DNA from: Nibricoccus aquaticus
GTDB lineage: Bacteria > Verrucomicrobiota > Verrucomicrobiia > Opitutales > Opitutaceae
Length of the DNA stretch: 64,000 bases
Direction of reading: 5' to 3'
NCBI RefSeq assembly: GCF_002310495.1
Contig: NZ_CP023344.1
Coordinates: 2,046,001-2,110,000, forward strand
The notes under the pieces are model-generated. The model did no database searches, was not told where the DNA came from, and saw only the letters and a list, made by a program, of their open reading frames with translations. The number at the start of each line of letters is the position of its first letter. Within the stretch, counting starts at the first letter, position 1. The position numbers and the translations under genes were made by a program. Shown here in pieces: positions 1 to 64,000 of this stretch.

Positions 1-1
1 C

Positions 2-1402
2 CCCAACCCCACCGCCCGCCTCTCCGCTTCCGTCTCTCAACTCTCAACCCTCAACTCTCAACTCGTGAACAGAAACGCCGCCGATCTAGCGGCGATTCTG
101 TTCACCTCCGGCTCCACCGGCGCACCCAAAGGGGTCTGCTACGAACACGGCATGTTCGAAGCCCAGGTCCGCCTCATCCGCGCCACCTACGGCATCCAGC
201 CCGGCGAAGTGGACCTGCCGATGCTCCCGATCTTCGCGCTCTTCAATCCCGCGCTCGGCATGACCACCATCGTCCCCGAGATCGACCCCGCCCGCCCCGC
301 CGCCGTCGACCCCGCCAAAATCGTCCAGGCCATCCGCCAGGAAAACGTCACCAACTCCTTCGGCTCGCCCACGCTCTGGAACAAAATCGCCGACCACTGC
401 CTCGCGCACGATATCACCCTGCCCAGCCTCCGCCGCGTACTCTCCGCAGGCGCCCCCGTCCCCGAAACCCTCTGGGAAAACTCCCGCCGCTTCCTCACGC
501 ACGGACAACTCCACAGCCCCTACGGCGCCACCGAAGCCCTCCCCATCGCCAGCGTTTGCTCCGCCGAAATCATCCCGCGTTCCGCCGCGATCAACGCGCC
601 TGCGAAGAGCCCGTCCGTCTCCGCCTCGTCCGTATCCGCTTCGTCGGCACCTTCGCCCTCCACCCAATTCCGTTCCGTCGCCGACACCTCGCAATCCCCC
701 TTCTCGCAAGAGACCCGCCCGGCCTTTCACCCGTCACCCTTCACCCCTCACTCGTCCAACGCGCCGTCCGGCGGCGCCTGCGTCGGCCGCCCGCTCCCCG
801 GCATCGACGTCCGCATCATCGCCATCACCGACGCTCCGATCACCACGATCGCGGACGCCCGCGAACTCCGCCCCGGCGAAATCGGCGAAATCATCGTCCG
901 CGGCCCCGCCGTCACCAAAACCTACGACGCACTCCCCGAAGCCACCGCCGCCGCCAAAATCACCGGCGACCACGGTGCATTCTGGCACCGCATGGGCGAC
1001 TGCGGCTACTTCGATCCCCTCGGCCGCCTCTGGTTCTGCGGTCGCAAAGTCGAACGCGTGCTCACCGAGAAAGGCCCGCTCTTCACCGAACCCGTCGAAC
1101 AAATCTTCCGCTCGCACCCCCAAATCGCCCGCTGCGCCCTGATCGGCCTCGACGTGCCCGGAAAACAACTACCCGCGCTCGTCATCCAGCCCCGCGCAAA
1201 ACTCTCCGCCTCCGCGAAGTCTGCCCTCGCCCGCGAACTCCGCTCCCTCGCCGCCGCGCACGCAACGACCGCCGGGATCGCCCGTTTCTATTTCCACAAA
1301 GCCTTCCCCGTCGACGTCCGCCACAACGCCAAAATTCACCGCCTCACTCTCGCGAAGTGGGCCGCGAAGAATCCGTCACACGAAATTCTTTCGAGTGCCT
1401 GA
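2..1402 (+). CDS. oleC: OleC-like AMP-forming synthetase, 5' end outside window
   Basis: ANL-superfamily enzyme. OleC turns a 2-alkyl-3-hydroxy acid into a beta-lactone in bacterial long-chain olefin synthesis. The frame is open to the left window edge, so the GTG at 65 is probably internal. Counting from that GTG, the AMP-binding loop TSGSTGAPKG is at residues 14-23, YGATEALP near 153, then GEIGEIIVRGP, HRMGDCGYFD, RLWFCGRK, and a C-terminal NAKIHR that supplies the adenylation lysine. The text closely follows remembered OleC proteins (for example ATYGIxPGEVDLP and DVRHNAKI). Odd: residues about 176-236 are a Ser/Pro-rich insertion where OleC normally has a short loop, and a second Ser/Leu-rich stretch lies just before the AMP loop. 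Both coincide with short tandem DNA repeats. The likely pathway partner oleD is 35 kb away. Confidence 0.85.
   Translation, partial: PNPTARLSASVSQLSTLNSQLVNRNAADLAAILFTSGSTGAPKGVCYEHGMFEAQVRLIRATYGIQPGEVDLPMLPIFALFNPALGMTTIVPEIDPARPAAVDPAKIVQAIRQENVTNSFGSPTLWNKIADHCLAHDITLPSLRRVLSAGAPVPETLWENSRRFLTHGQLHSPYGATEALPIASVCSAEIIPRSAAINAPAKSPSVSASSVSASSAPSPSTQFRSVADTSQSPFSQETRPAFHPSPFTPHSSNAPSGGACVGRPLPGIDVRIIAITDAPITTIADARELRPGEIGEIIVRGPAVTKTYDALPEATAAAKITGDHGAFWHRMGDCGYFDPLGRLWFCGRKVERVLTEKGPLFTEPVEQIFRSHPQIARCALIGLDVPGKQLPALVIQPRAKLSASAKSALARELRSLAAAHATTAGIARFYFHKAFPVDVRHNAKIHRLTLAKWAAKNPSHEILSSA
37..64 (+). repeat. Heptamer array (TCAACYC)x4 inside oleC
   Basis: Four consecutive 7-bp units of the form TCAACTC or TCAACCC. 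They lie in the oleC reading frame just upstream of the AMP-binding loop and are translated as Ser/Thr/Leu/Asn/Gln residues. The same unit recurs in rlmD near 43270. Confidence 0.8.
724..751 (+). repeat. Heptamer array (CYNTCAC)x4 inside oleC insertion
   Basis: Four consecutive 7-bp units matching CYNTCAC are read in frame within the Ser/Pro-rich insertion of OleC. A further pyrimidine-rich, partly repeating stretch lies at about 610-650 in the same insertion. Confidence 0.75.
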
Positions 1403-1411
1403 CCGCTGCCA

Positions 1412-1684
1412 TCAGGCGGAATCTTTGCCGCTTGATCGCTTCCTGCGAAGCCTGTCTCCCACATAGTCCTCCACGACGATCAGAAGGCCGATCACCCCGA
1501 TACCGTAGATATAGTACCGCAAGCCTCGGAGCAGACCGTATCGCTCGTCTTCTTTCTTAGCCGTGCCCCATCGAATTTCCGCAGCTGTTGGCTGTTGCGG
1601 CTTCGGCTCAAAAATTTGGATGCGCGTCGCGAGAATGAAGCAAATCGTGAACACCACGAAACCGATGTGGCGTAGTTTGATCAT
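1412..1684 (-). CDS. Small two-helix membrane protein
   Basis: A 90-residue hypothetical protein. Two hydrophobic segments are visible, at about residues 6-22 and 56-72, separated by a charged linker (KKEDERYG). The C-terminal tail is strongly basic (RLRRKRSSGK). The ATG at 1684 was chosen because it is 2 bp downstream of the dUTPase stop and begins at the first hydrophobic segment; translation further upstream only reads the dUTPase gene out of frame. It is probably cotranscribed with the dUTPase. No family recognised. It converges with oleC, with 9 bp between the two stops. Confidence 0.6.
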   Translation of the reverse strand: MIKLRHIGFVVFTICFILATRIQIFEPKPQQPTAAEIRWGTAKKEDERYGLLRGLRYYIYGIGVIGLLIVVEDYVGDRLRRKRSSGKDSA

Positions 1685-1686
1685 CC

Positions 1687-2058
1687 TCAAATATGCCGCG
1701 AGTCCGCTTCGTCCTTCTTCACGTAGCCGCTTTCCTGACGCGCGTGGTTCACCGCGTTCTTCTTGAGGTAAGCCTGGTAAACATCGTCCGCGCTCATCCC
1801 GAGCGTCTGCGCGAGTGACACCAAAAAGTGAAACAGGTCCACGACCTCCACCTTGGCGTTCTGCTCGTCGAACTTCTGGTACTTCGCCCACCACTTCCAC
1901 GGCACGGAGTCGATTAGCTCGGCTGTCTCCTGCTGCATCGCCCGAGTATAGTTGAGCACCCACTTGGTTTTCTCCTCCTCCGTCGGTGGCGGCAGCGTGA
2001 CGCCGATGCGTGCATTGAGGGCCTCTTGCATGCGGAAAATCTCTTCGAGCTTGTCCAT
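1687..2058 (-). CDS. Dimeric (all-alpha) dUTP diphosphatase
   Basis: 123 residues. Predicted to hydrolyse dUTP to dUMP and pyrophosphate, limiting uracil in DNA and supplying dUMP. The N-terminus MDKLEEIFRMQEALNARIG is typical of the dimeric dUTPase/MazG-like all-alpha NTP pyrophosphatases. The metal-binding pattern is visible as E-x2-E near residue 44 (ETAELID, followed by a Trp-rich PWKWWAKY) and E-x2-D in EVVDLFHF near 71-74. The family is unrelated to trimeric Dut. The ATG at 2058 gives the family's usual N-terminus; the frame extends upstream but there it only reads tandem repeats. The small membrane protein follows 2 bp downstream. Confidence 0.85.
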   Translation of the reverse strand: MDKLEEIFRMQEALNARIGVTLPPPTEEEKTKWVLNYTRAMQQETAELIDSVPWKWWAKYQKFDEQNAKVEVVDLFHFLVSLAQTLGMSADDVYQAYLKKNAVNHARQESGYVKKDEADSRHI

Positions 2059-2117
2059 GCGCTCGTGGCTACGGACGCGCCTGCACACTGGCAAGCCCGG
2101 CCTCCAAACCAAAGCTA

Positions 2118-2141
2118 ACGCAAAGACGCCAAGCCGCAAAG
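2118..2141 (-). repeat. Octamer array upstream of dUTPase
   Basis: Three 8-bp units on the minus strand (CTTTGCGG, CTTGGCGT, CTTTGCGT), pointing at the dUTPase start 60 bp away. Together with the plus-strand array at 2190-2213 they form an imperfect inverted pair between two divergent genes. Confidence 0.75.
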
Positions 2142-2189
2142 AACACCTCGATCCCATCCCCGCCTCCCAACGCCCTCCTCCCGTCTTTC

Positions 2190-2213
2190 TTTGCGCCTTC
2201 GCGCCTTTGCGTG
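2190..2213 (+). repeat. Octamer array (TTYGCGYC type), plus strand
   Basis: Three 8-bp units: TTTGCGCC, TTCGCGCC, TTTGCGTG. This is the best-conserved dispersed family of the window, with close relatives at 14996, 31332 and 42639. Confidence 0.8.
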
Positions 2214-2568
2214 AACCCCGCCCGTTCATCCCCACCCCAAATCGCGCCACCAACCCCGATCTACCTTGCACGCCCCTGTGCCCTCCATGTCCGCGCTCCG
2301 TGTTCTCTGTGTCCCATCCCGAATCCGTCCTCCGCGTTCCGCGTCTCCGCTCTTCTGCGCTTCCGCGATAAACTCCGCCTTTCCGCTCCCTCCCTGAATC
2401 CACTGCAAACCGCCTGAGATTGCAGTTGCGTAAATGAGATTCCCCCGCGACGTTCACCACCGATTCCGGGCGTGGAGCGCGCAACTTTTTCGCGCTCCGC
2501 CCGCGATTCCAACCCTCGCAGCCCCCGACTCTTCGGTGCGCGCGAATAACCATAAAATACACATAGTC

Positions 2569-3963
2569 ATGTCAGATACAGCAACGTCCGGCGAAGCCCC
2601 GGTGGCACCCGCCGAGACCGTTAGCGCGTCCCCAGCGCCTGCCGCGAATACTACCGCGCAGACCGCTCCGACCGCCGTCCCCGCCTCGTTCGGGACCAGC
2701 CGAGGCTCCGGCCTCGCCCGCGGCAAACGCGCCAGCACCCCCGCCACCAGCAGTAACAACAACGCACCCGCCGCCTCCGGCGAGTACAGCCCCACGGCCG
2801 TTCAGATCATCACGAGCCAGCGCGAATACAAAAACCCGTTCGCTCCTGAACCCGCCCCCGAGCCCATCCAGGCTCCGGTCACAACTCCGGCCCCTGTGGC
2901 CGAAGTCGTCCGTGAAGAAAAAACCGCAGCCCCGTTCGTCGCCCCCGAGGTGACGCCCGCCGCCCGCCCGGCTCCCGCAGCCGAAATCCCAACTGCCTCC
3001 GAAACCGCTCCAGCCCCCCAGGCCGAAGCCGCCCCGGTCGCCTCCCACGAGCCCGCCGAAAAGGCCGAACTCAAAATCCTCCCTCCGGAAAACAAAGTGC
3101 GCCCCGCCCAAAGCTGGGAAAGCTCCTCGTTCCCCGGCGCCGGACAATCCTCCAACAACAATCAAAACACGGGCGGCCGCTCCGGCGAACGCCCGATCTT
3201 CCGCACCGAGCGCCACCGCCTGCGCGATGCCGAAGCCGCCAAAAACGGCCCGGCACCCTCCAGCGAAGCCCCTCACTCCGAAGAGTCCTCGCAGCCGCAA
3301 CAGCGCCGCGAGTTCCGCGAACCGCGCCAGCCACGCGACCCGCGCGATCAACGCGAGCCACGTCAGCCCCGCGATCCTCGCGACGCCCGTGAACCGCGCC
3401 AGCCACGCGACCCGCGCGATGAACGCGACTCTCGCGAGCCCCGCCAGCCGCGCGGCTTCGAGAAACAGCCCGGCACGACTCCTCCGATCGCTCCTGCAGC
3501 GGAAGAGAAAAAAGGCGGCCTGATCTCCTGGATCAAAGGCCTCTTCAGCGGCGAACCCGCCGCTCCCGAAAAGCCAGCCGATCAAGGTCAGGGCGGCGAA
3601 CGCCGTTTCAACCGTGATGGTCAAGGCGGCGGCGGTCGTCGCCATCATCGCGGCGGACGCGGCGGTCAAGGCAACCGCGGCCAGGGCGGTCAGGGTGGCG
3701 GCAACGGCGGCTTCCGCGGTGAAAACCGTGGCAGCGGTCAATCCCAGCCCCGCACCGATGGTCAACCCGGCGGTCAGACTCAAAACCCCGGTGGCGAACA
3801 TCGCGGCCAGGGCGGCCACGGCGGCGATCGCAACCACCATCGCGGTGGTCGCGGCGGCCAGCGTGGCGGTCGTGGTCAAGGCGGCGGCGGTTTCCGTGGC
3901 GAACGCCGTGGAGGCGACAACCGTCCCTCCGACAGCGGCTCCTCCGGTCCCGCAGCCAGCTAA
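2569..3963 (+). CDS. RGG-box, intrinsically disordered protein
   Basis: 464 residues of almost entirely low-complexity sequence. Residues 1-230 are Ala/Pro/Glu-rich. Residues about 251-297 are 3-4 copies of a 12-residue basic unit containing PRQPRDPRD, encoded by a 36-bp DNA repeat (two 30-bp copies are identical). A single hydrophobic patch, GLISWIKGLFSG, lies near 316-327. Residues about 345-464 are Gly/Arg-rich with many RGG, GGR and HHRGG motifs. RGG tracts typically bind RNA and favour condensates in other systems; RNA binding here is inferred from composition only. ATG 2569 was chosen because it starts the acidic disordered region and follows an AT-rich leader; an in-frame ATG at 2434 would only add repeat-derived sequence. 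Confidence 0.75.
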   Translation: MSDTATSGEAPVAPAETVSASPAPAANTTAQTAPTAVPASFGTSRGSGLARGKRASTPATSSNNNAPAASGEYSPTAVQIITSQREYKNPFAPEPAPEPIQAPVTTPAPVAEVVREEKTAAPFVAPEVTPAARPAPAAEIPTASETAPAPQAEAAPVASHEPAEKAELKILPPENKVRPAQSWESSSFPGAGQSSNNNQNTGGRSGERPIFRTERHRLRDAEAAKNGPAPSSEAPHSEESSQPQQRREFREPRQPRDPRDQREPRQPRDPRDAREPRQPRDPRDERDSREPRQPRGFEKQPGTTPPIAPAAEEKKGGLISWIKGLFSGEPAAPEKPADQGQGGERRFNRDGQGGGGRRHHRGGRGGQGNRGQGGQGGGNGGFRGENRGSGQSQPRTDGQPGGQTQNPGGEHRGQGGHGGDRNHHRGGRGGQRGGRGQGGGGFRGERRGGDNRPSDSGSSGPAAS

Positions 3964-4001
3964 ACTAGCCTAACTGCTGACGCGCTCCCCGCGTCATGAA
4001 T

Positions 4002-4037
4002 AAAAAAGGCGCCCGTCTTACCGACGGGCGCCTTTTT
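4002..4037. terminator. Bidirectional intrinsic terminator
   Basis: A perfect 10-bp stem (GGCGCCCGTC at 4008-4017 with GACGGGCGCC at 4023-4032) has a 5-nt loop. It is flanked by six A residues on the left and five T residues on the right, so it can end both the RGG gene and the opposing sialidase-like gene. Confidence 0.9.
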
Positions 4038-4067
4038 ATTTTCCCTAACAAGAGGCACACCCGTGCC

Positions 4068-5189
4068 TCAAAGTTTTTTCGGATCGATCACCACGTGCTT
4101 AATCTTTTCGCGGTTCCACGTGTACGTCACATGCACGAGCCCGTCTTTCGTCTGGATCATCGCCGGATACGCATAGCCATGCGGCTTCGGCTCATCTTCG
4201 AGCGTCACCGCCATATCCCACTTCACGCCATCCGGTGAGACCGAAATATTCAGCGGATAACGCACGCCATAATCCGCGCGCGTCCCCTTCTTCGACGGGC
4301 CGGGCTCGTCATTCTCATCGCGGATAACTTTGGGCGTTTCTTTCGGCGCCGGACCGCTGCGCCAGTTATAGACCAGCAGCTGGCGGCCATCGGCGAGCGT
4401 CGTCGCATCGCTGCCCGAGTTCGGCATGAACAATCCCGTCGCAGCCGTCTTCGTCCATGTCTGGCCTTTGTCCGACGACCAGTTCGTCGCGACGATCATC
4501 TCCTTCGTGCGCGAAAGCAGCTGCAAGCGGCCATCCTTGTGCGTGAGGATGCTCGGCTGGATCGCGTTGAATTCTTCCTTTGTGTTCAGAGGTCCGACTA
4601 TCTGCCAAGTCTTGCCGAGATCGGGCGTGATCTCGACATGCAGACGCCAGCCATCTTTCACGCTTTCCGTGCTGGAAGGGGAAAGGATCGTGCCGTCGGC
4701 GAGCTGCACCGGTTTGTTTTTGATCGGCCCCAAAACATCTTCCGGCAAACGGCGCGGCTCGCTCCACGTGCGACCGCCATCGGTCGAAGTGATGAGCATG
4801 CCCCACCACGTCTGCGGCGACGGCCCGACTTTGTAGAAGAGCATCAGCGGCGCATCCTTCGGCTGAAACAGCACCGGATTCCACGTCGGGTAACGCTTCC
4901 CCGCGTGCTGCACGCCGTCCGCCACCTGCACGCCGGGCGTCCACTTCCCGTTTTCAAAACGCGCCACGTAAATGCAGACGTCCGGATTCTTCTCGTTCGT
5001 CCCGCCAAACCACGCCGCCAGCAGTTCGCCGCTCGTCGTCTCCACGATCGTCGATGCATGGACACTTGGATACGCGCCGGTGTCATAGATGAACTGACTG
5101 CTCACAATCGCCGGATGCTGCGGCGCCGCGACGAGCGGACCGCTGAGCGTGGCGAGACAAGAGGCAAGGAGGGCGAGGGACTTTTTCAT
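4068..5189 (-). CDS. Secreted sialidase/BNR-repeat family protein
   Basis: 373 residues with an N-terminal signal peptide (MKKSLALLASCLATLSGPLVAA). Asp-box motifs of six-bladed sialidase-type propellers are visible (STDGGRTWSEP, SSDKGQTWTK and weaker copies), as is the SxxEATLA-like segment SVHASTIVETTSGELLAAWFG found in this neuraminidase-like family. True sialidase activity is not shown; many relatives act on other sugars or are uncharacterised. ATG 5189 was chosen for the signal peptide. The gene lies 55 bp downstream of the GH78 rhamnosidase and ends the carbohydrate operon, before the terminator at 4002-4037. A role in deglycosylating rhamnose-containing glycans is inferred from context. 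Confidence 0.75.
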   Translation of the reverse strand: MKKSLALLASCLATLSGPLVAAPQHPAIVSSQFIYDTGAYPSVHASTIVETTSGELLAAWFGGTNEKNPDVCIYVARFENGKWTPGVQVADGVQHAGKRYPTWNPVLFQPKDAPLMLFYKVGPSPQTWWGMLITSTDGGRTWSEPRRLPEDVLGPIKNKPVQLADGTILSPSSTESVKDGWRLHVEITPDLGKTWQIVGPLNTKEEFNAIQPSILTHKDGRLQLLSRTKEMIVATNWSSDKGQTWTKTAATGLFMPNSGSDATTLADGRQLLVYNWRSGPAPKETPKVIRDENDEPGPSKKGTRADYGVRYPLNISVSPDGVKWDMAVTLEDEPKPHGYAYPAMIQTKDGLVHVTYTWNREKIKHVVIDPKKL

Positions 5190-5244
5190 AAAATGACGAA
5201 CGAGGATTCTACGAACGAACAGCGGCGCAACCCGCAGCGATCTT

Positions 5245-8076
5245 TCAACGCTGCGAAGTAAACGCGTAGGAACCGGACTCGACTTGATAGAGCGCGTGAT
5301 CGCCTTCGCGACGCAGGAATTTAACGCCGGGCCGATCGGCAGCGGCTTTACCGCCTTCGAAAACGTCCGCGCCATCGCGTGCAGGCACGAAGACCGTCGC
5401 GGTGGCATTCGCGGGCACGGAAACATCGAGCGAGAACTGCGCGCCCTTCTGTTCCCAGCGCACAGAGATCGGTCCGTGAATTGAGTCATAGCTCGCCTTC
5501 ACCCAGCCGAGATCCGGCACCGGCTGCGGACGGATCAAGGTGTTCTTAAAACCGGGTGCCGCCGGATCGGAGACGATACCCGCCAGATCGTGATAAAACC
5601 ACTCGGTGACCTGCCCGAGCATGAAGTGATTGTGCGACGTCTCCAGATTCGCGTCCCACGCCTCGGTGAGCGCCGTCGCGCCTTGTTTCAGTTGGTACGC
5701 GTAGCCGGGTTTATCCTCTTGCGTGACCATCTTGTAGATCACGTCGGAGCGGCCGTTGTCCGCCAGCGCGCGCAGCGAATAGCGGAAACCCACATCGCCC
5801 GTCGTCGTCGCATAGCCGCGCTGCTCGACGTCTTTCACCAGCGCGGAAAATACACGCGCCCGCTCCGTCGGGGCCGCGATTCCCATCACCAGCGGCAGCG
5901 AATTCGCCGCCTGCGAACCCGTCGCGTACGTGCCGCTCTCCGCTTTGAAAAAATGCCGGTTGTAGCTCGCGAGAATCCGCGCCGCCTTCGTCGCATACTC
6001 CTTCGCCTCGTCGGCATGACCGAGCAGCGCGGCCGTATCGGCCATCAGCTTCGCATCGAAATAGAAAAACGCCGACGCAGTCACCGGTGGCGGCGTATTC
6101 TGCGCCGGTCCCGCCAGCGCAGGCCCGACATCGAACCAATCGCCCAGTCCATCGCTCAGCACATCGTCCTTCGCGCGCCCTTCGAGCCAGGCGAAATAGC
6201 GTTTCATCGCGGGATAATACTCACGGAGTAAACCGGCATCGCCCGTGAACTCATACTGCTGCCACGGCACGAGGAAGAACGCCGCACCCCACTCGGCCGC
6301 CGCGCGAAACGTGCCTTTGAACACCGTAAACTCCGGCGCGATATTTGGGATCAGTCCGTCATCCGTCTGCCCATCGGCCATGTCGCGGATGCCCTTCGTG
6401 AAAATGCGGGCGACGTCATACTCGTAGCGGATCGCGGGACCGTTGAGGTGATACTGCTCGATCCAGCCGAGCTTCTCGCGATGCGGGCAGTCGGAGAGAA
6501 CGGAAACCATGTTCGAACGCTGCGCCCAGCGCACCAGATCGCGAATGCGGTTGAGCAACGGATTCGAGGTCTCGAACTCCCCAAGCGGTTTCGCGATGGC
6601 GTGAACGACCGCCATTTCTAGCGAGACAACCGTCGGCAATTTCGCCGGATCCCCCGGACGCGGAACAGCCGCGATCGTCGGGCGACGTTTGAGATCTTCT
6701 GCCGGTACGAAATGCGGCAGCTCCGACTCGTCGCGAAACGTCTCCACCTTCAGGAAGCGGCAGCCGATGTAGTAGAACTGGGGAAACCACTCCTCCTCAC
6801 CGTCAGTCGCCTTCGTGTACTGCCACCACGCATTGCCACGATTTTTCCCGTCAAAAGTGTTTCGGTTGATCGTGCCGTCCTCGTGGACGACTTCCGACGG
6901 CGTGAGCCGCACGATCGATCCCGCCGGTCCGCTCACGCGCAAACGCGGCATGTGCGACGCGTTCTGCCCAAAATCATGAACCACGGTCCCATCGGAAAAC
7001 GTTTTCGCCGCGACGCTCTTGTGAACATCGATCACACGCAGCGGCTCGCTGCCGACGCCATGTCCGCGCAACTGCCCCGCCGGGCGCAGCAACACCACCG
7101 CGCGCTTCCAGTCCTTCGCCGCCGCGAAACCCGGCTCCGCCCAGCCCTTCGGCGCGAGACGCGCGTCATAATCCTCACCGGCGAAAATGTGTCCGACCGT
7201 GATCGGCCCGGATTTGAACCTCCACTCATCATTCGTCCCGACTTCCTCGACCGTGCCGTCTTCGTATTCGAGCCGCAGATGCATGATCGCGCGCAACGGC
7301 CCAAACGAGCCGGTCAGCTTCGTGAAGCGATCGCGGTGCGCGAGATTGTAGAACCCGTTGCCGAGCACGAAGCCCGCCGCATTCGCGCCAGGCCGCAGCA
7401 GCGCAGTCACGTCGTGCGTGTTGTAGAGCACCGTGACGTTGTAGTTCGTCCAGCCCGGCGAGAGCAGATCGTCGCTCACCTTCTTGCCGTTGAAAAACAG
7501 TTCGTACTGCCCCAGCCCCGTCGCGTGGACGAGCGCGCGCTTCAAGCCCGGCTTCACGCTGAACGCTCCGCGCAACATCAAAGACTCCGTGGCGGCGGGC
7601 GATGCGATCCACGACGCTTTCCACTCTTCCTTCGTGAGAATGCCCATCGTCCAATGCGCAGGCTCGCTCCACGCGGAGGGTTTTCCATCGCGATCCCACG
7701 AGCGCACTTTCCAGAAAACCGTCTGCGACGAGACAAGCGCCTTGCCGCCGTAGCTGACGAACGTCGTCCGATCGTTCGCCACGCGTCCGCTGTCCCAAAG
7801 ATCACCGTCATCGCGTGCGAGCGTCGCCTCGCTCGAAGCGGCAAGGATCTGCCACGCAGTTTGTTTCTGCCCTCGCGCCGTACTCTCGATTTTCCAGAAG
7901 AGCCGCGGTTGCGCCGCGTCGATGCCGAGCGGATTCACCGCGTACTCCGTCCGAAGCGCAGCAACTTTGAAATCGCTGCCCGCCGTCGCGACCTCGGCCG
8001 CCGTCATCCGAATCAGTGAAAACGAAACGGCCATGCATCCGAGGCCGGCGAGAAAAGCAAAAGGAGGGAAACGCAT
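5245..8076 (-). CDS. Alpha-L-rhamnosidase, GH78
   Basis: 943 residues, predicted periplasmic or outer-surface exo-rhamnosidase releasing terminal L-rhamnose. An N-terminal signal-like segment (FAFLAGLGCMAVSFSL) is followed by a fibronectin-like beta domain (RLFWKIES, FWKVRSWDRDGKPSAWSEP), accessory beta domains, and an (alpha/alpha)6 catalytic domain with the GH78 signature SDCPHREKLGWIEQ. A C-terminal beta domain ends in SYAFTSQR. The length fits bacterial GH78 enzymes. The start codon lies 4 nt after the T-tract of an intrinsic terminator and has no Shine-Dalgarno-like sequence; Met15 is an alternative start. It sits between the TonB receptor and the sialidase-like gene on the same strand, pointing to a rhamnose-containing substrate for the locus. 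Confidence 0.88.
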   Translation of the reverse strand: MRFPPFAFLAGLGCMAVSFSLIRMTAAEVATAGSDFKVAALRTEYAVNPLGIDAAQPRLFWKIESTARGQKQTAWQILAASSEATLARDDGDLWDSGRVANDRTTFVSYGGKALVSSQTVFWKVRSWDRDGKPSAWSEPAHWTMGILTKEEWKASWIASPAATESLMLRGAFSVKPGLKRALVHATGLGQYELFFNGKKVSDDLLSPGWTNYNVTVLYNTHDVTALLRPGANAAGFVLGNGFYNLAHRDRFTKLTGSFGPLRAIMHLRLEYEDGTVEEVGTNDEWRFKSGPITVGHIFAGEDYDARLAPKGWAEPGFAAAKDWKRAVVLLRPAGQLRGHGVGSEPLRVIDVHKSVAAKTFSDGTVVHDFGQNASHMPRLRVSGPAGSIVRLTPSEVVHEDGTINRNTFDGKNRGNAWWQYTKATDGEEEWFPQFYYIGCRFLKVETFRDESELPHFVPAEDLKRRPTIAAVPRPGDPAKLPTVVSLEMAVVHAIAKPLGEFETSNPLLNRIRDLVRWAQRSNMVSVLSDCPHREKLGWIEQYHLNGPAIRYEYDVARIFTKGIRDMADGQTDDGLIPNIAPEFTVFKGTFRAAAEWGAAFFLVPWQQYEFTGDAGLLREYYPAMKRYFAWLEGRAKDDVLSDGLGDWFDVGPALAGPAQNTPPPVTASAFFYFDAKLMADTAALLGHADEAKEYATKAARILASYNRHFFKAESGTYATGSQAANSLPLVMGIAAPTERARVFSALVKDVEQRGYATTTGDVGFRYSLRALADNGRSDVIYKMVTQEDKPGYAYQLKQGATALTEAWDANLETSHNHFMLGQVTEWFYHDLAGIVSDPAAPGFKNTLIRPQPVPDLGWVKASYDSIHGPISVRWEQKGAQFSLDVSVPANATATVFVPARDGADVFEGGKAAADRPGVKFLRREGDHALYQVESGSYAFTSQR

Positions 8077-8080
8077 GGCG

Positions 8081-8114
8081 AAAAAAAACCTGCGCCCGTT
8101 TTCACAGGCGCAGG
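8081..8114 (-). terminator. Intrinsic terminator between receptor and rhamnosidase
   Basis: On the minus strand a perfect 8-bp stem (CCTGCGCC/GGCGCAGG, 8089-8096 with 8107-8114) and 10-nt loop are followed by eight T residues. It starts 17 bp after the receptor stop and ends 4 nt before the rhamnosidase ATG, so it probably lowers expression of the enzymes relative to the receptor. Confidence 0.8.
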
Positions 8115-8131
8115 AGGTTAAACAATACGGG

Positions 8132-11100
8132 TTAGAACTTGTACGTTGCCGACAAGAAGTAGGCGCGAGGAGGGATGGGCACGATCATGAAGGTCGTGTT
8201 GGCGTTCGCAGGACGCGTCGTGAAATTCTGGCGGTTGAACTGGCTGCTCGCGTCACCGTAACCGGCCCAGTTGAGCACACCGTCGCCATCGAAGACGTTG
8301 TTCACATTAAAGCTGACCGAGAACCGGTCGCTGAACGCCCAGCTCAGGAAGAGATCGGTCTGATCGTAGGCGGGCAGTTCGAACATATTGGCGATGTTCG
8401 CAGGACGCGCGCCCATGTATTTCCACGAGACGTTACCGGTGAATCTGCCGCGCTGGTACTGCGGGGTGAGGTTCACGATCCAGTCCGGGTTGTTGTCGGC
8501 ATCCTGGCCGCCGATATCGACGATGAAGTCATCGCCAGGACCGTTGCTGCCGAGATTCCAGAACTTCCAGGTCGTCGCTTCGGCCTGCTGCCAGGTCGCT
8601 ACGGCACGGACACTGAAATGCTCCGTGAACGCGTAATTCGTTTCGAGCTCCACACCGTAGGTCTCGACCGAGCTGTAGAGAGGCTGTAGCGAGTACGTGG
8701 TGTTATCCGTGTTGGTGCCGGTGATGGGCGTATTGATGATATCACCCAGCTTGCTGTAGAACGGCGTGATCACCGCGTTGAACGCGCCGCCGCGAAGCTT
8801 GTAGCCGACCTCCCACTGCTCCACTTTTTGCGGCACGGTGGCGAAATTGCGGATCGCGAAAGCATTCGTCAGGCCGATGAAGAACGAGAGGTCAGGCGCT
8901 TTTTCGCCATTGGTGTAGCGGAGGTACACCGAGTTATTGGGATTGATCGTGTAGTTCAACGCACCGGACAACGAGAGTGTGTCGAGATTACGGTCATAGA
9001 CCCAGTTGGTCGCGTTGCGGGTGCTGATACGATTGTCGAAGATCGTGAGCGGATTGCCGTCGGCACCGCCGTTGGCCGGATTGAGCGTGCTGTTGGCCTG
9101 GCCGGTGTTGTTCAGACCGCTGACTTCGAGATACTCGTAGCGAGCGCCCCAATCGAGCGTGAGGCTCTTGTTGATCTCCCAGTTGTGGCCGAAGAATGCC
9201 GACGTCTGCTTCTGGACTGCCTCGTTGAGCGTGTAACCAGAACCCTCTGCGGAGAAACCGTAAGGATTGGTGATCTGGAGCGTCTGGCCCGCGCCGTAAG
9301 GACTGCCCGCGGCGGTGATGAGCGTGATGTCCATCGGAGTCGGATTACTGGTCACCGTGGAGACACTGCGGCCGGCCGTGGTGTTGAAGTTATAGGCATC
9401 CGAATAAGCGAAAAAGCTGCCGCCCGTGAACAGGTGGCTGCCGACGCGCTTGTTGACCGTGAACTGGTTCATCAGCTCCTTGGCCCAGCGGTCGAAAACG
9501 AGGGCGTTGTTGGACCACACGGCGCCATTCACGAGATCCTGGCGGGGCAGGTTGTTTTCCAACACGGTAAGACCGCTCGAACCCGCGCCACCGGAACCGT
9601 TATTGGTGCCGGCTGACTGGATACGAGCCATGATCTGGCCGTTCGTGCGGTCCTTGAAGATCCACTCGCCCGCTGGCACCACGCCACCGGTAAGCATGTT
9701 CAAATTGCTGAAGAGCGAACCGCGTGTGATGTCACGAAGCGCGACGCTGGCGCTCGTGTTCCACTGCGTGTTGCTGTCGCTCACCTTGAAGTTGTTGCTT
9801 ATGATCCAGCCGCCAAAATCGTGCGTCCAATCCGCGCCGATCGATTTCTGCACGGAGTGCGCGAGGCTCTCAGGATCGAAGGTACGCTTCAGTCCCGGGG
9901 CTTCCGCGACATAGGAGAACTTGCCCGGGCGGTGAAGGTTCGTAGCACTTTGGTCGATCCCGCCGGCAACGCGCGGATCGTTGAAATCGTTGGCCGGGTA
10001 GAACTCGAACCAGCCGTTAACGTCGTTGAGGTACTTCGCGTAAAACGTCACCGAGCCCTTACCATAATCTTTGCGAACGTTCAGTTTGATCTGACCGCCA
10101 TCGTTCATGCTGTAGCCGGGATTACGCGCGCCGTCAGACTTGCGATAGAAACCGCCGATGCTGTACGTCGTGCCCAAGGGACCGGCGCCACCGACCAGGA
10201 TGTCGGTGCGGTAGTAAGGATTCTCCTCACCTTCCAAGCCGAAGCGCGTGCGCACTTCACCGCCGTAGGTGTCGGTGCCCTTGCGGCTGATATAGTTGAA
10301 AACACCGCCGGGCGCATTGGCCGACGTAATCGAGGCACTGCCGCCGCGCACCGCTTCGACGCGCTCGGTCGTCACGTCTGCGCGCAAAAAATAATCCGGG
10401 CCCCAGTTGCTGTAACCCACATTGGTCAGCGGGAGGCCGTCCTCCTGCATCGACACATAATAATAACCCATGTCGGCGTTGCTCGCGTTGGCAGAAACGC
10501 CGCGCGAATAAACGATGCTGCGGATTTCGCCGAGGGATGAATTCACGTACACGCTCGGCACGTTCAGCAAAAGATCGGCCGCGCTGTTGGGCACCAGCTT
10601 CGCGAGCTGCGCCGTGTTCACCGTCGAGACCGAGGCGGTGACATCCATCTTCTTCGTGCGCGTGAACACGCCCGTGACGACGAACTCTGCGAGCTCGATG
10701 GTTTCGTCTTTGGAAATCGCGTTCGCATCCGCAGCCGCTTGCGGGACTGCCTGCCCGGGAGCGACTGGCACGCCGCCCGCGCTCTGCTTCGAGGGATCGA
10801 CCTCGATCGCGATGGAGCCGGTTTTCTCATCCTGGAAAACCGTGAGGCTCGTGCCCGCGAGCATCGTCGCGAGCGCTTCGCGCACCGTAAGCTCGCCCTG
10901 CACGGCGTTGGTCTTGATGCCGGCGACCGACTTCGTCGAAAAGATGATCTCCCGCTGCGCCTGTTGCGCGAAGGATTTCAACGTTTGCGCCGCTTCTCCG
11001 GCAGGCAGATCGAATTTTATTTTGGTCTCAGTCGCCGCCGAGAGCGATGTCGCACTCAGCAACGCAAACAGCCCGAGGGCTGGAACAGGCGTGATGATTT

Positions 11101-11155
11101 TAGACGCGCACAGGAACATCCAGGGCCGGGAAAGGCGCCGCACAGGAGTAGTCAT
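8132..11155 (-). CDS. TonB-dependent receptor with STN signalling domain
   Basis: 1007 residues, outer-membrane ligand-gated transporter. After a signal segment (ALGLFALLSATSLSAA) comes a secretin/TonB short N-terminal domain at about residues 48-120 (FDLPAGEAAQTLKSFAQQAQREIIFS), which in FecA-type receptors signals to FecR. A plug follows (ETIELAEFVVTG, then ERVEAVRGGSASITSANAPGGVFNYISRKG), then a beta-barrel ending in aromatic YFLSATYKF. An Ala/Pro linker separates STN from plug. It is encoded directly after the sigma factor and FecR and before GH78, which fits an autoregulated glycan uptake system. Substrate is inferred to be a rhamnose-containing glycan. Confidence 0.9.
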   Translation of the reverse strand: MTTPVRRLSRPWMFLCASKIITPVPALGLFALLSATSLSAATETKIKFDLPAGEAAQTLKSFAQQAQREIIFSTKSVAGIKTNAVQGELTVREALATMLAGTSLTVFQDEKTGSIAIEVDPSKQSAGGVPVAPGQAVPQAAADANAISKDETIELAEFVVTGVFTRTKKMDVTASVSTVNTAQLAKLVPNSAADLLLNVPSVYVNSSLGEIRSIVYSRGVSANASNADMGYYYVSMQEDGLPLTNVGYSNWGPDYFLRADVTTERVEAVRGGSASITSANAPGGVFNYISRKGTDTYGGEVRTRFGLEGEENPYYRTDILVGGAGPLGTTYSIGGFYRKSDGARNPGYSMNDGGQIKLNVRKDYGKGSVTFYAKYLNDVNGWFEFYPANDFNDPRVAGGIDQSATNLHRPGKFSYVAEAPGLKRTFDPESLAHSVQKSIGADWTHDFGGWIISNNFKVSDSNTQWNTSASVALRDITRGSLFSNLNMLTGGVVPAGEWIFKDRTNGQIMARIQSAGTNNGSGGAGSSGLTVLENNLPRQDLVNGAVWSNNALVFDRWAKELMNQFTVNKRVGSHLFTGGSFFAYSDAYNFNTTAGRSVSTVTSNPTPMDITLITAAGSPYGAGQTLQITNPYGFSAEGSGYTLNEAVQKQTSAFFGHNWEINKSLTLDWGARYEYLEVSGLNNTGQANSTLNPANGGADGNPLTIFDNRISTRNATNWVYDRNLDTLSLSGALNYTINPNNSVYLRYTNGEKAPDLSFFIGLTNAFAIRNFATVPQKVEQWEVGYKLRGGAFNAVITPFYSKLGDIINTPITGTNTDNTTYSLQPLYSSVETYGVELETNYAFTEHFSVRAVATWQQAEATTWKFWNLGSNGPGDDFIVDIGGQDADNNPDWIVNLTPQYQRGRFTGNVSWKYMGARPANIANMFELPAYDQTDLFLSWAFSDRFSVSFNVNNVFDGDGVLNWAGYGDASSQFNRQNFTTRPANANTTFMIVPIPPRAYFLSATYKF

Positions 11156-11221
11156 TCGTTGGGTAGGGGGTTCGTTACTTGGGATGCGCGCACCGGCGCA
11201 AATCCTCTAAATAAATTTTTC

Positions 11222-11264
11222 AAAAACTGCGCGGCCGGTTTCACACGGCTGATTTTCACCGCGC
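11222..11264 (-). terminator. Possible weak terminator after fecR
   Basis: On the minus strand, GCGCGG and CCGCGC arms (11259-11264 with 11229-11234) are followed by AGTTTTTG. The stem is short and the loop long. It lies in the 150-bp gap before the receptor gene, which probably also contains the receptor's own promoter. Confidence 0.3.
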
Positions 11265-11305
11265 CTGGCGGGCAGTCGGCGGCACGATCATCGCGCTCGC
11301 GCCGG

Positions 11306-12361
11306 TCAGCGCCGCCGCTTGCGCAGCGTCACCACATTCCCGTTGCGCTCCGCATCCACGCCGAAACCGCCTTCGAGCAGCCGGATGAAGCTCTCGATAT
11401 TATCCGAACGCAGCGACGCGCTGACCTCGGTGTCGGCGAGCTTCGCATCGTCGATGACCATGCGGATGGGCGCGTTCCTGCGGTTGAATTCATCCACGAC
11501 CGCCGAGAGACGCGCGTTGGTGAAATCGAGCAGCCGCGAATGCCAGGCGAGTTTCTCGTCGAGGTGGTCCACCCCGATTTTGGCCACGGAGATCGGTGCC
11601 TTGCCCGGCTGCATCGGCACCAGCGCGAGTTCGCCTGCCACCACGAGCGGCGCGGCCGCGGAGTCGTCTGGCGATGCCGCAATCCCGTCAGCTTCGACCG
11701 CCTGCGACTGCACACGGACTTTTCCTTCAGTCACGATCAACTCTACCGCTTCCGATTCGCGGCGTACATTAAACGCCGTGCCGACCGCGCGAAACTGCAC
11801 GTCGCCCGTGATCACGATGAACGGACGTGCCGGGTTTTTCGCCACGCGAAACATCGCCTCGCCGCGCTCCAGCCGCACCTTGCGCTCGGTCGCAGTGTAC
11901 AGCACAGCCACCTCGGCATCGCGGTTCAGCTCAATCACCGTGCCATCGTCGAGTGTGCGCCGCTCGATCGCCGCGATCTGCGCCGGCACGACCGCGGGCA
12001 CCGCGGCAGGCGCATCGGAGGGGGACGGGCGCAGCAAAAAAAATCCAAACACGACCGCCGCTGCCGCCGCGAGCGCCACCTCGGCCGACCAAAACCACGG
12101 ACGTCTCCGCTTCAGGCTCCTCGCCCGCTCCGGTTGCGGCGCGAGCAGATCGCGATTGGGCCGGAGCGTGTGCTCGGGCCGCCAGTCCGCGAGCATGTTA
12201 AGCCGCGTCCAATTGGCCATTTGCCGGTCGAGTTCCTGGGAGTGACCCGCTTCCGCCATGTACCATTGCAGGAAATCATCCTGCTCGGTCGCGGTGAGTC
12301 CGCGCTCCAGGCGCATCACCCAGAGCGCTGCTTCCGTTTCGATTTTTTCCGGCGTCTTCAT
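11306..12361 (-). CDS. FecR-type anti-sigma/sigma regulator
   Basis: 351 residues, inner-membrane partner of the ECF sigma factor. The cytoplasmic N-terminus (residues 1-85) has the family pattern EAALWVMRLERG...FLQWYMAEAGHSQELDRQ. One transmembrane segment lies near 92-108 (EVALAAAAAVVFGFFLL). The periplasmic part contains the FecR domain (TLDDGTVIELNRDAEVAV, RLERGEAMFRVAKNPARPFIV, VQFRAVGTAFNVR) and a C-terminal DUF4974/STN-like domain (AKLADTEVSASLRSDNIESFIRLLE). The sigma gene is 22 bp upstream. It should relay receptor occupancy to the sigma factor. Confidence 0.92.
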   Translation of the reverse strand: MKTPEKIETEAALWVMRLERGLTATEQDDFLQWYMAEAGHSQELDRQMANWTRLNMLADWRPEHTLRPNRDLLAPQPERARSLKRRRPWFWSAEVALAAAAAVVFGFFLLRPSPSDAPAAVPAVVPAQIAAIERRTLDDGTVIELNRDAEVAVLYTATERKVRLERGEAMFRVAKNPARPFIVITGDVQFRAVGTAFNVRRESEAVELIVTEGKVRVQSQAVEADGIAASPDDSAAAPLVVAGELALVPMQPGKAPISVAKIGVDHLDEKLAWHSRLLDFTNARLSAVVDEFNRRNAPIRMVIDDAKLADTEVSASLRSDNIESFIRLLEGGFGVDAERNGNVVTLRKRRR

Positions 12362-12383
12362 CGTCTCATCATCGTCCAGGCGC

Positions 12384-12914
12384 TCACGCCTGCGGACGGT
12401 ATCTCCTGAAAAATTGCCCGATCTTCTTCAACCCGATCGCCGCCTGGATCTCCACCGTATGCTCCGCGATGCCGAGCTCGGCCGCCGTCTCCTTCTGCGA
12501 AAGCCCATAGATCTTCCGCAGCGTGAGGATCTGCCGGCAACGGGTCGGGAGTGATTGGATCGCTTCGGTGAGCATTTCGAGTTCTTGGGCGCGGGCGACG
12601 GCGTGCGGCACATCTGCGTCCTCATCTAAGATGCCGGAGCAGTCGATTTCCGCTAAGGAATCTTCCTTCGCCACCTTGCTGTGCCGCACCCGCATCAGCG
12701 CCAGATTCCGCGCGATCACGAAAAGATAGGCCTTCGGCGAACGCACTTCCGCGTCCGTCCGAGCGCGCAACACCCGCACAAACGCCTCCTGCACGATATC
12801 GTCCACATCCTGCCCGCTGGGAAACTGGCTCGTCAGCCACGCGCGCAGTTGGGGTTCGTGTGGCTGCAAGTTGGCGGAAAACCAACGCGCTACCTCTGGG
12901 TCTTGGGGTGGCAT
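12384..12914 (-). CDS. FecI-like ECF sigma factor
   Basis: 176 residues. Sigma region 2 is visible around residues 37-75 (DVDDIVQEAFVRVLRA, SPKAYLFVIARNLALMRVRHSK). Region 4 spans about 115-170 (LPTRCRQILTLRKIYGLSQKETAAELGIAEHTVEIQAAIGLKKI). The ATG at 12914 gives a complete N-terminus. As first gene of the sigma-FecR-receptor set it is expected to direct transcription of the receptor and glycosidase genes when released by FecR. It is divergent from murA across a 243-bp spacer. Confidence 0.92.
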   Translation of the reverse strand: MPPQDPEVARWFSANLQPHEPQLRAWLTSQFPSGQDVDDIVQEAFVRVLRARTDAEVRSPKAYLFVIARNLALMRVRHSKVAKEDSLAEIDCSGILDEDADVPHAVARAQELEMLTEAIQSLPTRCRQILTLRKIYGLSQKETAAELGIAEHTVEIQAAIGLKKIGQFFRRYRPQA

Positions 12915-13034
12915 CGAAAACGTCTGACGCGCACTTCAACCAACCGATGCGCTCAAGTCCGCAGCAAAAACAAAATTTCCAAAGAAAAATTCCTAGAGGA
13001 AATCCCCTCCCCGCGCATCCGCCGCTTCTGGCCC

Positions 13035-13061
13035 ATCCTGAAAATCCCGTTAATCCCATCT
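13035..13061 (+). repeat. Nonamer array (ATCCYRNNA type) upstream of murA
   Basis: Three 9-bp units (ATCCTGAAA, ATCCCGTTA, ATCCCATCT) are followed by AAAA. This periodic array is distinct from the TGTG nonamers elsewhere, and it also points towards the downstream gene. Confidence 0.7.
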
Positions 13062-13120
13062 AAAACTCCGGCACCCACCCGCGCCGCCTTTCCATCCACG
13101 CCCCGCACTTTCAGCTTCCC

Positions 13121-13150
13121 GCCCTTCGCCCTTCACCCTCAGCCTTTCGC
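13121..13150 (+). repeat. Heptamer-like CCCTTC array immediately upstream of murA
   Basis: Units GCCCTTC, GCCCTTC, ACCCTC and AGCCTTTC run to within 8 bp of the murA ATG, so the array occupies the place of a ribosome-binding site. No AGGAGG-like sequence is present. Confidence 0.65.
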
Positions 13151-13157
13151 CTCCCAC

Positions 13158-14447
13158 ATGTCCGATCTCATCGTCAACGGCGGCAAGCCGCTCTCAGGCA
13201 CCATCACGCCCTCCGGCAATAAAAACTCTGCGCTGCCCATCGTCTGCGCCACTCTCCTCACCGACGAGCCGGTTCACCTGACCAACGTCCCCGACATCAC
13301 CGATCTCAACAAGATCGTGAAGTTCATGACCGACCACGGCTCCAAAATCTCCTGGGACCGCACCACCGGCGAGATGCACGTCGACCACTCCGGTTTCCAG
13401 AGCGAACTCGTCAGCAACGAGCTCCCGCAGGACATGCGCTCGACCGTCTTGCTTTATCCGGCGCTCCTCCGCCGCCTCAAAAAAATCACCATCAACGCCA
13501 CCGCCAAAGGCTGCTCCCTCGGCGTCCGCGAGATCGACCCGCACCTCGAAATCTTCTCCAAACTCGGCGCCGTGATCGACGCCGGTGAGCCCCTCGTCAT
13601 CGCACTCCCCGGCGGTTTCACCGGCAACCGCCATTGGTGCGACTACATGTCCGTCACCGTCACGGAAAATTTCCTGATGGCCGCGTCCGTCGCCAAAGGC
13701 ACCTCGACTCTCATCAACGCCGCGAGCGAACCACACGTCCAGGACCTCTGCGCCGCGCTCACCGCGATGGGCGCGAAGATCGACGGCATCGGCACCAGCA
13801 TGCTCCGCGTCGAAGGCGTGGAAAAACTCCACGGCTGCAAAGCCTCCATCGCGACCGACTACCACGAAGTCGTCACCTTCCTCGCCCTCGGCGCCATCAC
13901 CGGCGGCGAGATCCGCGTGAAAAATTCCCTCCCACACCACTTCGACCTCATCGTTCGCGCCTTCGCGAAACTCGGTGTGATCGTCGAACACGAAGGCGAC
14001 ACCGCCATCGTCCGCCGCAACCAGTCGCTCATCATCGAGCAACCCTTCACGTCCAATCTACTCACGAAAATCGAAGCCGCCCCCTGGCCGTATTTCTCCG
14101 TCGATCTCCTCCCGCTGATGATCGCGCTCAGCACCCGCGCCACCGGCACGATCCACTTCTGGAATAAGGTCTACGAAAACGGCTTTTCCTGGATGCCCGA
14201 GCTCGCGAAATTCGGCGCCCACGTCCTCGTCAGCGACCCGCACCGCGTAAATGTTTTCGGCTCCCGCCCGCTCCGCCCCGCCGTCGTCGATGCGCCCTAC
14301 GTGATCCGCGCCGCCATCGCGTTGTACATGGTCGCCGCGAGCATCCCCGGCCGCAGCGTCGTGAAAAACGCCGACACCATCAAACGCGCCCACCCCCGCT
14401 TCGTCGAAAACCTCCGCGCCCTCGGCGCCGACGTGGAATGGAAGTGA
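13158..14447 (+). CDS. murA: UDP-N-acetylglucosamine 1-carboxyvinyltransferase
   Basis: 429 residues, cytoplasmic. Transfers enolpyruvate from PEP to UDP-GlcNAc, the first committed step of peptidoglycan synthesis. Key residues: Lys22-Asn23 in SGNKNSALPI, Arg94 in QDMRST, and the PEP-binding Cys119 in GCSLGVREIDPH (matching the fosfomycin-target Cys115 loop of E. coli MurA), with Arg124 following. Having Cys rather than Asp suggests fosfomycin sensitivity at the target level. The loop reads VREID where most MurA have ARPxD. ATG 13158 gives the usual N-terminus; the frame runs further upstream but only through repeats. It may be one of two MurA paralogues. Confidence 0.9.
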   Translation: MSDLIVNGGKPLSGTITPSGNKNSALPIVCATLLTDEPVHLTNVPDITDLNKIVKFMTDHGSKISWDRTTGEMHVDHSGFQSELVSNELPQDMRSTVLLYPALLRRLKKITINATAKGCSLGVREIDPHLEIFSKLGAVIDAGEPLVIALPGGFTGNRHWCDYMSVTVTENFLMAASVAKGTSTLINAASEPHVQDLCAALTAMGAKIDGIGTSMLRVEGVEKLHGCKASIATDYHEVVTFLALGAITGGEIRVKNSLPHHFDLIVRAFAKLGVIVEHEGDTAIVRRNQSLIIEQPFTSNLLTKIEAAPWPYFSVDLLPLMIALSTRATGTIHFWNKVYENGFSWMPELAKFGAHVLVSDPHRVNVFGSRPLRPAVVDAPYVIRAAIALYMVAASIPGRSVVKNADTIKRAHPRFVENLRALGADVEWK

Positions 14448-14484
14448 GCTTGCGCCGTCTCTTCTCAGAGGTAGTTTCCTCACA

Positions 14485-14691
14485 GTGAGCATCAAGGAAC
14501 AGGCCATCCGCTTGGTTGAGTCCATGCCGGACAACGTGACATGGGCGCAGGCGCTTGAACGCATTCAGATTGCCGCCGCACTCTCCCGCGCTGAAGCCGA
14601 AATCGATTCCGGACGCTTCGCCACCCAAGACCAAGTCGAAGCTCATATCGATTCATGCCTGCGCAAGTTATCTGGGCCCTCAGCAGCCTAG
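14485..14691 (+). CDS. Putative antitoxin of a type II pair
   Basis: A 68-residue alpha-helical protein from a GTG start (MSIKEQAIRLVESMPDNVTW...). The pattern resembles short antitoxins whose C-terminal helix (ALSRAEAEIDSGRFATQDQVEAHI) contacts a ParE/RelE toxin. The gene overlaps the toxin start by 37 bp, the usual antitoxin-first order. No DNA-binding ribbon-helix-helix is obvious, so assignment rests mainly on position and size. Confidence 0.65.
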   Translation: MSIKEQAIRLVESMPDNVTWAQALERIQIAAALSRAEAEIDSGRFATQDQVEAHIDSCLRKLSGPSAA

Positions 14692-14960
14692 CCGACCTCA
14701 CCGCCATCGTCAGCTTGATCGCTGCCGATAACCCGGCGGCAGCCCAACGAGTCGCCGCTCAAATCCGGGAGCGAACCCGCCAGCTCGAATCATTTCCTCT
14801 GAGCGGTCCTCACTACGACTTCACGCCCACTGGCGAAGTCCGTGAGCTGGTTGTACCGCCTTACCGCATCTTCTATCGCGTCACAGACGACGGCAAAACC
14901 GTGAGAATACTCCGCATCTGGCATTCCGCTCGCGGCACACCCGATATCCCGCGAGTTTAG
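14655..14960 (+). CDS. ParE/RelE-family toxin
   Basis: 101 residues. The family pattern is visible: N-terminal helix WALSSLADLTAIVSLIAADNPAAAQRVAAQIRERTRQLESFPLSG, then the strands VRELVVPPYRIFYRVTDDGKTVRILRIWHSAR. The motif REL-VxxYRIxYRV and the C-terminal RIxHxxR are typical of ParE-like toxins. ParE members poison gyrase and RelE members cleave mRNA; the sequence alone does not tell which. It is translationally coupled to the overlapping antitoxin. Together with that gene it forms a compact module between murA and ruvB. Confidence 0.82.
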   Translation: MPAQVIWALSSLADLTAIVSLIAADNPAAAQRVAAQIRERTRQLESFPLSGPHYDFTPTGEVRELVVPPYRIFYRVTDDGKTVRILRIWHSARGTPDIPRV

Positions 14961-14995
14961 TTCTCTTCATTCTATCTGCCGATCTTCGCTCCGCC

Positions 14996-15019
14996 TTAGC
15001 GCCTTCGCCTCTTTGCGAT
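14996..15019 (+). repeat. Octamer array upstream of ruvB
   Basis: Three 8-bp units, TTAGCGCC, TTCGCCTC and TTTGCGAT, end 14 bp before the ruvB ATG on the same strand. Confidence 0.75.
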
Positions 15020-15033
15020 TCAAATAATCCGCC

Positions 15034-16107
<1,074 letters not shown>

Positions 16108-16139
16108 TTCCGAAAATCTCTCAGACGATTCTGATCAAC

Positions 16140-16721
16140 ATGCGCTCCCATCTCGCGGCTTTTGGTCTGATGCTATCCAGCGCGGTATTTTCAGAGGCCG
16201 ATTCTCCGCCTGGCTACAGCCCCGTCGCCGCAAACGAGGACGGCAACATTATCGCGCGAATCGAAGAGATGGATTTTTCCGCGCCTCCCGGGAGTGCCGA
16301 TGAGAAAGTGCGCATTTCCCTATTCAAATATGATTCTAAGGAGAAGCGCTACGCCCTCTACCGAACCATCCAACACGTTGGTCCAAGCGCGCCAAACCTC
16401 ATCCTACTCACCCGTAACGCAGAATTTTTGGTAGCGTTCGATTCGTCCGGACAAGTGGGGCGTGGAGAAAGCGTAGTCATCGCCTATACGGGAGAAGGTA
16501 AATTTTTGCGGAAGTGGTCTCTTGAGGAGATCCTTTCCAAAGAAGACATCGAAAGCGCTCCAAAGAGTGTTTCATCCACTTGGTGGCGGCGTGAGGCGTA
16601 TTGTTTCGGAACCGACCAAATGATCGTTCGGGGCCCCGGGGAACGTGAATATAATGTGCGAGCGAGTCCGTACAGCTATGTGCTCGATCTGCATACTCTG
16701 GCGTGGAGGAAAGTTCGTTAG
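16140..16721 (+). CDS. Secreted hypothetical protein
   Basis: 193 residues. The N-terminus MRSHLAAFGLMLSSAVFSEA looks like a signal peptide. The remainder is beta-rich with repeated short hydrophobic strands (LILLTRNAEFLVAFDSSGQVG, VVIAYTGEGKFLRKWSL), suggesting a propeller-like or sandwich fold. It begins 32 bp after ruvB. Its base composition is visibly less GC-rich and less third-position biased than ruvB, so it may be recently acquired or under weak selection. No family recognised. Confidence 0.6.
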   Translation: MRSHLAAFGLMLSSAVFSEADSPPGYSPVAANEDGNIIARIEEMDFSAPPGSADEKVRISLFKYDSKEKRYALYRTIQHVGPSAPNLILLTRNAEFLVAFDSSGQVGRGESVVIAYTGEGKFLRKWSLEEILSKEDIESAPKSVSSTWWRREAYCFGTDQMIVRGPGEREYNVRASPYSYVLDLHTLAWRKVR

Positions 16722-16821
16722 AACCTAACTGGTAGTTTAAGCGAGAGCCGACCCTTCCCGTTCTGCACTCTTCGCGCGCTCTGCGATTCAAAACCAAACG
16801 CGCCCGAACACACAGCCCTCC

Positions 16822-16886
16822 TTCGCGCTCCTTGCGGCCTTCGTGTTCAATTGCTTTCTCTCCGTGTCCTCCGCGCCTCTGCGGTG
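16822..16886 (+). repeat. Octamer-like and nonamer arrays in a convergent gap
   Basis: A degenerate TTCGCGCTC/TTGCGGCC/TTCGTGTT run (16822-16847) precedes three nonamers CTCCGTGTC, CTCCGCGCC, TCTGCGGTG (16860-16886) and GAAAT. Here the array sits between two convergent genes rather than before a start codon. Confidence 0.7.
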
Positions 16887-16919
16887 AAATATTCTGAAGC
16901 GTTCTGCGCCGACAACACG

Positions 16920-17549
16920 CTACTTCGCCCGCTTCAAAAACTTCGCCACGGCCTGGCTGCGGGAGTTCACATGCAGCTTCTCGTACATGCGGCGCACATA
17001 GGTATCAATCGTCGTCACGCTCACGCCGAGCTGGTCGGCGATTTCCTTGTAGAGATAGCCGTTGGCCAGCAGCTCCAGCACGGACATTTCCCGCGGTGAA
17101 AGCACTTCCATGCCTGAGCGCGGCGCGGGCTGCGTGAACGACTGCACGACTTTGCGCGCGATCGAGCAGCTCATCGGTGAACCGCCAACGGCGATCTGCT
17201 TGATGGCGGCGAGAAGCTCGGAACGCCGCGTGCCCTTGAGCAGATAACCCGTCGCCCCTGCCGAAAGCGCGTCGAAAATGTGATTCGCGTCGGCGTAGAT
17301 CGTGAGCATCAAAAACTGCGTGTCCGGCAGCTTCGGCTTCAACGTGCGCACGCATTCGATGCCGTTGATCAGCGGCACGTTGATGTCAGTCAGGACGACA
17401 TCGGGTTTTTCCTTCGGCAGATTCTCGATCGCGGACTCGGTGTTCGGATGCTCGCTGACAAACTCCAGCGTGCTGGTTTCCAAGATGAGTTCTTTGAGGA
17501 TCTGCCGGGTGGGGGCATCATCATCGACGATGGAGACACGAAGTTTCAT
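16920..17549 (-). CDS. NarL/FixJ-type response regulator
   Basis: 209 residues. The receiver domain (1-120) has the acidic pair Asp9-Asp10, phosphoacceptor Asp55 (VVLTDINVP), Thr83 and the conserved Lys in GYLLKGT. The LuxR-type helix-turn-helix lies at about 145-205 (LSPREMSVLELLANGYLYKEIADQLGVSVTTIDTYVRRMYEKLHV). Its ATG overlaps the sensor kinase stop by 4 bp, so the two form a two-component pair. It is the last gene of the long minus-strand block and probably controls that block. Confidence 0.93.
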   Translation of the reverse strand: MKLRVSIVDDDAPTRQILKELILETSTLEFVSEHPNTESAIENLPKEKPDVVLTDINVPLINGIECVRTLKPKLPDTQFLMLTIYADANHIFDALSAGATGYLLKGTRRSELLAAIKQIAVGGSPMSCSIARKVVQSFTQPAPRSGMEVLSPREMSVLELLANGYLYKEIADQLGVSVTTIDTYVRRMYEKLHVNSRSQAVAKFLKRAK

Positions 17550-20500
17550 GGCGTGGACGCTGACTGTGAGAGACGGGCGGTGAGCGTGACAACCGTGCCC
17601 TGCGGCGTGGCGCGTGCAAAGGTCGCATCACCACCGAGCATCCGCATCCGCGAATGCATGTTTTTCAGCCCGTTGCGGTGCGACGTCGCCTCGATCCCGT
17701 CGGGAAGCCCTATGCCGTTGTCCGCGATGGTGATCGTGAGCGTGTGATCGGCGGCGATCACCTCGATCGAAACATCCGTGGCCTGCGCATGCTTAACGAC
17801 GTTGTTCAGCGCTTCTTTGCAGCTGAGGAAAAGGTGATGCCGGAATTGAGTCGTGAGCGCGTGATGCGGCAGCGACTTCGGAATCTTCACACGACAGCGC
17901 AGGCCGGCGTCGGAGCAATAACTCTGCGCATACTCCGCGAGGTAGTTCGCGACACTTTCGAGATCATCGTTGGACGGATTCACCGCCCACACGATCTCGT
18001 CCATCGACTGGATGAGATCGCCCACAATGTCGTAGATACGGTCGAGCTGTGACTTCGCTTTATCATGACCGGACTGCGTGAGCAGACTGATGCGCGTGAG
18101 CCCGGCGCCGAGATCATCGTGAATATTCTCCGCGATGCGCGTGCGCTCCCGTTCCAGCGCGCGCTCACTCTCCAACTTCGCAAGCTTTTCAATCAACCGC
18201 CGATGCGAGACGTGGCGGACCACCACCACGACCACACCCACCGCGAGTGCAGCGGTAAACAAACGAAACCAGAGCGTCTGCCACCACGCCGCCTGCACTT
18301 CCACCGTGATCGAATCTGCCGACTCCGCGCCGGGCACGCCGGCGAGAAGCGCCGCGACTTCGAAACGATATTTTCCCGGAGGCAGCCGCGTGTACTTCGC
18401 CGCGCCTTCGCGTTCGTTCTCCTGCCAGTCGTCATCGTAACCCGTCAGCCGGTGCCGCATGCGCACACGCTCCGGCACCGAAAGATTGGGCGCCGAATAA
18501 CGCAGCTCGAGAGCGCGCGGATTGGGCGCGAGACGCGTGACGGGCGACGCGGCCAGCGGGTGCTCGTCGACCCACACGCCGGTGATTTTCACGCGTGGAC
18601 GTTCAGGCGCGCTCGTTTCCTTTTCGGGATCGATGGCCACCACACCCTGCCGCGTCGCGAACCACAGACGTCCGTCCTTTGTCTTGGTGACCGCCGGCTG
18701 ATAATCCGCCGAGCACGTGGCTTCGTTCAGCCCTTCGTCCGGCCCGACCGTCACCGGATAAATGCGTGGCAGTTCTCCGCGAAAATGTTTTTCGAGCTCG
18801 TCGACGCCGACGTGAAAAATCGCCCCGGTCGAGCCGAGCCACAACGCACCGCGATCATCCGCCACGATCTGCGTGATGTTCTCTGAAACAAGTCCCTGCT
18901 GCGTGCTGACACCGGAAACACCCTGCGCGTTGAGCCGCAACAAACCGCCCTTCTGCGTCCCGATCCACGCCGTGCCCGCATCGTCGAAGCCGATCGCCTG
19001 AATCGCACCGACTTTTCCGGCAAACGCGCGCAGCTCCACGGAGGAAAACGTCCCGCCATTTTCGAGCCGGTGCAGACTCCCGTCATCGCACCCTGCCCAG
19101 ATCGCTCCGTCCGGCGCTTCCGACAACGTCCGCACGAGCGAAGCGTCGGCGCCGCGCGTGAGATCGAAGCTCACGAACTCACCGTCCCGAAACCGGCAGA
19201 CACCGCCTGCCGCCAGCGCGAGCCAGAGATCGCCGTTCTTCGCCGTCAACGTAACGCGCGGTGTCGCCCGCCCGGTCAGAAAATCCTGCGTATGCTGCGC
19301 TTGGATTTTTCCGCCGTTGATCCGCAGCAAACCATGCGTCGTCGCGGCCCAAATGCCGCCACCTTTCGCAGGGGAAACGGAATACGCGCTGAAATCCTCC
19401 CACGCGCGCGTCGGCTCAAACACGGCCAGGCGGGAAGCTGCATCGCGAAACACGATCCCGCCATCGCGATTGGCAAACCAGAGCACGCCATCGTTGTCGC
19501 GGCAGAGCGAAAGGCTGCGACGTTCGAGCAAGCCCGCGGAGCGGTCGAACACGTCGAGCACCGCCGCCTTGATGCGCATGATGCCGCTGTTCGCGGTGCC
19601 CACCCAGAGATTGCCCGCAACATCTTCGAGAAGCGCGGAAACATCCTCGGGCGCTTCCGCGACGTGGTGGATCTGGTTGTCCGCCGCGAGGCGATGCAGC
19701 CCGGCCGAGCGCGTGCCGATCCATAGCTCGCCAGCGGCGTCTTCGAGCAACGCTTGAATGTAGTAAGCGCCGGTCGTCTTGCTGAGTTGCGCGATGGGTT
19801 TGAGACGGTCGTTCGACAACTTGGAGACTTCTTCACCGACGATTACCCACGGTCCGTCGGTCCGCGACGACGCGATGCGAACGTGATCTTTTTCGCCCGC
19901 GCCGAGCACCGAAGCCGGAACGAGCCGGCCGTTTTCGTAGCGCGCGAGAAACGATCCGCTCGCGATCCACACGCCGCCACGGCTGTCGCGCGCAAACTGG
20001 ATCGGCTCGTGTTCGCTGAGTCCCGCGCTCGCGTCGAAAACCTCCAGACGGCCCGCCTGTTTGCGGAGTGCGAAGCCGCCTTTGAAACCGATCCACAGCG
20101 TGATGTCGTTTTCGAAGAAGAGCGCCTCGATCGGAGTCTGCGCGAAACGTTCGGGCAGCGCGTACGGCGAAAAATCGTCGCCGGAAAGACGCAGCAATCC
20201 TCCCAGACGCGGCGCCGCGAGAATGTCGTCGCTGCCCGGAATGCTGGCGAAGGCGGATATGCCGCGGTCGTGAATCGCGGTCTCCGCCGTGTGCGTCATC
20301 GCACTGAATTGCCGCCCATCGAAACGCACCACCCCGTTCGGCGTGCCGACGAGCAGATACCCTGAACGGCTGCGGCTAAGCCCGGTGACTTCATTGGTCG
20401 GCAGCCCGTTTTGCTGCGTCCACGCGCGGAATGAGAATTCCGATACGCGGGGCCCGGTCGCTGTGGGTTTGGCGCTGGCGAAGCCGATGCCCGCGCAGAG

Positions 20501-20587
20501 AAACGCGGTCGCGAGACGGACGGCGGAGAGAAGAGAAAAACCAGCGCGCTGGTTTACCGGTTCATTTTTTTTCAGGGGCAACAACAT
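17546..20587 (-). CDS. Two-component beta-propeller sensor histidine kinase
   Basis: 1013 residues. A signal or anchor segment lies near residues 17-40. Residues about 50-650 carry repeated Reg_prop-type propeller units ([67 protein letters not shown]). A Y_Y_Y domain follows ([31 protein letters not shown]...[15 protein letters not shown]), then one membrane segment ([19 protein letters not shown]), a HisKA_3 dimerisation domain with His in [11 protein letters not shown], and an ATPase domain (DNGIGLPDG). The large periplasmic sensor presumably detects an imported glycoside or breakdown product. It overlaps the upstream Sde182-like gene by 26 bp. Confidence 0.93.
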
Positions 20588-21998
20588 CGACGATGACCCG
20601 CTGGTACCGCGTGAGTCGAGGCGCGCCGTGATCGGTCACCGCCAGAATGATGTGCATCTGGCCCGTGCCGGGCGCCATCACCCGTGCGGTCGGAACGGTA
20701 AACCACGCCTTGGGCTGGTCGAAATTCTTGATCTCGAGCGGCTGGCCGGAACGCGCGCTGGAGAGCGGGAAGGTGCCTGCTTCATTGTAGTAAAACCACT
20801 CGTAAGAAAGGGCGTCGCCATCGGGATCGGTCGTGCCTTCGGCGCTGAGCTCGACGCGTTCGCCGGGCTTCGCGGTGATGCGCGCGGCATGCGCCAGCTT
20901 CGGGAGCGGCGGGTGGTTGGCTTCCTTCGGCGCTTTGATGGTCCAATCCATGCGCGCGGCGAAATCGTTTTGGTAAGCCTCGCGCCAGCGCCAGATCGTG
21001 GCGTGGTTCGTGTCGTGCCAGCGGCCATCGGCCCCGAGCACTTCGTCATCGGCGTCGGCGTAGATCGGGCGGGTTTCGGGGAAAAGGTGCCACCTCATCG
21101 GGCGCGGCGTGTAGAGCTCGTAGCGGCCGCCCCAGCCGCCGAAGTCGGGGCGCTCGGGTTCGTTGAGGCCGTTGGCGATCAGGCCGAGGAAGCTGGGCGT
21201 GTCGCCTTCCATCAGGAATTCCCAATGCGGATACTCGGCGCCGAGCGGGCCTTTTTTGCGGACGTTGCGGTCGAGCCACTCGTTGGTGACGAGGGTGAAA
21301 TCTCCGCCCGGGCAGCGCGCGTGGAAATAGTCGCCGCTGATGCCGCTCCACGTCGCGTGATGGTACGCACCGCCCGCGCTGAAGCCGGGGCTCACGATGT
21401 AGAAGAGGCCGGGAAACTCTTTGCGCAGCCACGGGCCGGAATCGTCCTGATCGGAGATGGCGTACACGCGGAGTTTCGCGACGGCTTTGGCGAGCGCCTC
21501 GGGCGAACGCGTGGAGCGGATTTTCAAAAGGGATTGCGCGAGGACACTCGGGCCGCCCCAGACGGGAACCCAGAGCGGGCGCGGATCGTCGCGATCGATG
21601 GCGCGGATGAGCGCCTCGGAGCCGGCGGAGTCTTTGCCCGCGCCGACGCCTTCCATGCCGTAGATGGGCAGCCCCTCGGTGACGAGCGAGAGGAGCGTTT
21701 CGCCGGCGGGAAACCCGGCTTCGTGTTTTTCGAGGTTGTCGCGCACCTTGCCGTAGGCGGCGACGATCTGGCGGATGCGCTGCGGAGCGACGTGGGTTTT
21801 CTGGTGTATCGAGGTGATGGCGACGAGGCCCTCAGTGTCGAAGTGGTTCGCGTAAGTCAGGTAGCGCACGAGCGACATGGCGTCGTCGGGCTCGTTCTCG
21901 ATGTCGGTGAGGACGAAGACGCGGGGCTTTTCAGCCGAGAACGCGGTGAGTGGCGCAACCGAGCTGACGATGAGAAAAAGGAGGAGACGTGTTTTCAT
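20562..21998 (-). CDS. Sde182/DUF1593 nucleoside-hydrolase-like protein, two-domain
   Basis: 478 residues, secreted (signal [22 protein letters not shown]). The N-terminal domain starts with [21 protein letters not shown], the variant of the Asp-rich metal loop of nucleoside hydrolases found in the DUF1593/Sde182 family. A C-terminal beta-sandwich follows at about residues 375-475 ([29 protein letters not shown]), matching the Sde182 C-terminal domain. The family was named for cellulose binding but catalytic activity is uncertain; N-glycosidase or glycan binding are both possible. ATG 21998 forms an ATGA overlap with the preceding gene. Confidence 0.82.
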
Positions 21999-23287
21999 GG
22001 CTTGGGGGTTTCGCATCGTTCGAGACGGGCGGCGAAGTCGCGGAGGAAGGCTTCGCGGTGGCGGTTGATGGTTTTCACGCCCTGCTCGTTTTTCTCACGC
22101 AGGGCCGGATCGGGATCATCGGCCCACCAGTTGGGGAAATTCGGCGACGGTTTGGCAGTCTCGGTCGTTGGCAAAACCGAGGTGAATGCGCCGGTTTGTC
22201 CGTCGAGTCCGGGGTGATTGCTGGCGATGCGGTAGGTCCAGGACTTCGTGTCTTTTGGCGAAAACAGAAAATGCCACGCGCCGTCTTTGTCGGGGAAGCC
22301 GATGAACTCTTGTTTATCTACGACGAGTTTCGCCTGTACGTCGGCGGGGGCATCGCCTTTTGGGCGATAGATCAGATCGACGATCGCATACGTCTCGACG
22401 ATGTCTTCGGCCGTCGGTGCGCGATCAAAGGTGTAGCGCGGGCGATCCCACGCGCGGACGAAACTGCCGCCCCAAGACGGGACCGTTGGATTTTCAGGGG
22501 TCTTGTTGTTGAGCAGGTAGGTGAGCGAGGGCGTGTCGCCCATTTTCACGGTCTTCGCGATCTCCGCAAAATAATCGCCGAGCGCGCCGCGGCCTTTGAT
22601 GTGCTCGGTGATGAAGCCGTCGTTGCTCAGGTCGCCGGCTTGGTTTCCGCCCATAAAAAAGCCGCGATAGGTCGAGTTGGCTTCGATGATCCAGAGATCG
22701 GGGTGGTCGCGCGCGATGTAGTCGAACGCAGTGGTGGACCATTTTTTGTTTGGGCCACCGATCCAATAGACGCGGAGTTTTGTTTTGATCGACGGATCGT
22801 CGTGCAGCGCTTGCGCGAGGTCGTCGATGCCGCCCCAGACGAGCAGCCAGAGCGGACGCGAATCGTCAGCGTGGGCGCGTTGGATGATCCAGTCGGAGCC
22901 TTCGGTGCGTTCGCCCCAGCCGCGGAGATCGGCGGAGTCGCTGCCGCCCTGCTTGCTGATGGCGCGCAGTTGATCGGGCGTCGGGTACGACGCGGAGTAC
23001 GTGCGGAGATTCGGAAAATCCTTCGCGTACACATCAATGAGTTTGAGCAGATGATCCTTTCGGTTTCGTCCGGTGCCCCACGGCGACGCAATCATGCCTT
23101 CGAGATCGATGCTGTCGGCGTACACGAGCAAATGAACGAGCGACTGAAAGTCATCGAAGTCCGTGCCGCCGATGTCGGTCGAAACGATGACGCGCGGTTT
23201 TGTTGATGGCGTTTCGGCGTGAGCCGACGGAGCGACGAAGACAGCGCAGATGGTGGCGAGGCAGCAGAGGCGGAGGAGCGTTTTCAT
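21995..23287 (-). CDS. Sde182/DUF1593 nucleoside-hydrolase-like protein, shorter paralogue
   Basis: 430 residues with a signal peptide ([21 protein letters not shown]). The metal-loop equivalent is [24 protein letters not shown], closer to the DxDxGxDD pattern of nucleoside hydrolases than its neighbour. It shares the core fold text with the downstream gene ([16 protein letters not shown] versus [16 protein letters not shown]) and ends with a similar beta domain. It overlaps the permease stop (TGATG) and the next gene start (ATGA), showing tight translational coupling. Tandem arrangement suggests two related but distinct substrates or steps. Confidence 0.82.
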
Positions 23288-24273
23288 CAGGAATCGCGGT
23301 TGCGGGGGGCGCTGGCCTGATCGATGGCGACGGCGACGAGGATGACGTAACCCTTGATCACATACTGGAGCATCGGCGGGACGTTCAGGAGGAAGAGGCC
23401 GTTGTTGAGGACGCCGATGATGAGGCAGCCAAGCACGGTGCCGAAGATCGTGCCGCGCCCGCCGGAGAGCGACGTGCCGCCGATCACGACGGCGGCGATG
23501 GCGTCGAGTTCGTAGCTGAGGCCTGCATTGGGCTGTGCGGAGTCAAGACGCGCGGTGACGATGAGGCCCGCGACTCCGGCCAGCGCACCGGCGAGTGTGT
23601 ACACGGCGATCTTGATGCGGGAGACGCTGAGGCCGGTGAGACGCGCGGCGCGTTCGTTGCCGCCCACAGCGTAGAGATGACGTCCGAAGCGCATGCGTTT
23701 TGTCACCACCATGAACAACGCGCCAAACGCCACCATGATCCATACGGGCATCGGCACGCCGAGCCACGCGCCGGTTCCGATGAAACCGAAATCCGCGCCG
23801 AGCCCCGTGATCGGAAATCCGCCGGTCCAGAGAAACGCGAGGCCGCGCGCGATGCTCAACATGCCGAGCGTCGCGATGAACGGCGGTAATCGAAAGCGCG
23901 TGATCGCGACGCCGTTGTGGAGACCGAGCAGCGCACCGACAAAGACGCCGGCGAGGATCGCGCCCGACGTGGTGAATTGCAGGTGCACGTCCGTGCCCGG
24001 AACTGAGAGCCCATTTTTAACGAGACCCGCAGCGATCGCTCCGGAGAAGCCGAGGATCGCACCGACGGAGAGATCGATGCCGCCACTCAAAATCACGAGC
24101 GTCATGCCGATCGAGAGGCACATGTTGATCGAGACCTGGCGCAGGATGTTGATCCCGTTGTCCGCTGTCAGAAAATTGGGCGAGAGCAGGCTCAGCGCGA
24201 CCGTCATGAGGACGAGTGCGATGAGCGAGCGGAGGCGGACGAACTGGCTCGTGAGTTGAGGCGAGAGAGGCAT
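23287..24273 (-). CDS. Ribose-type ABC transporter permease (RbsC family)
   Basis: 328 residues, inner-membrane permease of the carbohydrate uptake transporter-2 class. Multiple hydrophobic helices are visible, with family motifs [23 protein letters not shown] near residue 65 and [40 protein letters not shown], and the cytoplasmic loop [15 protein letters not shown]. The C-terminus [30 protein letters not shown] is typical. The ATPase stop is 1 bp upstream and the first Sde182-like gene overlaps its stop. A single permease gene is present, as in RbsC homodimers. Confidence 0.93.
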
Positions 24274-24274
24274 G

Positions 24275-25830
<1,556 letters not shown>

Positions 25831-25834
<4 letters not shown>

Positions 25835-26517
25835 GGCATCACCTCCGCGCTCACGGGAATGAAGGTGAGCAGCGGTCCGTTAGCTGGAAGCGACTCGGGC
25901 GCTTCGGCGCAGCCGACGAAACGAATGGTCGCGCCGACGGTCACGGACTTGAGCGCGGGTTGCACGCGTTCTTCGACCAGGCGGTTCAACTCGGCGGAGA
26001 GCGCGTTGAACTCAGTGAGGCCCGGAACGTCGTTGACGTCGATGAGGCCAGAACCGTCGCGCACGATGTTGCCGAAAACCGGACCGGTGCGGAGCGCAAC
26101 GATCACGCCGTCCACGTCGATCAAGAGACGGCTGCGTTCAACGGCGGTGACGCGTCCGCTGCCGCGCAGAAAAACGTAGGCGGCGTTGCCGAGGCCGACG
26201 CGACGCGCGTGCGCCTTTAGCGCGGCGGCCGTGTCGTTGTGAAGCGCGGATAAAACCGGGGCCGCTTCCGGCGCTTTCGCCGCCGCCGGCTGGAGTTTTT
26301 CGTTCCAGAATTTTTCGGTGAACGCCTTGGGCTCGAAGACTGTGCCTGCGGCTCCAGCCGCTGACGCAATCGAGTGCGCGTTTTTGGAGACGATCCGAAA
26401 AGGCGGATAGAGAATCAGCAGCGCGACGAAGATCGCCGCACCCGCCCACACCGGCCAAGGGAAAGCAATGCGGCGCGCGGTCGCAGGATGATCGGAGGAA
26501 GAAGCGGGAGCCGACAT
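25831..26517 (-). CDS. DUF2291 family protein of the ribose-type transporter
   Basis: 228 residues. One N-terminal membrane segment (FPWPVWAGAAIFVALLILYPPF) is followed by a periplasmic beta-rich domain (VFLRGSGRVTAVERSRLLIDVDGVIVALRTGPVFGNIVRDGSGLIDVNDV). DUF2291 proteins are repeatedly encoded with ribose/xylose-class ABC transporters but their role is unknown. Position here, between the binding protein (4 bp upstream) and the ATPase (4-bp overlap), agrees. Unlike many members it lacks a lipobox cysteine and appears anchored by its N-terminal helix. Confidence 0.8.
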
Positions 26518-26521
26518 CAGC

Positions 26522-27499
26522 TTACTTGCGGCCGTAGTCGCCGAATTTGGCGACGGTGTCGCGGTTCACGAGTTCGACCGCGACAGGCACGCGTTGCGGA
26601 AAATTGCGTTCGCCTTTGAAATACCTGTCGGCGTTTTCCGCGGCGGTGCGCGCCATGGTTTTGGGAAACTGCATGACGGTCGCGGTGATTTTTCCCTCGG
26701 CGACGGATTTGACGACGTCGTCAGCGCCGTCGAAGCCGAAGACCTTCACCTTGTCAGCTTTGCCCGCGGCGAGGAGCGCCTGATATGCGCCCATGGCCAT
26801 GGCGTCGTTTCCGCAGAAGACGGCGTTGATGTCGGGGTTGGCTTGGAGGATGGACTCGAGGACTTCGAGCGCCTTCGTGCGGTCAAAGTCGGCGCTTTGC
26901 TGAGAGACCATTTTCAAACCGGGATAACGATCGACGACCGAGTGAAAACCCTTTGAGCGATTCCACGTGTTGGTGTCGGCGACAAGGCCGAGGAGTTCGA
27001 CGTACTTTCCCTCTTCGCCGACCTGATCGACGAAGTACTGACCGAGCGCCACGCAGCCGGAATAGTTATCGGAAAGAACCTGCGACGTCGCGGCGTCGTT
27101 GGCCTCGATCTCGCGATCCATGCAGAACACGGGAATGCCGGCGGCTTTCGCGCGGCGGACGTTGGCAATGGAGCCTTTGGCGTCGGTGCAGTTGAAGAGA
27201 ATCGCGCCGTAGCCGGAGGCCATGATGTTGTCGAAATGCTGCGACTCCTTCGCCGGGTCGTTTTGCGAATCGAACTGCACGGTGTCGTAGCCGAGTTCCT
27301 TCGCGCGGTCCTGCGCAGAGTCTGCGAGGACGACGAACCACGGGTTGTTCAACGTGGAGACGACGACGGCGACTTTGCGCGAGGCGGGCGCTTTCGTTTC
27401 AGCGGTCGATCCGGCGGGTGTGGAGCGCTTGCATCCGGTAAGCGCGACGGCGGAGAGCAACGAAACCGTTATGAAGAGACGAAGGAATGAAGGGATCAT
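26522..27499 (-). CDS. Sugar-binding lipoprotein of ribose-type ABC transporter (RbsB family)
   Basis: 325 residues. A lipoprotein signal peptide ends in LTGC with the lipidated Cys at residue 23. The periplasmic-binding-protein type 1 fold is clear: [114 protein letters not shown]. Binds a pentose, hexose or related molecule and passes it to the permease. ATG 27499 was chosen for the lipoprotein signal; an upstream in-frame ATG would add an unusual basic leader. It is separated by 101 bp from the TonB receptor gene. Confidence 0.92.
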
Positions 27500-27535
27500 T
27501 TTGAGGGCGGGGATGCGGGAGGATAGGAAATTGAA

Positions 27536-27583
27536 CCAACGCCGCAATTGCTGAACCAACCAAGGTGGCAAGAGCGGCGTTGG
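27536..27583. other. Intercistronic hairpin between receptor and binding protein genes
   Basis: A perfect 10-bp inverted repeat (CCAACGCCGC at 27536-27545, GCGGCGTTGG at 27574-27583) encloses 28 nt that can pair further (TTGC/GCAA). There is no T-tract, so an mRNA-processing or stability element is more likely than a terminator. Confidence 0.5.
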
Positions 27584-27600
27584 GATGAAGCAGCCAGAGT

Positions 27601-30549
27601 TTAGAATCTGGCTGCAAGTGTGAGCGTCAGAGCCGCGCCGCCACCGGTGCCGGTGCGGGTCGCGCGGCCATCGAAGAAGTGCTGGCCTTCCTCGGCCTCG
27701 GTTACGTTGCGACCGGCGAGGGAGAGGGTGTAGCGCGGGTTGATGCGGTAGCGGATCTCGGCCTCGTGAACCGTGCGCGCGTCTTTGAATTCATTCGTCA
27801 CATTATTCAGGAGGACATCGCCAGCGTGGTTGGCGCGAAACGCGACGTACAGTTTGCCCCGGGGAGTTTCGTAGCTGACGCCCCAATTATAGATTTCAGG
27901 GGTGATATTTGGCAGACCATTTGTCGCGACCAGGGAATTGGCGGGATTAAATTTGCCCTCGGTCTTCGTGAGCTTCGTGTAGTTTGCGAACACCTCTATG
28001 TTGCGAAACCACTCCGGCAGGAAGCGAAGCCGGTAGCGGCCTTCGAGTTCGAATCCTTCAATCTTCGCATCGCGGTTTTCCTGCGTGGTGACCGTGTGAT
28101 TCGGAGGAACACCGAATGGATCATTCAAACCCGACAGGTAGGTGTTGGTAACGATGTAGTCTTTGACGTCTTTGCTGAACCAGGCGCCTTTCACGGTGCT
28201 GGCACCGGTCGGATACCACTCCAGGCTTACGTCGAGGTTGTCAGAGAACGCAGGTCGGAGATTCGGATTCGAAACAGTGGCGGTGTTATTCGCATTGAGG
28301 AGGACGCCGGGAATGAGGTTGCCGAAGTTGGGGCGGTTAATCGCCTCCGTGTAGCTGGCACGCGCCTGAAGTTTCTCATCGAAGCGATAGGTGAGATGCA
28401 GGTACTTGAACGGATCGGGCGTGTAGCTTTGCGACGTGCGCAAACGGGAGAGGCGGGCAATGACGTCGGCGAGTGTGGCGTTGTTGGGAATCGCGGGCTC
28501 TGTGCGGGCACCTTCGCCTTCCGCGTACGTTTCTTCCAGACGAAGTCCGGCGAGCATATCGAGTTTTCCAAACTTCACATTTCCGAGAACATAGTAGCCG
28601 AAAATTTCCTCGGAAATGCGCTGGTTGTTGCGGAATGCCTGGGTGTAGGAATTGGGAACGTTTTCGACAAACGCCTGAGGATAGATGGCCGAAAAATCAG
28701 CCAGCGCGAAAGGGCTGATCCACGCATCCGGAGGGCGTTCGCCAAACCAGATGTTTGGAGTGTATTCGCGCTCGGCAAACTTCACGATGTTAGCCCCGGC
28801 GACCGTATTGTCATCGACAGTGCCCACGATTCCATCTGGACCTGCGTAGCTCCAGGTCTTGCTCGGATTTTGCCGGGAGCGTTCTTGCAGCTGGTAAGAC
28901 AAACCGCCCTGGACGTAGTAGGGAAAGCGTCCGTCGAAATCACGGCGGACGTTGATCTTCGAAGCAGTGACACGGTCGACCGAGTTACGAGTGCCTACAC
29001 TGATCGAATTCGCCGTCAGCAGATGGTTCGCGAGGCTGTAGATGTCGGAGCCGGACGTTTGCGTAATCCGTGTCGCCGTGGACCGGCTGGCGTCTTTTTC
29101 GAGAATATATCCCACACCGGAGTTTCTCACCGTGATTCCGCCGAACATGCGCGGGAAATAATCATAGTGGTTGGTCGCGCGGGATAACGAGAGATCGTAG
29201 TCCATCGTCCAGTTGTCCCAACGGTGTTTCGCACCCGGATTGATGGTCCAGGAGTTACTGTTTTTGTCGCCGAAGGACATGTTCTGCTCCGAGTTGCCGC
29301 CGGTCGTCTCAACGCGTTGAGGCGTGGCAGTGCCGACAATCGTGCCGGTGTTGAGACGGAAGAAACGGTTCCGGAACTCATAGTAGTGATCGGTGAACGT
29401 GGTGCGCAGGAATGCCGTCGTCCGGTCGTTGACCTTGTAGTCAAAGTTGAGCGAAGCGCCGGTGCGCGTGGTGAAGTTCTGGTGATCCTCGCGCTGGTAT
29501 TGTGAAACGAAGGTACCCGAGGCGTTCGATGTATAGGTGTTATACGCGGTGCCGCCAAAACCGCTGACATTCATCTGACTGACGCTGACCACGACACCGA
29601 GCCGGCCGTCGAGCAGCGTATCGGAGTAAGTAAACGAGCCGCCGGGATGGACCTTGCGCTCGGGTTTTTCGTTGGGGCCGGAACTGCGGCCAAGCGAGAG
29701 GTTGTCGGAGTTGGCGGTCACGTTGACCGTGGCGTTGATGCGGCGGCCCTTTTGAAGAAACGCGCTGCGCGTGATCATGTTCACGATGCCACCGGTGGCG
29801 TTCGCCGGCATCCAAGGCACGGGCGCTTTGAACACCTCCATGCTCTCGATGTTGTCGATGGTTATCTGATCGAACTCGAAGGCGCGATTCGTCGATGAGC
29901 TCGACGCCGCGGCGGCCTGATTGCCGTTGATCATGACCAGATTGGAATTCGCTTCGAGACCGCGGATCGAAACGGTGCGCGGTTCGACACCGGTGTAATC
30001 CATCTGAAGGCCCGGCATGAGCTTCAAGAACTCGCCTGGGTTGGCATCGGAAACGACGCCGAACGCATCGGCAGAAACGATGGTGCGCTGCGACTCGGCG
30101 TTCTTTTGCTGATGGGTGGCGTAAGCGTTACCCTCGCGCTCGGCGGCAACACGAAATTCGCCGAGATGCATGATCTCTTCGGATTTCAACGCGAGCTGCA
30201 CCGTGGCGCTTCCGCCCGCAGTAACCTCAACAACCGCAGTTGCAGCTTCGAGATCTGTATAGGAAGCACGCACGGTATGGCTGCCTGCTGGAACACCCGT
30301 TAGACGAAAACTGCCATCCGGGGACGACAACGTGGATTGGCTCGAGCCTTCGATCGTGATGGTGGCACGTTCCAAGACTTTCTGGGTGGATTCGTTCACG
30401 ACCGATCCCGAGATCGAGCCGGTCGCGGCAGACTGGGCGAACGTCGGCACCGTGAGAAACGTCGAAAGTAGCAGTGAGAAAAACCCGACTGTGCGTCGGG
30501 CGAAACACGGACGCGACAGGGTCGCATGCGGGCAACGGAGGTGGTTCAT
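27601..30549 (-). CDS. TonB-dependent receptor with carboxypeptidase-like N-terminal domain
   Basis: 982 residues. A signal peptide ([18 protein letters not shown]) is followed by a carboxypeptidase-regulatory-like beta domain ([25 protein letters not shown]...[24 protein letters not shown]), the plug ([66 protein letters not shown]), and a barrel ending in [11 protein letters not shown]. It has no STN domain, so FecR-type signalling is not expected. It heads the block encoding the ribose-type transporter and should carry that system's ligand across the outer membrane. ATG 30549 fits the signal peptide better than an upstream Met. Confidence 0.9.
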
Positions 30550-30632
30550 TGGGTAGGTAGGGTTGCGCACCGCCGAAAGCAGGCCGGCGCGGGGTTCCCC
30601 ACCAGACTAACAACTCTTCGTTCAGACGTGGC

Positions 30633-30650
30633 GTCCTGAAAACTCAGGAC
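30633..30650. promoter_or_regulatory. Perfect short hairpin upstream of TonB receptor
   Basis: GTCCTGA and TCAGGAC are separated by 4 nt, 84 bp upstream of the receptor ATG and 26 bp past the DUF4202 stop. It could be an operator or a terminator lacking a T-tract. Confidence 0.35.
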
Positions 30651-30675
30651 AAAACACAGTGCGCGACATCACGCC

Positions 30676-31275
30676 TTATTCAGTCTTCGCCCCGCCCACC
30701 GCTTCGCCCACCAACTCCGCGATCCCCGGCGGCAACTGAATCGTCAGCGCCAGCCGCTGCCCGTCCGTGCTCATCTTTTTCCACGTCTTGCGGATGATAT
30801 CGACGAACTTCTCCCGCGTGTAGTCCGCGTGCTGCGCCGCGAAATCCGCGATCTCGTTTTCCAAAAACACCAGGCACGCCGCGTCCTCCAGCGCCTGCGT
30901 CCCCGCATTCATCTTCAGCCCGCTCTTCGAAACCCACGTCGCGACCTCCGCCGCCTCGGCCTCGCTCACGCCCGCTTTGAGCAACAACTCCTGCGCGCGA
31001 TCCGCCTGCTTCGTGTAGAGAAACCGCCGCCACATCAGGTATCCGACTTTCCCCTCCGGATAACTCGCCCGTGGCACCGACCACCGTTCCAGATGCTGAC
31101 AACGCGCCCCCAACCGCAACACCGCCGGCCCGTTCGGCACCAGCTTCGCCACCCACGCCTCCACACGATCCGCATAAACCAACTCCGCCGCCTTCCCCTC
31201 CGCCGTCCGCGTTGGATCAGCCGAGTGCGCTTCATCAATCAATTCACGGGCGCGTGCATAAGGACTCAAACTCAT
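30676..31275 (-). CDS. DUF4202 family protein
   Basis: 199 residues, cytoplasmic, alpha-helical. The family text is recognisable: ARELIDEAHSADP, HLERWSVPRASYPEGKVGYLMWRRFLYTKQADRAQELLLKAGVSEAE, LEDAACLVFLENEIADFAAQHADYTREKFVDIIRKTWKKMS. The conserved His, Arg and Asp/Glu arrangement hints at an HD-like helical fold, but no activity is known to me. ATG 31275 was chosen as the family start; the longer frame upstream only reads repeat sequence. It runs 3' towards the TonB receptor block but is separated by a hairpin-containing gap. Confidence 0.8.
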   Translation of the reverse strand: MSLSPYARARELIDEAHSADPTRTAEGKAAELVYADRVEAWVAKLVPNGPAVLRLGARCQHLERWSVPRASYPEGKVGYLMWRRFLYTKQADRAQELLLKAGVSEAEAAEVATWVSKSGLKMNAGTQALEDAACLVFLENEIADFAAQHADYTREKFVDIIRKTWKKMSTDGQRLALTIQLPPGIAELVGEAVGGAKTE

Positions 31276-31331
31276 CCCGCGAGTCTCCCCATCACCCCAG
31301 TCACCGCAAGCCCCGCTCCGTACCTCCGAAC

Positions 31332-31355
31332 TTTGCGCCTTCGCGTCTTTGCGTG
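31332..31355 (+). repeat. Octamer array, antisense to DUF4202 leader
   Basis: Three units, TTTGCGCC, TTCGCGTC, TTTGCGTG. It lies in the gap between two minus-strand genes but in plus orientation, so it does not follow the point-at-the-start rule. Confidence 0.8.
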
Positions 31356-31391
31356 AGCCTCTCCGCCTTACTGCAACCGTACGCACACCGA

Positions 31392-32027
31392 TCACTCCAT
31401 CCACCGCTTCGCGAAATCCTCCCGATCCACCGCCCAAGCCTTCCATCGCCGCGTCCCCTTCGCCGCCTCGACAAGATTGTGCGCCACGATCTTCAAATCG
31501 TCCTCGCCCCAAAAATCTCCCGCCTCCTCCGGCTCATGCGCGCGCGCCATCTGAGCCACCTTGCTCAACACCACTCCACTCATCGGCGGAATCTCGCACC
31601 CCAGCGTCACCAGCACGCCCTGCAACCGCGACAACACACCCTTCCCGCCCACGCTGTGCTCCGTCACCACGCACGCCGCCGGCTTTCCGAACCACAGCTT
31701 CGTGCCCTCGGTCTCTGTCGCATCCTCCAAAAAATTTTGCAGCACGCTGCTCCACGAATCCCAGTGCGTGCCCGTCCCAAAAACCACCGCGTCCGCCCAC
31801 CCCAGCTCCGCCTTCACCTCTGCGAAACCCCTCGCCCGTTTCTCTCCCACAGCCACGCCGCTCCCACCCGCGCCGTCATCGTCTCCCACCAGCGTCACCA
31901 CCCGCACCTCCGCCTTCTTCCCACGCACCAGTGCGCCCCGCACCTTCTCCAGTGCCACCGCCGTGTTCCCGGCTTCACCCGACAACGCGGCATTAAGAAT
32001 CAGGATACGCGGACGCTTCGGCTTCAT
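31392..32027 (-). CDS. Flavodoxin-like NAD(P)H-dependent FMN reductase
   Basis: 211 residues. A flavodoxin fold is indicated by the N-terminal strand and phosphate loop (ILILNAALSGEAGNTAVALEKV), WADAVVFGTGTHWDSWSSVLQNFLEDA matching the second flavin loop, and FGKPAACVVTEHSVGGKGVLSRLQGVLVTLG. Such enzymes reduce flavin, quinones or metals; the substrate is unknown. ATG 32027 was chosen over an ATG four codons upstream because it begins at the basic residues preceding strand 1. It is 49 bp downstream of the S9 peptidase on the same strand and may be cotranscribed with it. Confidence 0.8.
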   Translation of the reverse strand: MKPKRPRILILNAALSGEAGNTAVALEKVRGALVRGKKAEVRVVTLVGDDDGAGGSGVAVGEKRARGFAEVKAELGWADAVVFGTGTHWDSWSSVLQNFLEDATETEGTKLWFGKPAACVVTEHSVGGKGVLSRLQGVLVTLGCEIPPMSGVVLSKVAQMARAHEPEEAGDFWGEDDLKIVAHNLVEAAKGTRRWKAWAVDREDFAKRWME

Positions 32028-32076
32028 GGCGTAACCCAAAACCGATCCCGCGCCCGCTGGCGATTCACCGTTTTCC

Positions 32077-34137
32077 TCACAACGCCCCCGTCCCCACCTC
32101 CGCCGTCACCGCCGCGCCCGTTCCCGCCGCCTTCTCCGCCCGCACTGCCAGATGCTTCGCCAGAAACGCCTCCACCGCCGTGTACAACTCCACCTGGTTA
32201 TCGACTTTCCGAAACCCATGTCCCTCCCCGCGCTCGATCTGCTTCTCGTGCGGCACGCCGTATTTTTTGAGCTCCGCGATCAACGCTTTCGACTGCCCCA
32301 CGCTCGCGACGATGTCCCCCGTCCCATGCGCCACGAACACCGGGATCTTCACCTTGTCCACATGCTTGATCGGCGAGATTTCCTCGAACACTTCCTTCCG
32401 CTTCGCCGGGTCGCCCAGATGCCGCCGAAACACACCGTACCGCCCGCGCAAATAATCGCTCCCCCGCGCGTCCTTCATCAAGCGCTCCCAATCGAACACC
32501 CCCGCCACCGTGATCGCGCAGCGATAAAGCCCCGGCTCATGCGCCGCCCCGCTGAGCGCCAGATACCCGCCAAACGATCCGCCCATGATCGCGATGCGAT
32601 CCGCGTCGATCATCCGCGTCTTGATCACCGCCTTCACCCCGTCCGTCACATCGTCGTGCATCTTCCGAAAATCCCACATGTCCCTTTCGGGAAACCGCCA
32701 CGCATACCCCGTCGATCCGCGATAGTTCGGCTGGAAAACCGCATACCCCCGGCTCGCCAGAAACTGCACCTCTGCATCCCAGCCCCAGTTGTCGCGCACC
32801 CACGGCCCGCCATGCGGCAGCACCACCAGCGGCGCTTTGTTTTCCACCGAGGCGCCCTCCGGCAGCGTCACATACCCCTCGATCTCCCGCCCGTCGCGCG
32901 CCTTGTACGTGATCATCTGCATCGGCCGCATCCGCTTCGGATCGATCCACGGCGCCACATTCGCCACCGGCGCGAACGTCTTCGTCTCCAGCTTCACATG
33001 GAAATACGCCTCCGGCCGCACATCCGACGACACGCTGATAAAAAACTGCTTCTCCGCCCGGTCGCTCCCTAAAATTCTCACCACCTCCCCCGGAAACGCC
33101 TTCCCCAGCGCCCCCTGTATCCGCTCATACCCTTCATCAAACCACACACTCTGCGGCCCCTTCCGCTGATACTGCACCCCCAGGATGCGGTTATCCACTG
33201 GATGCCGGTAGATGCGCACACCCGTGAAATCGTACTTCTCGTCCTGAAACAACAGCTCGCCCCGCTCCCCCGTCACCGCGTTCAACCGGTGCAGCGCCCG
33301 CGGCTTCCCTTCCTCCCTCGCTCCCAGCGTCAGCAACTCCCCCGGTTCATCGCCCACCCCGATCACGGGCATCTCATCCAGATCCACCGGACTCTGCACC
33401 CACTTCGAATCCACATACCGGTGCAACGTCGCCCGCCCATCCTTCGCCGTCAGCGCGAACGCCATCTCTCCCTGCTTGTCCACGATATAGCCCAGCGCAG
33501 AGCCGCCCTTGAGATCTGGATACGTCTCCACGATGTCCGCCCGCAGGCCGTCATCCCCGTTCATGAAAAGCGACCCGTCCTTCGAATCCATGCTCCGCCG
33601 CGTGTCGATCTTCACCACCCCGCCATCCCCGCCGTCATGCTGCGAACTGTGTTTGATCCACAAGATCGCGTGCAGCGGCTTTTCCTTCGGAAACCCCACC
33701 GGCACGACCACGTTCCGCCGTTGCAACACGTACGACTGCGAAAACCGCCCCAGCTCCACCGCGAACAACCCCGTCGAGTACATCTTGTCCTGCGTGATGC
33801 TGAAAAGCAGCCGCTTGTCGTTCAGCCACTCGTACGCGTTGATGTCATAGTTGCCGCCCGCCGTCAGCCGCTCCGCCTTCTTCGTCGCCAGATCGAACGC
33901 CATCAAATCCAGCCGGTCCGCCTCGCCCGACACGATCGCCGCGAAATGCGTCCCCGCCGGATTCAGCTCCGGATTCGTGAACAACCTCGGCCGGAAAAAA
34001 TCCACCGCCGGGATCGGCTGATCCGCCGCCACCGGCGTCATCCGCTCCAACGGATTCTCCTTCTTCTTCGCCAGCGCCGGCAGCGCGAGCAGTGACAACG
34101 CAACAACAGGGGCAGCTCTCCACAGCCAGGGGTTCAT
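32077..34137 (-). CDS. Secreted S9 prolyl-oligopeptidase-family peptidase
   Basis: 686 residues with a signal peptide (ALSLLALPALA). An N-terminal beta-propeller (residues about 40-390) precedes the alpha/beta-hydrolase domain. The catalytic triad is visible as Ser in GGSFGGY, Asp in HGTGDIV and His in GEGHGF. Also visible: LVVLPHGGPWVRDNWGWDAEVQFLASRGYAVFQPNYRGSTGY. It probably cleaves short peptides in the periplasm, as dipeptidyl or oligopeptidases of family S9C do. A clear paralogue lies at 39676-41721. The sense strand is G-rich, as expected for its strand here, while the paralogue has a different composition. Confidence 0.9.
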   Translation of the reverse strand: MNPWLWRAAPVVALSLLALPALAKKKENPLERMTPVAADQPIPAVDFFRPRLFTNPELNPAGTHFAAIVSGEADRLDLMAFDLATKKAERLTAGGNYDINAYEWLNDKRLLFSITQDKMYSTGLFAVELGRFSQSYVLQRRNVVVPVGFPKEKPLHAILWIKHSSQHDGGDGGVVKIDTRRSMDSKDGSLFMNGDDGLRADIVETYPDLKGGSALGYIVDKQGEMAFALTAKDGRATLHRYVDSKWVQSPVDLDEMPVIGVGDEPGELLTLGAREEGKPRALHRLNAVTGERGELLFQDEKYDFTGVRIYRHPVDNRILGVQYQRKGPQSVWFDEGYERIQGALGKAFPGEVVRILGSDRAEKQFFISVSSDVRPEAYFHVKLETKTFAPVANVAPWIDPKRMRPMQMITYKARDGREIEGYVTLPEGASVENKAPLVVLPHGGPWVRDNWGWDAEVQFLASRGYAVFQPNYRGSTGYAWRFPERDMWDFRKMHDDVTDGVKAVIKTRMIDADRIAIMGGSFGGYLALSGAAHEPGLYRCAITVAGVFDWERLMKDARGSDYLRGRYGVFRRHLGDPAKRKEVFEEISPIKHVDKVKIPVFVAHGTGDIVASVGQSKALIAELKKYGVPHEKQIERGEGHGFRKVDNQVELYTAVEAFLAKHLAVRAEKAAGTGAAVTAEVGTGAL

Positions 34138-34199
34138 GCCGCCGATCAATCGCCGCCCGCCCGCCCCGCATCAAGCCGATACTCCGCCTCCCCGCTTCC

Positions 34200-34224
34200 T
34201 TCGCGTCCTTCGTTTCCTTCGCGA
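34200..34224 (+). repeat. Degenerate octamer array
   Basis: TTCGCGTC, CTTCGTTT, CCTTCGCG units occupy the gap between the S9 peptidase start and the ATPase stop, antisense to both genes. Confidence 0.5.
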
Positions 34225-34232
34225 GACACCCT

Positions 34233-34808
34233 TCATCCCCTCCGGCCCGCCGCGCAACGGTCGTACAACTCCCGCAACGCCTCCCGCACATTCCCCCGAT
34301 GCCGCGCGTGCAACCGCCTCGCCTCCTCCGCGCTCACCGTTTCGCCGAGCGCCCCCACCAACTCCCGCAACAACTCCGCCGTCGTTTCACATCTTCTCAA
34401 AGTTCCCAACCTCCCCGCCCGATGCGTCGTCACGAGGAGCCCGCCCGCCCGCCGCACACGGTATCGAAAAATCCGCCACGCCACGAATCCCAGCTGCTCC
34501 GCCCCATCCACCAGCACCACATCTTCCCCGCCCAGCCCCGCAAAAAACCCCGCGTCGCACACCTCCGGCAGCCGCGAAAACTCCGCACTCAGTCTCACCC
34601 AATGCGCCCGCCATCCGTCGCGCTCCAGCCGCACCGCCAGATCCTCCAGCAGCGTCGTCTTCCCCGACCCATGCGCCCCCACCAACGCCCCACGCCTCCC
34701 CAGCCGCTCCCACTTCTCCAACAACTCCGCCAACCCGCGCTCATTCAGCCGGTACCGCTCGCGCAACACACGATCCACCGCGAACGGATTATCCTTCGCC
34801 CGCACCAT
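34233..34808 (-). CDS. P-loop ATPase of unknown role
   Basis: 191 residues. Walker A GAHGSGKTTLLEDL lies near residues 41-54 and a Walker B-like EDVVLVDGAEQLGFV near 88-102, in which Asp is followed by Gly rather than Asp/Glu. Later LLVTTHRAGRLGTLRRCETTAELLRELV resembles sensor regions of small AAA/STAND-like ATPases. The N-terminus NPFAVDRVLRERYRLNERGLAELLEKWERLGRRG fits a helical lid before the P-loop. ATG 34808 is 5 bp after the preceding stop. It is the third gene of a coupled unit with a beta-sandwich protein and a DUF3592 membrane protein; the partner relation is inferred from spacing. Confidence 0.7.
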   Translation of the reverse strand: MVRAKDNPFAVDRVLRERYRLNERGLAELLEKWERLGRRGALVGAHGSGKTTLLEDLAVRLERDGWRAHWVRLSAEFSRLPEVCDAGFFAGLGGEDVVLVDGAEQLGFVAWRIFRYRVRRAGGLLVTTHRAGRLGTLRRCETTAELLRELVGALGETVSAEEARRLHARHRGNVREALRELYDRCAAGRRG

Positions 34809-34813
34809 CGCGC

Positions 34814-35242
34814 TCACCCTCCACTCCTCAACGTTTCCCCATCGCCATTCCCACCATTCGCGCCGCCGTTTTCGTGCAGCAAAATCTCCGCTCCATCCGG
34901 CGACAGCGTGAACTCCGCCCGCGCCGATCGTTCGCCCGGCTCCGCCACCAGCTCCACCGCCCAGATCAGCGAAATCAACTTCCCCGAAAAGGACCACGGC
35001 TGCATCGGCAGCGTAAACGTCAGCTCTCGCTCACCCGCTGCCTCCCTTTTCGCGATCGGCTGCGTCGCGACAATATCCACATCCTCCGTCCCCTTCCCGC
35101 GCGTGTACCAGAACAGCCGCACCTCCAGCGCCTCGGGCACGTCAGGCAGTGCCCACAGCGTCGATACGACCAGCGTTTCCCCCGGACGAAAATGCGTCCG
35201 GTTGTCCGCGATAAAAATTCCCAGTTCAGACGGCGTGCTCAT
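34814..35242 (-). CDS. Small beta-sandwich hypothetical protein
   Basis: 142 residues, no signal peptide. Alternating hydrophobic strands are visible (HFRPGETLVVSTLWALPDVPEALEVRLFWYTRGKG, RELTFTLPMQPWSFSGKLISLIWAVELVAEPGERSARAEFTLSPDG), which resemble an arrestin-like or Ig-like sandwich. Similar text (FLPGETLDLTWRFEGRAKRLKSVRFWLEGREEATYRRG) occurs in the C-terminal part of the neighbouring DUF3592 protein, so the two share a domain. It overlaps that gene by 4 bp and is 5 bp from the ATPase. Confidence 0.65.
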   Translation of the reverse strand: MSTPSELGIFIADNRTHFRPGETLVVSTLWALPDVPEALEVRLFWYTRGKGTEDVDIVATQPIAKREAAGERELTFTLPMQPWSFSGKLISLIWAVELVAEPGERSARAEFTLSPDGAEILLHENGGANGGNGDGETLRSGG

Positions 35243-36591
35243 GTTTCGACTGTTGGATTCGCCTCCGTGTGTGAGGAGGATTTCGGCGCCACGATCGCGA
35301 CAGCAAACTCCTCGCTGAGATCAGGCCACCAATCGATTTCGCCTTTCACGCGCAGCTCCCAGACCACGCGATTATTGGCCGCCTTGAACGAATGCATCAA
35401 CCGTCCCGGCAGCCGCAGCGTCGCATGACCCGCTTCCGCCGACGCCAGCCCCGAGGCCGACGCGATCTCCAGCGTCGCGAAAATCTCCTTGTCCGTCCTC
35501 GTGTCCGTCCCGCGCCGATACGTCGCCTCCTCTCGGCCTTCCAACCAGAAGCGCACCGACTTCAAACGCTTTGCCCGCCCTTCAAACCGCCAGGTCAGGT
35601 CCAGTGTTTCTCCCGGCAGGAACGCTCGCCGGTTCACCGTCAGGCGCGGCACCGGATTCGACAGCTCCATCGCGAACCGCACGATCAGTCCGATCAGGAA
35701 AAGCCCGACCGCGACAAACGGCAGCAGGAACAGCGCGAAAAACCATTCGATGAAACCGCCTCGCCCAATGTCCCTCACCACACTCACCACGAAAACCGAG
35801 ACGATCCCATTCCAGAACACCGCGAAAAACGCGATGCCCACCAGCTTGCCGACGCGCGTCGACGAAGGCACCAGCTCCATCGATCCTTCACGATCCACCG
35901 GATACGCAGAGAAATCCTCGGTCTCCGCCGGTCCGCGCGACCAGCGACTCTCCCGCGCACGCAACGCACTCCGTGAATTCGCTGGAGAGTCCTTGGATTT
36001 TCGCTGACCAAAAATCGCGAAACAAATGCCACCGCCCCCGATTAAAACGAAAACCAGCGGTATGAATCCAAATCCCCAATCGCGGATTTGGGAACGGTTG
36101 ATAACCGCCTCCGACGGATTCTTTGGGTTCACATAACAGACCGCCGCCGACCCCGGCCGGTACCGCGCCACAATCGCCTGCTTCGCTTTGCGCCCACTCG
36201 AAGAACCCGTCGTGAAATCGTACCGCGTCCCCGTAAACGTGCGTCCCTCCAGCGTGAACGTCTGCGCCTCGAACGTGTACGCATAGCTGATCTCCACGCT
36301 GTATGTGGACGAATCACCACTGTGATGGCGCACCTCGCTCGTCAGAATCCGGCAGTTAACCGGCACCCACGAACGCGCCGCCACCACGTTGATCCACGGC
36401 TTCAGCGCGAGTGCATAAGTCGCCCCCACCCCAAAGGCCAAAAATACGGTGAAGAACAACCCCAGCACCCAACGCCCCGCCGTGGTGAGTTTGCCCTTCC
36501 GCCGCCGACTCGAAATCGGCCCGTCGCCCGCCGACCGGGTCGCGTCCTCGACAGCAGGCGGGCCCGGCTGGCCCTTCACTCGGAGCTTCAT
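35239..36591 (-). CDS. DUF3592-domain membrane protein
   Basis: 450 residues. A first membrane helix lies near 42-64 (VLGLFFTVFLAFGVGATYALAL). A DUF3592 domain follows (VPVNCRILTSEVRHHSGDSSTYSVEISYAYTFEAQTFTLEGRTF...AIVARYRPGSAAVCYVNPKNPSEAVI), then a helix near 175-195, two more helices near 250-310 (KLVGIAFFAVFWNGIVSVFVV, WFFALFLLPFVAVGLFLIGLIV), and a C-terminal beta-sandwich that resembles the next gene product. DUF3592 has no known biochemical role. It is the first gene of the three-gene unit and divergent from oleD by 83 bp. Confidence 0.75.
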   Translation of the reverse strand: MKLRVKGQPGPPAVEDATRSAGDGPISSRRRKGKLTTAGRWVLGLFFTVFLAFGVGATYALALKPWINVVAARSWVPVNCRILTSEVRHHSGDSSTYSVEISYAYTFEAQTFTLEGRTFTGTRYDFTTGSSSGRKAKQAIVARYRPGSAAVCYVNPKNPSEAVINRSQIRDWGFGFIPLVFVLIGGGGICFAIFGQRKSKDSPANSRSALRARESRWSRGPAETEDFSAYPVDREGSMELVPSSTRVGKLVGIAFFAVFWNGIVSVFVVSVVRDIGRGGFIEWFFALFLLPFVAVGLFLIGLIVRFAMELSNPVPRLTVNRRAFLPGETLDLTWRFEGRAKRLKSVRFWLEGREEATYRRGTDTRTDKEIFATLEIASASGLASAEAGHATLRLPGRLMHSFKAANNRVVWELRVKGEIDWWPDLSEEFAVAIVAPKSSSHTEANPTVET

Positions 36592-36674
36592 TTACTAAAC
36601 CTAGCCAAGCCATCGCCCGCGATTCACGCCGAAAAGCGCTTCCTCCGCCGCGTCCGCTGTGTTTCGTACGTTTA

Positions 36675-37673
36675 TTGGAAAATAGTTACACACTCGTCAC
36701 CGGCGGCACCGGCTTCCTTGGGCGCCGCCTCGTCGAACGCCTCCTCACCGAAGGCCGCCGCGTCACCGTGCTCGGCCGCACCCCCGCGCCCGACCTCGCA
36801 GCCCGCGGCGTCCGCTTCATCCGCGCCTCCCTCGACGACCCCGCCGCCGTCTCCGCCGCCTGCCAAAACGTGGACACCATCTTCCACGTAGCCGCCAAAG
36901 TCGGCGTCTGGGGCCGCTACGACGATTTCTTCCGTATCAACGTCCTGGGCACACGCGCCCTCATCGACGGCGCCCGCCGCCACGGCGTGCGAAACTTCGT
37001 CCACACCAGCACCCCCAGCGTCGTGTACAACGGCCGCGCCCTCGGCAACGCCGACGAATCCCTCCCTCTCACCACCGCCTGCCCGAGTCCGTATCCGCTC
37101 ACCAAAGCCATCGCCGAACGCGAAGTCCTCGCCGCCAATTCGCCCGAACTCCGCACCGTCGCCCTCCGCCCCCACCTCATCTGGGGCGTCGGCGATCCCC
37201 ACCTCGTCCCCCGCATCCTCGCCCGCGCGCGCGCCGGCCGTCTCCGCATCGTCGGCCCCGGCACCAACCGCGTCGACATGGTCCACGTCGAAAACGCCAC
37301 CGACGCCCACCTCCTCGCCGAAAAGGCCCTCGATGGCCCCGCCGCCGGTCGCCCTTACTTCATCACCAACGGCGAACCCGTCGTCCTCTGGGACTGGATC
37401 AATCAACTCCTCACCGCCCTCGGCGAACCGCCCATCACGCGCCACATTTCCCTCGGCGCCGCATCAGCCATCGGCGCTCTCTGCGAAACCCTCTGGCGCG
37501 TTCTCACTCTCCGCAGCGAACCGCCCATGACCCGCTTCATCGCCGCCGAACTCGCCAAAGACCACTGGTTCGACCTCACCGCCGCCCGCCGCGACCTCGG
37601 CTACCAGCCACGCCTATCCATGGCCGCCGGCACCGCCGAACTCATCGCATGGTACCGTGCCCAGGCTGGCTGA
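36675..37673 (+). CDS. oleD: OleD-like 2-alkyl-3-oxoalkanoate reductase
   Basis: 332 residues, extended short-chain dehydrogenase. The NAD(P)-binding motif VTGGTGFLGRRLVERL is at residues 8-23. The active site has Ser in HTSTPSVVYNG and YxxxK in YPLTKAIAE. OleD-typical text includes FHVAAKVGVWGRYDDFFRINVLGT, LRPHLIWGVGDPHLVPRILARARAGRLRIVGPGTNRVDMVHVENATDAHLLA and YFITNGEPVVLWDWINQLL. OleD reduces the beta-keto product of OleA to the beta-hydroxy acid used by OleC. The start is TTG, giving the normal N-terminus. Separated here from oleC by 35 kb instead of clustered. Confidence 0.88.
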   Translation: MENSYTLVTGGTGFLGRRLVERLLTEGRRVTVLGRTPAPDLAARGVRFIRASLDDPAAVSAACQNVDTIFHVAAKVGVWGRYDDFFRINVLGTRALIDGARRHGVRNFVHTSTPSVVYNGRALGNADESLPLTTACPSPYPLTKAIAEREVLAANSPELRTVALRPHLIWGVGDPHLVPRILARARAGRLRIVGPGTNRVDMVHVENATDAHLLAEKALDGPAAGRPYFITNGEPVVLWDWINQLLTALGEPPITRHISLGAASAIGALCETLWRVLTLRSEPPMTRFIAAELAKDHWFDLTAARRDLGYQPRLSMAAGTAELIAWYRAQAG

Positions 37674-37736
37674 CCAAATCCGCGTCACGCACTCCTCCCT
37701 CTTTGCACCACTGACCGTCCCTCCGCCATCCGTTCT

Positions 37737-37761
37737 CATCTGTGCCATCTGTGGTTAAAAA
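37737..37761 (+). repeat. Nonamer array overlapping the start of the transporter gene
   Basis: CATCTGTGC and CATCTGTGG units are followed by TTAAAAA. Both possible GTG start codons (37742 and 37751) lie within it. The related array at 42763 also ends in GTGGTTAAAAA. Confidence 0.7.
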
Positions 37762-38269
37762 TCCGTCCTCCCTCCTCGCCCCCGCGCTCGCGATGTCCGG
37801 CATCGTGCTGCTCTCGAACATCCTCGTGCAGTACCCGATCAACCCATGGCTCACCTGGGGCGCCTTCTCGTATCCAGTCGCCTACTTCGTGACCGACGTC
37901 TGCAACCGCGCCGCCGGTCCCTCGCTCGCCCGCCGCGTCGCCTGGATCGGCTTCGGCGTCGGTCTGATTCTCTCCGCCATCCTCGCCCCACCGCGCATCG
38001 CCGCCGCGTCCGGCACCGCCTTCATCGTCTCCCAACTCCTCGACGTCGCCATCTTCAACCGCCTCCGCGCAGCGAGTTGGTGGAAAGCCCCCTTCTTCGG
38101 CTCCGCTACCGCCTCGATCATCGACACCGCCCTCTTCTTCAGCCTCGCCTTCGCCGGCACCGGCGAGAGCTGGCTCCACCTCGCCACCGGCGACCTCGCC
38201 GTGAAACTCTTCATGGCCCTCGCCCTCCTCCCTCCCTACCGCCTCCTCGTTAAGCGCCTCACGGCTTGA
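37742..38269 (+). CDS. VUT-family queuosine precursor transporter
   Basis: 175 residues, about five or six hydrophobic helices. The YhhQ/VUT pattern is clear: AMSGIVLLSNILVQYPIN, GAFSYPVAYFVTDVCNRAAGPSLARRVAWIGFGVG, SGTAFIVSQLLDVAIFNRLR, WWKAPFFGSATASIIDTALFFSLAF. E. coli YhhQ imports preQ0/preQ1 for tRNA queuosine. The length is slightly shorter than the common 220. Start: GTG 37742, or GTG 37751 in the repeat tail GTGGTTAAAAA, which exactly parallels the likely rlmD start. Confidence 0.85.
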   Translation: MPSVVKNPSSLLAPALAMSGIVLLSNILVQYPINPWLTWGAFSYPVAYFVTDVCNRAAGPSLARRVAWIGFGVGLILSAILAPPRIAAASGTAFIVSQLLDVAIFNRLRAASWWKAPFFGSATASIIDTALFFSLAFAGTGESWLHLATGDLAVKLFMALALLPPYRLLVKRLTA

Positions 38270-38309
38270 TCGCTTCCGCTGGAGATGCGACGCCCCAAAA
38301 AAACCCCGC

Positions 38310-38346
38310 TTGACACTTTCGACTTAATCGTAACTATTCGAGTTAC
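38310..38346 (+). promoter_or_regulatory. Promoter and operator of the Rrf2 regulator gene
   Basis: A consensus -35 TTGACA is at 38310-38315. An inverted repeat GTAAC-N7-GTTAC at 38330-38346 covers the expected -10 position. The identical half-sites and spacing recur before azoR, so this is likely the regulator's own binding site (autorepression). Confidence 0.65.
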
Positions 38347-38360
38347 ATTAAACCAAACCC

Positions 38361-38795
38361 ATGACTGGAAACTCAAGATTCGCCGTCAGCGTGCACGTGC
38401 TGTCGTACCTCGCCTACAAAGGCGGTGCGCAGACCACGTCGGCGGAGATTGCTTCCAGTGTGGACACCAACCCCGTCGTCATCCGCCGTCTCCTCGCCGC
38501 CTTCGTCAAAGCCCGCCTCGTCAACACCCAGAAAGGAGCCACCGGCGGCTTCTCTCTCGCGAGCGCCCCGGAAAACATCAGCCTCCTCGATATTTATCGT
38601 GCCGTGGAGCCGCAGACCGACCAGGGCCTCAGCCGCCTCGCGCCCAACCACAAATGCCCCGTCGGCGCGCGCATCGAAAACATCCTCAAAGCAACCTTCG
38701 CCAAGGCCCAGGCCAGCTTCGAAACCGAACTCGCCAGCGTTTCTATCGCAGACATCAGCCAGCAGCTCAAAGCCATCTGCACCGGCAAACACTGA
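38361..38795 (+). CDS. Rrf2-family transcriptional regulator
   Basis: 144 residues. An N-terminal winged helix has the Rrf2 pattern SRFAVSVHVLSYLAYK...TSAEIASSVDTNPVVIRRLLAAFVKARLVNTQKGATGGFSLASAPENISLLDIYRAVE. The C-terminal helices contain a single Cys in HKCPVGARIENIL. There is no CxxxxCxxxxxC cluster of the Fe-S-binding IscR/NsrR class, so it belongs with the YwnA/HypR-like members, some of which sense oxidants through cysteine. It lies 72 bp upstream of an azoreductase and shares an operator sequence with it. Confidence 0.88.
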   Translation: MTGNSRFAVSVHVLSYLAYKGGAQTTSAEIASSVDTNPVVIRRLLAAFVKARLVNTQKGATGGFSLASAPENISLLDIYRAVEPQTDQGLSRLAPNHKCPVGARIENILKATFAKAQASFETELASVSIADISQQLKAICTGKH

Positions 38796-38804
38796 TCCCT
38801 TTTT

Positions 38805-38833
38805 TTGAACCTAAATGTAACCAATTTTGTTAC
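38805..38833 (+). promoter_or_regulatory. Promoter and operator of azoR
   Basis: A -35-like TTGAAC (38805-38810) precedes the inverted repeat GTAAC-N7-GTTAC at 38817-38833, 35 bp before the azoR ATG. Half-sites and 7-bp spacer match the site before the Rrf2 gene although the spacer bases differ. Confidence 0.65.
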
Positions 38834-38867
38834 CAAAATTAAATCCACCCACCTATCCAAAAACATC

Positions 38868-39518
38868 ATGAGCACATCCAAATCCACCACTGTCTCCGTT
38901 CCCTCCCTCCTCCTCCTCGACGCCAGCCCACGCGGCGAACGTTCCCACAGCCGCAAGCTCGCCCAGGAATATCTCGCGAATTGGCAAGCCGCGCATCCCA
39001 CCGGCAACTCCGTCACCCGCGACCTCGGCCACGAACCGCCTCCCTTCGTCAACGAAGCCTGGGTCGAAGGCGCCTTCACGCCCGCCGAAGGCCACTCCAC
39101 CGCCGCCCGCGCCGCCATCCGCGTCTCCGACCGCTACGTCGACGAACTCATCGCCGCCGACGAAGTCGTCATCGCCACGCCCATCTACAACCTGACCATC
39201 CCCGCCGTCCTCAAAGCCTGGATCGACCAAATCTCCCGCTACGGCCGCACCTTCACCCGCGGCGAAAACGGTTTCGTCGGCCTGCTCGGCGGCAAACGCG
39301 TCCGTATCATCGTCAGCAGCGGCAGCGATTTCCGCCCCGCCAGTCCCGGCGGCGCCTACAACTTCCTCGACGGTTACCTGCGCGCCTTCTTCGGCTTCGT
39401 CGGCATCACCGACGTGACTTTCGTCTACGCGCACAGCCTCAACGACGGCAACCCGCTCCGGGAAACCTCGCTCGCCGAAGCCAGCGCCACCGTCCAATCC
39501 CTCGCTACCGCGGCTTGA
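38868..39518 (+). CDS. azoR: FMN-dependent NADH azoreductase
   Basis: 216 residues, cytoplasmic flavodoxin-fold oxidoreductase reducing quinones and azo compounds. Visible: LLLLDASPRGERSHSRKLAQEYLANWQAAHP (phosphate loop), VIATPIYNLTIPAVLKAWIDQISRYGRTFTRGENGFVGLLGGKRVRIIVSSGS, and LRAFFGFVGITDVTFVYAHSLN. ATG 38868 was chosen because it follows the operator and precedes strand 1; an upstream in-frame start would lie inside the promoter. It is controlled, by inference, by the adjacent Rrf2 regulator and probably induced by quinone or electrophile stress. Confidence 0.9.
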   Translation: MSTSKSTTVSVPSLLLLDASPRGERSHSRKLAQEYLANWQAAHPTGNSVTRDLGHEPPPFVNEAWVEGAFTPAEGHSTAARAAIRVSDRYVDELIAADEVVIATPIYNLTIPAVLKAWIDQISRYGRTFTRGENGFVGLLGGKRVRIIVSSGSDFRPASPGGAYNFLDGYLRAFFGFVGITDVTFVYAHSLNDGNPLRETSLAEASATVQSLATAA

Positions 39519-39536
39519 GCCGCTTGATCCCGCTCA

Positions 39537-39565
39537 CACGGCAGCGGTGGGGATCAGCTGCCGTG
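39537..39565. other. Perfect 9-bp hairpin downstream of azoR
   Basis: CACGGCAGC and GCTGCCGTG are separated by 11 nt. There is no T-tract. An alternative pairing GATCCC/GGGATC overlaps it. It may act as a weak terminator or RNA 3' end. Confidence 0.4.
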
Positions 39566-39675
39566 CACGAGTCTATAACGCGGCGCGTTCCCAAGCTCGC
39601 GCTTTTCGTGTTTACAGTGGCCGTGACACCTTCCGCCTTGCGCCCTAAAGCGGCCGTCGTCTTGCATAATGCCCC

Positions 39676-41721
39676 ATGTCTTCAATGACTCCCCTTGCCG
39701 TGGCGGCGGCAATCTTGGCTATCACCGGTTCTGCTTACGCTAAACCGCCCCACCCCCTCGACCGGATCAAACCAGTTCCCGAAACCGAGGCGGTCCCTAC
39801 GCTGGATTTTTATCGGCCTCCTTTGTTTAGAAGCCCGCAGATCAATAGCGCCGGCACCCATTTTGCCGCGCTTTTTTCTGATAACGACGACACTACCAAT
39901 CTGCTTGTTACAGATATCACGACGGGGAAACTCGAGCCCCTCGGCGCCGGCAGGAACAGCGATGTCGAATCGTTCTACTGGCTCGGCGATCGTCACCTCA
40001 TGCTATGGCTGACGAAAGAGAAGCGCTACGCCCGGGGCATGTTCGTAGCCCAGCTCTCCCGCCTCTCCGAAGCCTATCAAATCGAAGCATACAACGTTCT
40101 TCATGTTATCGGCATTCCGCGTAAAAACCCGCTTCAGCCCGTCGTCTGGTTACGTGCGAATGCGTGGGATAATGGACGCGATTACGGCGTTTTGAAGATT
40201 AACGCCAAGCAGGAGATACAGCCGGTAAATGACGGTTGGGGATTGGATAGCAAAAAATTCCCTCATGGGACCACGGCCAGCGTGATTTCCTCTTACGCTA
40301 TTCCAACGGAGGGCGTGCCTGCTGGCTATACCTGCGACAACCAAGGCGAACTCGCTTTCGCTTATACTCAGGACAAAGGCATTTTCACCATTCACCGTCT
40401 GGTGGATCAGAAATGGGTTCCTTGCCCGATCAATCTTGATGAAACCGAAATCGTCGGCAGCGGCGATGTCCCGGGCGAACTCATCGTCACAGTTCCCTCT
40501 CAGAATGGGAAACCTCGTGCGCTCCACCGCATGGACTCCGCAACTGGCCAGCTCGGCGAACTTCTTTATCAGGACGATAAATATGATCCGGATGGCGTCT
40601 CCTTGTATCGTCATCCGGTCAGCCAGAAAATCATTGGTCTGCAATTTACCCGCTCAGGTCCCCAGACCATCTGGCTCGATGAAAACTATCGAGCACTGCA
40701 AAAGCGCCTCAATGCATCGTTTCCAGTACCCAACACAGTCCTGCGTATCATCGGCAGCGATGAGGCCGAAAAACGCTTCGTCGTCGCTGCTCTCAGCGAT
40801 CGTTGCCCGGTGGCGTACTACCAGATCGACCTCGAAAAAGGGCAGCTCGGCCTGATCAAAAGCACTGCGCCATGGATCGATCCCAAGCGCATGCTGCCTA
40901 TGCAGACGATGACCTATAAAACCCGCGACGGATTTCGCATTGAGGGCTACCTGACTTTACCCGCCGGCGCCTCCAAAGAAAAACCCGCGCCATTACTCGT
41001 GCTTCCACACGGCGGCCCGCAGGCACGCGACGTTTGGGGCTTTAATTCGGAAGTACAATTTTTCGCCAGTCGCGGATACGCCGTTTTCCAGCCAAACTAT
41101 CGCGGGTCCACGAGCTATCAATGGCAGTTCTCCGGGGATGTAGGATGGGAGTTCACACGCATGCATGACGACGTCACCGATGGCGTGAAGGCACTCTTTA
41201 AAACCGGTCTGATCGATTCGCGCCGCGTTGCGATCATGGGCTGGTCATTCGGTGGCTATCTGGCGCTGGCAGGAGCTGTTCAGGAAAAAAATCTTTATCG
41301 CTGCGCTGTCGCGCTCGCCGGTGTCTATGATTGGGAGCAGGTGATTCGGGAATCGAAAAACGACGATTACTTCCGCAGCAAGCACGCGATTTTACTTCGG
41401 AAACTGGGTAACCCCAAAACCCAACGCGAGTTGTTCGAGGAAATTTCTCCATTGCGACGCGTTAGTCAGATCAAGATCCCCGTCTTTGTCGCTCACGGGA
41501 AAGACGACCTGATCGCCGATGTCGCTCAGTCCAAGCGTCTCGTTACGGAATTAGAACGCTACAACATTCCCTTCGAGAAACATTTACTCAGCGGTGAAGG
41601 CCACGGGTTCTCGTACTACAAAAATCGCGTTGAAATCGCTGAGGCGATTGAAGCGTTTCTCGCTAAAAACCTAACACCACTCCCTGCGGAGCTCGCGTCT
41701 GTAGCCGGGTCCATTCCCTGA
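39676..41721 (+). CDS. Secreted S9 prolyl-oligopeptidase-family peptidase, second copy
   Basis: 681 residues with a signal peptide (PLAVAAAILAITGSAYA). The layout matches the peptidase at 32077: propeller, then alpha/beta-hydrolase with Ser in GWSFGGY, Asp in HGKDDLI and His in GEGHGF. Long identical segments (FASRGYAVFQPNYRGSTSY, KIPVFVAHG) show that they are paralogues. It differs from its neighbours in being less GC-rich and much less biased to C in third codon positions, which suggests a separate history such as horizontal acquisition. It stands alone between azoR and a convergent methyltransferase gene. Confidence 0.9.
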   Translation: MSSMTPLAVAAAILAITGSAYAKPPHPLDRIKPVPETEAVPTLDFYRPPLFRSPQINSAGTHFAALFSDNDDTTNLLVTDITTGKLEPLGAGRNSDVESFYWLGDRHLMLWLTKEKRYARGMFVAQLSRLSEAYQIEAYNVLHVIGIPRKNPLQPVVWLRANAWDNGRDYGVLKINAKQEIQPVNDGWGLDSKKFPHGTTASVISSYAIPTEGVPAGYTCDNQGELAFAYTQDKGIFTIHRLVDQKWVPCPINLDETEIVGSGDVPGELIVTVPSQNGKPRALHRMDSATGQLGELLYQDDKYDPDGVSLYRHPVSQKIIGLQFTRSGPQTIWLDENYRALQKRLNASFPVPNTVLRIIGSDEAEKRFVVAALSDRCPVAYYQIDLEKGQLGLIKSTAPWIDPKRMLPMQTMTYKTRDGFRIEGYLTLPAGASKEKPAPLLVLPHGGPQARDVWGFNSEVQFFASRGYAVFQPNYRGSTSYQWQFSGDVGWEFTRMHDDVTDGVKALFKTGLIDSRRVAIMGWSFGGYLALAGAVQEKNLYRCAVALAGVYDWEQVIRESKNDDYFRSKHAILLRKLGNPKTQRELFEEISPLRRVSQIKIPVFVAHGKDDLIADVAQSKRLVTELERYNIPFEKHLLSGEGHGFSYYKNRVEIAEAIEAFLAKNLTPLPAELASVAGSIP

Positions 41722-41747
41722 GTGCGCAATCGTTACCGGCAGGCACA

Positions 41748-42548
41748 TTACCCCCGCTGCCGCACCGCCTCGAACAGCGTGATGATCGTCGCCATCGCCA
41801 CGTTCAGCGAATCCGCCTGACCCGCCATCGGGATGCGCACCTGCGCGTCACTCTCCTTCAGCCAGAAATCGCTGAGCCCGTACTGCTCGCTCCCCATCAC
41901 GATCGCCACCGGCCCGCGCAGATCGGTGTTGGTGTGCAGCTCCTTCGCCGCCGGCGTTGTGGCCACAGCACGGATACCGCGTTCCTTTAGCCACGCGCGC
42001 ACCGGCCCACTCTCCGCCACGACCACCGGCACTGAAAACAAAACGCCCGTCGATGCCCGCACCACATTGGGGTTAAACAAATCCGTCACCGGATCGCACA
42101 CGATCAGCGCATCCACGCCCGCCGCATCCGCACTCCGCAAAATCGTCCCGAGATTCCCCGGCTTCTCGATCGCCTCGACCACCAGGAGAAACGGCTGCGG
42201 CTTCAGCGCCAGATCCTCCAGCCCGCGCTTCCACTGCGGTGCCACCGCCAGCAACCCATCCGGCCGCTCCCGATAAGCCACTTTCGCAAAAGCCTCCTTC
42301 GACAACTCAAACGCCTGCGCCCCCGCCGCCTGCGCTTCAGCGATCAACGCGGGCTCATTCTCCCCCAGAAACCACTCCGGCGAAAAATAAATCTCCTGCA
42401 GCTTCACGCCTTTCTCCAACGCCCTTCGCACCTCGCGATAACCCTCCACAAGAAACACGCCCGCCTCATCGCGCGGACGCCGGTCACGCAGCTTCACGAG
42501 CTGCTTCACACGCGGATTCTGGAGACTGGTGATTTTTTCGACAAACAT
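41748..42548 (-). CDS. SpoU-family RNA 2'-O-methyltransferase
   Basis: 266 residues. An N-terminal substrate-binding part (ITSLQNPRVKQLVKLRDRRPRDEAGVFLVEGYREVRRALEKG) is followed by the trefoil-knot SPOUT domain with the three SpoU motifs: EAIEKPGNLGTILRSADAAG, IVMGSEQYGLS and IPMAGQADSLNVAMA. It methylates ribose in rRNA or tRNA using SAM; the exact site cannot be read from sequence. It is divergent from the rRNA methyltransferase gene rlmD across a 235-bp gap that carries repeats pointing at each start. Confidence 0.9.
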   Translation of the reverse strand: MFVEKITSLQNPRVKQLVKLRDRRPRDEAGVFLVEGYREVRRALEKGVKLQEIYFSPEWFLGENEPALIAEAQAAGAQAFELSKEAFAKVAYRERPDGLLAVAPQWKRGLEDLALKPQPFLLVVEAIEKPGNLGTILRSADAAGVDALIVCDPVTDLFNPNVVRASTGVLFSVPVVVAESGPVRAWLKERGIRAVATTPAAKELHTNTDLRGPVAIVMGSEQYGLSDFWLKESDAQVRIPMAGQADSLNVAMATIITLFEAVRQRG

Positions 42549-42560
42549 CGGAGAGAAAGA

Positions 42561-42590
42561 ACCACAGAGACACAGAGCGCACAGAGACGC
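42561..42590 (-). repeat. TGTG nonamer array upstream of SpoU gene
   Basis: On the minus strand, units ending in CTCTGTG repeat three times and finish with TGTGGTTC, 12 bp before the ATG. It is the mirror image of the array in front of rlmD. Confidence 0.75.
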
Positions 42591-42638
42591 TAGCCGGAGT
42601 TTTCTGACTCACTCACGCTGAGATGCTGCAGGGCTTTC

Positions 42639-42662
42639 TTCGCGCCTTCGCGTCTTTGCGTG
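42639..42662 (+). repeat. Octamer array upstream of rlmD
   Basis: Three units, TTCGCGCC, TTCGCGTC, TTTGCGTG. A partial extra copy, CCTTTGCGTGAGCC, follows near 42685. Confidence 0.8.
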
Positions 42663-42762
42663 AACCCCTCCGATCCTTGCTGCTCCTTTGCGTGAGCCTT
42701 TTCAGCATTCGCTTCCTCCACACCCCGCCGCCCCGACTTTGCGCTTCCTCTTTCCGCCGCCC

Positions 42763-42789
42763 CTCTGTGTCCTCTGTGCCTCTGTGGTT
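42763..42789 (+). repeat. TGTG nonamer array containing the rlmD start codon
   Basis: CTCTGTGTC, CTCTGTGCC and TCTGTGGTT are followed by AAAAAG. The probable rlmD GTG start is bases 42784-42786, inside the third unit. Confidence 0.8.
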
Positions 42790-44079
42790 AAAAAGAAAAA
42801 ATTTAACGACCATCCCTTCGCGTATCACGCCGAGATCGAGCTCGAGATCGCCACGCTGACCAACCTCGGCGTCGGCCTCGGCCGCGTTCCTCTCCGCGAT
42901 CCCGCCACCGGCGAAGATACGCAATGGGTCGTCATGGTCCCCTTCGCGCTCCCCGGCGAACGCGTCCGCGCCCGCGCCTTCCGCAACCACAAGAACTTCA
43001 CCGAAGCCGATCTCGTCGAAGTCCTCACACCGTCGCCCCACCGCGTCGATCCGCTCTGCCCGCTCTTCGGCCGCTGCGGCGGCTGCCAGTACCAAAATTT
43101 CACCTACGCCGAGCAGCTCGCCTGGAAACGCCGCCAGGTCGAAGAGCTCCTCAAGTACATGGCCGGCCTCGAATTCCTCGTCGCCCCCGTCATCGGCTCG
43201 CCCAAGGAGTATGGCTACCGCTCCAAAATCACCCCGCACTTCAGCCCGCCGCGCGATCCCGCCGCTCTCTCAACGCTCAACCCTCAACTCTCAGCGTCCG
43301 CATTCCCCATCGGCTTTCTCCGCCAGGGCACCCGCTTCGGCCTCCTCGACGTCCCGCAATGCCCGATCGCGACCGATGCCATCAACGAAAAGCTCCCCGA
43401 GGTCCGCGCCAAAACCCACGCCCGCGCCGCCGCCGGTGAGTTCAAACGCGATTCCACCCTCCTCCTCCGCCACGCCCAGGAAGGCGTCATCACCGAGTAC
43501 GACGCCGTCATCCACGAACAAGTCGGCGATCTGAAACTCCACTTCCTCGCCCGCGACTTTTTCCAGAACAACCCCTTCATCCTCCCCGCGTTCACCTCGT
43601 ACGTCCGCCAGCAGGCCGCTGCCTCCGGCGCGCGTTTCCTCGTCGACGCCTACTGCGGTTCCGGACTCTTCGCCCTCACCGCCGCACCTTCGTTTGAAAA
43701 AGTCGCCGGCGTAGAACTCAGCGCCACCTCGATCAACTTCGCCCGCGAAAACGCCACCGCCAACGGCATCGCCAACGCCACCTTCCTCGCCGGCGACGCC
43801 TCCGCCATCTTCGCCGGCCTCACCTTTCCCCCGCGCGACACCGTCATCGTCATCGATCCACCGCGCAAAGGTTGCGACGAAAACTTCCTCAACCAGCTCT
43901 TCGCCTTCGGCCCCCGCGCCGTCGTGTACGTCTCCTGCGACCCCGCCACACAGATGCGTGACCTCAAGCACTTCACCGCGCACGGCTACACACTCAGCGC
44001 CGTGCAGCCCTTCGACCTCTTCCCCCAGACACGCCACCTCGAGTGCGTCGTCACCCTGCACGCCCCCGAAAAGCTGTAG
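42784..44079 (+). CDS. rlmD: 23S rRNA m5U methyltransferase, RlmD/RumA type
   Basis: 431 residues. Methylates a uracil C5 in 23S rRNA (U1939 in E. coli RlmD) with SAM. A [4Fe-4S] cysteine group is visible in CPLFGRCGGCQYQ with a later CPIA. The SAM-binding and catalytic region includes DAYCGSGLFALTA, VIDPPRKGCDENF and the nucleophile motif VSCDPATQMRDLKHF. An N-terminal TRAM-like domain is present (IATLTNLGVGLGR...VPFALPGERVRARAF). Start GTG 42784 lies in the tail of a dispersed repeat. An insertion near residues 160-173, just before FPIGFLRQG, is encoded by heptamer repeats and looks foreign to the family. Confidence 0.88.
   Translation: MVKKKKFNDHPFAYHAEIELEIATLTNLGVGLGRVPLRDPATGEDTQWVVMVPFALPGERVRARAFRNHKNFTEADLVEVLTPSPHRVDPLCPLFGRCGGCQYQNFTYAEQLAWKRRQVEELLKYMAGLEFLVAPVIGSPKEYGYRSKITPHFSPPRDPAALSTLNPQLSASAFPIGFLRQGTRFGLLDVPQCPIATDAINEKLPEVRAKTHARAAAGEFKRDSTLLLRHAQEGVITEYDAVIHEQVGDLKLHFLARDFFQNNPFILPAFTSYVRQQAAASGARFLVDAYCGSGLFALTAAPSFEKVAGVELSATSINFARENATANGIANATFLAGDASAIFAGLTFPPRDTVIVIDPPRKGCDENFLNQLFAFGPRAVVYVSCDPATQMRDLKHFTAHGYTLSAVQPFDLFPQTRHLECVVTLHAPEKL
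43270..43297 (+). repeat. Heptamer array inside rlmD
   Basis: TCAACGC, TCAACCC, TCAACTC and a partial TCAGCGT lie in frame, adding Ser/Leu/Thr/Asn-type residues between the start of the methyltransferase fold and FPIGFLRQG. The unit is the same as at 37-64 in oleC. Confidence 0.8.
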
Positions 44080-44206
44080 ACGGGGTGCCCTTACCCCGCA
44101 TCTCCGCTGCGCCAGCACGCCCAATCTGGGCAATCTCCCTCAGCACGCGGCAGTTGCCTTGATCAGGCCGCTCGCTAAAAAGTCGTGACCGCTTTCCGCC
44201 GCGCTC

Positions 44207-46249
44207 ATGATACCCCTTAGTTCCGAGCCTGCTTCATCCCCCCGCCAACACGAGCCAGACGCCGACGTCTACCGTCTGCTCGCCGAACAAGCCGGCATGG
44301 TCGTTTACGACTATGACATCGCCTCCGGCCGCATCGCCTGGTCCGGCGCTACCGCCTCCCTTCTCGGCTACACCCTCGAAGAATTTCAACTCATCGACGT
44401 CACCTGCTGGGAGGAAATGATCCACCCCGACGACCGTGCCGAAGCCGTCACCCTGCTAACCTCCGCCATCTCTTCCCAAAAAGCCTACAACACCGTTTAC
44501 CGCTTCCTCCACAAAAACGGTCACCACATCCACCTCCACGACCGAGGCAGCTTTGTCATCGCCAGCGGCCGTCACCGACTCATCGGCTCGATGATCGACG
44601 TCTCCGACAGCCGCCTGCGCGCCCGCGCCCTCACCGGCCTGCTTGAGCGCGTAGTCGTTTCCCCAGGACGCGCCTTCTTCGATCAGCTCGCCCAGGAACT
44701 CTACCGCACGCTCGACGCCACCCGCGTCTTCGTCGGCCGCCTCTCCGACGATGCCGACACCATGCTCCCCCTCGCCGTCTGCCACCGCGGCGAAGCGTCG
44801 GTGATCGACCCCTACAGACTCGCCGGCAGCCCATCTGCCGCCGTCCTCCACCGCGGCGACGGCCTCCTCTGCTGCTGGGGTAACGCCGCCGAGATTCTCC
44901 CCGCCCACAACGCCATGTTCGCCAGCTGGAGCGTCAACACCTACGTCGGCTGCGCCCTCACCTCCCCCACCGGCTACCGCATCGGCGTCCTCAGCGCCAT
45001 GTTCGCCCGCCCCCCCGCCAAGCGCGAAGCCGTCATCGCCATCCTCCAGCTCTTCGCCGCCCGAGCCGCCGCCGAGATCGAACGCCGCGAAACCGAGTCC
45101 GCCCTCCGCTCCAGCGAAGCCCGCTTCCGCTCCCTCTCCGAAAGCTCCCCCGTCGGCGTTTACCAGTTCGACCCCCACGGCAACTGCACCTACGTCAACA
45201 AACGCTGGTCCGAGATCACCGGCATCTCCTACAAAGACGCCCTCCACAAAGGCTGGCGCGAAAAACTCCCCCCCGACGAACTCCAGCGCCTCCTGCTCGC
45301 GTGGCAGACCTTCACCAGCGGCAACGGCGAGTTCTCGCACAAACTCCGCTTCGCCCACCCAGCCGACGGCTCCACGCGCTGGATACAGTTCCACGCCCGC
45401 CGCCTCCTCGCCCCGGGCGGCGAACTCGGCGGCTACGTCGGCACCATCGACGACATCACCGCTGAGATGGAGGCCGAGGCCGAGATCCGCCGCCTCAACG
45501 CCTCCCTCGAAGAACGCGTCGCCGAGCGCACCGCCCAGCTCGCCGCCGCCAACGCCGAGCTCGAGGCCTTCAGCTACTCCGTCTCCCACGACCTCCGCAG
45601 CCCCCTGCGCGCCATCGACGGCTTCTCCCGCGCCATCGCCGAAGACTACGACGCCGCCCTCGATGATAACGGCCGCGACTACCTCCGCCGCATCCGCGAC
45701 GCCTCCCAGCGCATGGCCCAGCTCATCGACGACCTCCTCCGCCTCTCCCGCGCCACCCGCACCCAGATGCGCGTCGACACCATCGACCTCGCCGCCCTCG
45801 CCCAAAACGTCGCCACCGAACTTCGCCAGGCGGATACACCCGGCCGCCACGTCGAGTTCACCTGCCCCTCCGCTCTCCCCGCCAAGGTTGACCGCGACCT
45901 CATGCGCATCGTCCTCGATAACCTCCTCGGCAACGCCTGGAAATACACCCGCCGCCAGCCCTCCCCGAAAATCGAGTTTTCTGTCGCCAACGCCCCCGCC
46001 GATTCCCCAGATCAAGGCTGCCTCGTTTATACGATCCGGGACAACGGGGCCGGTTTCGACATGAAGTATGCGGGAAAACTCTTTGCTCCATTTCAGCGAT
46101 TGCACACCCGTGCCGAATTTGAAGGCACCGGCATCGGCCTCGCCACCGTCCGCCGCATCATCACACGCCACGGCGGCCGCGTCTGGGCCGAGTCCGCCCT
46201 GGATCTGGGCACCCAAATCCACTTCACGCTCAAAACGCCCGCATCCTAA
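44207..46249 (+). CDS. PAS-GAF-PAS sensor histidine kinase
   Basis: 680 residues, no membrane segments, so cytoplasmic sensing. PAS 1 (about 20-135: VYDYDIASGRIAWSGATASLLGYTLEEF), GAF (about 150-300), PAS 2 (about 305-425: FRSLSESSPVGVYQFDPHGNCTYVNKRWSEITG), coiled linker, HisKA with SYSVSHDLRSPLRAIDGFSRAIAEDY, then ATPase with N box DNLLGNAWKYT and G boxes DNGAGF and GTGIGLATV. The kinase core and the small response regulator downstream resemble bacteriophytochrome-type pairs, but no biliben-binding Cys region is evident. First of three consecutive signalling genes. Confidence 0.92.
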   Translation: MIPLSSEPASSPRQHEPDADVYRLLAEQAGMVVYDYDIASGRIAWSGATASLLGYTLEEFQLIDVTCWEEMIHPDDRAEAVTLLTSAISSQKAYNTVYRFLHKNGHHIHLHDRGSFVIASGRHRLIGSMIDVSDSRLRARALTGLLERVVVSPGRAFFDQLAQELYRTLDATRVFVGRLSDDADTMLPLAVCHRGEASVIDPYRLAGSPSAAVLHRGDGLLCCWGNAAEILPAHNAMFASWSVNTYVGCALTSPTGYRIGVLSAMFARPPAKREAVIAILQLFAARAAAEIERRETESALRSSEARFRSLSESSPVGVYQFDPHGNCTYVNKRWSEITGISYKDALHKGWREKLPPDELQRLLLAWQTFTSGNGEFSHKLRFAHPADGSTRWIQFHARRLLAPGGELGGYVGTIDDITAEMEAEAEIRRLNASLEERVAERTAQLAAANAELEAFSYSVSHDLRSPLRAIDGFSRAIAEDYDAALDDNGRDYLRRIRDASQRMAQLIDDLLRLSRATRTQMRVDTIDLAALAQNVATELRQADTPGRHVEFTCPSALPAKVDRDLMRIVLDNLLGNAWKYTRRQPSPKIEFSVANAPADSPDQGCLVYTIRDNGAGFDMKYAGKLFAPFQRLHTRAEFEGTGIGLATVRRIITRHGGRVWAESALDLGTQIHFTLKTPAS

Positions 46250-46263
46250 AACCGCCCCCTCCC

Positions 46264-46710
46264 ATGCCAGCCCCTTCCCGCAAAATCCTCCTCGTCGAAG
46301 ACAACCCCGACGACGTCGCCCTCACTCTCCGCGCCTTTAAGAAAAACAGCATCACCAACGAAGTCGTCATCGCCACCGACGGCCAAGAAGCCCTCGACTG
46401 GCTCTTCGGCACCGGCGCCCACGCCGGCCGAGACACCTCCGACCTCCCCGCCTTCGTCCTCCTCGACCTCAAACTCCCCAAACTCGACGGCATGGAAGTC
46501 CTCCGCGCCATGCGCGCCGACCCCCGCACTGCCCTCCTCCGCGTCATCATGCTCACCACCTCCCGCGAAGAAGGCGACGTCGTCGAAAGCTACTCCCTCG
46601 GCGCCACCAGCTACATCCGCAAACCCGTCGACTTCGACGAATTCATCCGCGTCGTCGGCCAGCTCGGCCTCTACTGGCTCATCCTCAACGAACCCGCACC
46701 CGGCCGTTAA
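46264..46710 (+). CDS. Single-domain response regulator (Rcp1-like)
   Basis: 148 residues consisting only of a receiver domain. The acidic pocket is VEDNPDD (residues 11-17), phosphoacceptor Asp68 (VLLDLKLPKLDG), Thr in MLTTSRE and Lys in YIRKPVDFDEF. The long loop between alpha-2 and beta-3 and the final IGLYW-like LGLYWLILNEP are typical of regulators paired with phytochrome-like kinases. It starts 14 bp after the kinase and should be a phosphorelay partner of it or of the hybrid kinase that follows. Confidence 0.9.
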   Translation: MPAPSRKILLVEDNPDDVALTLRAFKKNSITNEVVIATDGQEALDWLFGTGAHAGRDTSDLPAFVLLDLKLPKLDGMEVLRAMRADPRTALLRVIMLTTSREEGDVVESYSLGATSYIRKPVDFDEFIRVVGQLGLYWLILNEPAPGR

Positions 46711-46731
46711 TCCCTCCGATCTTCTCCAACC

Positions 46732-48672
46732 ATGTCCGCCAACCCGCTCCGTCTCCTCCTTGTCGAAGACTCCGACACCGACGAAGCGCTCGTCATCCTC
46801 CACCTCACCCGCGGCGGCTTCGATCCCCAAGTCACACGCGTCGAGACCGCCCACGCATTCGAACACGCCCTCTACCACGGCACCTGGGATCTCATCATCG
46901 CCGACTATAACCTCCCCACCTTCTCCGGCTTCGACGCCCTCGCCATCTTCCGCCGCAGCGGCCTCGATTTCCCCTTCCTCCTCGTCTCCGGCACCGTCGG
47001 CGAAGACGTCGCCGTCCAGGCCATGCGCGGCGGCGCTCAGGATTACCTCCTCAAAGACCACCTCACCCGCCTCGCCCCCGCCGTCATCCGCGAACTCCGC
47101 GAAGCCCGCCGCCGCGCCGAACGCCGCGCCGCCGATGCCGCCCTCAAAGACAGCGAACTCCGCTACCGCACCCTCGTCGAAAACTCCCACGACCTCGTCA
47201 GCGAGATCGATATCCACGGCCGCGTCCACTACGTCAGCCCCAACCACCTCGCCATCACCGGCTACAGCCAGGCCGAACTCGTCGGCACCAGCATCTTCGA
47301 GCGCATCCACACCGACGACCTCGCCCTCGTTCAAGAACAGTTCCAGAAACGCTCCGCCTCCGAGCCCGCCCTCTACCGCTACCGCCACAAAGACGGCGCG
47401 TGGCGCTGGTTCGAATCCTCCGGCCGCGCCTTCACCACCGCCGACGGCCGCGAACACGGCGTCATCATCACCCGCGACATCACCGCCAGCATCGAGGCGG
47501 ATAACATCCGCAAATCCCTCGAAGCCCAGCTCCGCCAGGCGCAAAAAATGGAAGCCATCGGCACCCTCGCCGGCGGCATCGCCCACGATTTCAACAACAT
47601 CCTCACCGGCATCCTCGGCAACATGGAGCTCGCCGGCCTTGAGCTTCCTCCCGGCCACCCCTCCCGCGCCTTCCTCAAAGACGCCCTCAAAGCCAGCAAC
47701 CGCGCCCGCGATCTCGTCGCCCAGATCCTCCTCTTCAGCCGCCGCCGCGACCAGCAACGCGTCGTCACCGCCCTCGACCGCGTCCTCAAAGAAGCCCTGG
47801 GCCTCCTCCGCGCCTCGCTGCCCTCCACCATCGAGTTCCAGACCGACATCGCCCCCGGCTGCCCCCGCGTTCTGTGCGACGCCACCCAGGTCCACCAGAT
47901 CGTCATGAACCTCGGCACCAACGCCGCCCACGCCATGCGCGAACGCGGCGGTGTCCTCACCGTCACCCTCGGCCTCTGCGATGCCGACCCCGCCCTCGCC
48001 GCCGCCCATCCACAGCTCGCCGCCGGCCGCGCCGTCTGTCTCCGCATTCGTGATACCGGCGTCGGCATGGACGCGCCGACCCGCGAACGCATGTTCGAAC
48101 CCTTTTTCACCACCAAACCCGCCGGTGAAGGCACCGGTCTCGGCCTCGCCGTCGTCCACGGCATCATGCAAAACCACGACGGCGCCATCACCGTGGACAG
48201 CAAGCCCGGCTTCGGCACCGAATTCCGCCTCTACTTCCCCGCCGTCGAAACCGGCGAAGTCGAAACCATCAACGCCCCCATCCAGCCCGTGCGCGGCAAC
48301 GGCGAACGCATCCTCCTCATCGACGACGAAGCCAGCATCGCCCAGATCGGCGAACGCATGCTCAACAAACTCGGCTACCACGCCACCGCCCTCACCAGCT
48401 CCGGCCAGGCCTTCGCCCTGTTTCAGCAATCCCCGCAGTCCTTCGACGCCATCGTCACCGATCTCACCATGCCGGAAATCACCGGCGTGGAACTCGCCCG
48501 CCGCATTTTCCTCACGCGGCCCGAACTGCCCGTGATTCTCTCCACCGGCTTCATGCGCTCCCTTGAAATTGATCGCGCACGCAATCTCGGCGTGAAGCAT
48601 TTCATCGAAAAGCCCTTCACCATCCAGTCCCTCGCCCAGCTCCTCAAAGAAGCCTTGCACGCGAAAAAATGA
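46732..48672 (+). CDS. Hybrid histidine kinase (REC-PAS-HisKA-HATPase-REC)
   Basis: 646 residues, cytoplasmic. The N-terminal receiver has VEDSDTDEA and phosphoacceptor Asp58 (IIADYNLPTFSG). PAS spans about 140-255 (YRTLVENSHDLVSEIDIHGRVHYVSPNHLAITGYS). HisKA has GGIAHDFNNILTGILGNMELA, and the ATPase has MNLGTNAAHAM, RDTGVGMD and GTGLGLAVVHGIM. A C-terminal receiver (ILLIDDEASIAQIGERML, IVTDLTMPEITG, FIEKPFTIQSLAQLL) completes a phosphorelay. It follows the response regulator by 21 bp. Output is unknown, since no DNA-binding domain is encoded nearby. Confidence 0.92.
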   Translation: MSANPLRLLLVEDSDTDEALVILHLTRGGFDPQVTRVETAHAFEHALYHGTWDLIIADYNLPTFSGFDALAIFRRSGLDFPFLLVSGTVGEDVAVQAMRGGAQDYLLKDHLTRLAPAVIRELREARRRAERRAADAALKDSELRYRTLVENSHDLVSEIDIHGRVHYVSPNHLAITGYSQAELVGTSIFERIHTDDLALVQEQFQKRSASEPALYRYRHKDGAWRWFESSGRAFTTADGREHGVIITRDITASIEADNIRKSLEAQLRQAQKMEAIGTLAGGIAHDFNNILTGILGNMELAGLELPPGHPSRAFLKDALKASNRARDLVAQILLFSRRRDQQRVVTALDRVLKEALGLLRASLPSTIEFQTDIAPGCPRVLCDATQVHQIVMNLGTNAAHAMRERGGVLTVTLGLCDADPALAAAHPQLAAGRAVCLRIRDTGVGMDAPTRERMFEPFFTTKPAGEGTGLGLAVVHGIMQNHDGAITVDSKPGFGTEFRLYFPAVETGEVETINAPIQPVRGNGERILLIDDEASIAQIGERMLNKLGYHATALTSSGQAFALFQQSPQSFDAIVTDLTMPEITGVELARRIFLTRPELPVILSTGFMRSLEIDRARNLGVKHFIEKPFTIQSLAQLLKEALHAKK

Positions 48673-48678
48673 TTCCGG

Positions 48679-48751
48679 CGTAGGGGCCGACCTCGTGTCG
48701 GTCCTCCGTGATTCGACACTCAACAGCCTCACGCGAGGTGAGGCCCTACAG
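48679..48751. repeat. Long imperfect inverted repeat (REP-like hairpin)
   Basis: The left arm at 48679-48701 starts CGTAGGGGCCGACCTCG and the right arm at 48727-48751 ends GAGGTGAGGCCCTACAG. The arms pair imperfectly around a 25-nt centre. It fills the gap between two convergent genes and shares its CGTAG ends with the element at 54930. Confidence 0.65.
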
Positions 48752-48764
48752 CCAATTTTCTGCC

Positions 48765-50336
48765 TCAGACCTCCTCCGGCAACGCATCCAGCATCCGCCC
48801 CAGCTCGCGCAACTGCGACCAGACCGCCGCCAGCCCGAGGATCATCGGCACAAACCCGCCGATCACACCAGCAGCCCCACCGAGCGCGATCCTCACCGCT
48901 GTACACACCAGCCGGATAATCCGGCACGCGATCGCCAGCACCGCCCCCTTGCGAGCCAGCCCGCGCGTGAAAATCCCCACCTCCGCCTCATCCGCCGACA
49001 CATCGATCAAGATCGCCGCGTCGAAATCCTTCTTCCGCGTGTACCGCGCGCAACACACCGGCGCACTCGCCAGCCCCGGCGCGATTAAAAAATTCACGCC
49101 TTCACCCAACGCCCGCGCCGCCTTCCGAAAATAAAACGCCGCCCCGCCCATGAAGTGATGCACCGCCCGCCACATATTCACCGCCACCGTCGAAATCGCC
49201 GACCACACGCGCTTCAACAGCTTCCCGATCCACGCCAGCACCCGCCGCACCCCATCGAATAAAATCCCGACGAGGTTCGCCGCCGCCATCTTCAACTCCG
49301 CCCAAAGCCCCGGCTTCGCCGCAAGTTCCGTCTCCAGCAACGCCACGACTTCACTCGACGCCGACTCCTTCGCCAATGGCTGCGCCGCCCGCAGTTCGCG
49401 CATCCGATTGAGCAGCTCCGGCACCCGCGCAGGAATCGCCGCCGGTGCCGCCGACTTCACGCTCATCCCTTCCGGCGCGAGCTCAGCGAAGAACAAATTG
49501 AACTGATCCGCCGTCCGATTCGTCCGCTCCATTTGGCCGCCGCCATGCCGCCCGTGCATCGCTGGTTGTATCAGCTTACTGGAGCCATCCGGCGCCACAT
49601 CGTAGCCGTGCAGCCACAGCTCGATCTTCGCGAAGCACACCAGAAAATGCTCCGCCCGCGCCCGCATTCTCCGGTCGAGCGCGGCCAGTCGCTCGCCGCA
49701 ATCCGCCAGCCGGTCCGTCAGCGCATCGTGCCCAAAAAGCAGCCCGGCAAACTCCGGCGTCAGTGCTCCGCTTTCTCCCATATTCGGAATTCCGAGCGCC
49801 GCCGCCACCTGCGCAAACGCCACAATCATCTCCGCCCTCGGCTCAAAATCATCCGCCTCCGGCACCGCGCCAAAACCAAACACGCTCAGCCGCAACCGCG
49901 CCGCCCGCCCCAACGTCAGGTCCGCACCACTCGCACCAAACCACTCCGCCACCTGGAGCCGCGTCTCGAAGTTAAACAACTCCTGCAACGCATCCCAGGA
50001 CTCGACCGTGAGCTCGCCCGAACGCTCCGCGAGCACCGCCTCGATCTGGAATTGCCGCAGTGCCGAGCGCACATCGTCGCTCCAAATCCCGCGCGCACCC
50101 ACGGCCACGTCACTCAACGGATAACCCAGCCGCCGCAAGCGGTCGCGCACCGCCGCGATTCGCGCCGCTTCGTCTTCCGGCGCGATCGCCAGATCCTCAC
50201 GATCCAGCGTCATCGGCGTGACTTCGCCCGCATCGCACGCCGCGTTGAAATAACGCTCCGCCCCGACGAGTCCATTGAGCGGATCGAGATCGGCCTCGGC
50301 CGTGCGAAAAGCGTCGAGTGCTTCGGCGGACATCAA
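48765..50336 (-). CDS. Large hypothetical protein with a peptidoglycan-binding-like segment
   Basis: 523 residues, not recognised as a known full-length family. Residues about 57-120 resemble a PG_binding_1 fold (IAAVRDRLRRLGYPLSDVAVGARGIWSDDVRSALRQFQIEAV...LTVESWDALQELF). The middle is helical and soluble. Residues about 355-410 are amphipathic and Trp-rich (ILFDGVRRVLAWIGKLLKRVWSAISTVAVNMWRAVHHFMGG). Residues about 455-505 form strongly hydrophobic helices (GAVLAIACRIIRLVCTAVRIALGGAAGVIGGFVPMILGLAAVW). There is no N-terminal signal peptide. It lies 14 bp downstream of a 116-residue unknown protein. An exported or membrane-active protein is one reading; a structural envelope protein is another. 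Confidence 0.6.
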   Translation of the reverse strand: MMSAEALDAFRTAEADLDPLNGLVGAERYFNAACDAGEVTPMTLDREDLAIAPEDEAARIAAVRDRLRRLGYPLSDVAVGARGIWSDDVRSALRQFQIEAVLAERSGELTVESWDALQELFNFETRLQVAEWFGASGADLTLGRAARLRLSVFGFGAVPEADDFEPRAEMIVAFAQVAAALGIPNMGESGALTPEFAGLLFGHDALTDRLADCGERLAALDRRMRARAEHFLVCFAKIELWLHGYDVAPDGSSKLIQPAMHGRHGGGQMERTNRTADQFNLFFAELAPEGMSVKSAAPAAIPARVPELLNRMRELRAAQPLAKESASSEVVALLETELAAKPGLWAELKMAAANLVGILFDGVRRVLAWIGKLLKRVWSAISTVAVNMWRAVHHFMGGAAFYFRKAARALGEGVNFLIAPGLASAPVCCARYTRKKDFDAAILIDVSADEAEVGIFTRGLARKGAVLAIACRIIRLVCTAVRIALGGAAGVIGGFVPMILGLAAVWSQLRELGRMLDALPEEV

Positions 50337-50350
50337 CGTGTCCTACGCGC

Positions 50351-50701
50351 TCACTTCTTCCCCAGAAACCCGCCGATCAGGTCGAGCACGGCGCGACGCG
50401 AATCGATCCCGGATTTCACCGCCGCATTGTGCGCGTCGAGAATCCACTGCGGCGGCGCTTCGTCGGCGATGAATGTCCGCACGTCGCTGTCGAAATCGAT
50501 GACCGTCGCGAGCGCGACCTTGAGCTGACCGCTGCCAGCCGTCGCCTTCGTCATGAGTTTGTCCCACTCGAGATCGTCTTTGACGATGCCCGTGATGTTG
50601 CCGCGGAAGGTGATGACTTCGAGTGAACTGAGGTCGACGATCGCGTTCTTGATGGAAGCGACCGCGCCCTCGATGCCGGTGAGTGATTCGTTTTTAGCCA
50701 T
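50351..50701 (-). CDS. Hypothetical protein, partner of the 523-residue protein
   Basis: 116 residues, soluble, no signal peptide. It begins MAKNESLTGIEGAVASIKNAIVDLSSLEVITFRGNITG and ends in LDLIGGFLGKK. The mix of helices and strands is reminiscent of small phage-tail or injection-system accessory proteins, but no motif supports this. The downstream gene starts 14 bp later, so the two are probably one operon. Function unknown. Confidence 0.6.
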   Translation of the reverse strand: MAKNESLTGIEGAVASIKNAIVDLSSLEVITFRGNITGIVKDDLEWDKLMTKATAGSGQLKVALATVIDFDSDVRTFIADEAPPQWILDAHNAAVKSGIDSRRAVLDLIGGFLGKK

Positions 50702-50794
50702 GGAAGGATGGAGATTAAGCTGCGTGACAACGCATAGCCTGTCTTCGCGAAAAGTCAGCTGGTTGTTACGAAGACCTCACCCGCTCGATCACGC

Positions 50795-51676
50795 TCACTC
50801 GTAGCGCGCGCTGCGGCCGAAATAATTCAGCAGCCAGATTTCTTTCCACACGCGGTAACGTCCCTCGTAGGTCATCTTGCCAAAGTCCTCGCGGTCCGCG
50901 TGCGGCATCAGAAAACCGAGCTCGGTGTTCACCTGCTCCAGCTCCCGCTGCTGCGCGTTCAGATCATTCAACGGCTCCGTCGTCCACGGCAGCGCCATCT
51001 CGCCAGCCTTCGCCAGCCGCGCGCGGTGGCTGGCAAGCAATGTGGCGAGCGAACGCGTCCACGGACGACGCTCCACCAGCCAGTTCTCGGGATAGAAACC
51101 GCCGAACGGGAGAAACAGATTATCCGTCACGTAACGGTAGCCGCTCACCGTCTGGGTCGAGAGGCTGCAACACACGGAAATCGCGCCGTTGATCTGCGGG
51201 AGAAACGTGATCTGCACACGCGTCGCGGCGCTGGCGTCTTGATAAACGGATACGCGCAAGTGTACGCCCTGGCCGACCTCGGCCTTGAGCGCCTGCACTT
51301 GTTTGAAGTTTTGCGCGCGCAGCCAGTCGCGCAGTTTTAGCAATCGCGGATTCGTCGGCCATTCTTCGCCGGAGGTGTTGGCGGTAAACTTCGGAAACAG
51401 CGGCAGCGAACTCACACTGAGCGCTTTGATCGCGAGCCAGTTGTAGAGCGTCTCGCCGAGAAACCAGATAAGCAAAAACGCCACCGCCACAGCCCAATAC
51501 GGCCGGTCGATTAACTCGTAATGCGTGGCGATCAACGCGCCGCCGGTGCCGAAGATGATCCAGCGCAGCCAGCGATTCACGATGGCGAGTACCGGCGAAG
51601 CGAGGCGCAGGTTGAGCTGAAAGAGCGCGAACGAGAGGATCGTCGCCGCAAAAATCAGGTAGGTCGGGTCGAACAT
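50795..51676 (-). CDS. Membrane-anchored hypothetical protein
   Basis: 293 residues. Three hydrophobic helices lie near residues 5-22, 33-50 and 57-78 (YLIFAATILSFALFQL, WLRWIIFGTGGALIATHY, YWAVAVAFLLIWFLGETLYNWLAI). The rest is a soluble C-terminal domain with strands (HLRVSVYQDASAATRVQITFLPQINGAISVCCSLS). ATG 51676 was chosen because it starts the first helix. It lies downstream of dnaN but beyond a terminator hairpin, which overlaps its leader. No family recognised. Confidence 0.65.
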   Translation of the reverse strand: MFDPTYLIFAATILSFALFQLNLRLASPVLAIVNRWLRWIIFGTGGALIATHYELIDRPYWAVAVAFLLIWFLGETLYNWLAIKALSVSSLPLFPKFTANTSGEEWPTNPRLLKLRDWLRAQNFKQVQALKAEVGQGVHLRVSVYQDASAATRVQITFLPQINGAISVCCSLSTQTVSGYRYVTDNLFLPFGGFYPENWLVERRPWTRSLATLLASHRARLAKAGEMALPWTTEPLNDLNAQQRELEQVNTELGFLMPHADREDFGKMTYEGRYRVWKEIWLLNYFGRSARYE

Positions 51677-51685
51677 GGTGGAGGC

Positions 51686-51716
51686 AAAAAGGGCGGCTGG
51701 TCGAAACCAGCCGCCC
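51686..51716 (-). terminator. Intrinsic terminator of dnaN
   Basis: On the minus strand a perfect 10-bp stem (51691-51700 with 51707-51716) and 6-nt loop are followed by five T residues, 30 bp after the dnaN stop. Confidence 0.88.
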
Positions 51717-51746
51717 AAAGGCAAAGAGGATGTGGCTGGCGGCGTG

Positions 51747-52871
51747 TTAGCTCAGGCGCACCGGCATGATTACGCAGATGAAGCTTTCCAGCGTCTTGAA
51801 CACGCCGGGACTCACTTCGTCTTTCAGCTCAAAGAAAACCTCGTCCTTCGACAACGCGCGGAGCGGGTCCATGATGAACTGTGGGTTGAACGCGACTTGG
51901 AGATCCGGGCCACTGTAGGCGATGGCCATCGATTCGTGCGCCTCGCCGAAGTCGGGGCTTTGCGCGGTGATTTCGAGGAGGTTGCTGGTGACTTTGATCT
52001 TCACCGAGTTCGACTTCTCGCTGCACACGAGCGCGGCGCGGTGGACGCACTGCTGGAAGAGTTCGCGCTCCAGCTTGATGCGCTGGTGGGTCTCTTTCGG
52101 AATGACCTGATTGTAGTTCGGGTAGTTACCCTCCACGACCTTCGAGTAGAGGTAGATGCTGTCGATCAGGCCGCTGGTGTCCTTGTCGGTGTTGAGCTGG
52201 AACGCCGCGCGGCGGTCATTAAACGAGATCTTCAGCTTCTCCCCCTTGTCCAGCATCCGGAGGAGCTCTCCGACCGTTTTAGCGGGCAGGATGATGCTTC
52301 CAGCGCTGGCTGCGGGGACGTCGAGCTCCTTGGAAATCAGCGCGAGGCGGCGGCCGTCGGTGGCGACGAGCGAGAGTTTGCCGTCTTTGAAGTTAAAATA
52401 GACGCCGTTGAGGATGTAGCGCGTCTCGTCGGTGGACTGCGCGTAGGCGACGCTCTTGAGCATCGCGGTGAGTTCGGCCTGCTCGAGGGTGAAGGACTTC
52501 TCGTCGCCGAACTCGGGCAGCGGCGGGAACTCTTCCTTGCCGATGCCCATGATTTTGAAATTGGACCCGCCGGACGCGAGTTTCACCTGGTGATTGGGAG
52601 CGCCATCGAAGACGACATCGACGTTGGGCAGCTCGCGGACGATCGTGGCGAGGCGTTTGACCGGAAGAGTGACGGAGCCGGGTTCTTTGACCTCGGCCTT
52701 GATTTTGCAGCGGATGCCGAGATCGAGATTGGTCGTCGTGAGGGTGATGTGGTCCTTCTCCGCTTCGATGAGGACGTTGCTCAGGATGGGCATCGTGGCT
52801 TTGGAGCCGACGACGTTGAGAACTTGGGCGAGTCCGTTGCTGAAGTGATCGCGATTGATCTTAAATTTCAT
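51747..52871 (-). CDS. dnaN: DNA polymerase III beta subunit (sliding clamp)
   Basis: 374 residues, forming the ring-shaped dimer that tethers polymerase III to DNA. Typical text: [102 protein letters not shown], and a C-terminus ending VIMPVRLS that matches the usual (M/V)PVRL clamp tail. The length is normal. No dnaA, recF or gyrB flanks it here; pssA lies upstream instead. The 239-bp upstream region is unusually AT-rich and is a candidate origin. Confidence 0.97.
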
Positions 52872-53110
52872 GTGTTGCTGGAAGGGGTCACTGGCTCAGC
52901 GGCGTAAGGAAATTAACAAAGTCTAAATAATACCTAGTTCAATAAGGAATGTTATCAGTATCAGTATGTGCTGTGAAAAAGACTGATAACCGTCCGGTTT
53001 TCACTGGAGAAAAGCGTGCTCGGGAAGCTGTGAACAAATGAAAACGCAGGTCGAATAACGGGGCACTTGTTCGCACGGTTAAAGTTGTTGGAAGGTTGCC
53101 GGGAAGTTGC
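52872..53110. other. AT-rich intergenic region, candidate replication origin or dnaN control region
   Basis: It contains GTTATCAG at 52951-52958 and its exact reverse complement CTGATAAC at 52983-52990. DnaA-box-like words are TGTGAAAAA (52972), TGTGAACAA (53029), TTGTTCGCA (53067) and TTGCTCACA (53107). None is the perfect TTATCCACA. The plus strand changes from C-rich to G-rich around here. The region must also hold the dnaN promoter. Confidence 0.4.
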
Positions 53111-53989
53111 TCACACCTTGGGCCCAAAGGGCGGTTGGGTGATGCTCTGGCCGGTGGCGCGGCGCCGCCAGTGACGGACAAGGCCGAAGAAAATGTAGCC
53201 GAGGCAGATCACGAGGAAGCCGATCTCTTTGTAGAAAACGAGGAGGCTCACAAGGGCGATGCCGCCGATGAAGGGTTTCATGCGCGTCTGCGTCTGCATA
53301 CCGAGGTTTTTGCCGCTGGGGTAGCGGATGGTGCTCATCATCAGGAGCGCGATCATCACCATGAGCGGCGGCAGCGCGAGGGCCCAGCGGTTGAGCGATT
53401 TGTCGGTCTGCACGATCTCGACCAGAAAAAGCACTGTCGCGGCCACCGTACTGGCGGCGGCAGGGACAGGCAGGCCGATGAAGTCCTTGCTCGATTCTTT
53501 CGCAGAGCGATGCAGGAGCGGGTTCGTGATGACGTTGAAGCGGGCCAGGCGCATCGCGGCGCAGAGCAGGTAGATGAAACCGACGCACCAGCCGATGTTG
53601 CGGAACCACTCATAGCCCGCAGTCGGCGACAGGATGAAGAAGAACATCATCAATGCCGGTGCTACGCCGAAGGACACGACATCGGCCAGCGAATCAAACT
53701 CCGCACCGAAGAGCGATTCGCGCCCACCCATGCGCGCCAGACGGCCATCAAGGGTGTCGAAGGCGGCCGCACCAAAAATGAAGTATACGGCGTAGCGATA
53801 GTGGTCGGTGTTGCTGTTGCCCAGGTAAGTGCCGCCAGAAGTCTCCGCCAGGCGCGCCTGGATGCAGTGGATGACGGACATGAAACCGCAGAACAGATTT
53901 CCCGCCGTCATCAGATTCGGCAGGAAATAGATGCGGCTGGCGTTTCTGACGTGGTAGGGATCCTCCTGCGGATCGAGTTCGTCGGCCAT
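53111..53989 (-). CDS. pssA: CDP-diacylglycerol-serine O-phosphatidyltransferase
   Basis: 292 residues, integral membrane enzyme making phosphatidylserine, precursor of phosphatidylethanolamine. The CDP-alcohol phosphotransferase motif DG-x2-AR-x8-G-x3-D-x3-D is complete in DTLDGRLARMGG...GAEFDSLADVVSFG. Several hydrophobic helices follow (ALMMFFFILSP, LALPPLMVMIALLMM, ALVSLLVFYKEIGFLVICLGYIFFGLV). It starts 8 bp after the RelE-like gene and lies directly upstream of the dnaN control region. Confidence 0.95.
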   Translation of the reverse strand: MADELDPQEDPYHVRNASRIYFLPNLMTAGNLFCGFMSVIHCIQARLAETSGGTYLGNSNTDHYRYAVYFIFGAAAFDTLDGRLARMGGRESLFGAEFDSLADVVSFGVAPALMMFFFILSPTAGYEWFRNIGWCVGFIYLLCAAMRLARFNVITNPLLHRSAKESSKDFIGLPVPAAASTVAATVLFLVEIVQTDKSLNRWALALPPLMVMIALLMMSTIRYPSGKNLGMQTQTRMKPFIGGIALVSLLVFYKEIGFLVICLGYIFFGLVRHWRRRATGQSITQPPFGPKV

Positions 53990-53997
53990 GGGACGCG

Positions 53998-54348
53998 TTA
54001 TTTCGTGAGCGTTTCGAGGTATTTCCAGAACTTCGAGTGCTGCTCGACGAGCTGGTCTTCGGAGACGGGAAGTTTGTTGCGCAGCAGGAAATCCTCGAGG
54101 GAGTTCTTGTGCAAAATATAGAGGGTGTGGAGCGTTTCGCCGGTCACTTGGAAGTAGAAGCGAAAATCACCTGCGCGCAGCCGGTAGAGTGTGTGTCCGG
54201 CGCGGGCAAAACGCCCGAGCGGCTCGCGTGGATTCGCGAGGTCTTCGGCCCGCAGCCCGCTGATCGGCGAGATCGCGTCGAGCTGCGTGAGTTTATCGAG
54301 CTTGTTGAGCTCGCGCATCGCTTGTTCGGAGAAGGTGACTTGGTACAT
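53998..54348 (-). CDS. RelE/ParE-like fold protein without antitoxin
   Basis: 116 residues. The start YQVTFSEQAMRELNKLDKLTQLDAISPISGL and the middle LGRFARAGHTLYRLRAGDFRFYFQVTGETLHTLYILHKNSLEDFLLR match the RelE/ParE cytotoxin fold, including the YRLRxGDFRFYF strand pair. A C-terminal extension (PVSEDQLVEQHSKFWKYLETLTK) is longer than in most toxins. No antitoxin gene lies next to it; instead pssA follows 8 bp later. It may be a domesticated, non-toxic member with a regulatory role. Confidence 0.72.
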   Translation of the reverse strand: MYQVTFSEQAMRELNKLDKLTQLDAISPISGLRAEDLANPREPLGRFARAGHTLYRLRAGDFRFYFQVTGETLHTLYILHKNSLEDFLLRNKLPVSEDQLVEQHSKFWKYLETLTK

Positions 54349-54438
54349 GCCGGTCGGCCTTCACAGCTGTAACCTGAAACCGTGGCAGTCGTCTGAAAAA
54401 ACTCAGACAGCCACCATTCAACTCAAACGATCTCAGCC

Positions 54439-54915
54439 ATGAAGCCCTCGTCTCTAGCCCCGGCCCTCTTCGCAGCAACGCTATTTCTCATGCCCGCCGT
54501 CCACGCCGCCGATGCCGCGCCCGCCGACGAAATGAGCGGCGGCTCCGAAAGCGCCGCCATGAGCAAAACCCAGCAGGCGGAGATCATGAAACGCTTCGAC
54601 AAAAACAAGGACGGCAAGCTCGACGAGGACGAGAAGGCCGCCGCCAAAGAGTACAACCGCGAGGAAACCAACGGCCGCCAGAACAAGGCTCGCGAAAGAC
54701 TCGGCAAGAAGGCGCTCGAGAAATTCGACAAGAACGGTGACGGCAAACTCGACGAGGCCGAACGCGCTGAAATGGCCAAGGCCATCGAGACAGATCCGCG
54801 TCTGGTGAAACGCTTCGACAAGGACGGCGATGGGAAACTCAACGACGCGGAGAAAGCTGCGGCACGTGAAGCCTTCGCCAAGATGGGCGAGAAACGCGCG
54901 GGTAAGAAGGACTGA
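54439..54915 (+). CDS. Secreted EF-hand calcium-binding protein
   Basis: 158 residues with a signal peptide (LFAATLFLMPAVHAA). Three canonical EF-hand loops are present: DKNKDGKLDEDE near residues 54-65, DKNGDGKLDEAE near 97-108 and DKDGDGKLNDAE near 128-139. Each has Asp at positions 1, 3 and 5 and Glu at 12. The helices between are Lys/Glu/Ala-rich. It is probably a periplasmic Ca2+ buffer or Ca2+-dependent adaptor. It stands alone, divergent from the RelE-like gene. Confidence 0.88.
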   Translation: MKPSSLAPALFAATLFLMPAVHAADAAPADEMSGGSESAAMSKTQQAEIMKRFDKNKDGKLDEDEKAAAKEYNREETNGRQNKARERLGKKALEKFDKNGDGKLDEAERAEMAKAIETDPRLVKRFDKDGDGKLNDAEKAAAREAFAKMGEKRAGKKD

Positions 54916-54929
54916 GCGGGATACTTCCT

Positions 54930-54999
54930 CGTAGCCGCGTCATTTAAGACGCGGAAGAGACATTGAATTTCAGACCGCGTCTTAAGTGAGGCGGCTACG
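54930..54999. repeat. 25-bp inverted repeat (REP/MITE-like)
   Basis: The left arm 54930-54954 begins CGTAGCCGC and ends AAGACGCGG. The right arm 54975-54999 is its reverse complement at 23 of 25 positions. The 20-nt AT-rich centre and absence of a T-tract argue against a simple terminator. Confidence 0.8.
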
Positions 55000-55051
55000 T
55001 TTCGAGCAACGCCTCCTTGCCAGCTCCCGGGTGGAAATCCATGCAGGCGTC

Positions 55052-57400
55052 ATGCGCCTCGCGCCGGTCGCCCGGCTTCTTTTTCTCCTCGGTGTTTTCG
55101 CACTGACCGCACCGTTTCGCGGCCTGGCGGCGGAGGCGGGCGGGCGCGTGGTTGAAATCGAGATACCGATCCAGCCAGCGGCTTACGGCACGGCGTTTTT
55201 CGACGAGACAGCCCGGGAGTTCGAGAAACTCCGGCCCGGCGTGCGCGTGCGGATCGCGGGCGACATCCGCAATGACGACAAGGTCCAGATTCGCGCGATG
55301 GGCGGCGATTTTCCCGACGCGACCGATGCGCGCCTGCTCTACGACACGCTGATCCCGGCGGGCAAAGTCCGCGATCTCGCGCCGTATCTCGACGGACCGA
55401 ACTGGGAAGGCGATGGCGCGTGGCGGGAGTCGTTTCTGCCGGGAGTGCTGGGTCGGTGGACGCGGACTGACGGCGTTTACGCAGTGCCGTACACGCATGC
55501 GGTGTGGGTGGTTTTCTACAACGAAGCGCTCTTCGCGCGGCATGGCTGGACGCCGCCGAAAACGTGGGACGAGTTTTTCTCCCTCAGCGAAAAGGTCCGC
55601 GCCACCGGCCTCGCGCCGCTGACGCTGCCCGGCGTGTATATGCGCTACGGTGATGCGTTCTGGCAGGCGGCGCTGTTCAGCCTCGCGGGCGCGGAGGGTT
55701 ATCGCGCGTACCAGCAACTCGCGCCGGGGATTTTCACCGATCCGCGTTTCGTGCGCGCGGCGGGCGTGCTCCAGCGGATCAGCCGCGAAACGCTGCTCAA
55801 CGGCTGGGAAGGCATGACGCACACGGCGGCGCAGCAGGCGTTTCTCGATGGGAAATCCGCGATGACGATCAGCGCGACGTGGATGGTGAGCGAGATGCGC
55901 GGGAAAATTCCCGACGGGTTTCAGCTCGGCGCGTTTAACATGCCGTCGTTCCCCGACGGAGCGGGTCCGATGGGCGCGGTGCAGGCGCGGAGCGCTTATT
56001 TTTTTATGTTCGCGACGGGCGATGCGGAGCGCGAGCGGGCGACGGTGGATTTCTTCCGCTTCCTGACGTCGCGGGAACGCGTGCGGGCATTTGCGCAGCG
56101 GTTCGATGCGCCGGTGGCATTGCGCGCGGTGCGACCTGACGACTATGCGTCACCGGCGCTGCGGCAGATCGCGGAGTTCGTCGAGCGCGCGCCTGCTGTC
56201 GTGGACGCTGCGCCGCCGGCGAGTGCGGCGTTTTTGAGTTTTGTGTCACAGGGGCTTAACGACGCGCGTTTCCAGCTCATGACCGGGCGCATCACGCCGG
56301 AGGAATTTGGAGCGCGGCTCGAACGCGCGGCGAAAGGCGAACGTGAGCGCGCGCGGGAACCGGATCGCGTGGAAGTGAAACACGCGGGCAAGGCGCTCGC
56401 GTTGTGTGGGCTCCTGGTGGCGGTGATGTTGTGGCTGGGCTGGCGGGCGCGTGGCGGGCGGAAGACGGAATCGCGGCGTAAAGCAGATCCAGCGGGCGGA
56501 GGAGTCGGGCGGCTGCGCGCGCCGCTGGCGGCGGGATTTGTGGGGCCGTCGCTGGTGTTGTTTGGCGCGTTCGTGATCCTGCCCGCGCTGGCCTCGATCA
56601 CGTGGGCGTTCACGCGTTGGGATGGTTTCACCGGGCAGACGTGGGCGGGGCTTTTGAATTTCAAATGGCTGCTGCTGGAGAGCGACACGTTCTGGTTCGC
56701 GCTCAAAAATAACCTCTACCTCATGATCGTGCCGACGCTGGCGGTGGTGCCGATGGCGTTGTTCTTCGCGGCGATGATCCATCGCGGTGTGTGGGGCGGA
56801 GGTTTTTTCCGCGCGGTATTTTTGTTTCCCAATCTGCTCGGTGGCATCGCGGCGACGCTGCTCTGGATGAACGCCTATGATCCGCACGGCGGGCTGATCA
56901 ACGCGGGGCTGGTGAAGATCGGCGTGTGGGCGGGGAGCGAGTGGCTGCAATCGTTTGCCGGATACGCGTGGCTCTCGCAGGCGAATCTCTATCATGCGCT
57001 GATCCCGATCTACCTGTGGATGGCGTGCGGCTTTAATCTAGTGCTCTACCTGGCGGCGATGCAGGGGATCAGCCACGAGTTGTACGAAGCGGCGGAGCTG
57101 GATGGCGCGTCGGAGTGGCGGCAGTTTTTCTCGATCACGCTGCCGCAGATCCGTGAGGTGCTGGCGATATCGGCGGTATTCATCGTGATCGCGGGGTTGA
57201 ACACGTTTGAGATGATCTGGTTGCTGACGTCGCAAGATCCGACGAGCGGCACGCATGTGCTGAGCACGCTGATGGTCTCGACGATGTTCAAGGAATTCCA
57301 GATCGGCCGGGCGACGGCGATCGCGGTCGTGATGTTCGTCCTCGTGCTGGCGGGCTCGGCGGTGCTGCTGCGGGTGATGCGAAACCGGGAGGAAGGTTGA
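55052..57400 (+). CDS. ABC sugar transporter: solute-binding protein fused to MalF-type permease
   Basis: 782 residues combining two normally separate subunits. A signal or anchor segment (residues 1-28) is followed by a family 1 extracellular solute-binding domain to about residue 425 (YGTAFFDETAREFEKLRPGVRVRI, VYAVPYTHAVWVVFYNEALFARHGWTPPKTWDEFFSLSEKV, GKSAMTISATWMVSEM). Then come a membrane helix (ALALCGLLVAVMLWLGW), a charged cytoplasmic linker (GRKTESRRKAD) and a permease with six further helices carrying the EAA-loop text YEAAELDGASEWRQFFSITLP. The fusion tethers the binding protein to the channel. The second permease follows directly. No ATPase gene is present in the window. ATG 55052 fits the signal segment. 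Confidence 0.88.
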   Translation: MRLAPVARLLFLLGVFALTAPFRGLAAEAGGRVVEIEIPIQPAAYGTAFFDETAREFEKLRPGVRVRIAGDIRNDDKVQIRAMGGDFPDATDARLLYDTLIPAGKVRDLAPYLDGPNWEGDGAWRESFLPGVLGRWTRTDGVYAVPYTHAVWVVFYNEALFARHGWTPPKTWDEFFSLSEKVRATGLAPLTLPGVYMRYGDAFWQAALFSLAGAEGYRAYQQLAPGIFTDPRFVRAAGVLQRISRETLLNGWEGMTHTAAQQAFLDGKSAMTISATWMVSEMRGKIPDGFQLGAFNMPSFPDGAGPMGAVQARSAYFFMFATGDAERERATVDFFRFLTSRERVRAFAQRFDAPVALRAVRPDDYASPALRQIAEFVERAPAVVDAAPPASAAFLSFVSQGLNDARFQLMTGRITPEEFGARLERAAKGERERAREPDRVEVKHAGKALALCGLLVAVMLWLGWRARGGRKTESRRKADPAGGGVGRLRAPLAAGFVGPSLVLFGAFVILPALASITWAFTRWDGFTGQTWAGLLNFKWLLLESDTFWFALKNNLYLMIVPTLAVVPMALFFAAMIHRGVWGGGFFRAVFLFPNLLGGIAATLLWMNAYDPHGGLINAGLVKIGVWAGSEWLQSFAGYAWLSQANLYHALIPIYLWMACGFNLVLYLAAMQGISHELYEAAELDGASEWRQFFSITLPQIREVLAISAVFIVIAGLNTFEMIWLLTSQDPTSGTHVLSTLMVSTMFKEFQIGRATAIAVVMFVLVLAGSAVLLRVMRNREEG

Positions 57401-57401
57401 C

Positions 57402-58280
57402 ATGAGCGAAGAGCAGAAAAATTTCTCACGAGGACGCGGCTTTTCGCTTTCGCGCGGGCTCATCTTTGCCGTGCTTTGCGGGTATTTGGTGTGGGTGGTT
57501 TATCCGGTGTTCTGGGTGGCGTACTCGTCGCTCAAGCCGGATGCGGAGATTTTTCGGGATGCGTTCGCGTTGCCGTCGGTCGATGCGCTCATGTGGGAGA
57601 ATTATGCGCGGGCGTGGCGGGAGGCGCGGTTTGGGGATTACTTTTTCAACAGCGTGCTCGTGACGGGAGTTTCAGTCGCGGCGATCGTGCTGCTTGGGGC
57701 GATGGCGGCGTATGCGCTGAGCCGGTTTTATCATCCGTTGGGGAAATTCACGTACTGGCTGTTTCTGGCGGGGCTGATGATTCCGGTGCAGTTGAGCATC
57801 GTGCCGCTGTTCTTCGAGCTGCGGGCGTTGGGGCTGCTGGATTCGCGGCTGGGGTTGATCCTGGTGTACACGGCTAACGGGCTGCCGTTTGCGATCTTCA
57901 TCCTCGCGGGGTTTTTCCGGGCACTGCCGGCGTCGCTTTATGAGGCGGCGGTGGTGGATGGGTGCAGCGAGGCGGGGGCGTTCTGGCGGGTGATGCTGCC
58001 GCTGGCGCGGCCGGGTCTGGTGACGGTGGGGATTTTCCAGTTCATCGGGATCTGGAAGGAGTATTTTTTCGCGTTCATGTTCACCTCGGGCGGTGGCGAG
58101 GGGGCGGCGCGGACGTTGCCGCTGGGGCTGGCGAATCTGTCGCTGACGGCGCAGTACCGGAGTGAATACGGGTCTCTTTTCGCGGGCGTGATCGTGGTCA
58201 CGATCCCGATTTTGATCCTGTATCTGCTCATGCAGAAGCAGCTGGTGAAGGGGATTACGGCGGGAGCGCTCAAGGGATAA
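57402..58280 (+). CDS. MalG-type sugar ABC transporter permease
   Basis: 292 residues, six hydrophobic helices. The first is LIFAVLCGYLVWVVYPVFWVAYSSLKP. The EAA loop YEAAVVDGCSEAGAFWRVMLPLARPG, which contacts the ATPase, is near residue 185. The MalG-family C-terminus YLLMQKQLVKGITAGALKG is intact. It begins 1 bp after the fused binding-protein/permease stop and forms the second half of the channel. Energy must come from a MsmK/MalK-like ATPase encoded elsewhere. Confidence 0.93.
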   Translation: MSEEQKNFSRGRGFSLSRGLIFAVLCGYLVWVVYPVFWVAYSSLKPDAEIFRDAFALPSVDALMWENYARAWREARFGDYFFNSVLVTGVSVAAIVLLGAMAAYALSRFYHPLGKFTYWLFLAGLMIPVQLSIVPLFFELRALGLLDSRLGLILVYTANGLPFAIFILAGFFRALPASLYEAAVVDGCSEAGAFWRVMLPLARPGLVTVGIFQFIGIWKEYFFAFMFTSGGGEGAARTLPLGLANLSLTAQYRSEYGSLFAGVIVVTIPILILYLLMQKQLVKGITAGALKG

Positions 58281-58292
58281 GGCGGCGTGGTT

Positions 58293-58345
58293 AAATGCAC
58301 GTTGCCCGATTTGGCATGGGACTCGTTGCACAGTGCATTTTTCCT
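58293..58345 (+). terminator. Possible terminator after the transporter genes
   Basis: AAATGCAC (58293-58300) and GTGCATTT (58333-58340) are separated by 32 nt, with five T residues spanning the end of the right arm. The long loop makes it weak. The rest of the 261-bp gap to the next gene holds no recognisable promoter or RNA. Confidence 0.3.
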
Positions 58346-58541
58346 GGGGTTGTTTTTGAAAAGATTAAACCTTGGCCGCGTGCGGCTTGCATGAGCGCGG
58401 CGTTCATCGCCACTGTGGCGGCACATTTTTTTCTCATGCGGCTGCTTCACTTTTTGAACACATGCACGGCGGATGGTCATGCGAGTTGCGCGGTCGCGGG
58501 GGCGAGTGGTTTTTGAAAACGCAGCGGGGCCACTCTACGCG

Positions 58542-61500
58542 ATGACATCGTTTTCCACACCTATTCGTTTGTTGCTGATCGAGGAGTCGGCCGGGGATCG
58601 GGCGGCGCTTCGGCGGATGCTGGCTGACGGGGGCGGTGGTTATGAAATTTTGGAAGCGGGTGATGTGGCCCAGGCGCGGGCGGTGCTAGCGGCGGGGCGG
58701 CCGGAGTGTGTGCTGATCGGATACGATCAACCGGGGGGCAAAGATCTCGCGCTGTTGCATGAGATCGTGGGGACACATGGGGAGCACGCGTTTGGCATCG
58801 TGATGCTGACGGGCTCAGCCGCGACGGCGGTGGCGGTGGAGGCGTTGCAGATGGGGGCGCACGATTTCATCCTCAAGGGCACGACGAACGCGGTGTTGTT
58901 GAACAAGGCGGTGCGCAATGCGATCGAGAAGGCGTCGATCCGGCGCGAGCTGGAGGTGAAGCGCGGGGAGCTCCAGCGCAAGAATGCGCAGTTGGAGGCG
59001 AATGTGGCGGAGCTGGAGCGGGAGATCGCTGATCGCAAACGCAACGAATCGCACGCGGAGTTTCTCGCCCAGCTCGCGCAGCGGTTGAGCCTGTTGTCCA
59101 ATCCTACGGAGGTGCTGGCCGTGGCGCAGGAGGCGGTGGGCGGGCATCTCGGAGTGCAGCGGTGTTATTTTTTCGAGGTGGAGGCGGGAGGCTCGCACAC
59201 GATCATGCATGAGGAGTGGCGGGCGGCGGGGCTGGCGAGTGCGAGCGGGCGCTACGCGCTTGAAGAATATGGGACGCCGGAGCTGTTGAAGCGGCTCGCG
59301 CAGCCGCAGTTCGCGGTGAACGACGTGCGGACCGATCCGCTGGTGAGCGCGCAGGCGGGGATGCATGAGCGGATCGGGTCGCGGGCTTTCGCGACGGCGG
59401 CGTTTCATCGCGAGGGGCGCTGGGTGGCGTGTCTCGGGGTGAACTCCAGCGAGGCGAGGCACTGGCGGCAGGATGAGCTTTCGTTGCTGGAGAACGCGAT
59501 CGCGCGTGTGTGGCCGCTGGTGGAAAAGGTGCGGGCTGACCGGCGGCTGCTGGATCAGGCGGAGCAGTTGAAGCTGGCTGCGACGGCGGCCGATCTGGGG
59601 CCGTGGACGCTGGATACGGCGAGCGATGTGGTGGATTTTTCGCCGCGAGGGGCGGAGATTTTCGGGATTCCGCCGGGGCGATACATGACGTGGAGCAGGA
59701 TGCGGGAGCTGTTACACGAGGAGGACCGGGAGCCTGCGCGGCTGGCGGTGGAGACGGCGCTGGCCGGGCGTTCGGAGTATGCGATCGAGTACCGGGTGAA
59801 CCGGCCGGATGGGACGATGGTGTGGGTGGCCTCGACCGGGCGCGGGCAGTACGATGAGGGCGGCAGGCTGCTCGGGATGGTGGGCGTGGTGCAGGACATC
59901 ACCTCGCGCAGACATGCCGACCGGGCTACGAGGCAGCTGGCGGCGATCGTGCAGTCATCGGACGACGCGGTGATCAGCAAGAATCTGGACAGCATCGTGC
60001 TGACGTGGAACGCGGGGGCGCAGCGACTTTTCGGATACTCGGCGCGGGAGATGATCGGGCGGTCGATCACGTTGTTGCTGCCGCATGGCCAGCTGGATGA
60101 GGAGGCGCGCATCTTGGAGCGCATCCGGCGGGGGGAGCCGATCGAGCATTATGAGACGGTGCGGCGGCGGAAGGACGGGGCGTTGATCGATGTGTCGCTG
60201 ACGGTTTCGCCGATCCGGGATGGCCGCGGGGTGGTCGTGGGGGCGTCGAAAATCGCGCGCGATATTTCGCGGCGCAAAGCCACGGAGCTCGCGTTGGGGC
60301 GGCGCACGCGGACGCTGGAGATTTTGAACCGGGTAGGCGAATCGCTAGTGGCGGAGCGCGAGCTGGAGAAGATCGTGCAGACGGTGACGGATGCGGCGCG
60401 GGAGATCACGGGGGCGCAGTTCGGAGCGTTTTTCTACAACACGGTGAACGACCTGGGTGAGTCGTACACGTTGTACACGCTTTCGGGGGTGTCGCGCGAA
60501 GCGTTCGCGCATTTCCCGATGCCGAGGAACACGGCGGTCTTCGGACCGACGTTTCGTGGAGAAGAAACCATCCGTGTCGCGGACATCCTGGCGGATGCGC
60601 GTTATGGAAAATCCGCGCCGCATCATGGGATGCCGCCGGGGCATCTGCCGGTGCGCAGTTATCTGGCGGCGCCGGTGAAGTCGGGCACGGGAGAGATCAT
60701 CGGCGGGTTGTTTTTCGGCCATCCGGAGGCGGATGTGTTCACGCAGGATGCGGAGGATGTGCTGGAGGCGCTCGCGGCGCAGGCGGCCATCGCGATCGAT
60801 AACGCGCGTCTTTACCGGGCGGTGCAGCGCGAGCTGGCGGAGCATAAACGTGCGCGTGAGGAGGTGCGGGCGCGCGAGCAGCAGCTGCGTCTGGTGACGA
60901 ACAACGCGCCGGTATTTCTGCTGCAATGCGATCGGGAGTACCGGTACACGTTCGCCAATCAGCCTTATGCCGCGCGCTATGGATTTACGCCGGAAACGCT
61001 GATCGGCCGCACGGTGTGGGAGGTGACGGGGCGGTCGGCTTTCAACGCGGCGAAGCATCACATCGACGCCGCGCTGATGGGGGAGCGGGTGGAGTTCGAA
61101 ATGGAGATCCCGTACGACAGACTCGGGTCGCGCTGGGTGCATGTCACGTTCGTGCCGGATCGAAACGAGGAGGGTTATGTCGCGGGATTTGTCGGCGTGC
61201 TGACGGACGTCACCCAGCGCAAGAGCGCGGAGCTGGAGCTGGAGCGGGCGCGCGATGAGGCGCTGGCGGCTTCGCGGGCGAAGGACGATTTCCTCGCGGC
61301 GCTTTCGCATGAGCTGCGCACGCCGCTCAATCCGGTGCTGTTGCTGGCGAGCGACGCCGCAGAGGATATGACACTCGCGCCAGAGATCCGTGAGTCGTTC
61401 GAGACGATCCGACGGCAGGTGAATCTGGAGGCGAGGTTGATCGACGATCTGCTGGATCTGACGCGCATCACGCGCGGGAAGCTGTCGCTGGACCGCCGGG

Positions 61501-62486
61501 CGGTGGATGTGCATGCGGTCTTGAACGACGCGTTGGACACGGTGAGGCCGGAGCTGGAGAGCAAGCGGCTGGGTTTCCGCCTGGAGGCGGGCGCGGCGGG
61601 GGGGATGATCCTGGGCGACGCGGTGCGTTTGCAGCAGGTGTTTTGGAATGTGCTCAAGAATGCGGTGAAGTTCACTGGTGAAGGCGGGGCGATCACGGTG
61701 CGCACGTCGGTGGATGAGCGGACGGGGCGGCTGCGTCTGGAGATCCAGGATACGGGCATCGGCCTGACGGCGGAGGAGCGGGGGCGGGTGTTCGAGGCGT
61801 TTTCCCAGGGCGAGCATGCGGCGAGCGGAGGCTCGCATCGCTTCGGCGGGCTGGGTCTGGGGCTGGCGATTTCGCGCTCGATCGTGGAGATGCACGGGGG
61901 GGACATCCGTGCGGAGAGCGAAGGCCGTAACCGCGGAGCTATTTTTATCATCGAACTGCCTCTCATGAGTGTAACGACACCCAACGACCCCACCCCAAAA
62001 CATGAAAATGCCGATGCCGCGTCCGCGCCGGATGCAAGCGGTGCCAAGCGCGGACGGCTGCTGGTCATCGAGGATCATGCGCCGACGAGGCAGACTTTGA
62101 AGAATCTGCTGAGCCGGCGGAATTTCGAGGTGAGTGTGGCGGGCAGCGGTGTGGAGGCGCGCGAGCTGGCGCGGCAGCAGCCGCCGGATCTGGTGATCTC
62201 GGACATCGGGCTGCCGGATGTGGATGGCTGTGTGCTGATGAAGGAGTTCCGGGTGGTGAATCCGACGCTGCCGGGGATCGCGCTGAGCGGTTATGGGATG
62301 GATGAGGATCTGGCGCGCACGCGGGAGGCGGGATTCGTGGAGCACCTGACGAAGCCGGTGAATGTGGGCGCGCTGGAGCGGGCGATTGAGAAGATTTTAT
62401 CCGGCAGGAATCCGGCGTCCGGCACGGCGGTGCAGGGGCAGCCGCCGGTGGGCAACGCGATGACGGACGAACCGCACTCTCCATGA
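58542..62486 (+). CDS. Large hybrid sensor kinase with degenerate N-terminal receiver
   Basis: 1314 residues, soluble. The receiver-like N-terminus (1-125) has Gly60 where the phosphoacceptor Asp belongs (VLIGYDQPGGKDL), though the acidic IEES and the Lys of FILKGT remain. Then coiled coil, GAF (about 190-340), PAS (about 360-465), PAS (about 470-595: IVQSSDDAVISKNLDSIVLTWNAGAQRLFGYSAREMIG), GAF (about 610-760), PAS (about 780-895), HisKA with FLAALSHELRTPLNPVLLLASD, ATPase (FWNVLKNAVKFTG, IQDTGIGL, GLGLGLAISRSIVEMHGG), and a C-terminal receiver with Asp in LVISDIGLPDVDGC. It overlaps the next kinase gene by 4 bp. Confidence 0.9.
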   Translation: MTSFSTPIRLLLIEESAGDRAALRRMLADGGGGYEILEAGDVAQARAVLAAGRPECVLIGYDQPGGKDLALLHEIVGTHGEHAFGIVMLTGSAATAVAVEALQMGAHDFILKGTTNAVLLNKAVRNAIEKASIRRELEVKRGELQRKNAQLEANVAELEREIADRKRNESHAEFLAQLAQRLSLLSNPTEVLAVAQEAVGGHLGVQRCYFFEVEAGGSHTIMHEEWRAAGLASASGRYALEEYGTPELLKRLAQPQFAVNDVRTDPLVSAQAGMHERIGSRAFATAAFHREGRWVACLGVNSSEARHWRQDELSLLENAIARVWPLVEKVRADRRLLDQAEQLKLAATAADLGPWTLDTASDVVDFSPRGAEIFGIPPGRYMTWSRMRELLHEEDREPARLAVETALAGRSEYAIEYRVNRPDGTMVWVASTGRGQYDEGGRLLGMVGVVQDITSRRHADRATRQLAAIVQSSDDAVISKNLDSIVLTWNAGAQRLFGYSAREMIGRSITLLLPHGQLDEEARILERIRRGEPIEHYETVRRRKDGALIDVSLTVSPIRDGRGVVVGASKIARDISRRKATELALGRRTRTLEILNRVGESLVAERELEKIVQTVTDAAREITGAQFGAFFYNTVNDLGESYTLYTLSGVSREAFAHFPMPRNTAVFGPTFRGEETIRVADILADARYGKSAPHHGMPPGHLPVRSYLAAPVKSGTGEIIGGLFFGHPEADVFTQDAEDVLEALAAQAAIAIDNARLYRAVQRELAEHKRAREEVRAREQQLRLVTNNAPVFLLQCDREYRYTFANQPYAARYGFTPETLIGRTVWEVTGRSAFNAAKHHIDAALMGERVEFEMEIPYDRLGSRWVHVTFVPDRNEEGYVAGFVGVLTDVTQRKSAELELERARDEALAASRAKDDFLAALSHELRTPLNPVLLLASDAAEDMTLAPEIRESFETIRRQVNLEARLIDDLLDLTRITRGKLSLDRRAVDVHAVLNDALDTVRPELESKRLGFRLEAGAAGGMILGDAVRLQQVFWNVLKNAVKFTGEGGAITVRTSVDERTGRLRLEIQDTGIGLTAEERGRVFEAFSQGEHAASGGSHRFGGLGLGLAISRSIVEMHGGDIRAESEGRNRGAIFIIELPLMSVTTPNDPTPKHENADAASAPDASGAKRGRLLVIEDHAPTRQTLKNLLSRRNFEVSVAGSGVEARELARQQPPDLVISDIGLPDVDGCVLMKEFRVVNPTLPGIALSGYGMDEDLARTREAGFVEHLTKPVNVGALERAIEKILSGRNPASGTAVQGQPPVGNAMTDEPHSP

Positions 62487-63520
62487 AAATCCAGCAAGTA
62501 TTCGTAATCGGGATGCGCGAAGAGCTGCGCGCGCTGCTGACCGAGGCGGTGGGGCGCGTGTTTCCGGAGGCGGTGCTGGCGGTGCTGGAGACGTTTGCGC
62601 AGGCGCAGGCGCGGCCGGAGGCGGAGCGGGGTGTGTTGATCCTGGTTGATCCGGCGGCTTCGCTGGTGGCGGGGGCGCGGACGGGATTGGATGGCTCCGG
62701 GTTGTTGCGATGGCCGGTGCTGGTGCTGGTTTCGGCAGGGCGGGAGCCGGGCGCGGACGCGTTGGCGCTGGGGCCGGAGGAGTGGACGGTGGGATCGGTG
62801 GCGCGGGGGCTGGTTTACGCGGTGGAGAAGCACGCGCTGGTGCGGGACAACGCGCGGTTACGCGGCGATCTGCTGACGGTGGCGAGGCGGGTGAATCATG
62901 ATCTGCGTTCTTCGCTCAGTGGCGTGATGACGGCGGGCGAGGTGATCAAAGAAGTGTTATCGGCGGAGAAGCCGGAGGATGTGGAGCTCGTGCAGCCGGT
63001 GGTGGAATCGGCGGCGGAGATCGCGCGGCTGATTGAGCAGGTGAGTTTCGTGGCGAAGGCCACGGCTGCGCCGAACGCGCCGCAGTTGATCGCGATGGAT
63101 GAGCTGGTGTGGCGGGGGTTGAGCCGGGTGGAGCGGCGGATGCATGAGCGGAAGGCGCATGTGGTGCACGCGGAGGTGTGGCCGATGGTGAGCGGGGTCG
63201 GCGCGTGGATCGAAGGGATCTGGGCGGATTTGATTTTGAATGCGCTCGATCACACGGGCGTGAATCCGCACGTGGAACTCGGGTGGGGCGAGAACGAGGC
63301 GGAGCATCGTTTCTGGGTGGATGATCGCGGGCCGGGCGTGGCGGTGGAAAAACGGGCGGGGCTGTTCAAGCCGTTCAACCGGCTGGCGGAGCCGGGCTCG
63401 ATGCGGGGGTTTGGGTTGTCGGTGGTGCAGCGGCTGGTGGAGTTGCAGGGCGGGCGTTGTGGGTACGAGCCGCGGGAGGGCGGCGGGGCGCGTTTTTATT
63501 TCACGCTGCCGAAGGCATAG
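62483..63520 (+). CDS. Histidine kinase with divergent receiver-like N-terminus
   Basis: 345 residues, soluble. Residues 1-115 look like a worn receiver domain (VFVIGMREELRALLTEAVGRVFPEA, VLILVDPAASLV). The phosphorylatable His139 lies in VARRVNHDLRSSLSGVMTAGEVIKE. The ATPase domain has ADLILNALDHTG, DDRGPGVAVEKRAGLFKPFNRLAEPG and GFGLSVVQRLVELQGG, ending FYFTLPKA. ATGA overlap with the preceding hybrid kinase indicates translational coupling and joint function, for example as a heteromeric kinase or phosphatase module. Confidence 0.85.
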   Translation: MKIQQVFVIGMREELRALLTEAVGRVFPEAVLAVLETFAQAQARPEAERGVLILVDPAASLVAGARTGLDGSGLLRWPVLVLVSAGREPGADALALGPEEWTVGSVARGLVYAVEKHALVRDNARLRGDLLTVARRVNHDLRSSLSGVMTAGEVIKEVLSAEKPEDVELVQPVVESAAEIARLIEQVSFVAKATAAPNAPQLIAMDELVWRGLSRVERRMHERKAHVVHAEVWPMVSGVGAWIEGIWADLILNALDHTGVNPHVELGWGENEAEHRFWVDDRGPGVAVEKRAGLFKPFNRLAEPGSMRGFGLSVVQRLVELQGGRCGYEPREGGGARFYFTLPKA

Positions 63521-63597
63521 AGCGCGGGCGGGCGGTGCCGAGCGAGTGCCGGCGGACAGCGGAGGCGCGTGCAAGCACGCTGGCCTGCGGGCGGATT

Positions 63598-64000
63598 TCA
63601 GGAGGCTTTTTTTTGCGCGGCCTGATGGGCGGCTTCGATCATGGTCGAGGAGAGGAGGTCGTAGGCTTTGGACCAGGCGGTGTGGGCGGCGGGGGACCAG
63701 GCGGGGCCGAGATTTTCGGCGAGGGCGGCGAGGAGGGCGGCGCCGACGGTGACGTAGTGGGCGTCTTGCACGCGGTAGCCGGCGTGGCGTTCGCCGAGCT
63801 GGCGGACGGTGGGGAGGAGGCGGTCGAGGTGGCTCAAGTTGGCGGCGACCATCGCGAGCATGCTGATGAATTTTTCGCCCATGGCGCGCATGTCGCCGTG
63901 GAAGAGGCCGCGCAGGCTGGGATCGAGGGTAAAGAGTTTCGCGTAGAAGAGCGCGGCGGTGGCGTCGGGTTGTTTCGCGGCGGCGGCGAATGTGGAGCGG
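63598..64000 (-). CDS. Bacterial globin-domain protein, 5' end outside window
   Basis: At least 133 residues; the frame stays open to the right window edge, beyond the ATG at 63891. Visible residues fit a single-domain haemoglobin or the globin part of a flavohaemoglobin: ALFYAKLFTLDPSLRGLFHGDMRAMGEKFISML, then LDRLLPTVRQLGERHAGYRVQDAHYVTVGAALLAAL with the proximal haem His in ERHAGY, and WSKAYDLLSSTMIEAA. The protein ends at AQKKAS with no reductase domain after it, so it is probably a single-domain globin for O2 or NO chemistry. Confidence 0.85.
   Translation of the reverse strand, partial: RSTFAAAAKQPDATAALFYAKLFTLDPSLRGLFHGDMRAMGEKFISMLAMVAANLSHLDRLLPTVRQLGERHAGYRVQDAHYVTVGAALLAALAENLGPAWSPAAHTAWSKAYDLLSSTMIEAAHQAAQKKAS

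Follow-up and report, generated by a model that had tools for sequence, protein, structure and literature searches.

Two genes of Nibricoccus aquaticus, coding for a Vut_1 family transporter and an rlmD-type methyltransferase, appear to begin at a GTG that lies within an array of short TGTG-containing units, which raises the question of what these arrays are and how they came to stand at gene starts. A sequence-only reading of the window, by which we mean the whole 64,000-nucleotide stretch analysed here (positions 2046001-2110000 of the single 4,730,447-base contig of the genome, G000), had proposed that the repeat carries translation-start information with it. Here we consider it probable, taking the parts of the reading jointly, that the TGTG arrays are the ends of an element whose full form is a pair of inverted arrays bracketing one GxxExxY gene, that its copies spread in a REPIN-like manner, and that an end may become a start codon where it meets the front of a gene.

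Results

Arrays in the window and in the genome

Direct reading of the window confirmed the CTCTGTG-type arrays at 37738 and 42763, both ending in GTGGTTAAAAA, as well as the mirror copy in front of the SpoU gene, which lies 11 bp from the ATG (first base 42548), and the array at 16860, the last as a looser relative of the others (Table 1). The copy between spoU and rlmD is a gene-less inverted pair, and the copy in front of the transporter gene is a single right end, the consensus of which is common to other copies in the N. aquaticus genome. The name rlmD is that of the sequence-only reading, and the gene is identified here by the profile match given in the table.

Table 1. Arrays, genes and likely start codons in the window (positions are those of the window).
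Feature	Position	Strand	Sequence, evidence or setting
Related array CTCCGTGTTCTCTGTGTC	2296..2313	+	Divergent spacer
Related array, CTCCGTG, CTCCGCG, CTCTGCGGTGAAA	16860..16890	+	CTCCGTGTC CTCCGCGC CTCTGCGGTGAAA; convergent genes either side, no sense gene start
Single array end, two ATCTGTG units then GTTAAAAA	37738..37761	+	ATCTGTGCC ATCTGTG GTTAAAAA; epimerase-transporter spacer; direct reading
Tip GTG of array, likely Vut_1 transporter start	37751..37753	+	Orthologue N-termini; alternative 37742
Vut_1 family transporter gene	37751..38269	+	PF02592
SpoU-type RNA methylase gene, ATG start adjoining left arm	41748..42548	-	PF00588
Left (inverted) arm of gene-less element	42560..42587	-	AACCACAGAG ACACAGAGCG CACAGAGA; direct reading
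Second-type array, CTTCGCG/CTTTGCG units, GTGAAC end	42634..42665	+	Between the spoU-rlmD arms; direct reading
Right arm, three CTCTGTG units then GTTAAAAA	42763..42794	+	CTCTGTGTC CTCTGTGC CTCTGTG GTTAAAAA; direct reading, stem folding
Tip GTG of array, likely rlmD start	42784..42786	+	Start-codon comparison with orthologues
rlmD-type (uracil-5) methyltransferase gene	42784..44079	+	PF05958

Single nonamers, with one mismatch allowed, are no commoner in the window than chance would have it (19 against 22.8 expected), unlike array ends with the GGTTAAAAA tail, which exceed chance: CTCTGTGGTTAAAAA with at most three mismatches occurs four times against 0.46 expected, a number reached by one of 100 shuffles. 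Genome-wide, the two-unit form CTCTGTGNCCTCTGTGGTTAAA gave 38 matches at the same tolerance and its reversed control none, and many of the copies share a stretch beyond the units (..CATCCNTNCCCATCTGTGCCATCTGTGGTTAAAAATTCCG.., a consensus drawn by eye). Further unit types of like build, namely CATTCGCG, CTTCGCG, CTCCGCG and CATCAGTG, stand beside the TGTG arrays; the pattern CTTTGCG.. found one match in the genome, as did its reversed control, and CTTCGTG.. found none. A tRNA scan of the 64-kb window returned nothing, and a plasmid collection searched with 42540-42800 gave two records with partial matches only.

Start codons of the transporter and rlmD genes

The GTG at 37751 opens a frame of 172 codons and that at 42784 one of 431 codons. 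For the transporter, the orthologues in G017 and G014 carry no array of this type at the junction with the epimerase-type gene, which is kept upstream in both, and they start with ATG at the equivalent site. That junction consists of stop, 20 bp and ATG in G017 and of an ATGA overlap in G014; in N. aquaticus it is a spacer of 77 bp with the array at its end, and the frame starts at the array GTG. This comparison with and without the array covers one junction, between genera, and within it the orthologues make the tip GTG at 37751 the most likely start of the transporter.

The rlmD-type gene has matches in all 29 genomes searched, N. aquaticus included, some of them not full length. As judged from the comparison of its start with those of its orthologues, the tip GTG at 42784 is the most likely start: it is the one well-placed candidate, the next 150 nt contain no other start codon, and the frame has two TTGs further upstream. 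In four genomes of other genera (G016, G014, G017 and G004) rlmD also has its best start at a GTG that lies at or in an array of short units, of different sequence, with additional in-frame GTGs within the array in G016, G017 and G004. The opposite array tip is the SpoU start as well in G014, whereas the SpoU start of G016 and G017 is a GTG about a dozen bases outside that tip. Against these cases stand G002, G013 and G006, in which the best rlmD start is also a GTG, away from any array tip; the rlmD GTG may therefore be older than the array, which would merely have met it. The proposal that both genes start at a GTG inside the array is likely right, with support from the orthologues.

Arrays and gene starts in general

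If the arrays were translation-start modules, as the sequence-only reading proposed, the starts of rlmD and of the transporter here, of rlmD in the four other genomes, and of SpoU at or near an array tip in G014, G016 and G017 would be instances of a rule. The end GTG shows no preference for the frame that such a rule would need. In a strict scan, frames of at least 60 codons were opened in frames 0/1/2 by 14/15/7 of 53 ends in the N. aquaticus genome, 18/21/15 of 79 ends at host-family loci and 10/10/11 of 56 ends at loci of other groups. A looser scan gave 17/19/9 of 62, 28/23/22 of 96 (a family set that takes in the two N. aquaticus loci) and 13/12/12 of 64, and another looser scan 25/25/12 of 76, 40/31/31 of 117 and 13/13/12 of 67. 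The counts for frame 2 are low because of the TAA in GGTTAA, and a lean towards frame 0 appears in the loose family sets only, being strongest at 40/31/31 of 117.

Placement between genes points the same way. We sampled 60 stretches of 20 kb at even spacing, together with the window, and called genes with a simple script of our own rather than a published gene finder, hence with some error in start sites. Of 78 F1 hits, 56 fell in spacers, 19 in called genes and 3 at edges. The spacer hits were distributed over tandem-sense, tandem-antisense, divergent and convergent spacers as 21, 14, 10 and 11, roughly in proportion to spacer length (about 19, 18, 12 and 7 expected), so that convergent and antisense spacers hold arrays as well. 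Frame counts and spacer types together rule out the arrays as a general supplier of start codons, and we regard translation-start modules as a very improbable account of what the arrays are. The idea that the repeat brings start information with it thus likely holds at the transporter and at rlmD, but not as a general property.

The complete element

Inverted arrays bracket the two GxxExxY genes of N. aquaticus, at 343904 and 4665562 and thus outside the window, and one GxxExxY locus of this genome (L093) shares with the scattered copies the tail GGTTAAAA...ATTCCG. The units of the element follow the consensus CRCNRAG plus one to three bases, and its outer tips read AACC.../...GGTT. We collected 112 GxxExxY loci, 106 of them with enough flank: 31 from the host family and N. 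aquaticus itself, and 75 distant ones, from many phyla and archaea, taken from the best 80 contigs among the matches listed. Inverted arms scored above the 99th percentile of shuffles in 89 of the 106 loci (30 of the 31 and 59 of the 75; of the archaeal loci, 2 of 3), compared with 27% when arms were swapped between loci; the median score was 18.5 for the loci, 9.0 for swapped arms and 8.0 for shuffles. The units vary from locus to locus (CACAGAG, CACGGAG, CGCAGAG, CACGAAG, CGCGGAG and others), and the left and right arms of one locus agree better than swapped arms. Over the whole set, unit type changes 26 times on the protein tree against a shuffled mean of 38.8. Among the distant loci alone the tracking is weak, with 21 changes against 23.3 and 27 of 300 shuffles as low.

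Arms of this kind could also be RNA devices, forming a long transcript hairpin through which the enclosed or adjoining gene is regulated in its translation or processing. Comparable long hairpins form in transcripts of 23S rRNA intervening sequences. The two arms between spoU and rlmD do fold together as a long stem (z -4.23), and an SD-like GGAG or GAGG precedes the start of the GxxExxY gene in 41 of 84 loci; by a mechanical count, 55 of the 84 have the first in-frame start of that gene within the left arm or no more than 20 nt away from it. A stem kept by selection as RNA finds no support in the mismatches between arms, 102 of which are G.U-compatible and 114 A.C (p 0.45, 89 loci). Given no excess of G.U over A.C, conservation does not act on a sense RNA stem, and it seems to be at the DNA level that the arms are maintained or homogenised. 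In addition, for 40 of 49 lagging-strand ends in the N. aquaticus genome no partner to pair with could be recognised in the roughly 285 bp upstream, and a search of 34000-46000 of the window with Rfam covariance models, admitting E values as high as 1, found nothing. With these points against it, we hold the hairpin explanation to be unlikely.

Gene-less inverted pairs and single ends lie scattered between genes, and the window copies are of this sort. In G050, 18 of the 27 matches belong to nine gene-less inverted pairs, whose members start 53-93 bp from each other. Among the 49 lagging-strand ends of N. aquaticus, an inverted partner was found upstream, on the inner side, for 9 and downstream for 1, a count that excluded 20 ends of the opposite strand, which by eye are background in many cases; for ends in the family stretches, the inner side had a partner in 31 of 58 and the other side in 9 of 58.

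Array number and the GxxExxY gene

Among 150 genomes of the host family, arrays abound only where a GxxExxY gene is present. The mean number of array ends was 13.2 in the 129 genomes with the gene, a figure that counts the genes' own arms, and 0.52 in the 21 without it (p 3e-11, with genomes treated as independent of relatedness); the reversed control gave 0.33 per genome. Genomes free of arrays numbered 5 of 129 with the gene and 14 of 21 without it, where the maximum was 3. One genome, G147, was counted as gene-less as the sole one of the 150 absent from the gene listing. When two ends per gene copy were subtracted, the median was -1 and an excess, with more than 10 ends left, was seen in 24 of the 129 genomes.

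We also considered a cognate unit, that is, scattered arrays matching the arms of the resident gene. The match to sampled resident arms was 0.30 against a permuted mean of 0.31 in 18 genomes, in most of which the gene copies were partly read, so that these samples gave no sign of such a match. In the N. aquaticus genome, where both GxxExxY copies were read, the commonest scattered unit, TCTGTG, occurs in the arms of neither.

The GxxExxY protein

The two N. aquaticus proteins match TIGR04256 at 147.1 and 134.8 bits (cut-off 35), which is the sole NCBIfam match of the GxxExxY protein, and the family also corresponds to PF13366 (PDDEXK_3). The structure was predicted with a pLDDT of 96.7, and its best PDB match, with Z 9.9 and a Foldseek E of 1.3e-3, is 4ic1 (SSO0001, which we take to be Cas4); Foldseek gave no match below E 0.001. 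Other PD-(D/E)XK matches have Z of 8 and below and may reflect the common fold only. Together with invariant D62 and K74 and a nearly invariant E72 (A2), the model presents GxxExxY as a predicted minimal PD-(D/E)XK nuclease fold. PADLOC had no match for either N. aquaticus GxxExxY gene, and a PDB sequence search returned one match only, at E 0.46.

Orientation on the chromosome

With origin and terminus placed by GC skew, the TGTG strand is the lagging strand in 66 of the 78 F1 hits and in 34 of 35 strict array ends, compared with 491:433 for called genes; the TTCGCG unit type is weakly oriented (26:14). The skew reaches about 0.35 and switches sign near 2.1 and 4.45 Mb, and close to the skew minimum is the gene for the DNA polymerase III beta subunit (51747-52871).

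Such orientation might come from resident Y1 (RAYT-type) transposases that are active on the lagging-strand template and mobilise the arrays, with GxxExxY as a passenger. Three PF01797 proteins are encoded in the N. aquaticus genome, the flank of one Y1 gene (L329) has a short array-like stretch with CGCGGATGG repeated, and, according to PMC6006769, the Y1 elements IS608 and ISDra2 act on the lagging strand. In those parts of the Y1 gene flanks inspected by eye, on the other hand, we see palindromes of their own and no inverted arrays, and array number tracks the GxxExxY gene, although PF01797 was counted in the N. aquaticus genome alone. For these reasons, mobilisation by Y1 enzymes appears improbable to us.

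A second alternative, which concerns the origin of the orientation and not the identity of the element, is strand-biased mutation: pairs would insert either way, after which decay would remove whichever arm is at odds with the composition of its strand, leaving oriented single ends. The strength of the skew fits this account, as does the proportion of recognisable partners, which are few in N. aquaticus (9/49) and more frequent in relatives (31/58). It fits less well with G019, where local skew is weaker and the ends are still oriented by chromosome half (on the + strand, 8 of 10 below 2.5 Mb and 3 of 18 above, p 0.003, at a split chosen post hoc); three ends at 2.66-2.70 Mb in that genome run contrary to local skew. 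We therefore regard such decay as a possible but doubtful source. In relatives, gene-bearing elements were also examined for a strand bias; none emerged, unlike for the single ends of N. aquaticus, as the counts against local 20-kb skew were 10:10 for GxxExxY and 10:10 for TIGR02436, with skew near zero in several stretches. The orientation may stem from insertion into the lagging-strand template or from decay of the disfavoured arm.

Discussion

The closest parallel to the element is the REP/RAYT system. According to the passages of PMC2817692 and PMC3116915 on this system, one gene is bracketed by inverted repeat copies, gene-less doublets and singlets occur, and the number of repeats depends on the presence of the gene, tenfold on average. 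In the same way, the GxxExxY gene is bracketed by inverted repeats at 89 of 106 loci by the shuffle measure, gene-less copies are scattered, partly as inverted doublets like REPINs, and the number of repeats is tied to the gene, here about 25-fold with its own arms included and relatedness uncorrected. There are differences as well. The GxxExxY gene codes for a PD-(D/E)XK nuclease fold and not for a Y1/HUH enzyme, the repeat consists of short units in direct array and not of a palindrome, and the scattered unit does not appear to match the arms of the sampled resident gene. The element would thus work like RAYT/REP yet lacks two of its defining features, the Y1 enzyme and the palindromic repeat, and is most likely a REPIN-like element with a PD-(D/E)XK-fold nuclease gene in place of a Y1 transposase.

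Because of this RAYT/REP-like arrangement, we propose that the copies would be non-autonomous and multiply in the manner of REPINs. Nicks at the arrays might be made by the GxxExxY nuclease or by a partner that works on lagging-strand DNA in its single-stranded state, and we infer mobilisation by this nuclease. Where an array end lands on the front of a gene, its last GTG could become the start codon, which is possible because the outermost bases read outward GTG GTT AAA, and we take this to be the most likely history of the rlmD and transporter starts. In a wider and more tentative form, we speculate that GxxExxY, as a minimal Cas4-like PD-(D/E)XK nuclease recognising short tandem units, might be the mobiliser of an ancient, cross-domain family of array-ended elements. 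It would then be a second counterpart of RAYT/REPIN with an evolutionary origin of its own, acting at replication forks, seeding oriented intergenic arrays in bacteria and archaea and occasionally rewriting gene starts through the outward GTG-GTT-AAA of its ends.

The names of the families to which both bracketed N. aquaticus genes belong as plain members, TIGR04256 and PF13366 PDDEXK_3, are silent on repeats and mobility. In relatives, genes of TIGR02436 (four-helix-bundle), which we take to be the 23S rRNA intervening-sequence protein family, are also bracketed by inverted short arrays, as seen by eye, but these elements differ in gene family and in their units of about 7 bp. TIGR02436 has no match in the N. 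aquaticus genome, and the PF05635 profile matched nothing anywhere, controls included, so that this search is no evidence of absence by itself. The short tandemly repeated repetitive sequences (STRR) and small dispersed repeats of cyanobacteria are short repeats in intergenic regions as well, and in this they resemble the arrays described here; we know of no link between them and a bracketed nuclease gene. In the literature, we found no connection of such arrays with GxxExxY, and for the array sequences themselves only unrelated work. The part of PMC8934634 that concerns the GxxExxY domain merely names it. Passages in papers on Geobacter and Pelobacter mention 'multicopy nucleotide sequences', which makes it possible that such arrays were listed before without a link to the gene.

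In summary, GxxExxY genes come with such arrays across many phyla and also among archaea, and the literature searched ties these arrays to no gene. The arrays and GxxExxY would make up a candidate repeat-gene system that stands beside RAYT/REP with an unrelated enzyme. With it, the uncharacterised GxxExxY family gains a role that can be tested and a widespread repeat gains a likely source, and the case of N. aquaticus shows a way in which start codons may be replaced in evolution.

Replication orientation of the array families

The replication origin region appears to lie within the window, where GC skew reaches its minimum at about 51 kb (50000-52900), adjoining a DNA polymerase III beta gene. 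Skew is very strong genome-wide in N. aquaticus, reaching roughly 0.35 when taken over stretches of 20 kb. In the sampled stretches of this genome, with overlapping matches counted separately, AATGACC, AATCCTGTCC and TCCGTGTCGTCC arrays were oriented 48:1, 20:0 and 18:0, respectively, by replication direction, and these families equal the TGTG arrays in strictness, while TTCGCG-type arrays, counted in the same way, were less strictly oriented (26:14).

Genes associated with short arrays

Inverted short arrays with units of about 7 bp also flank genes of the four-helix-bundle family TIGR02436 in genomes of the family (L124-L153), as judged by eye for the majority of the 28 loci inspected out of 30, with units such as GTTGAGA, GAGTAGC and GGAGTCA, likewise read by eye. 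TIGR02436 had no match in the N. aquaticus genome, although arrays of the kind found at these loci, namely GTTGAGA and AATGACC, are present there. The same genome encodes three Y1 (PF01797) proteins (L327-L329) with palindromic repeats close by, and L329 additionally has a short, array-like CGCGGATGG stretch.

Several GxxExxY elements (L103-L106, L109, L110 and L120) lie directly 3' of the stop codon of seemingly one amidase-type gene, gatA-like by eye. These elements occur in different genera and their units differ. Either the location is a hotspot, or the insertion there is old and its units were altered on both sides.

In another genome, G012, two single array ends (L325 and L326) with 930 bp between them have about 75 bp in common, comprising array and flank, and diverge beyond; from this shared sequence, the pair looks like a copied single end.
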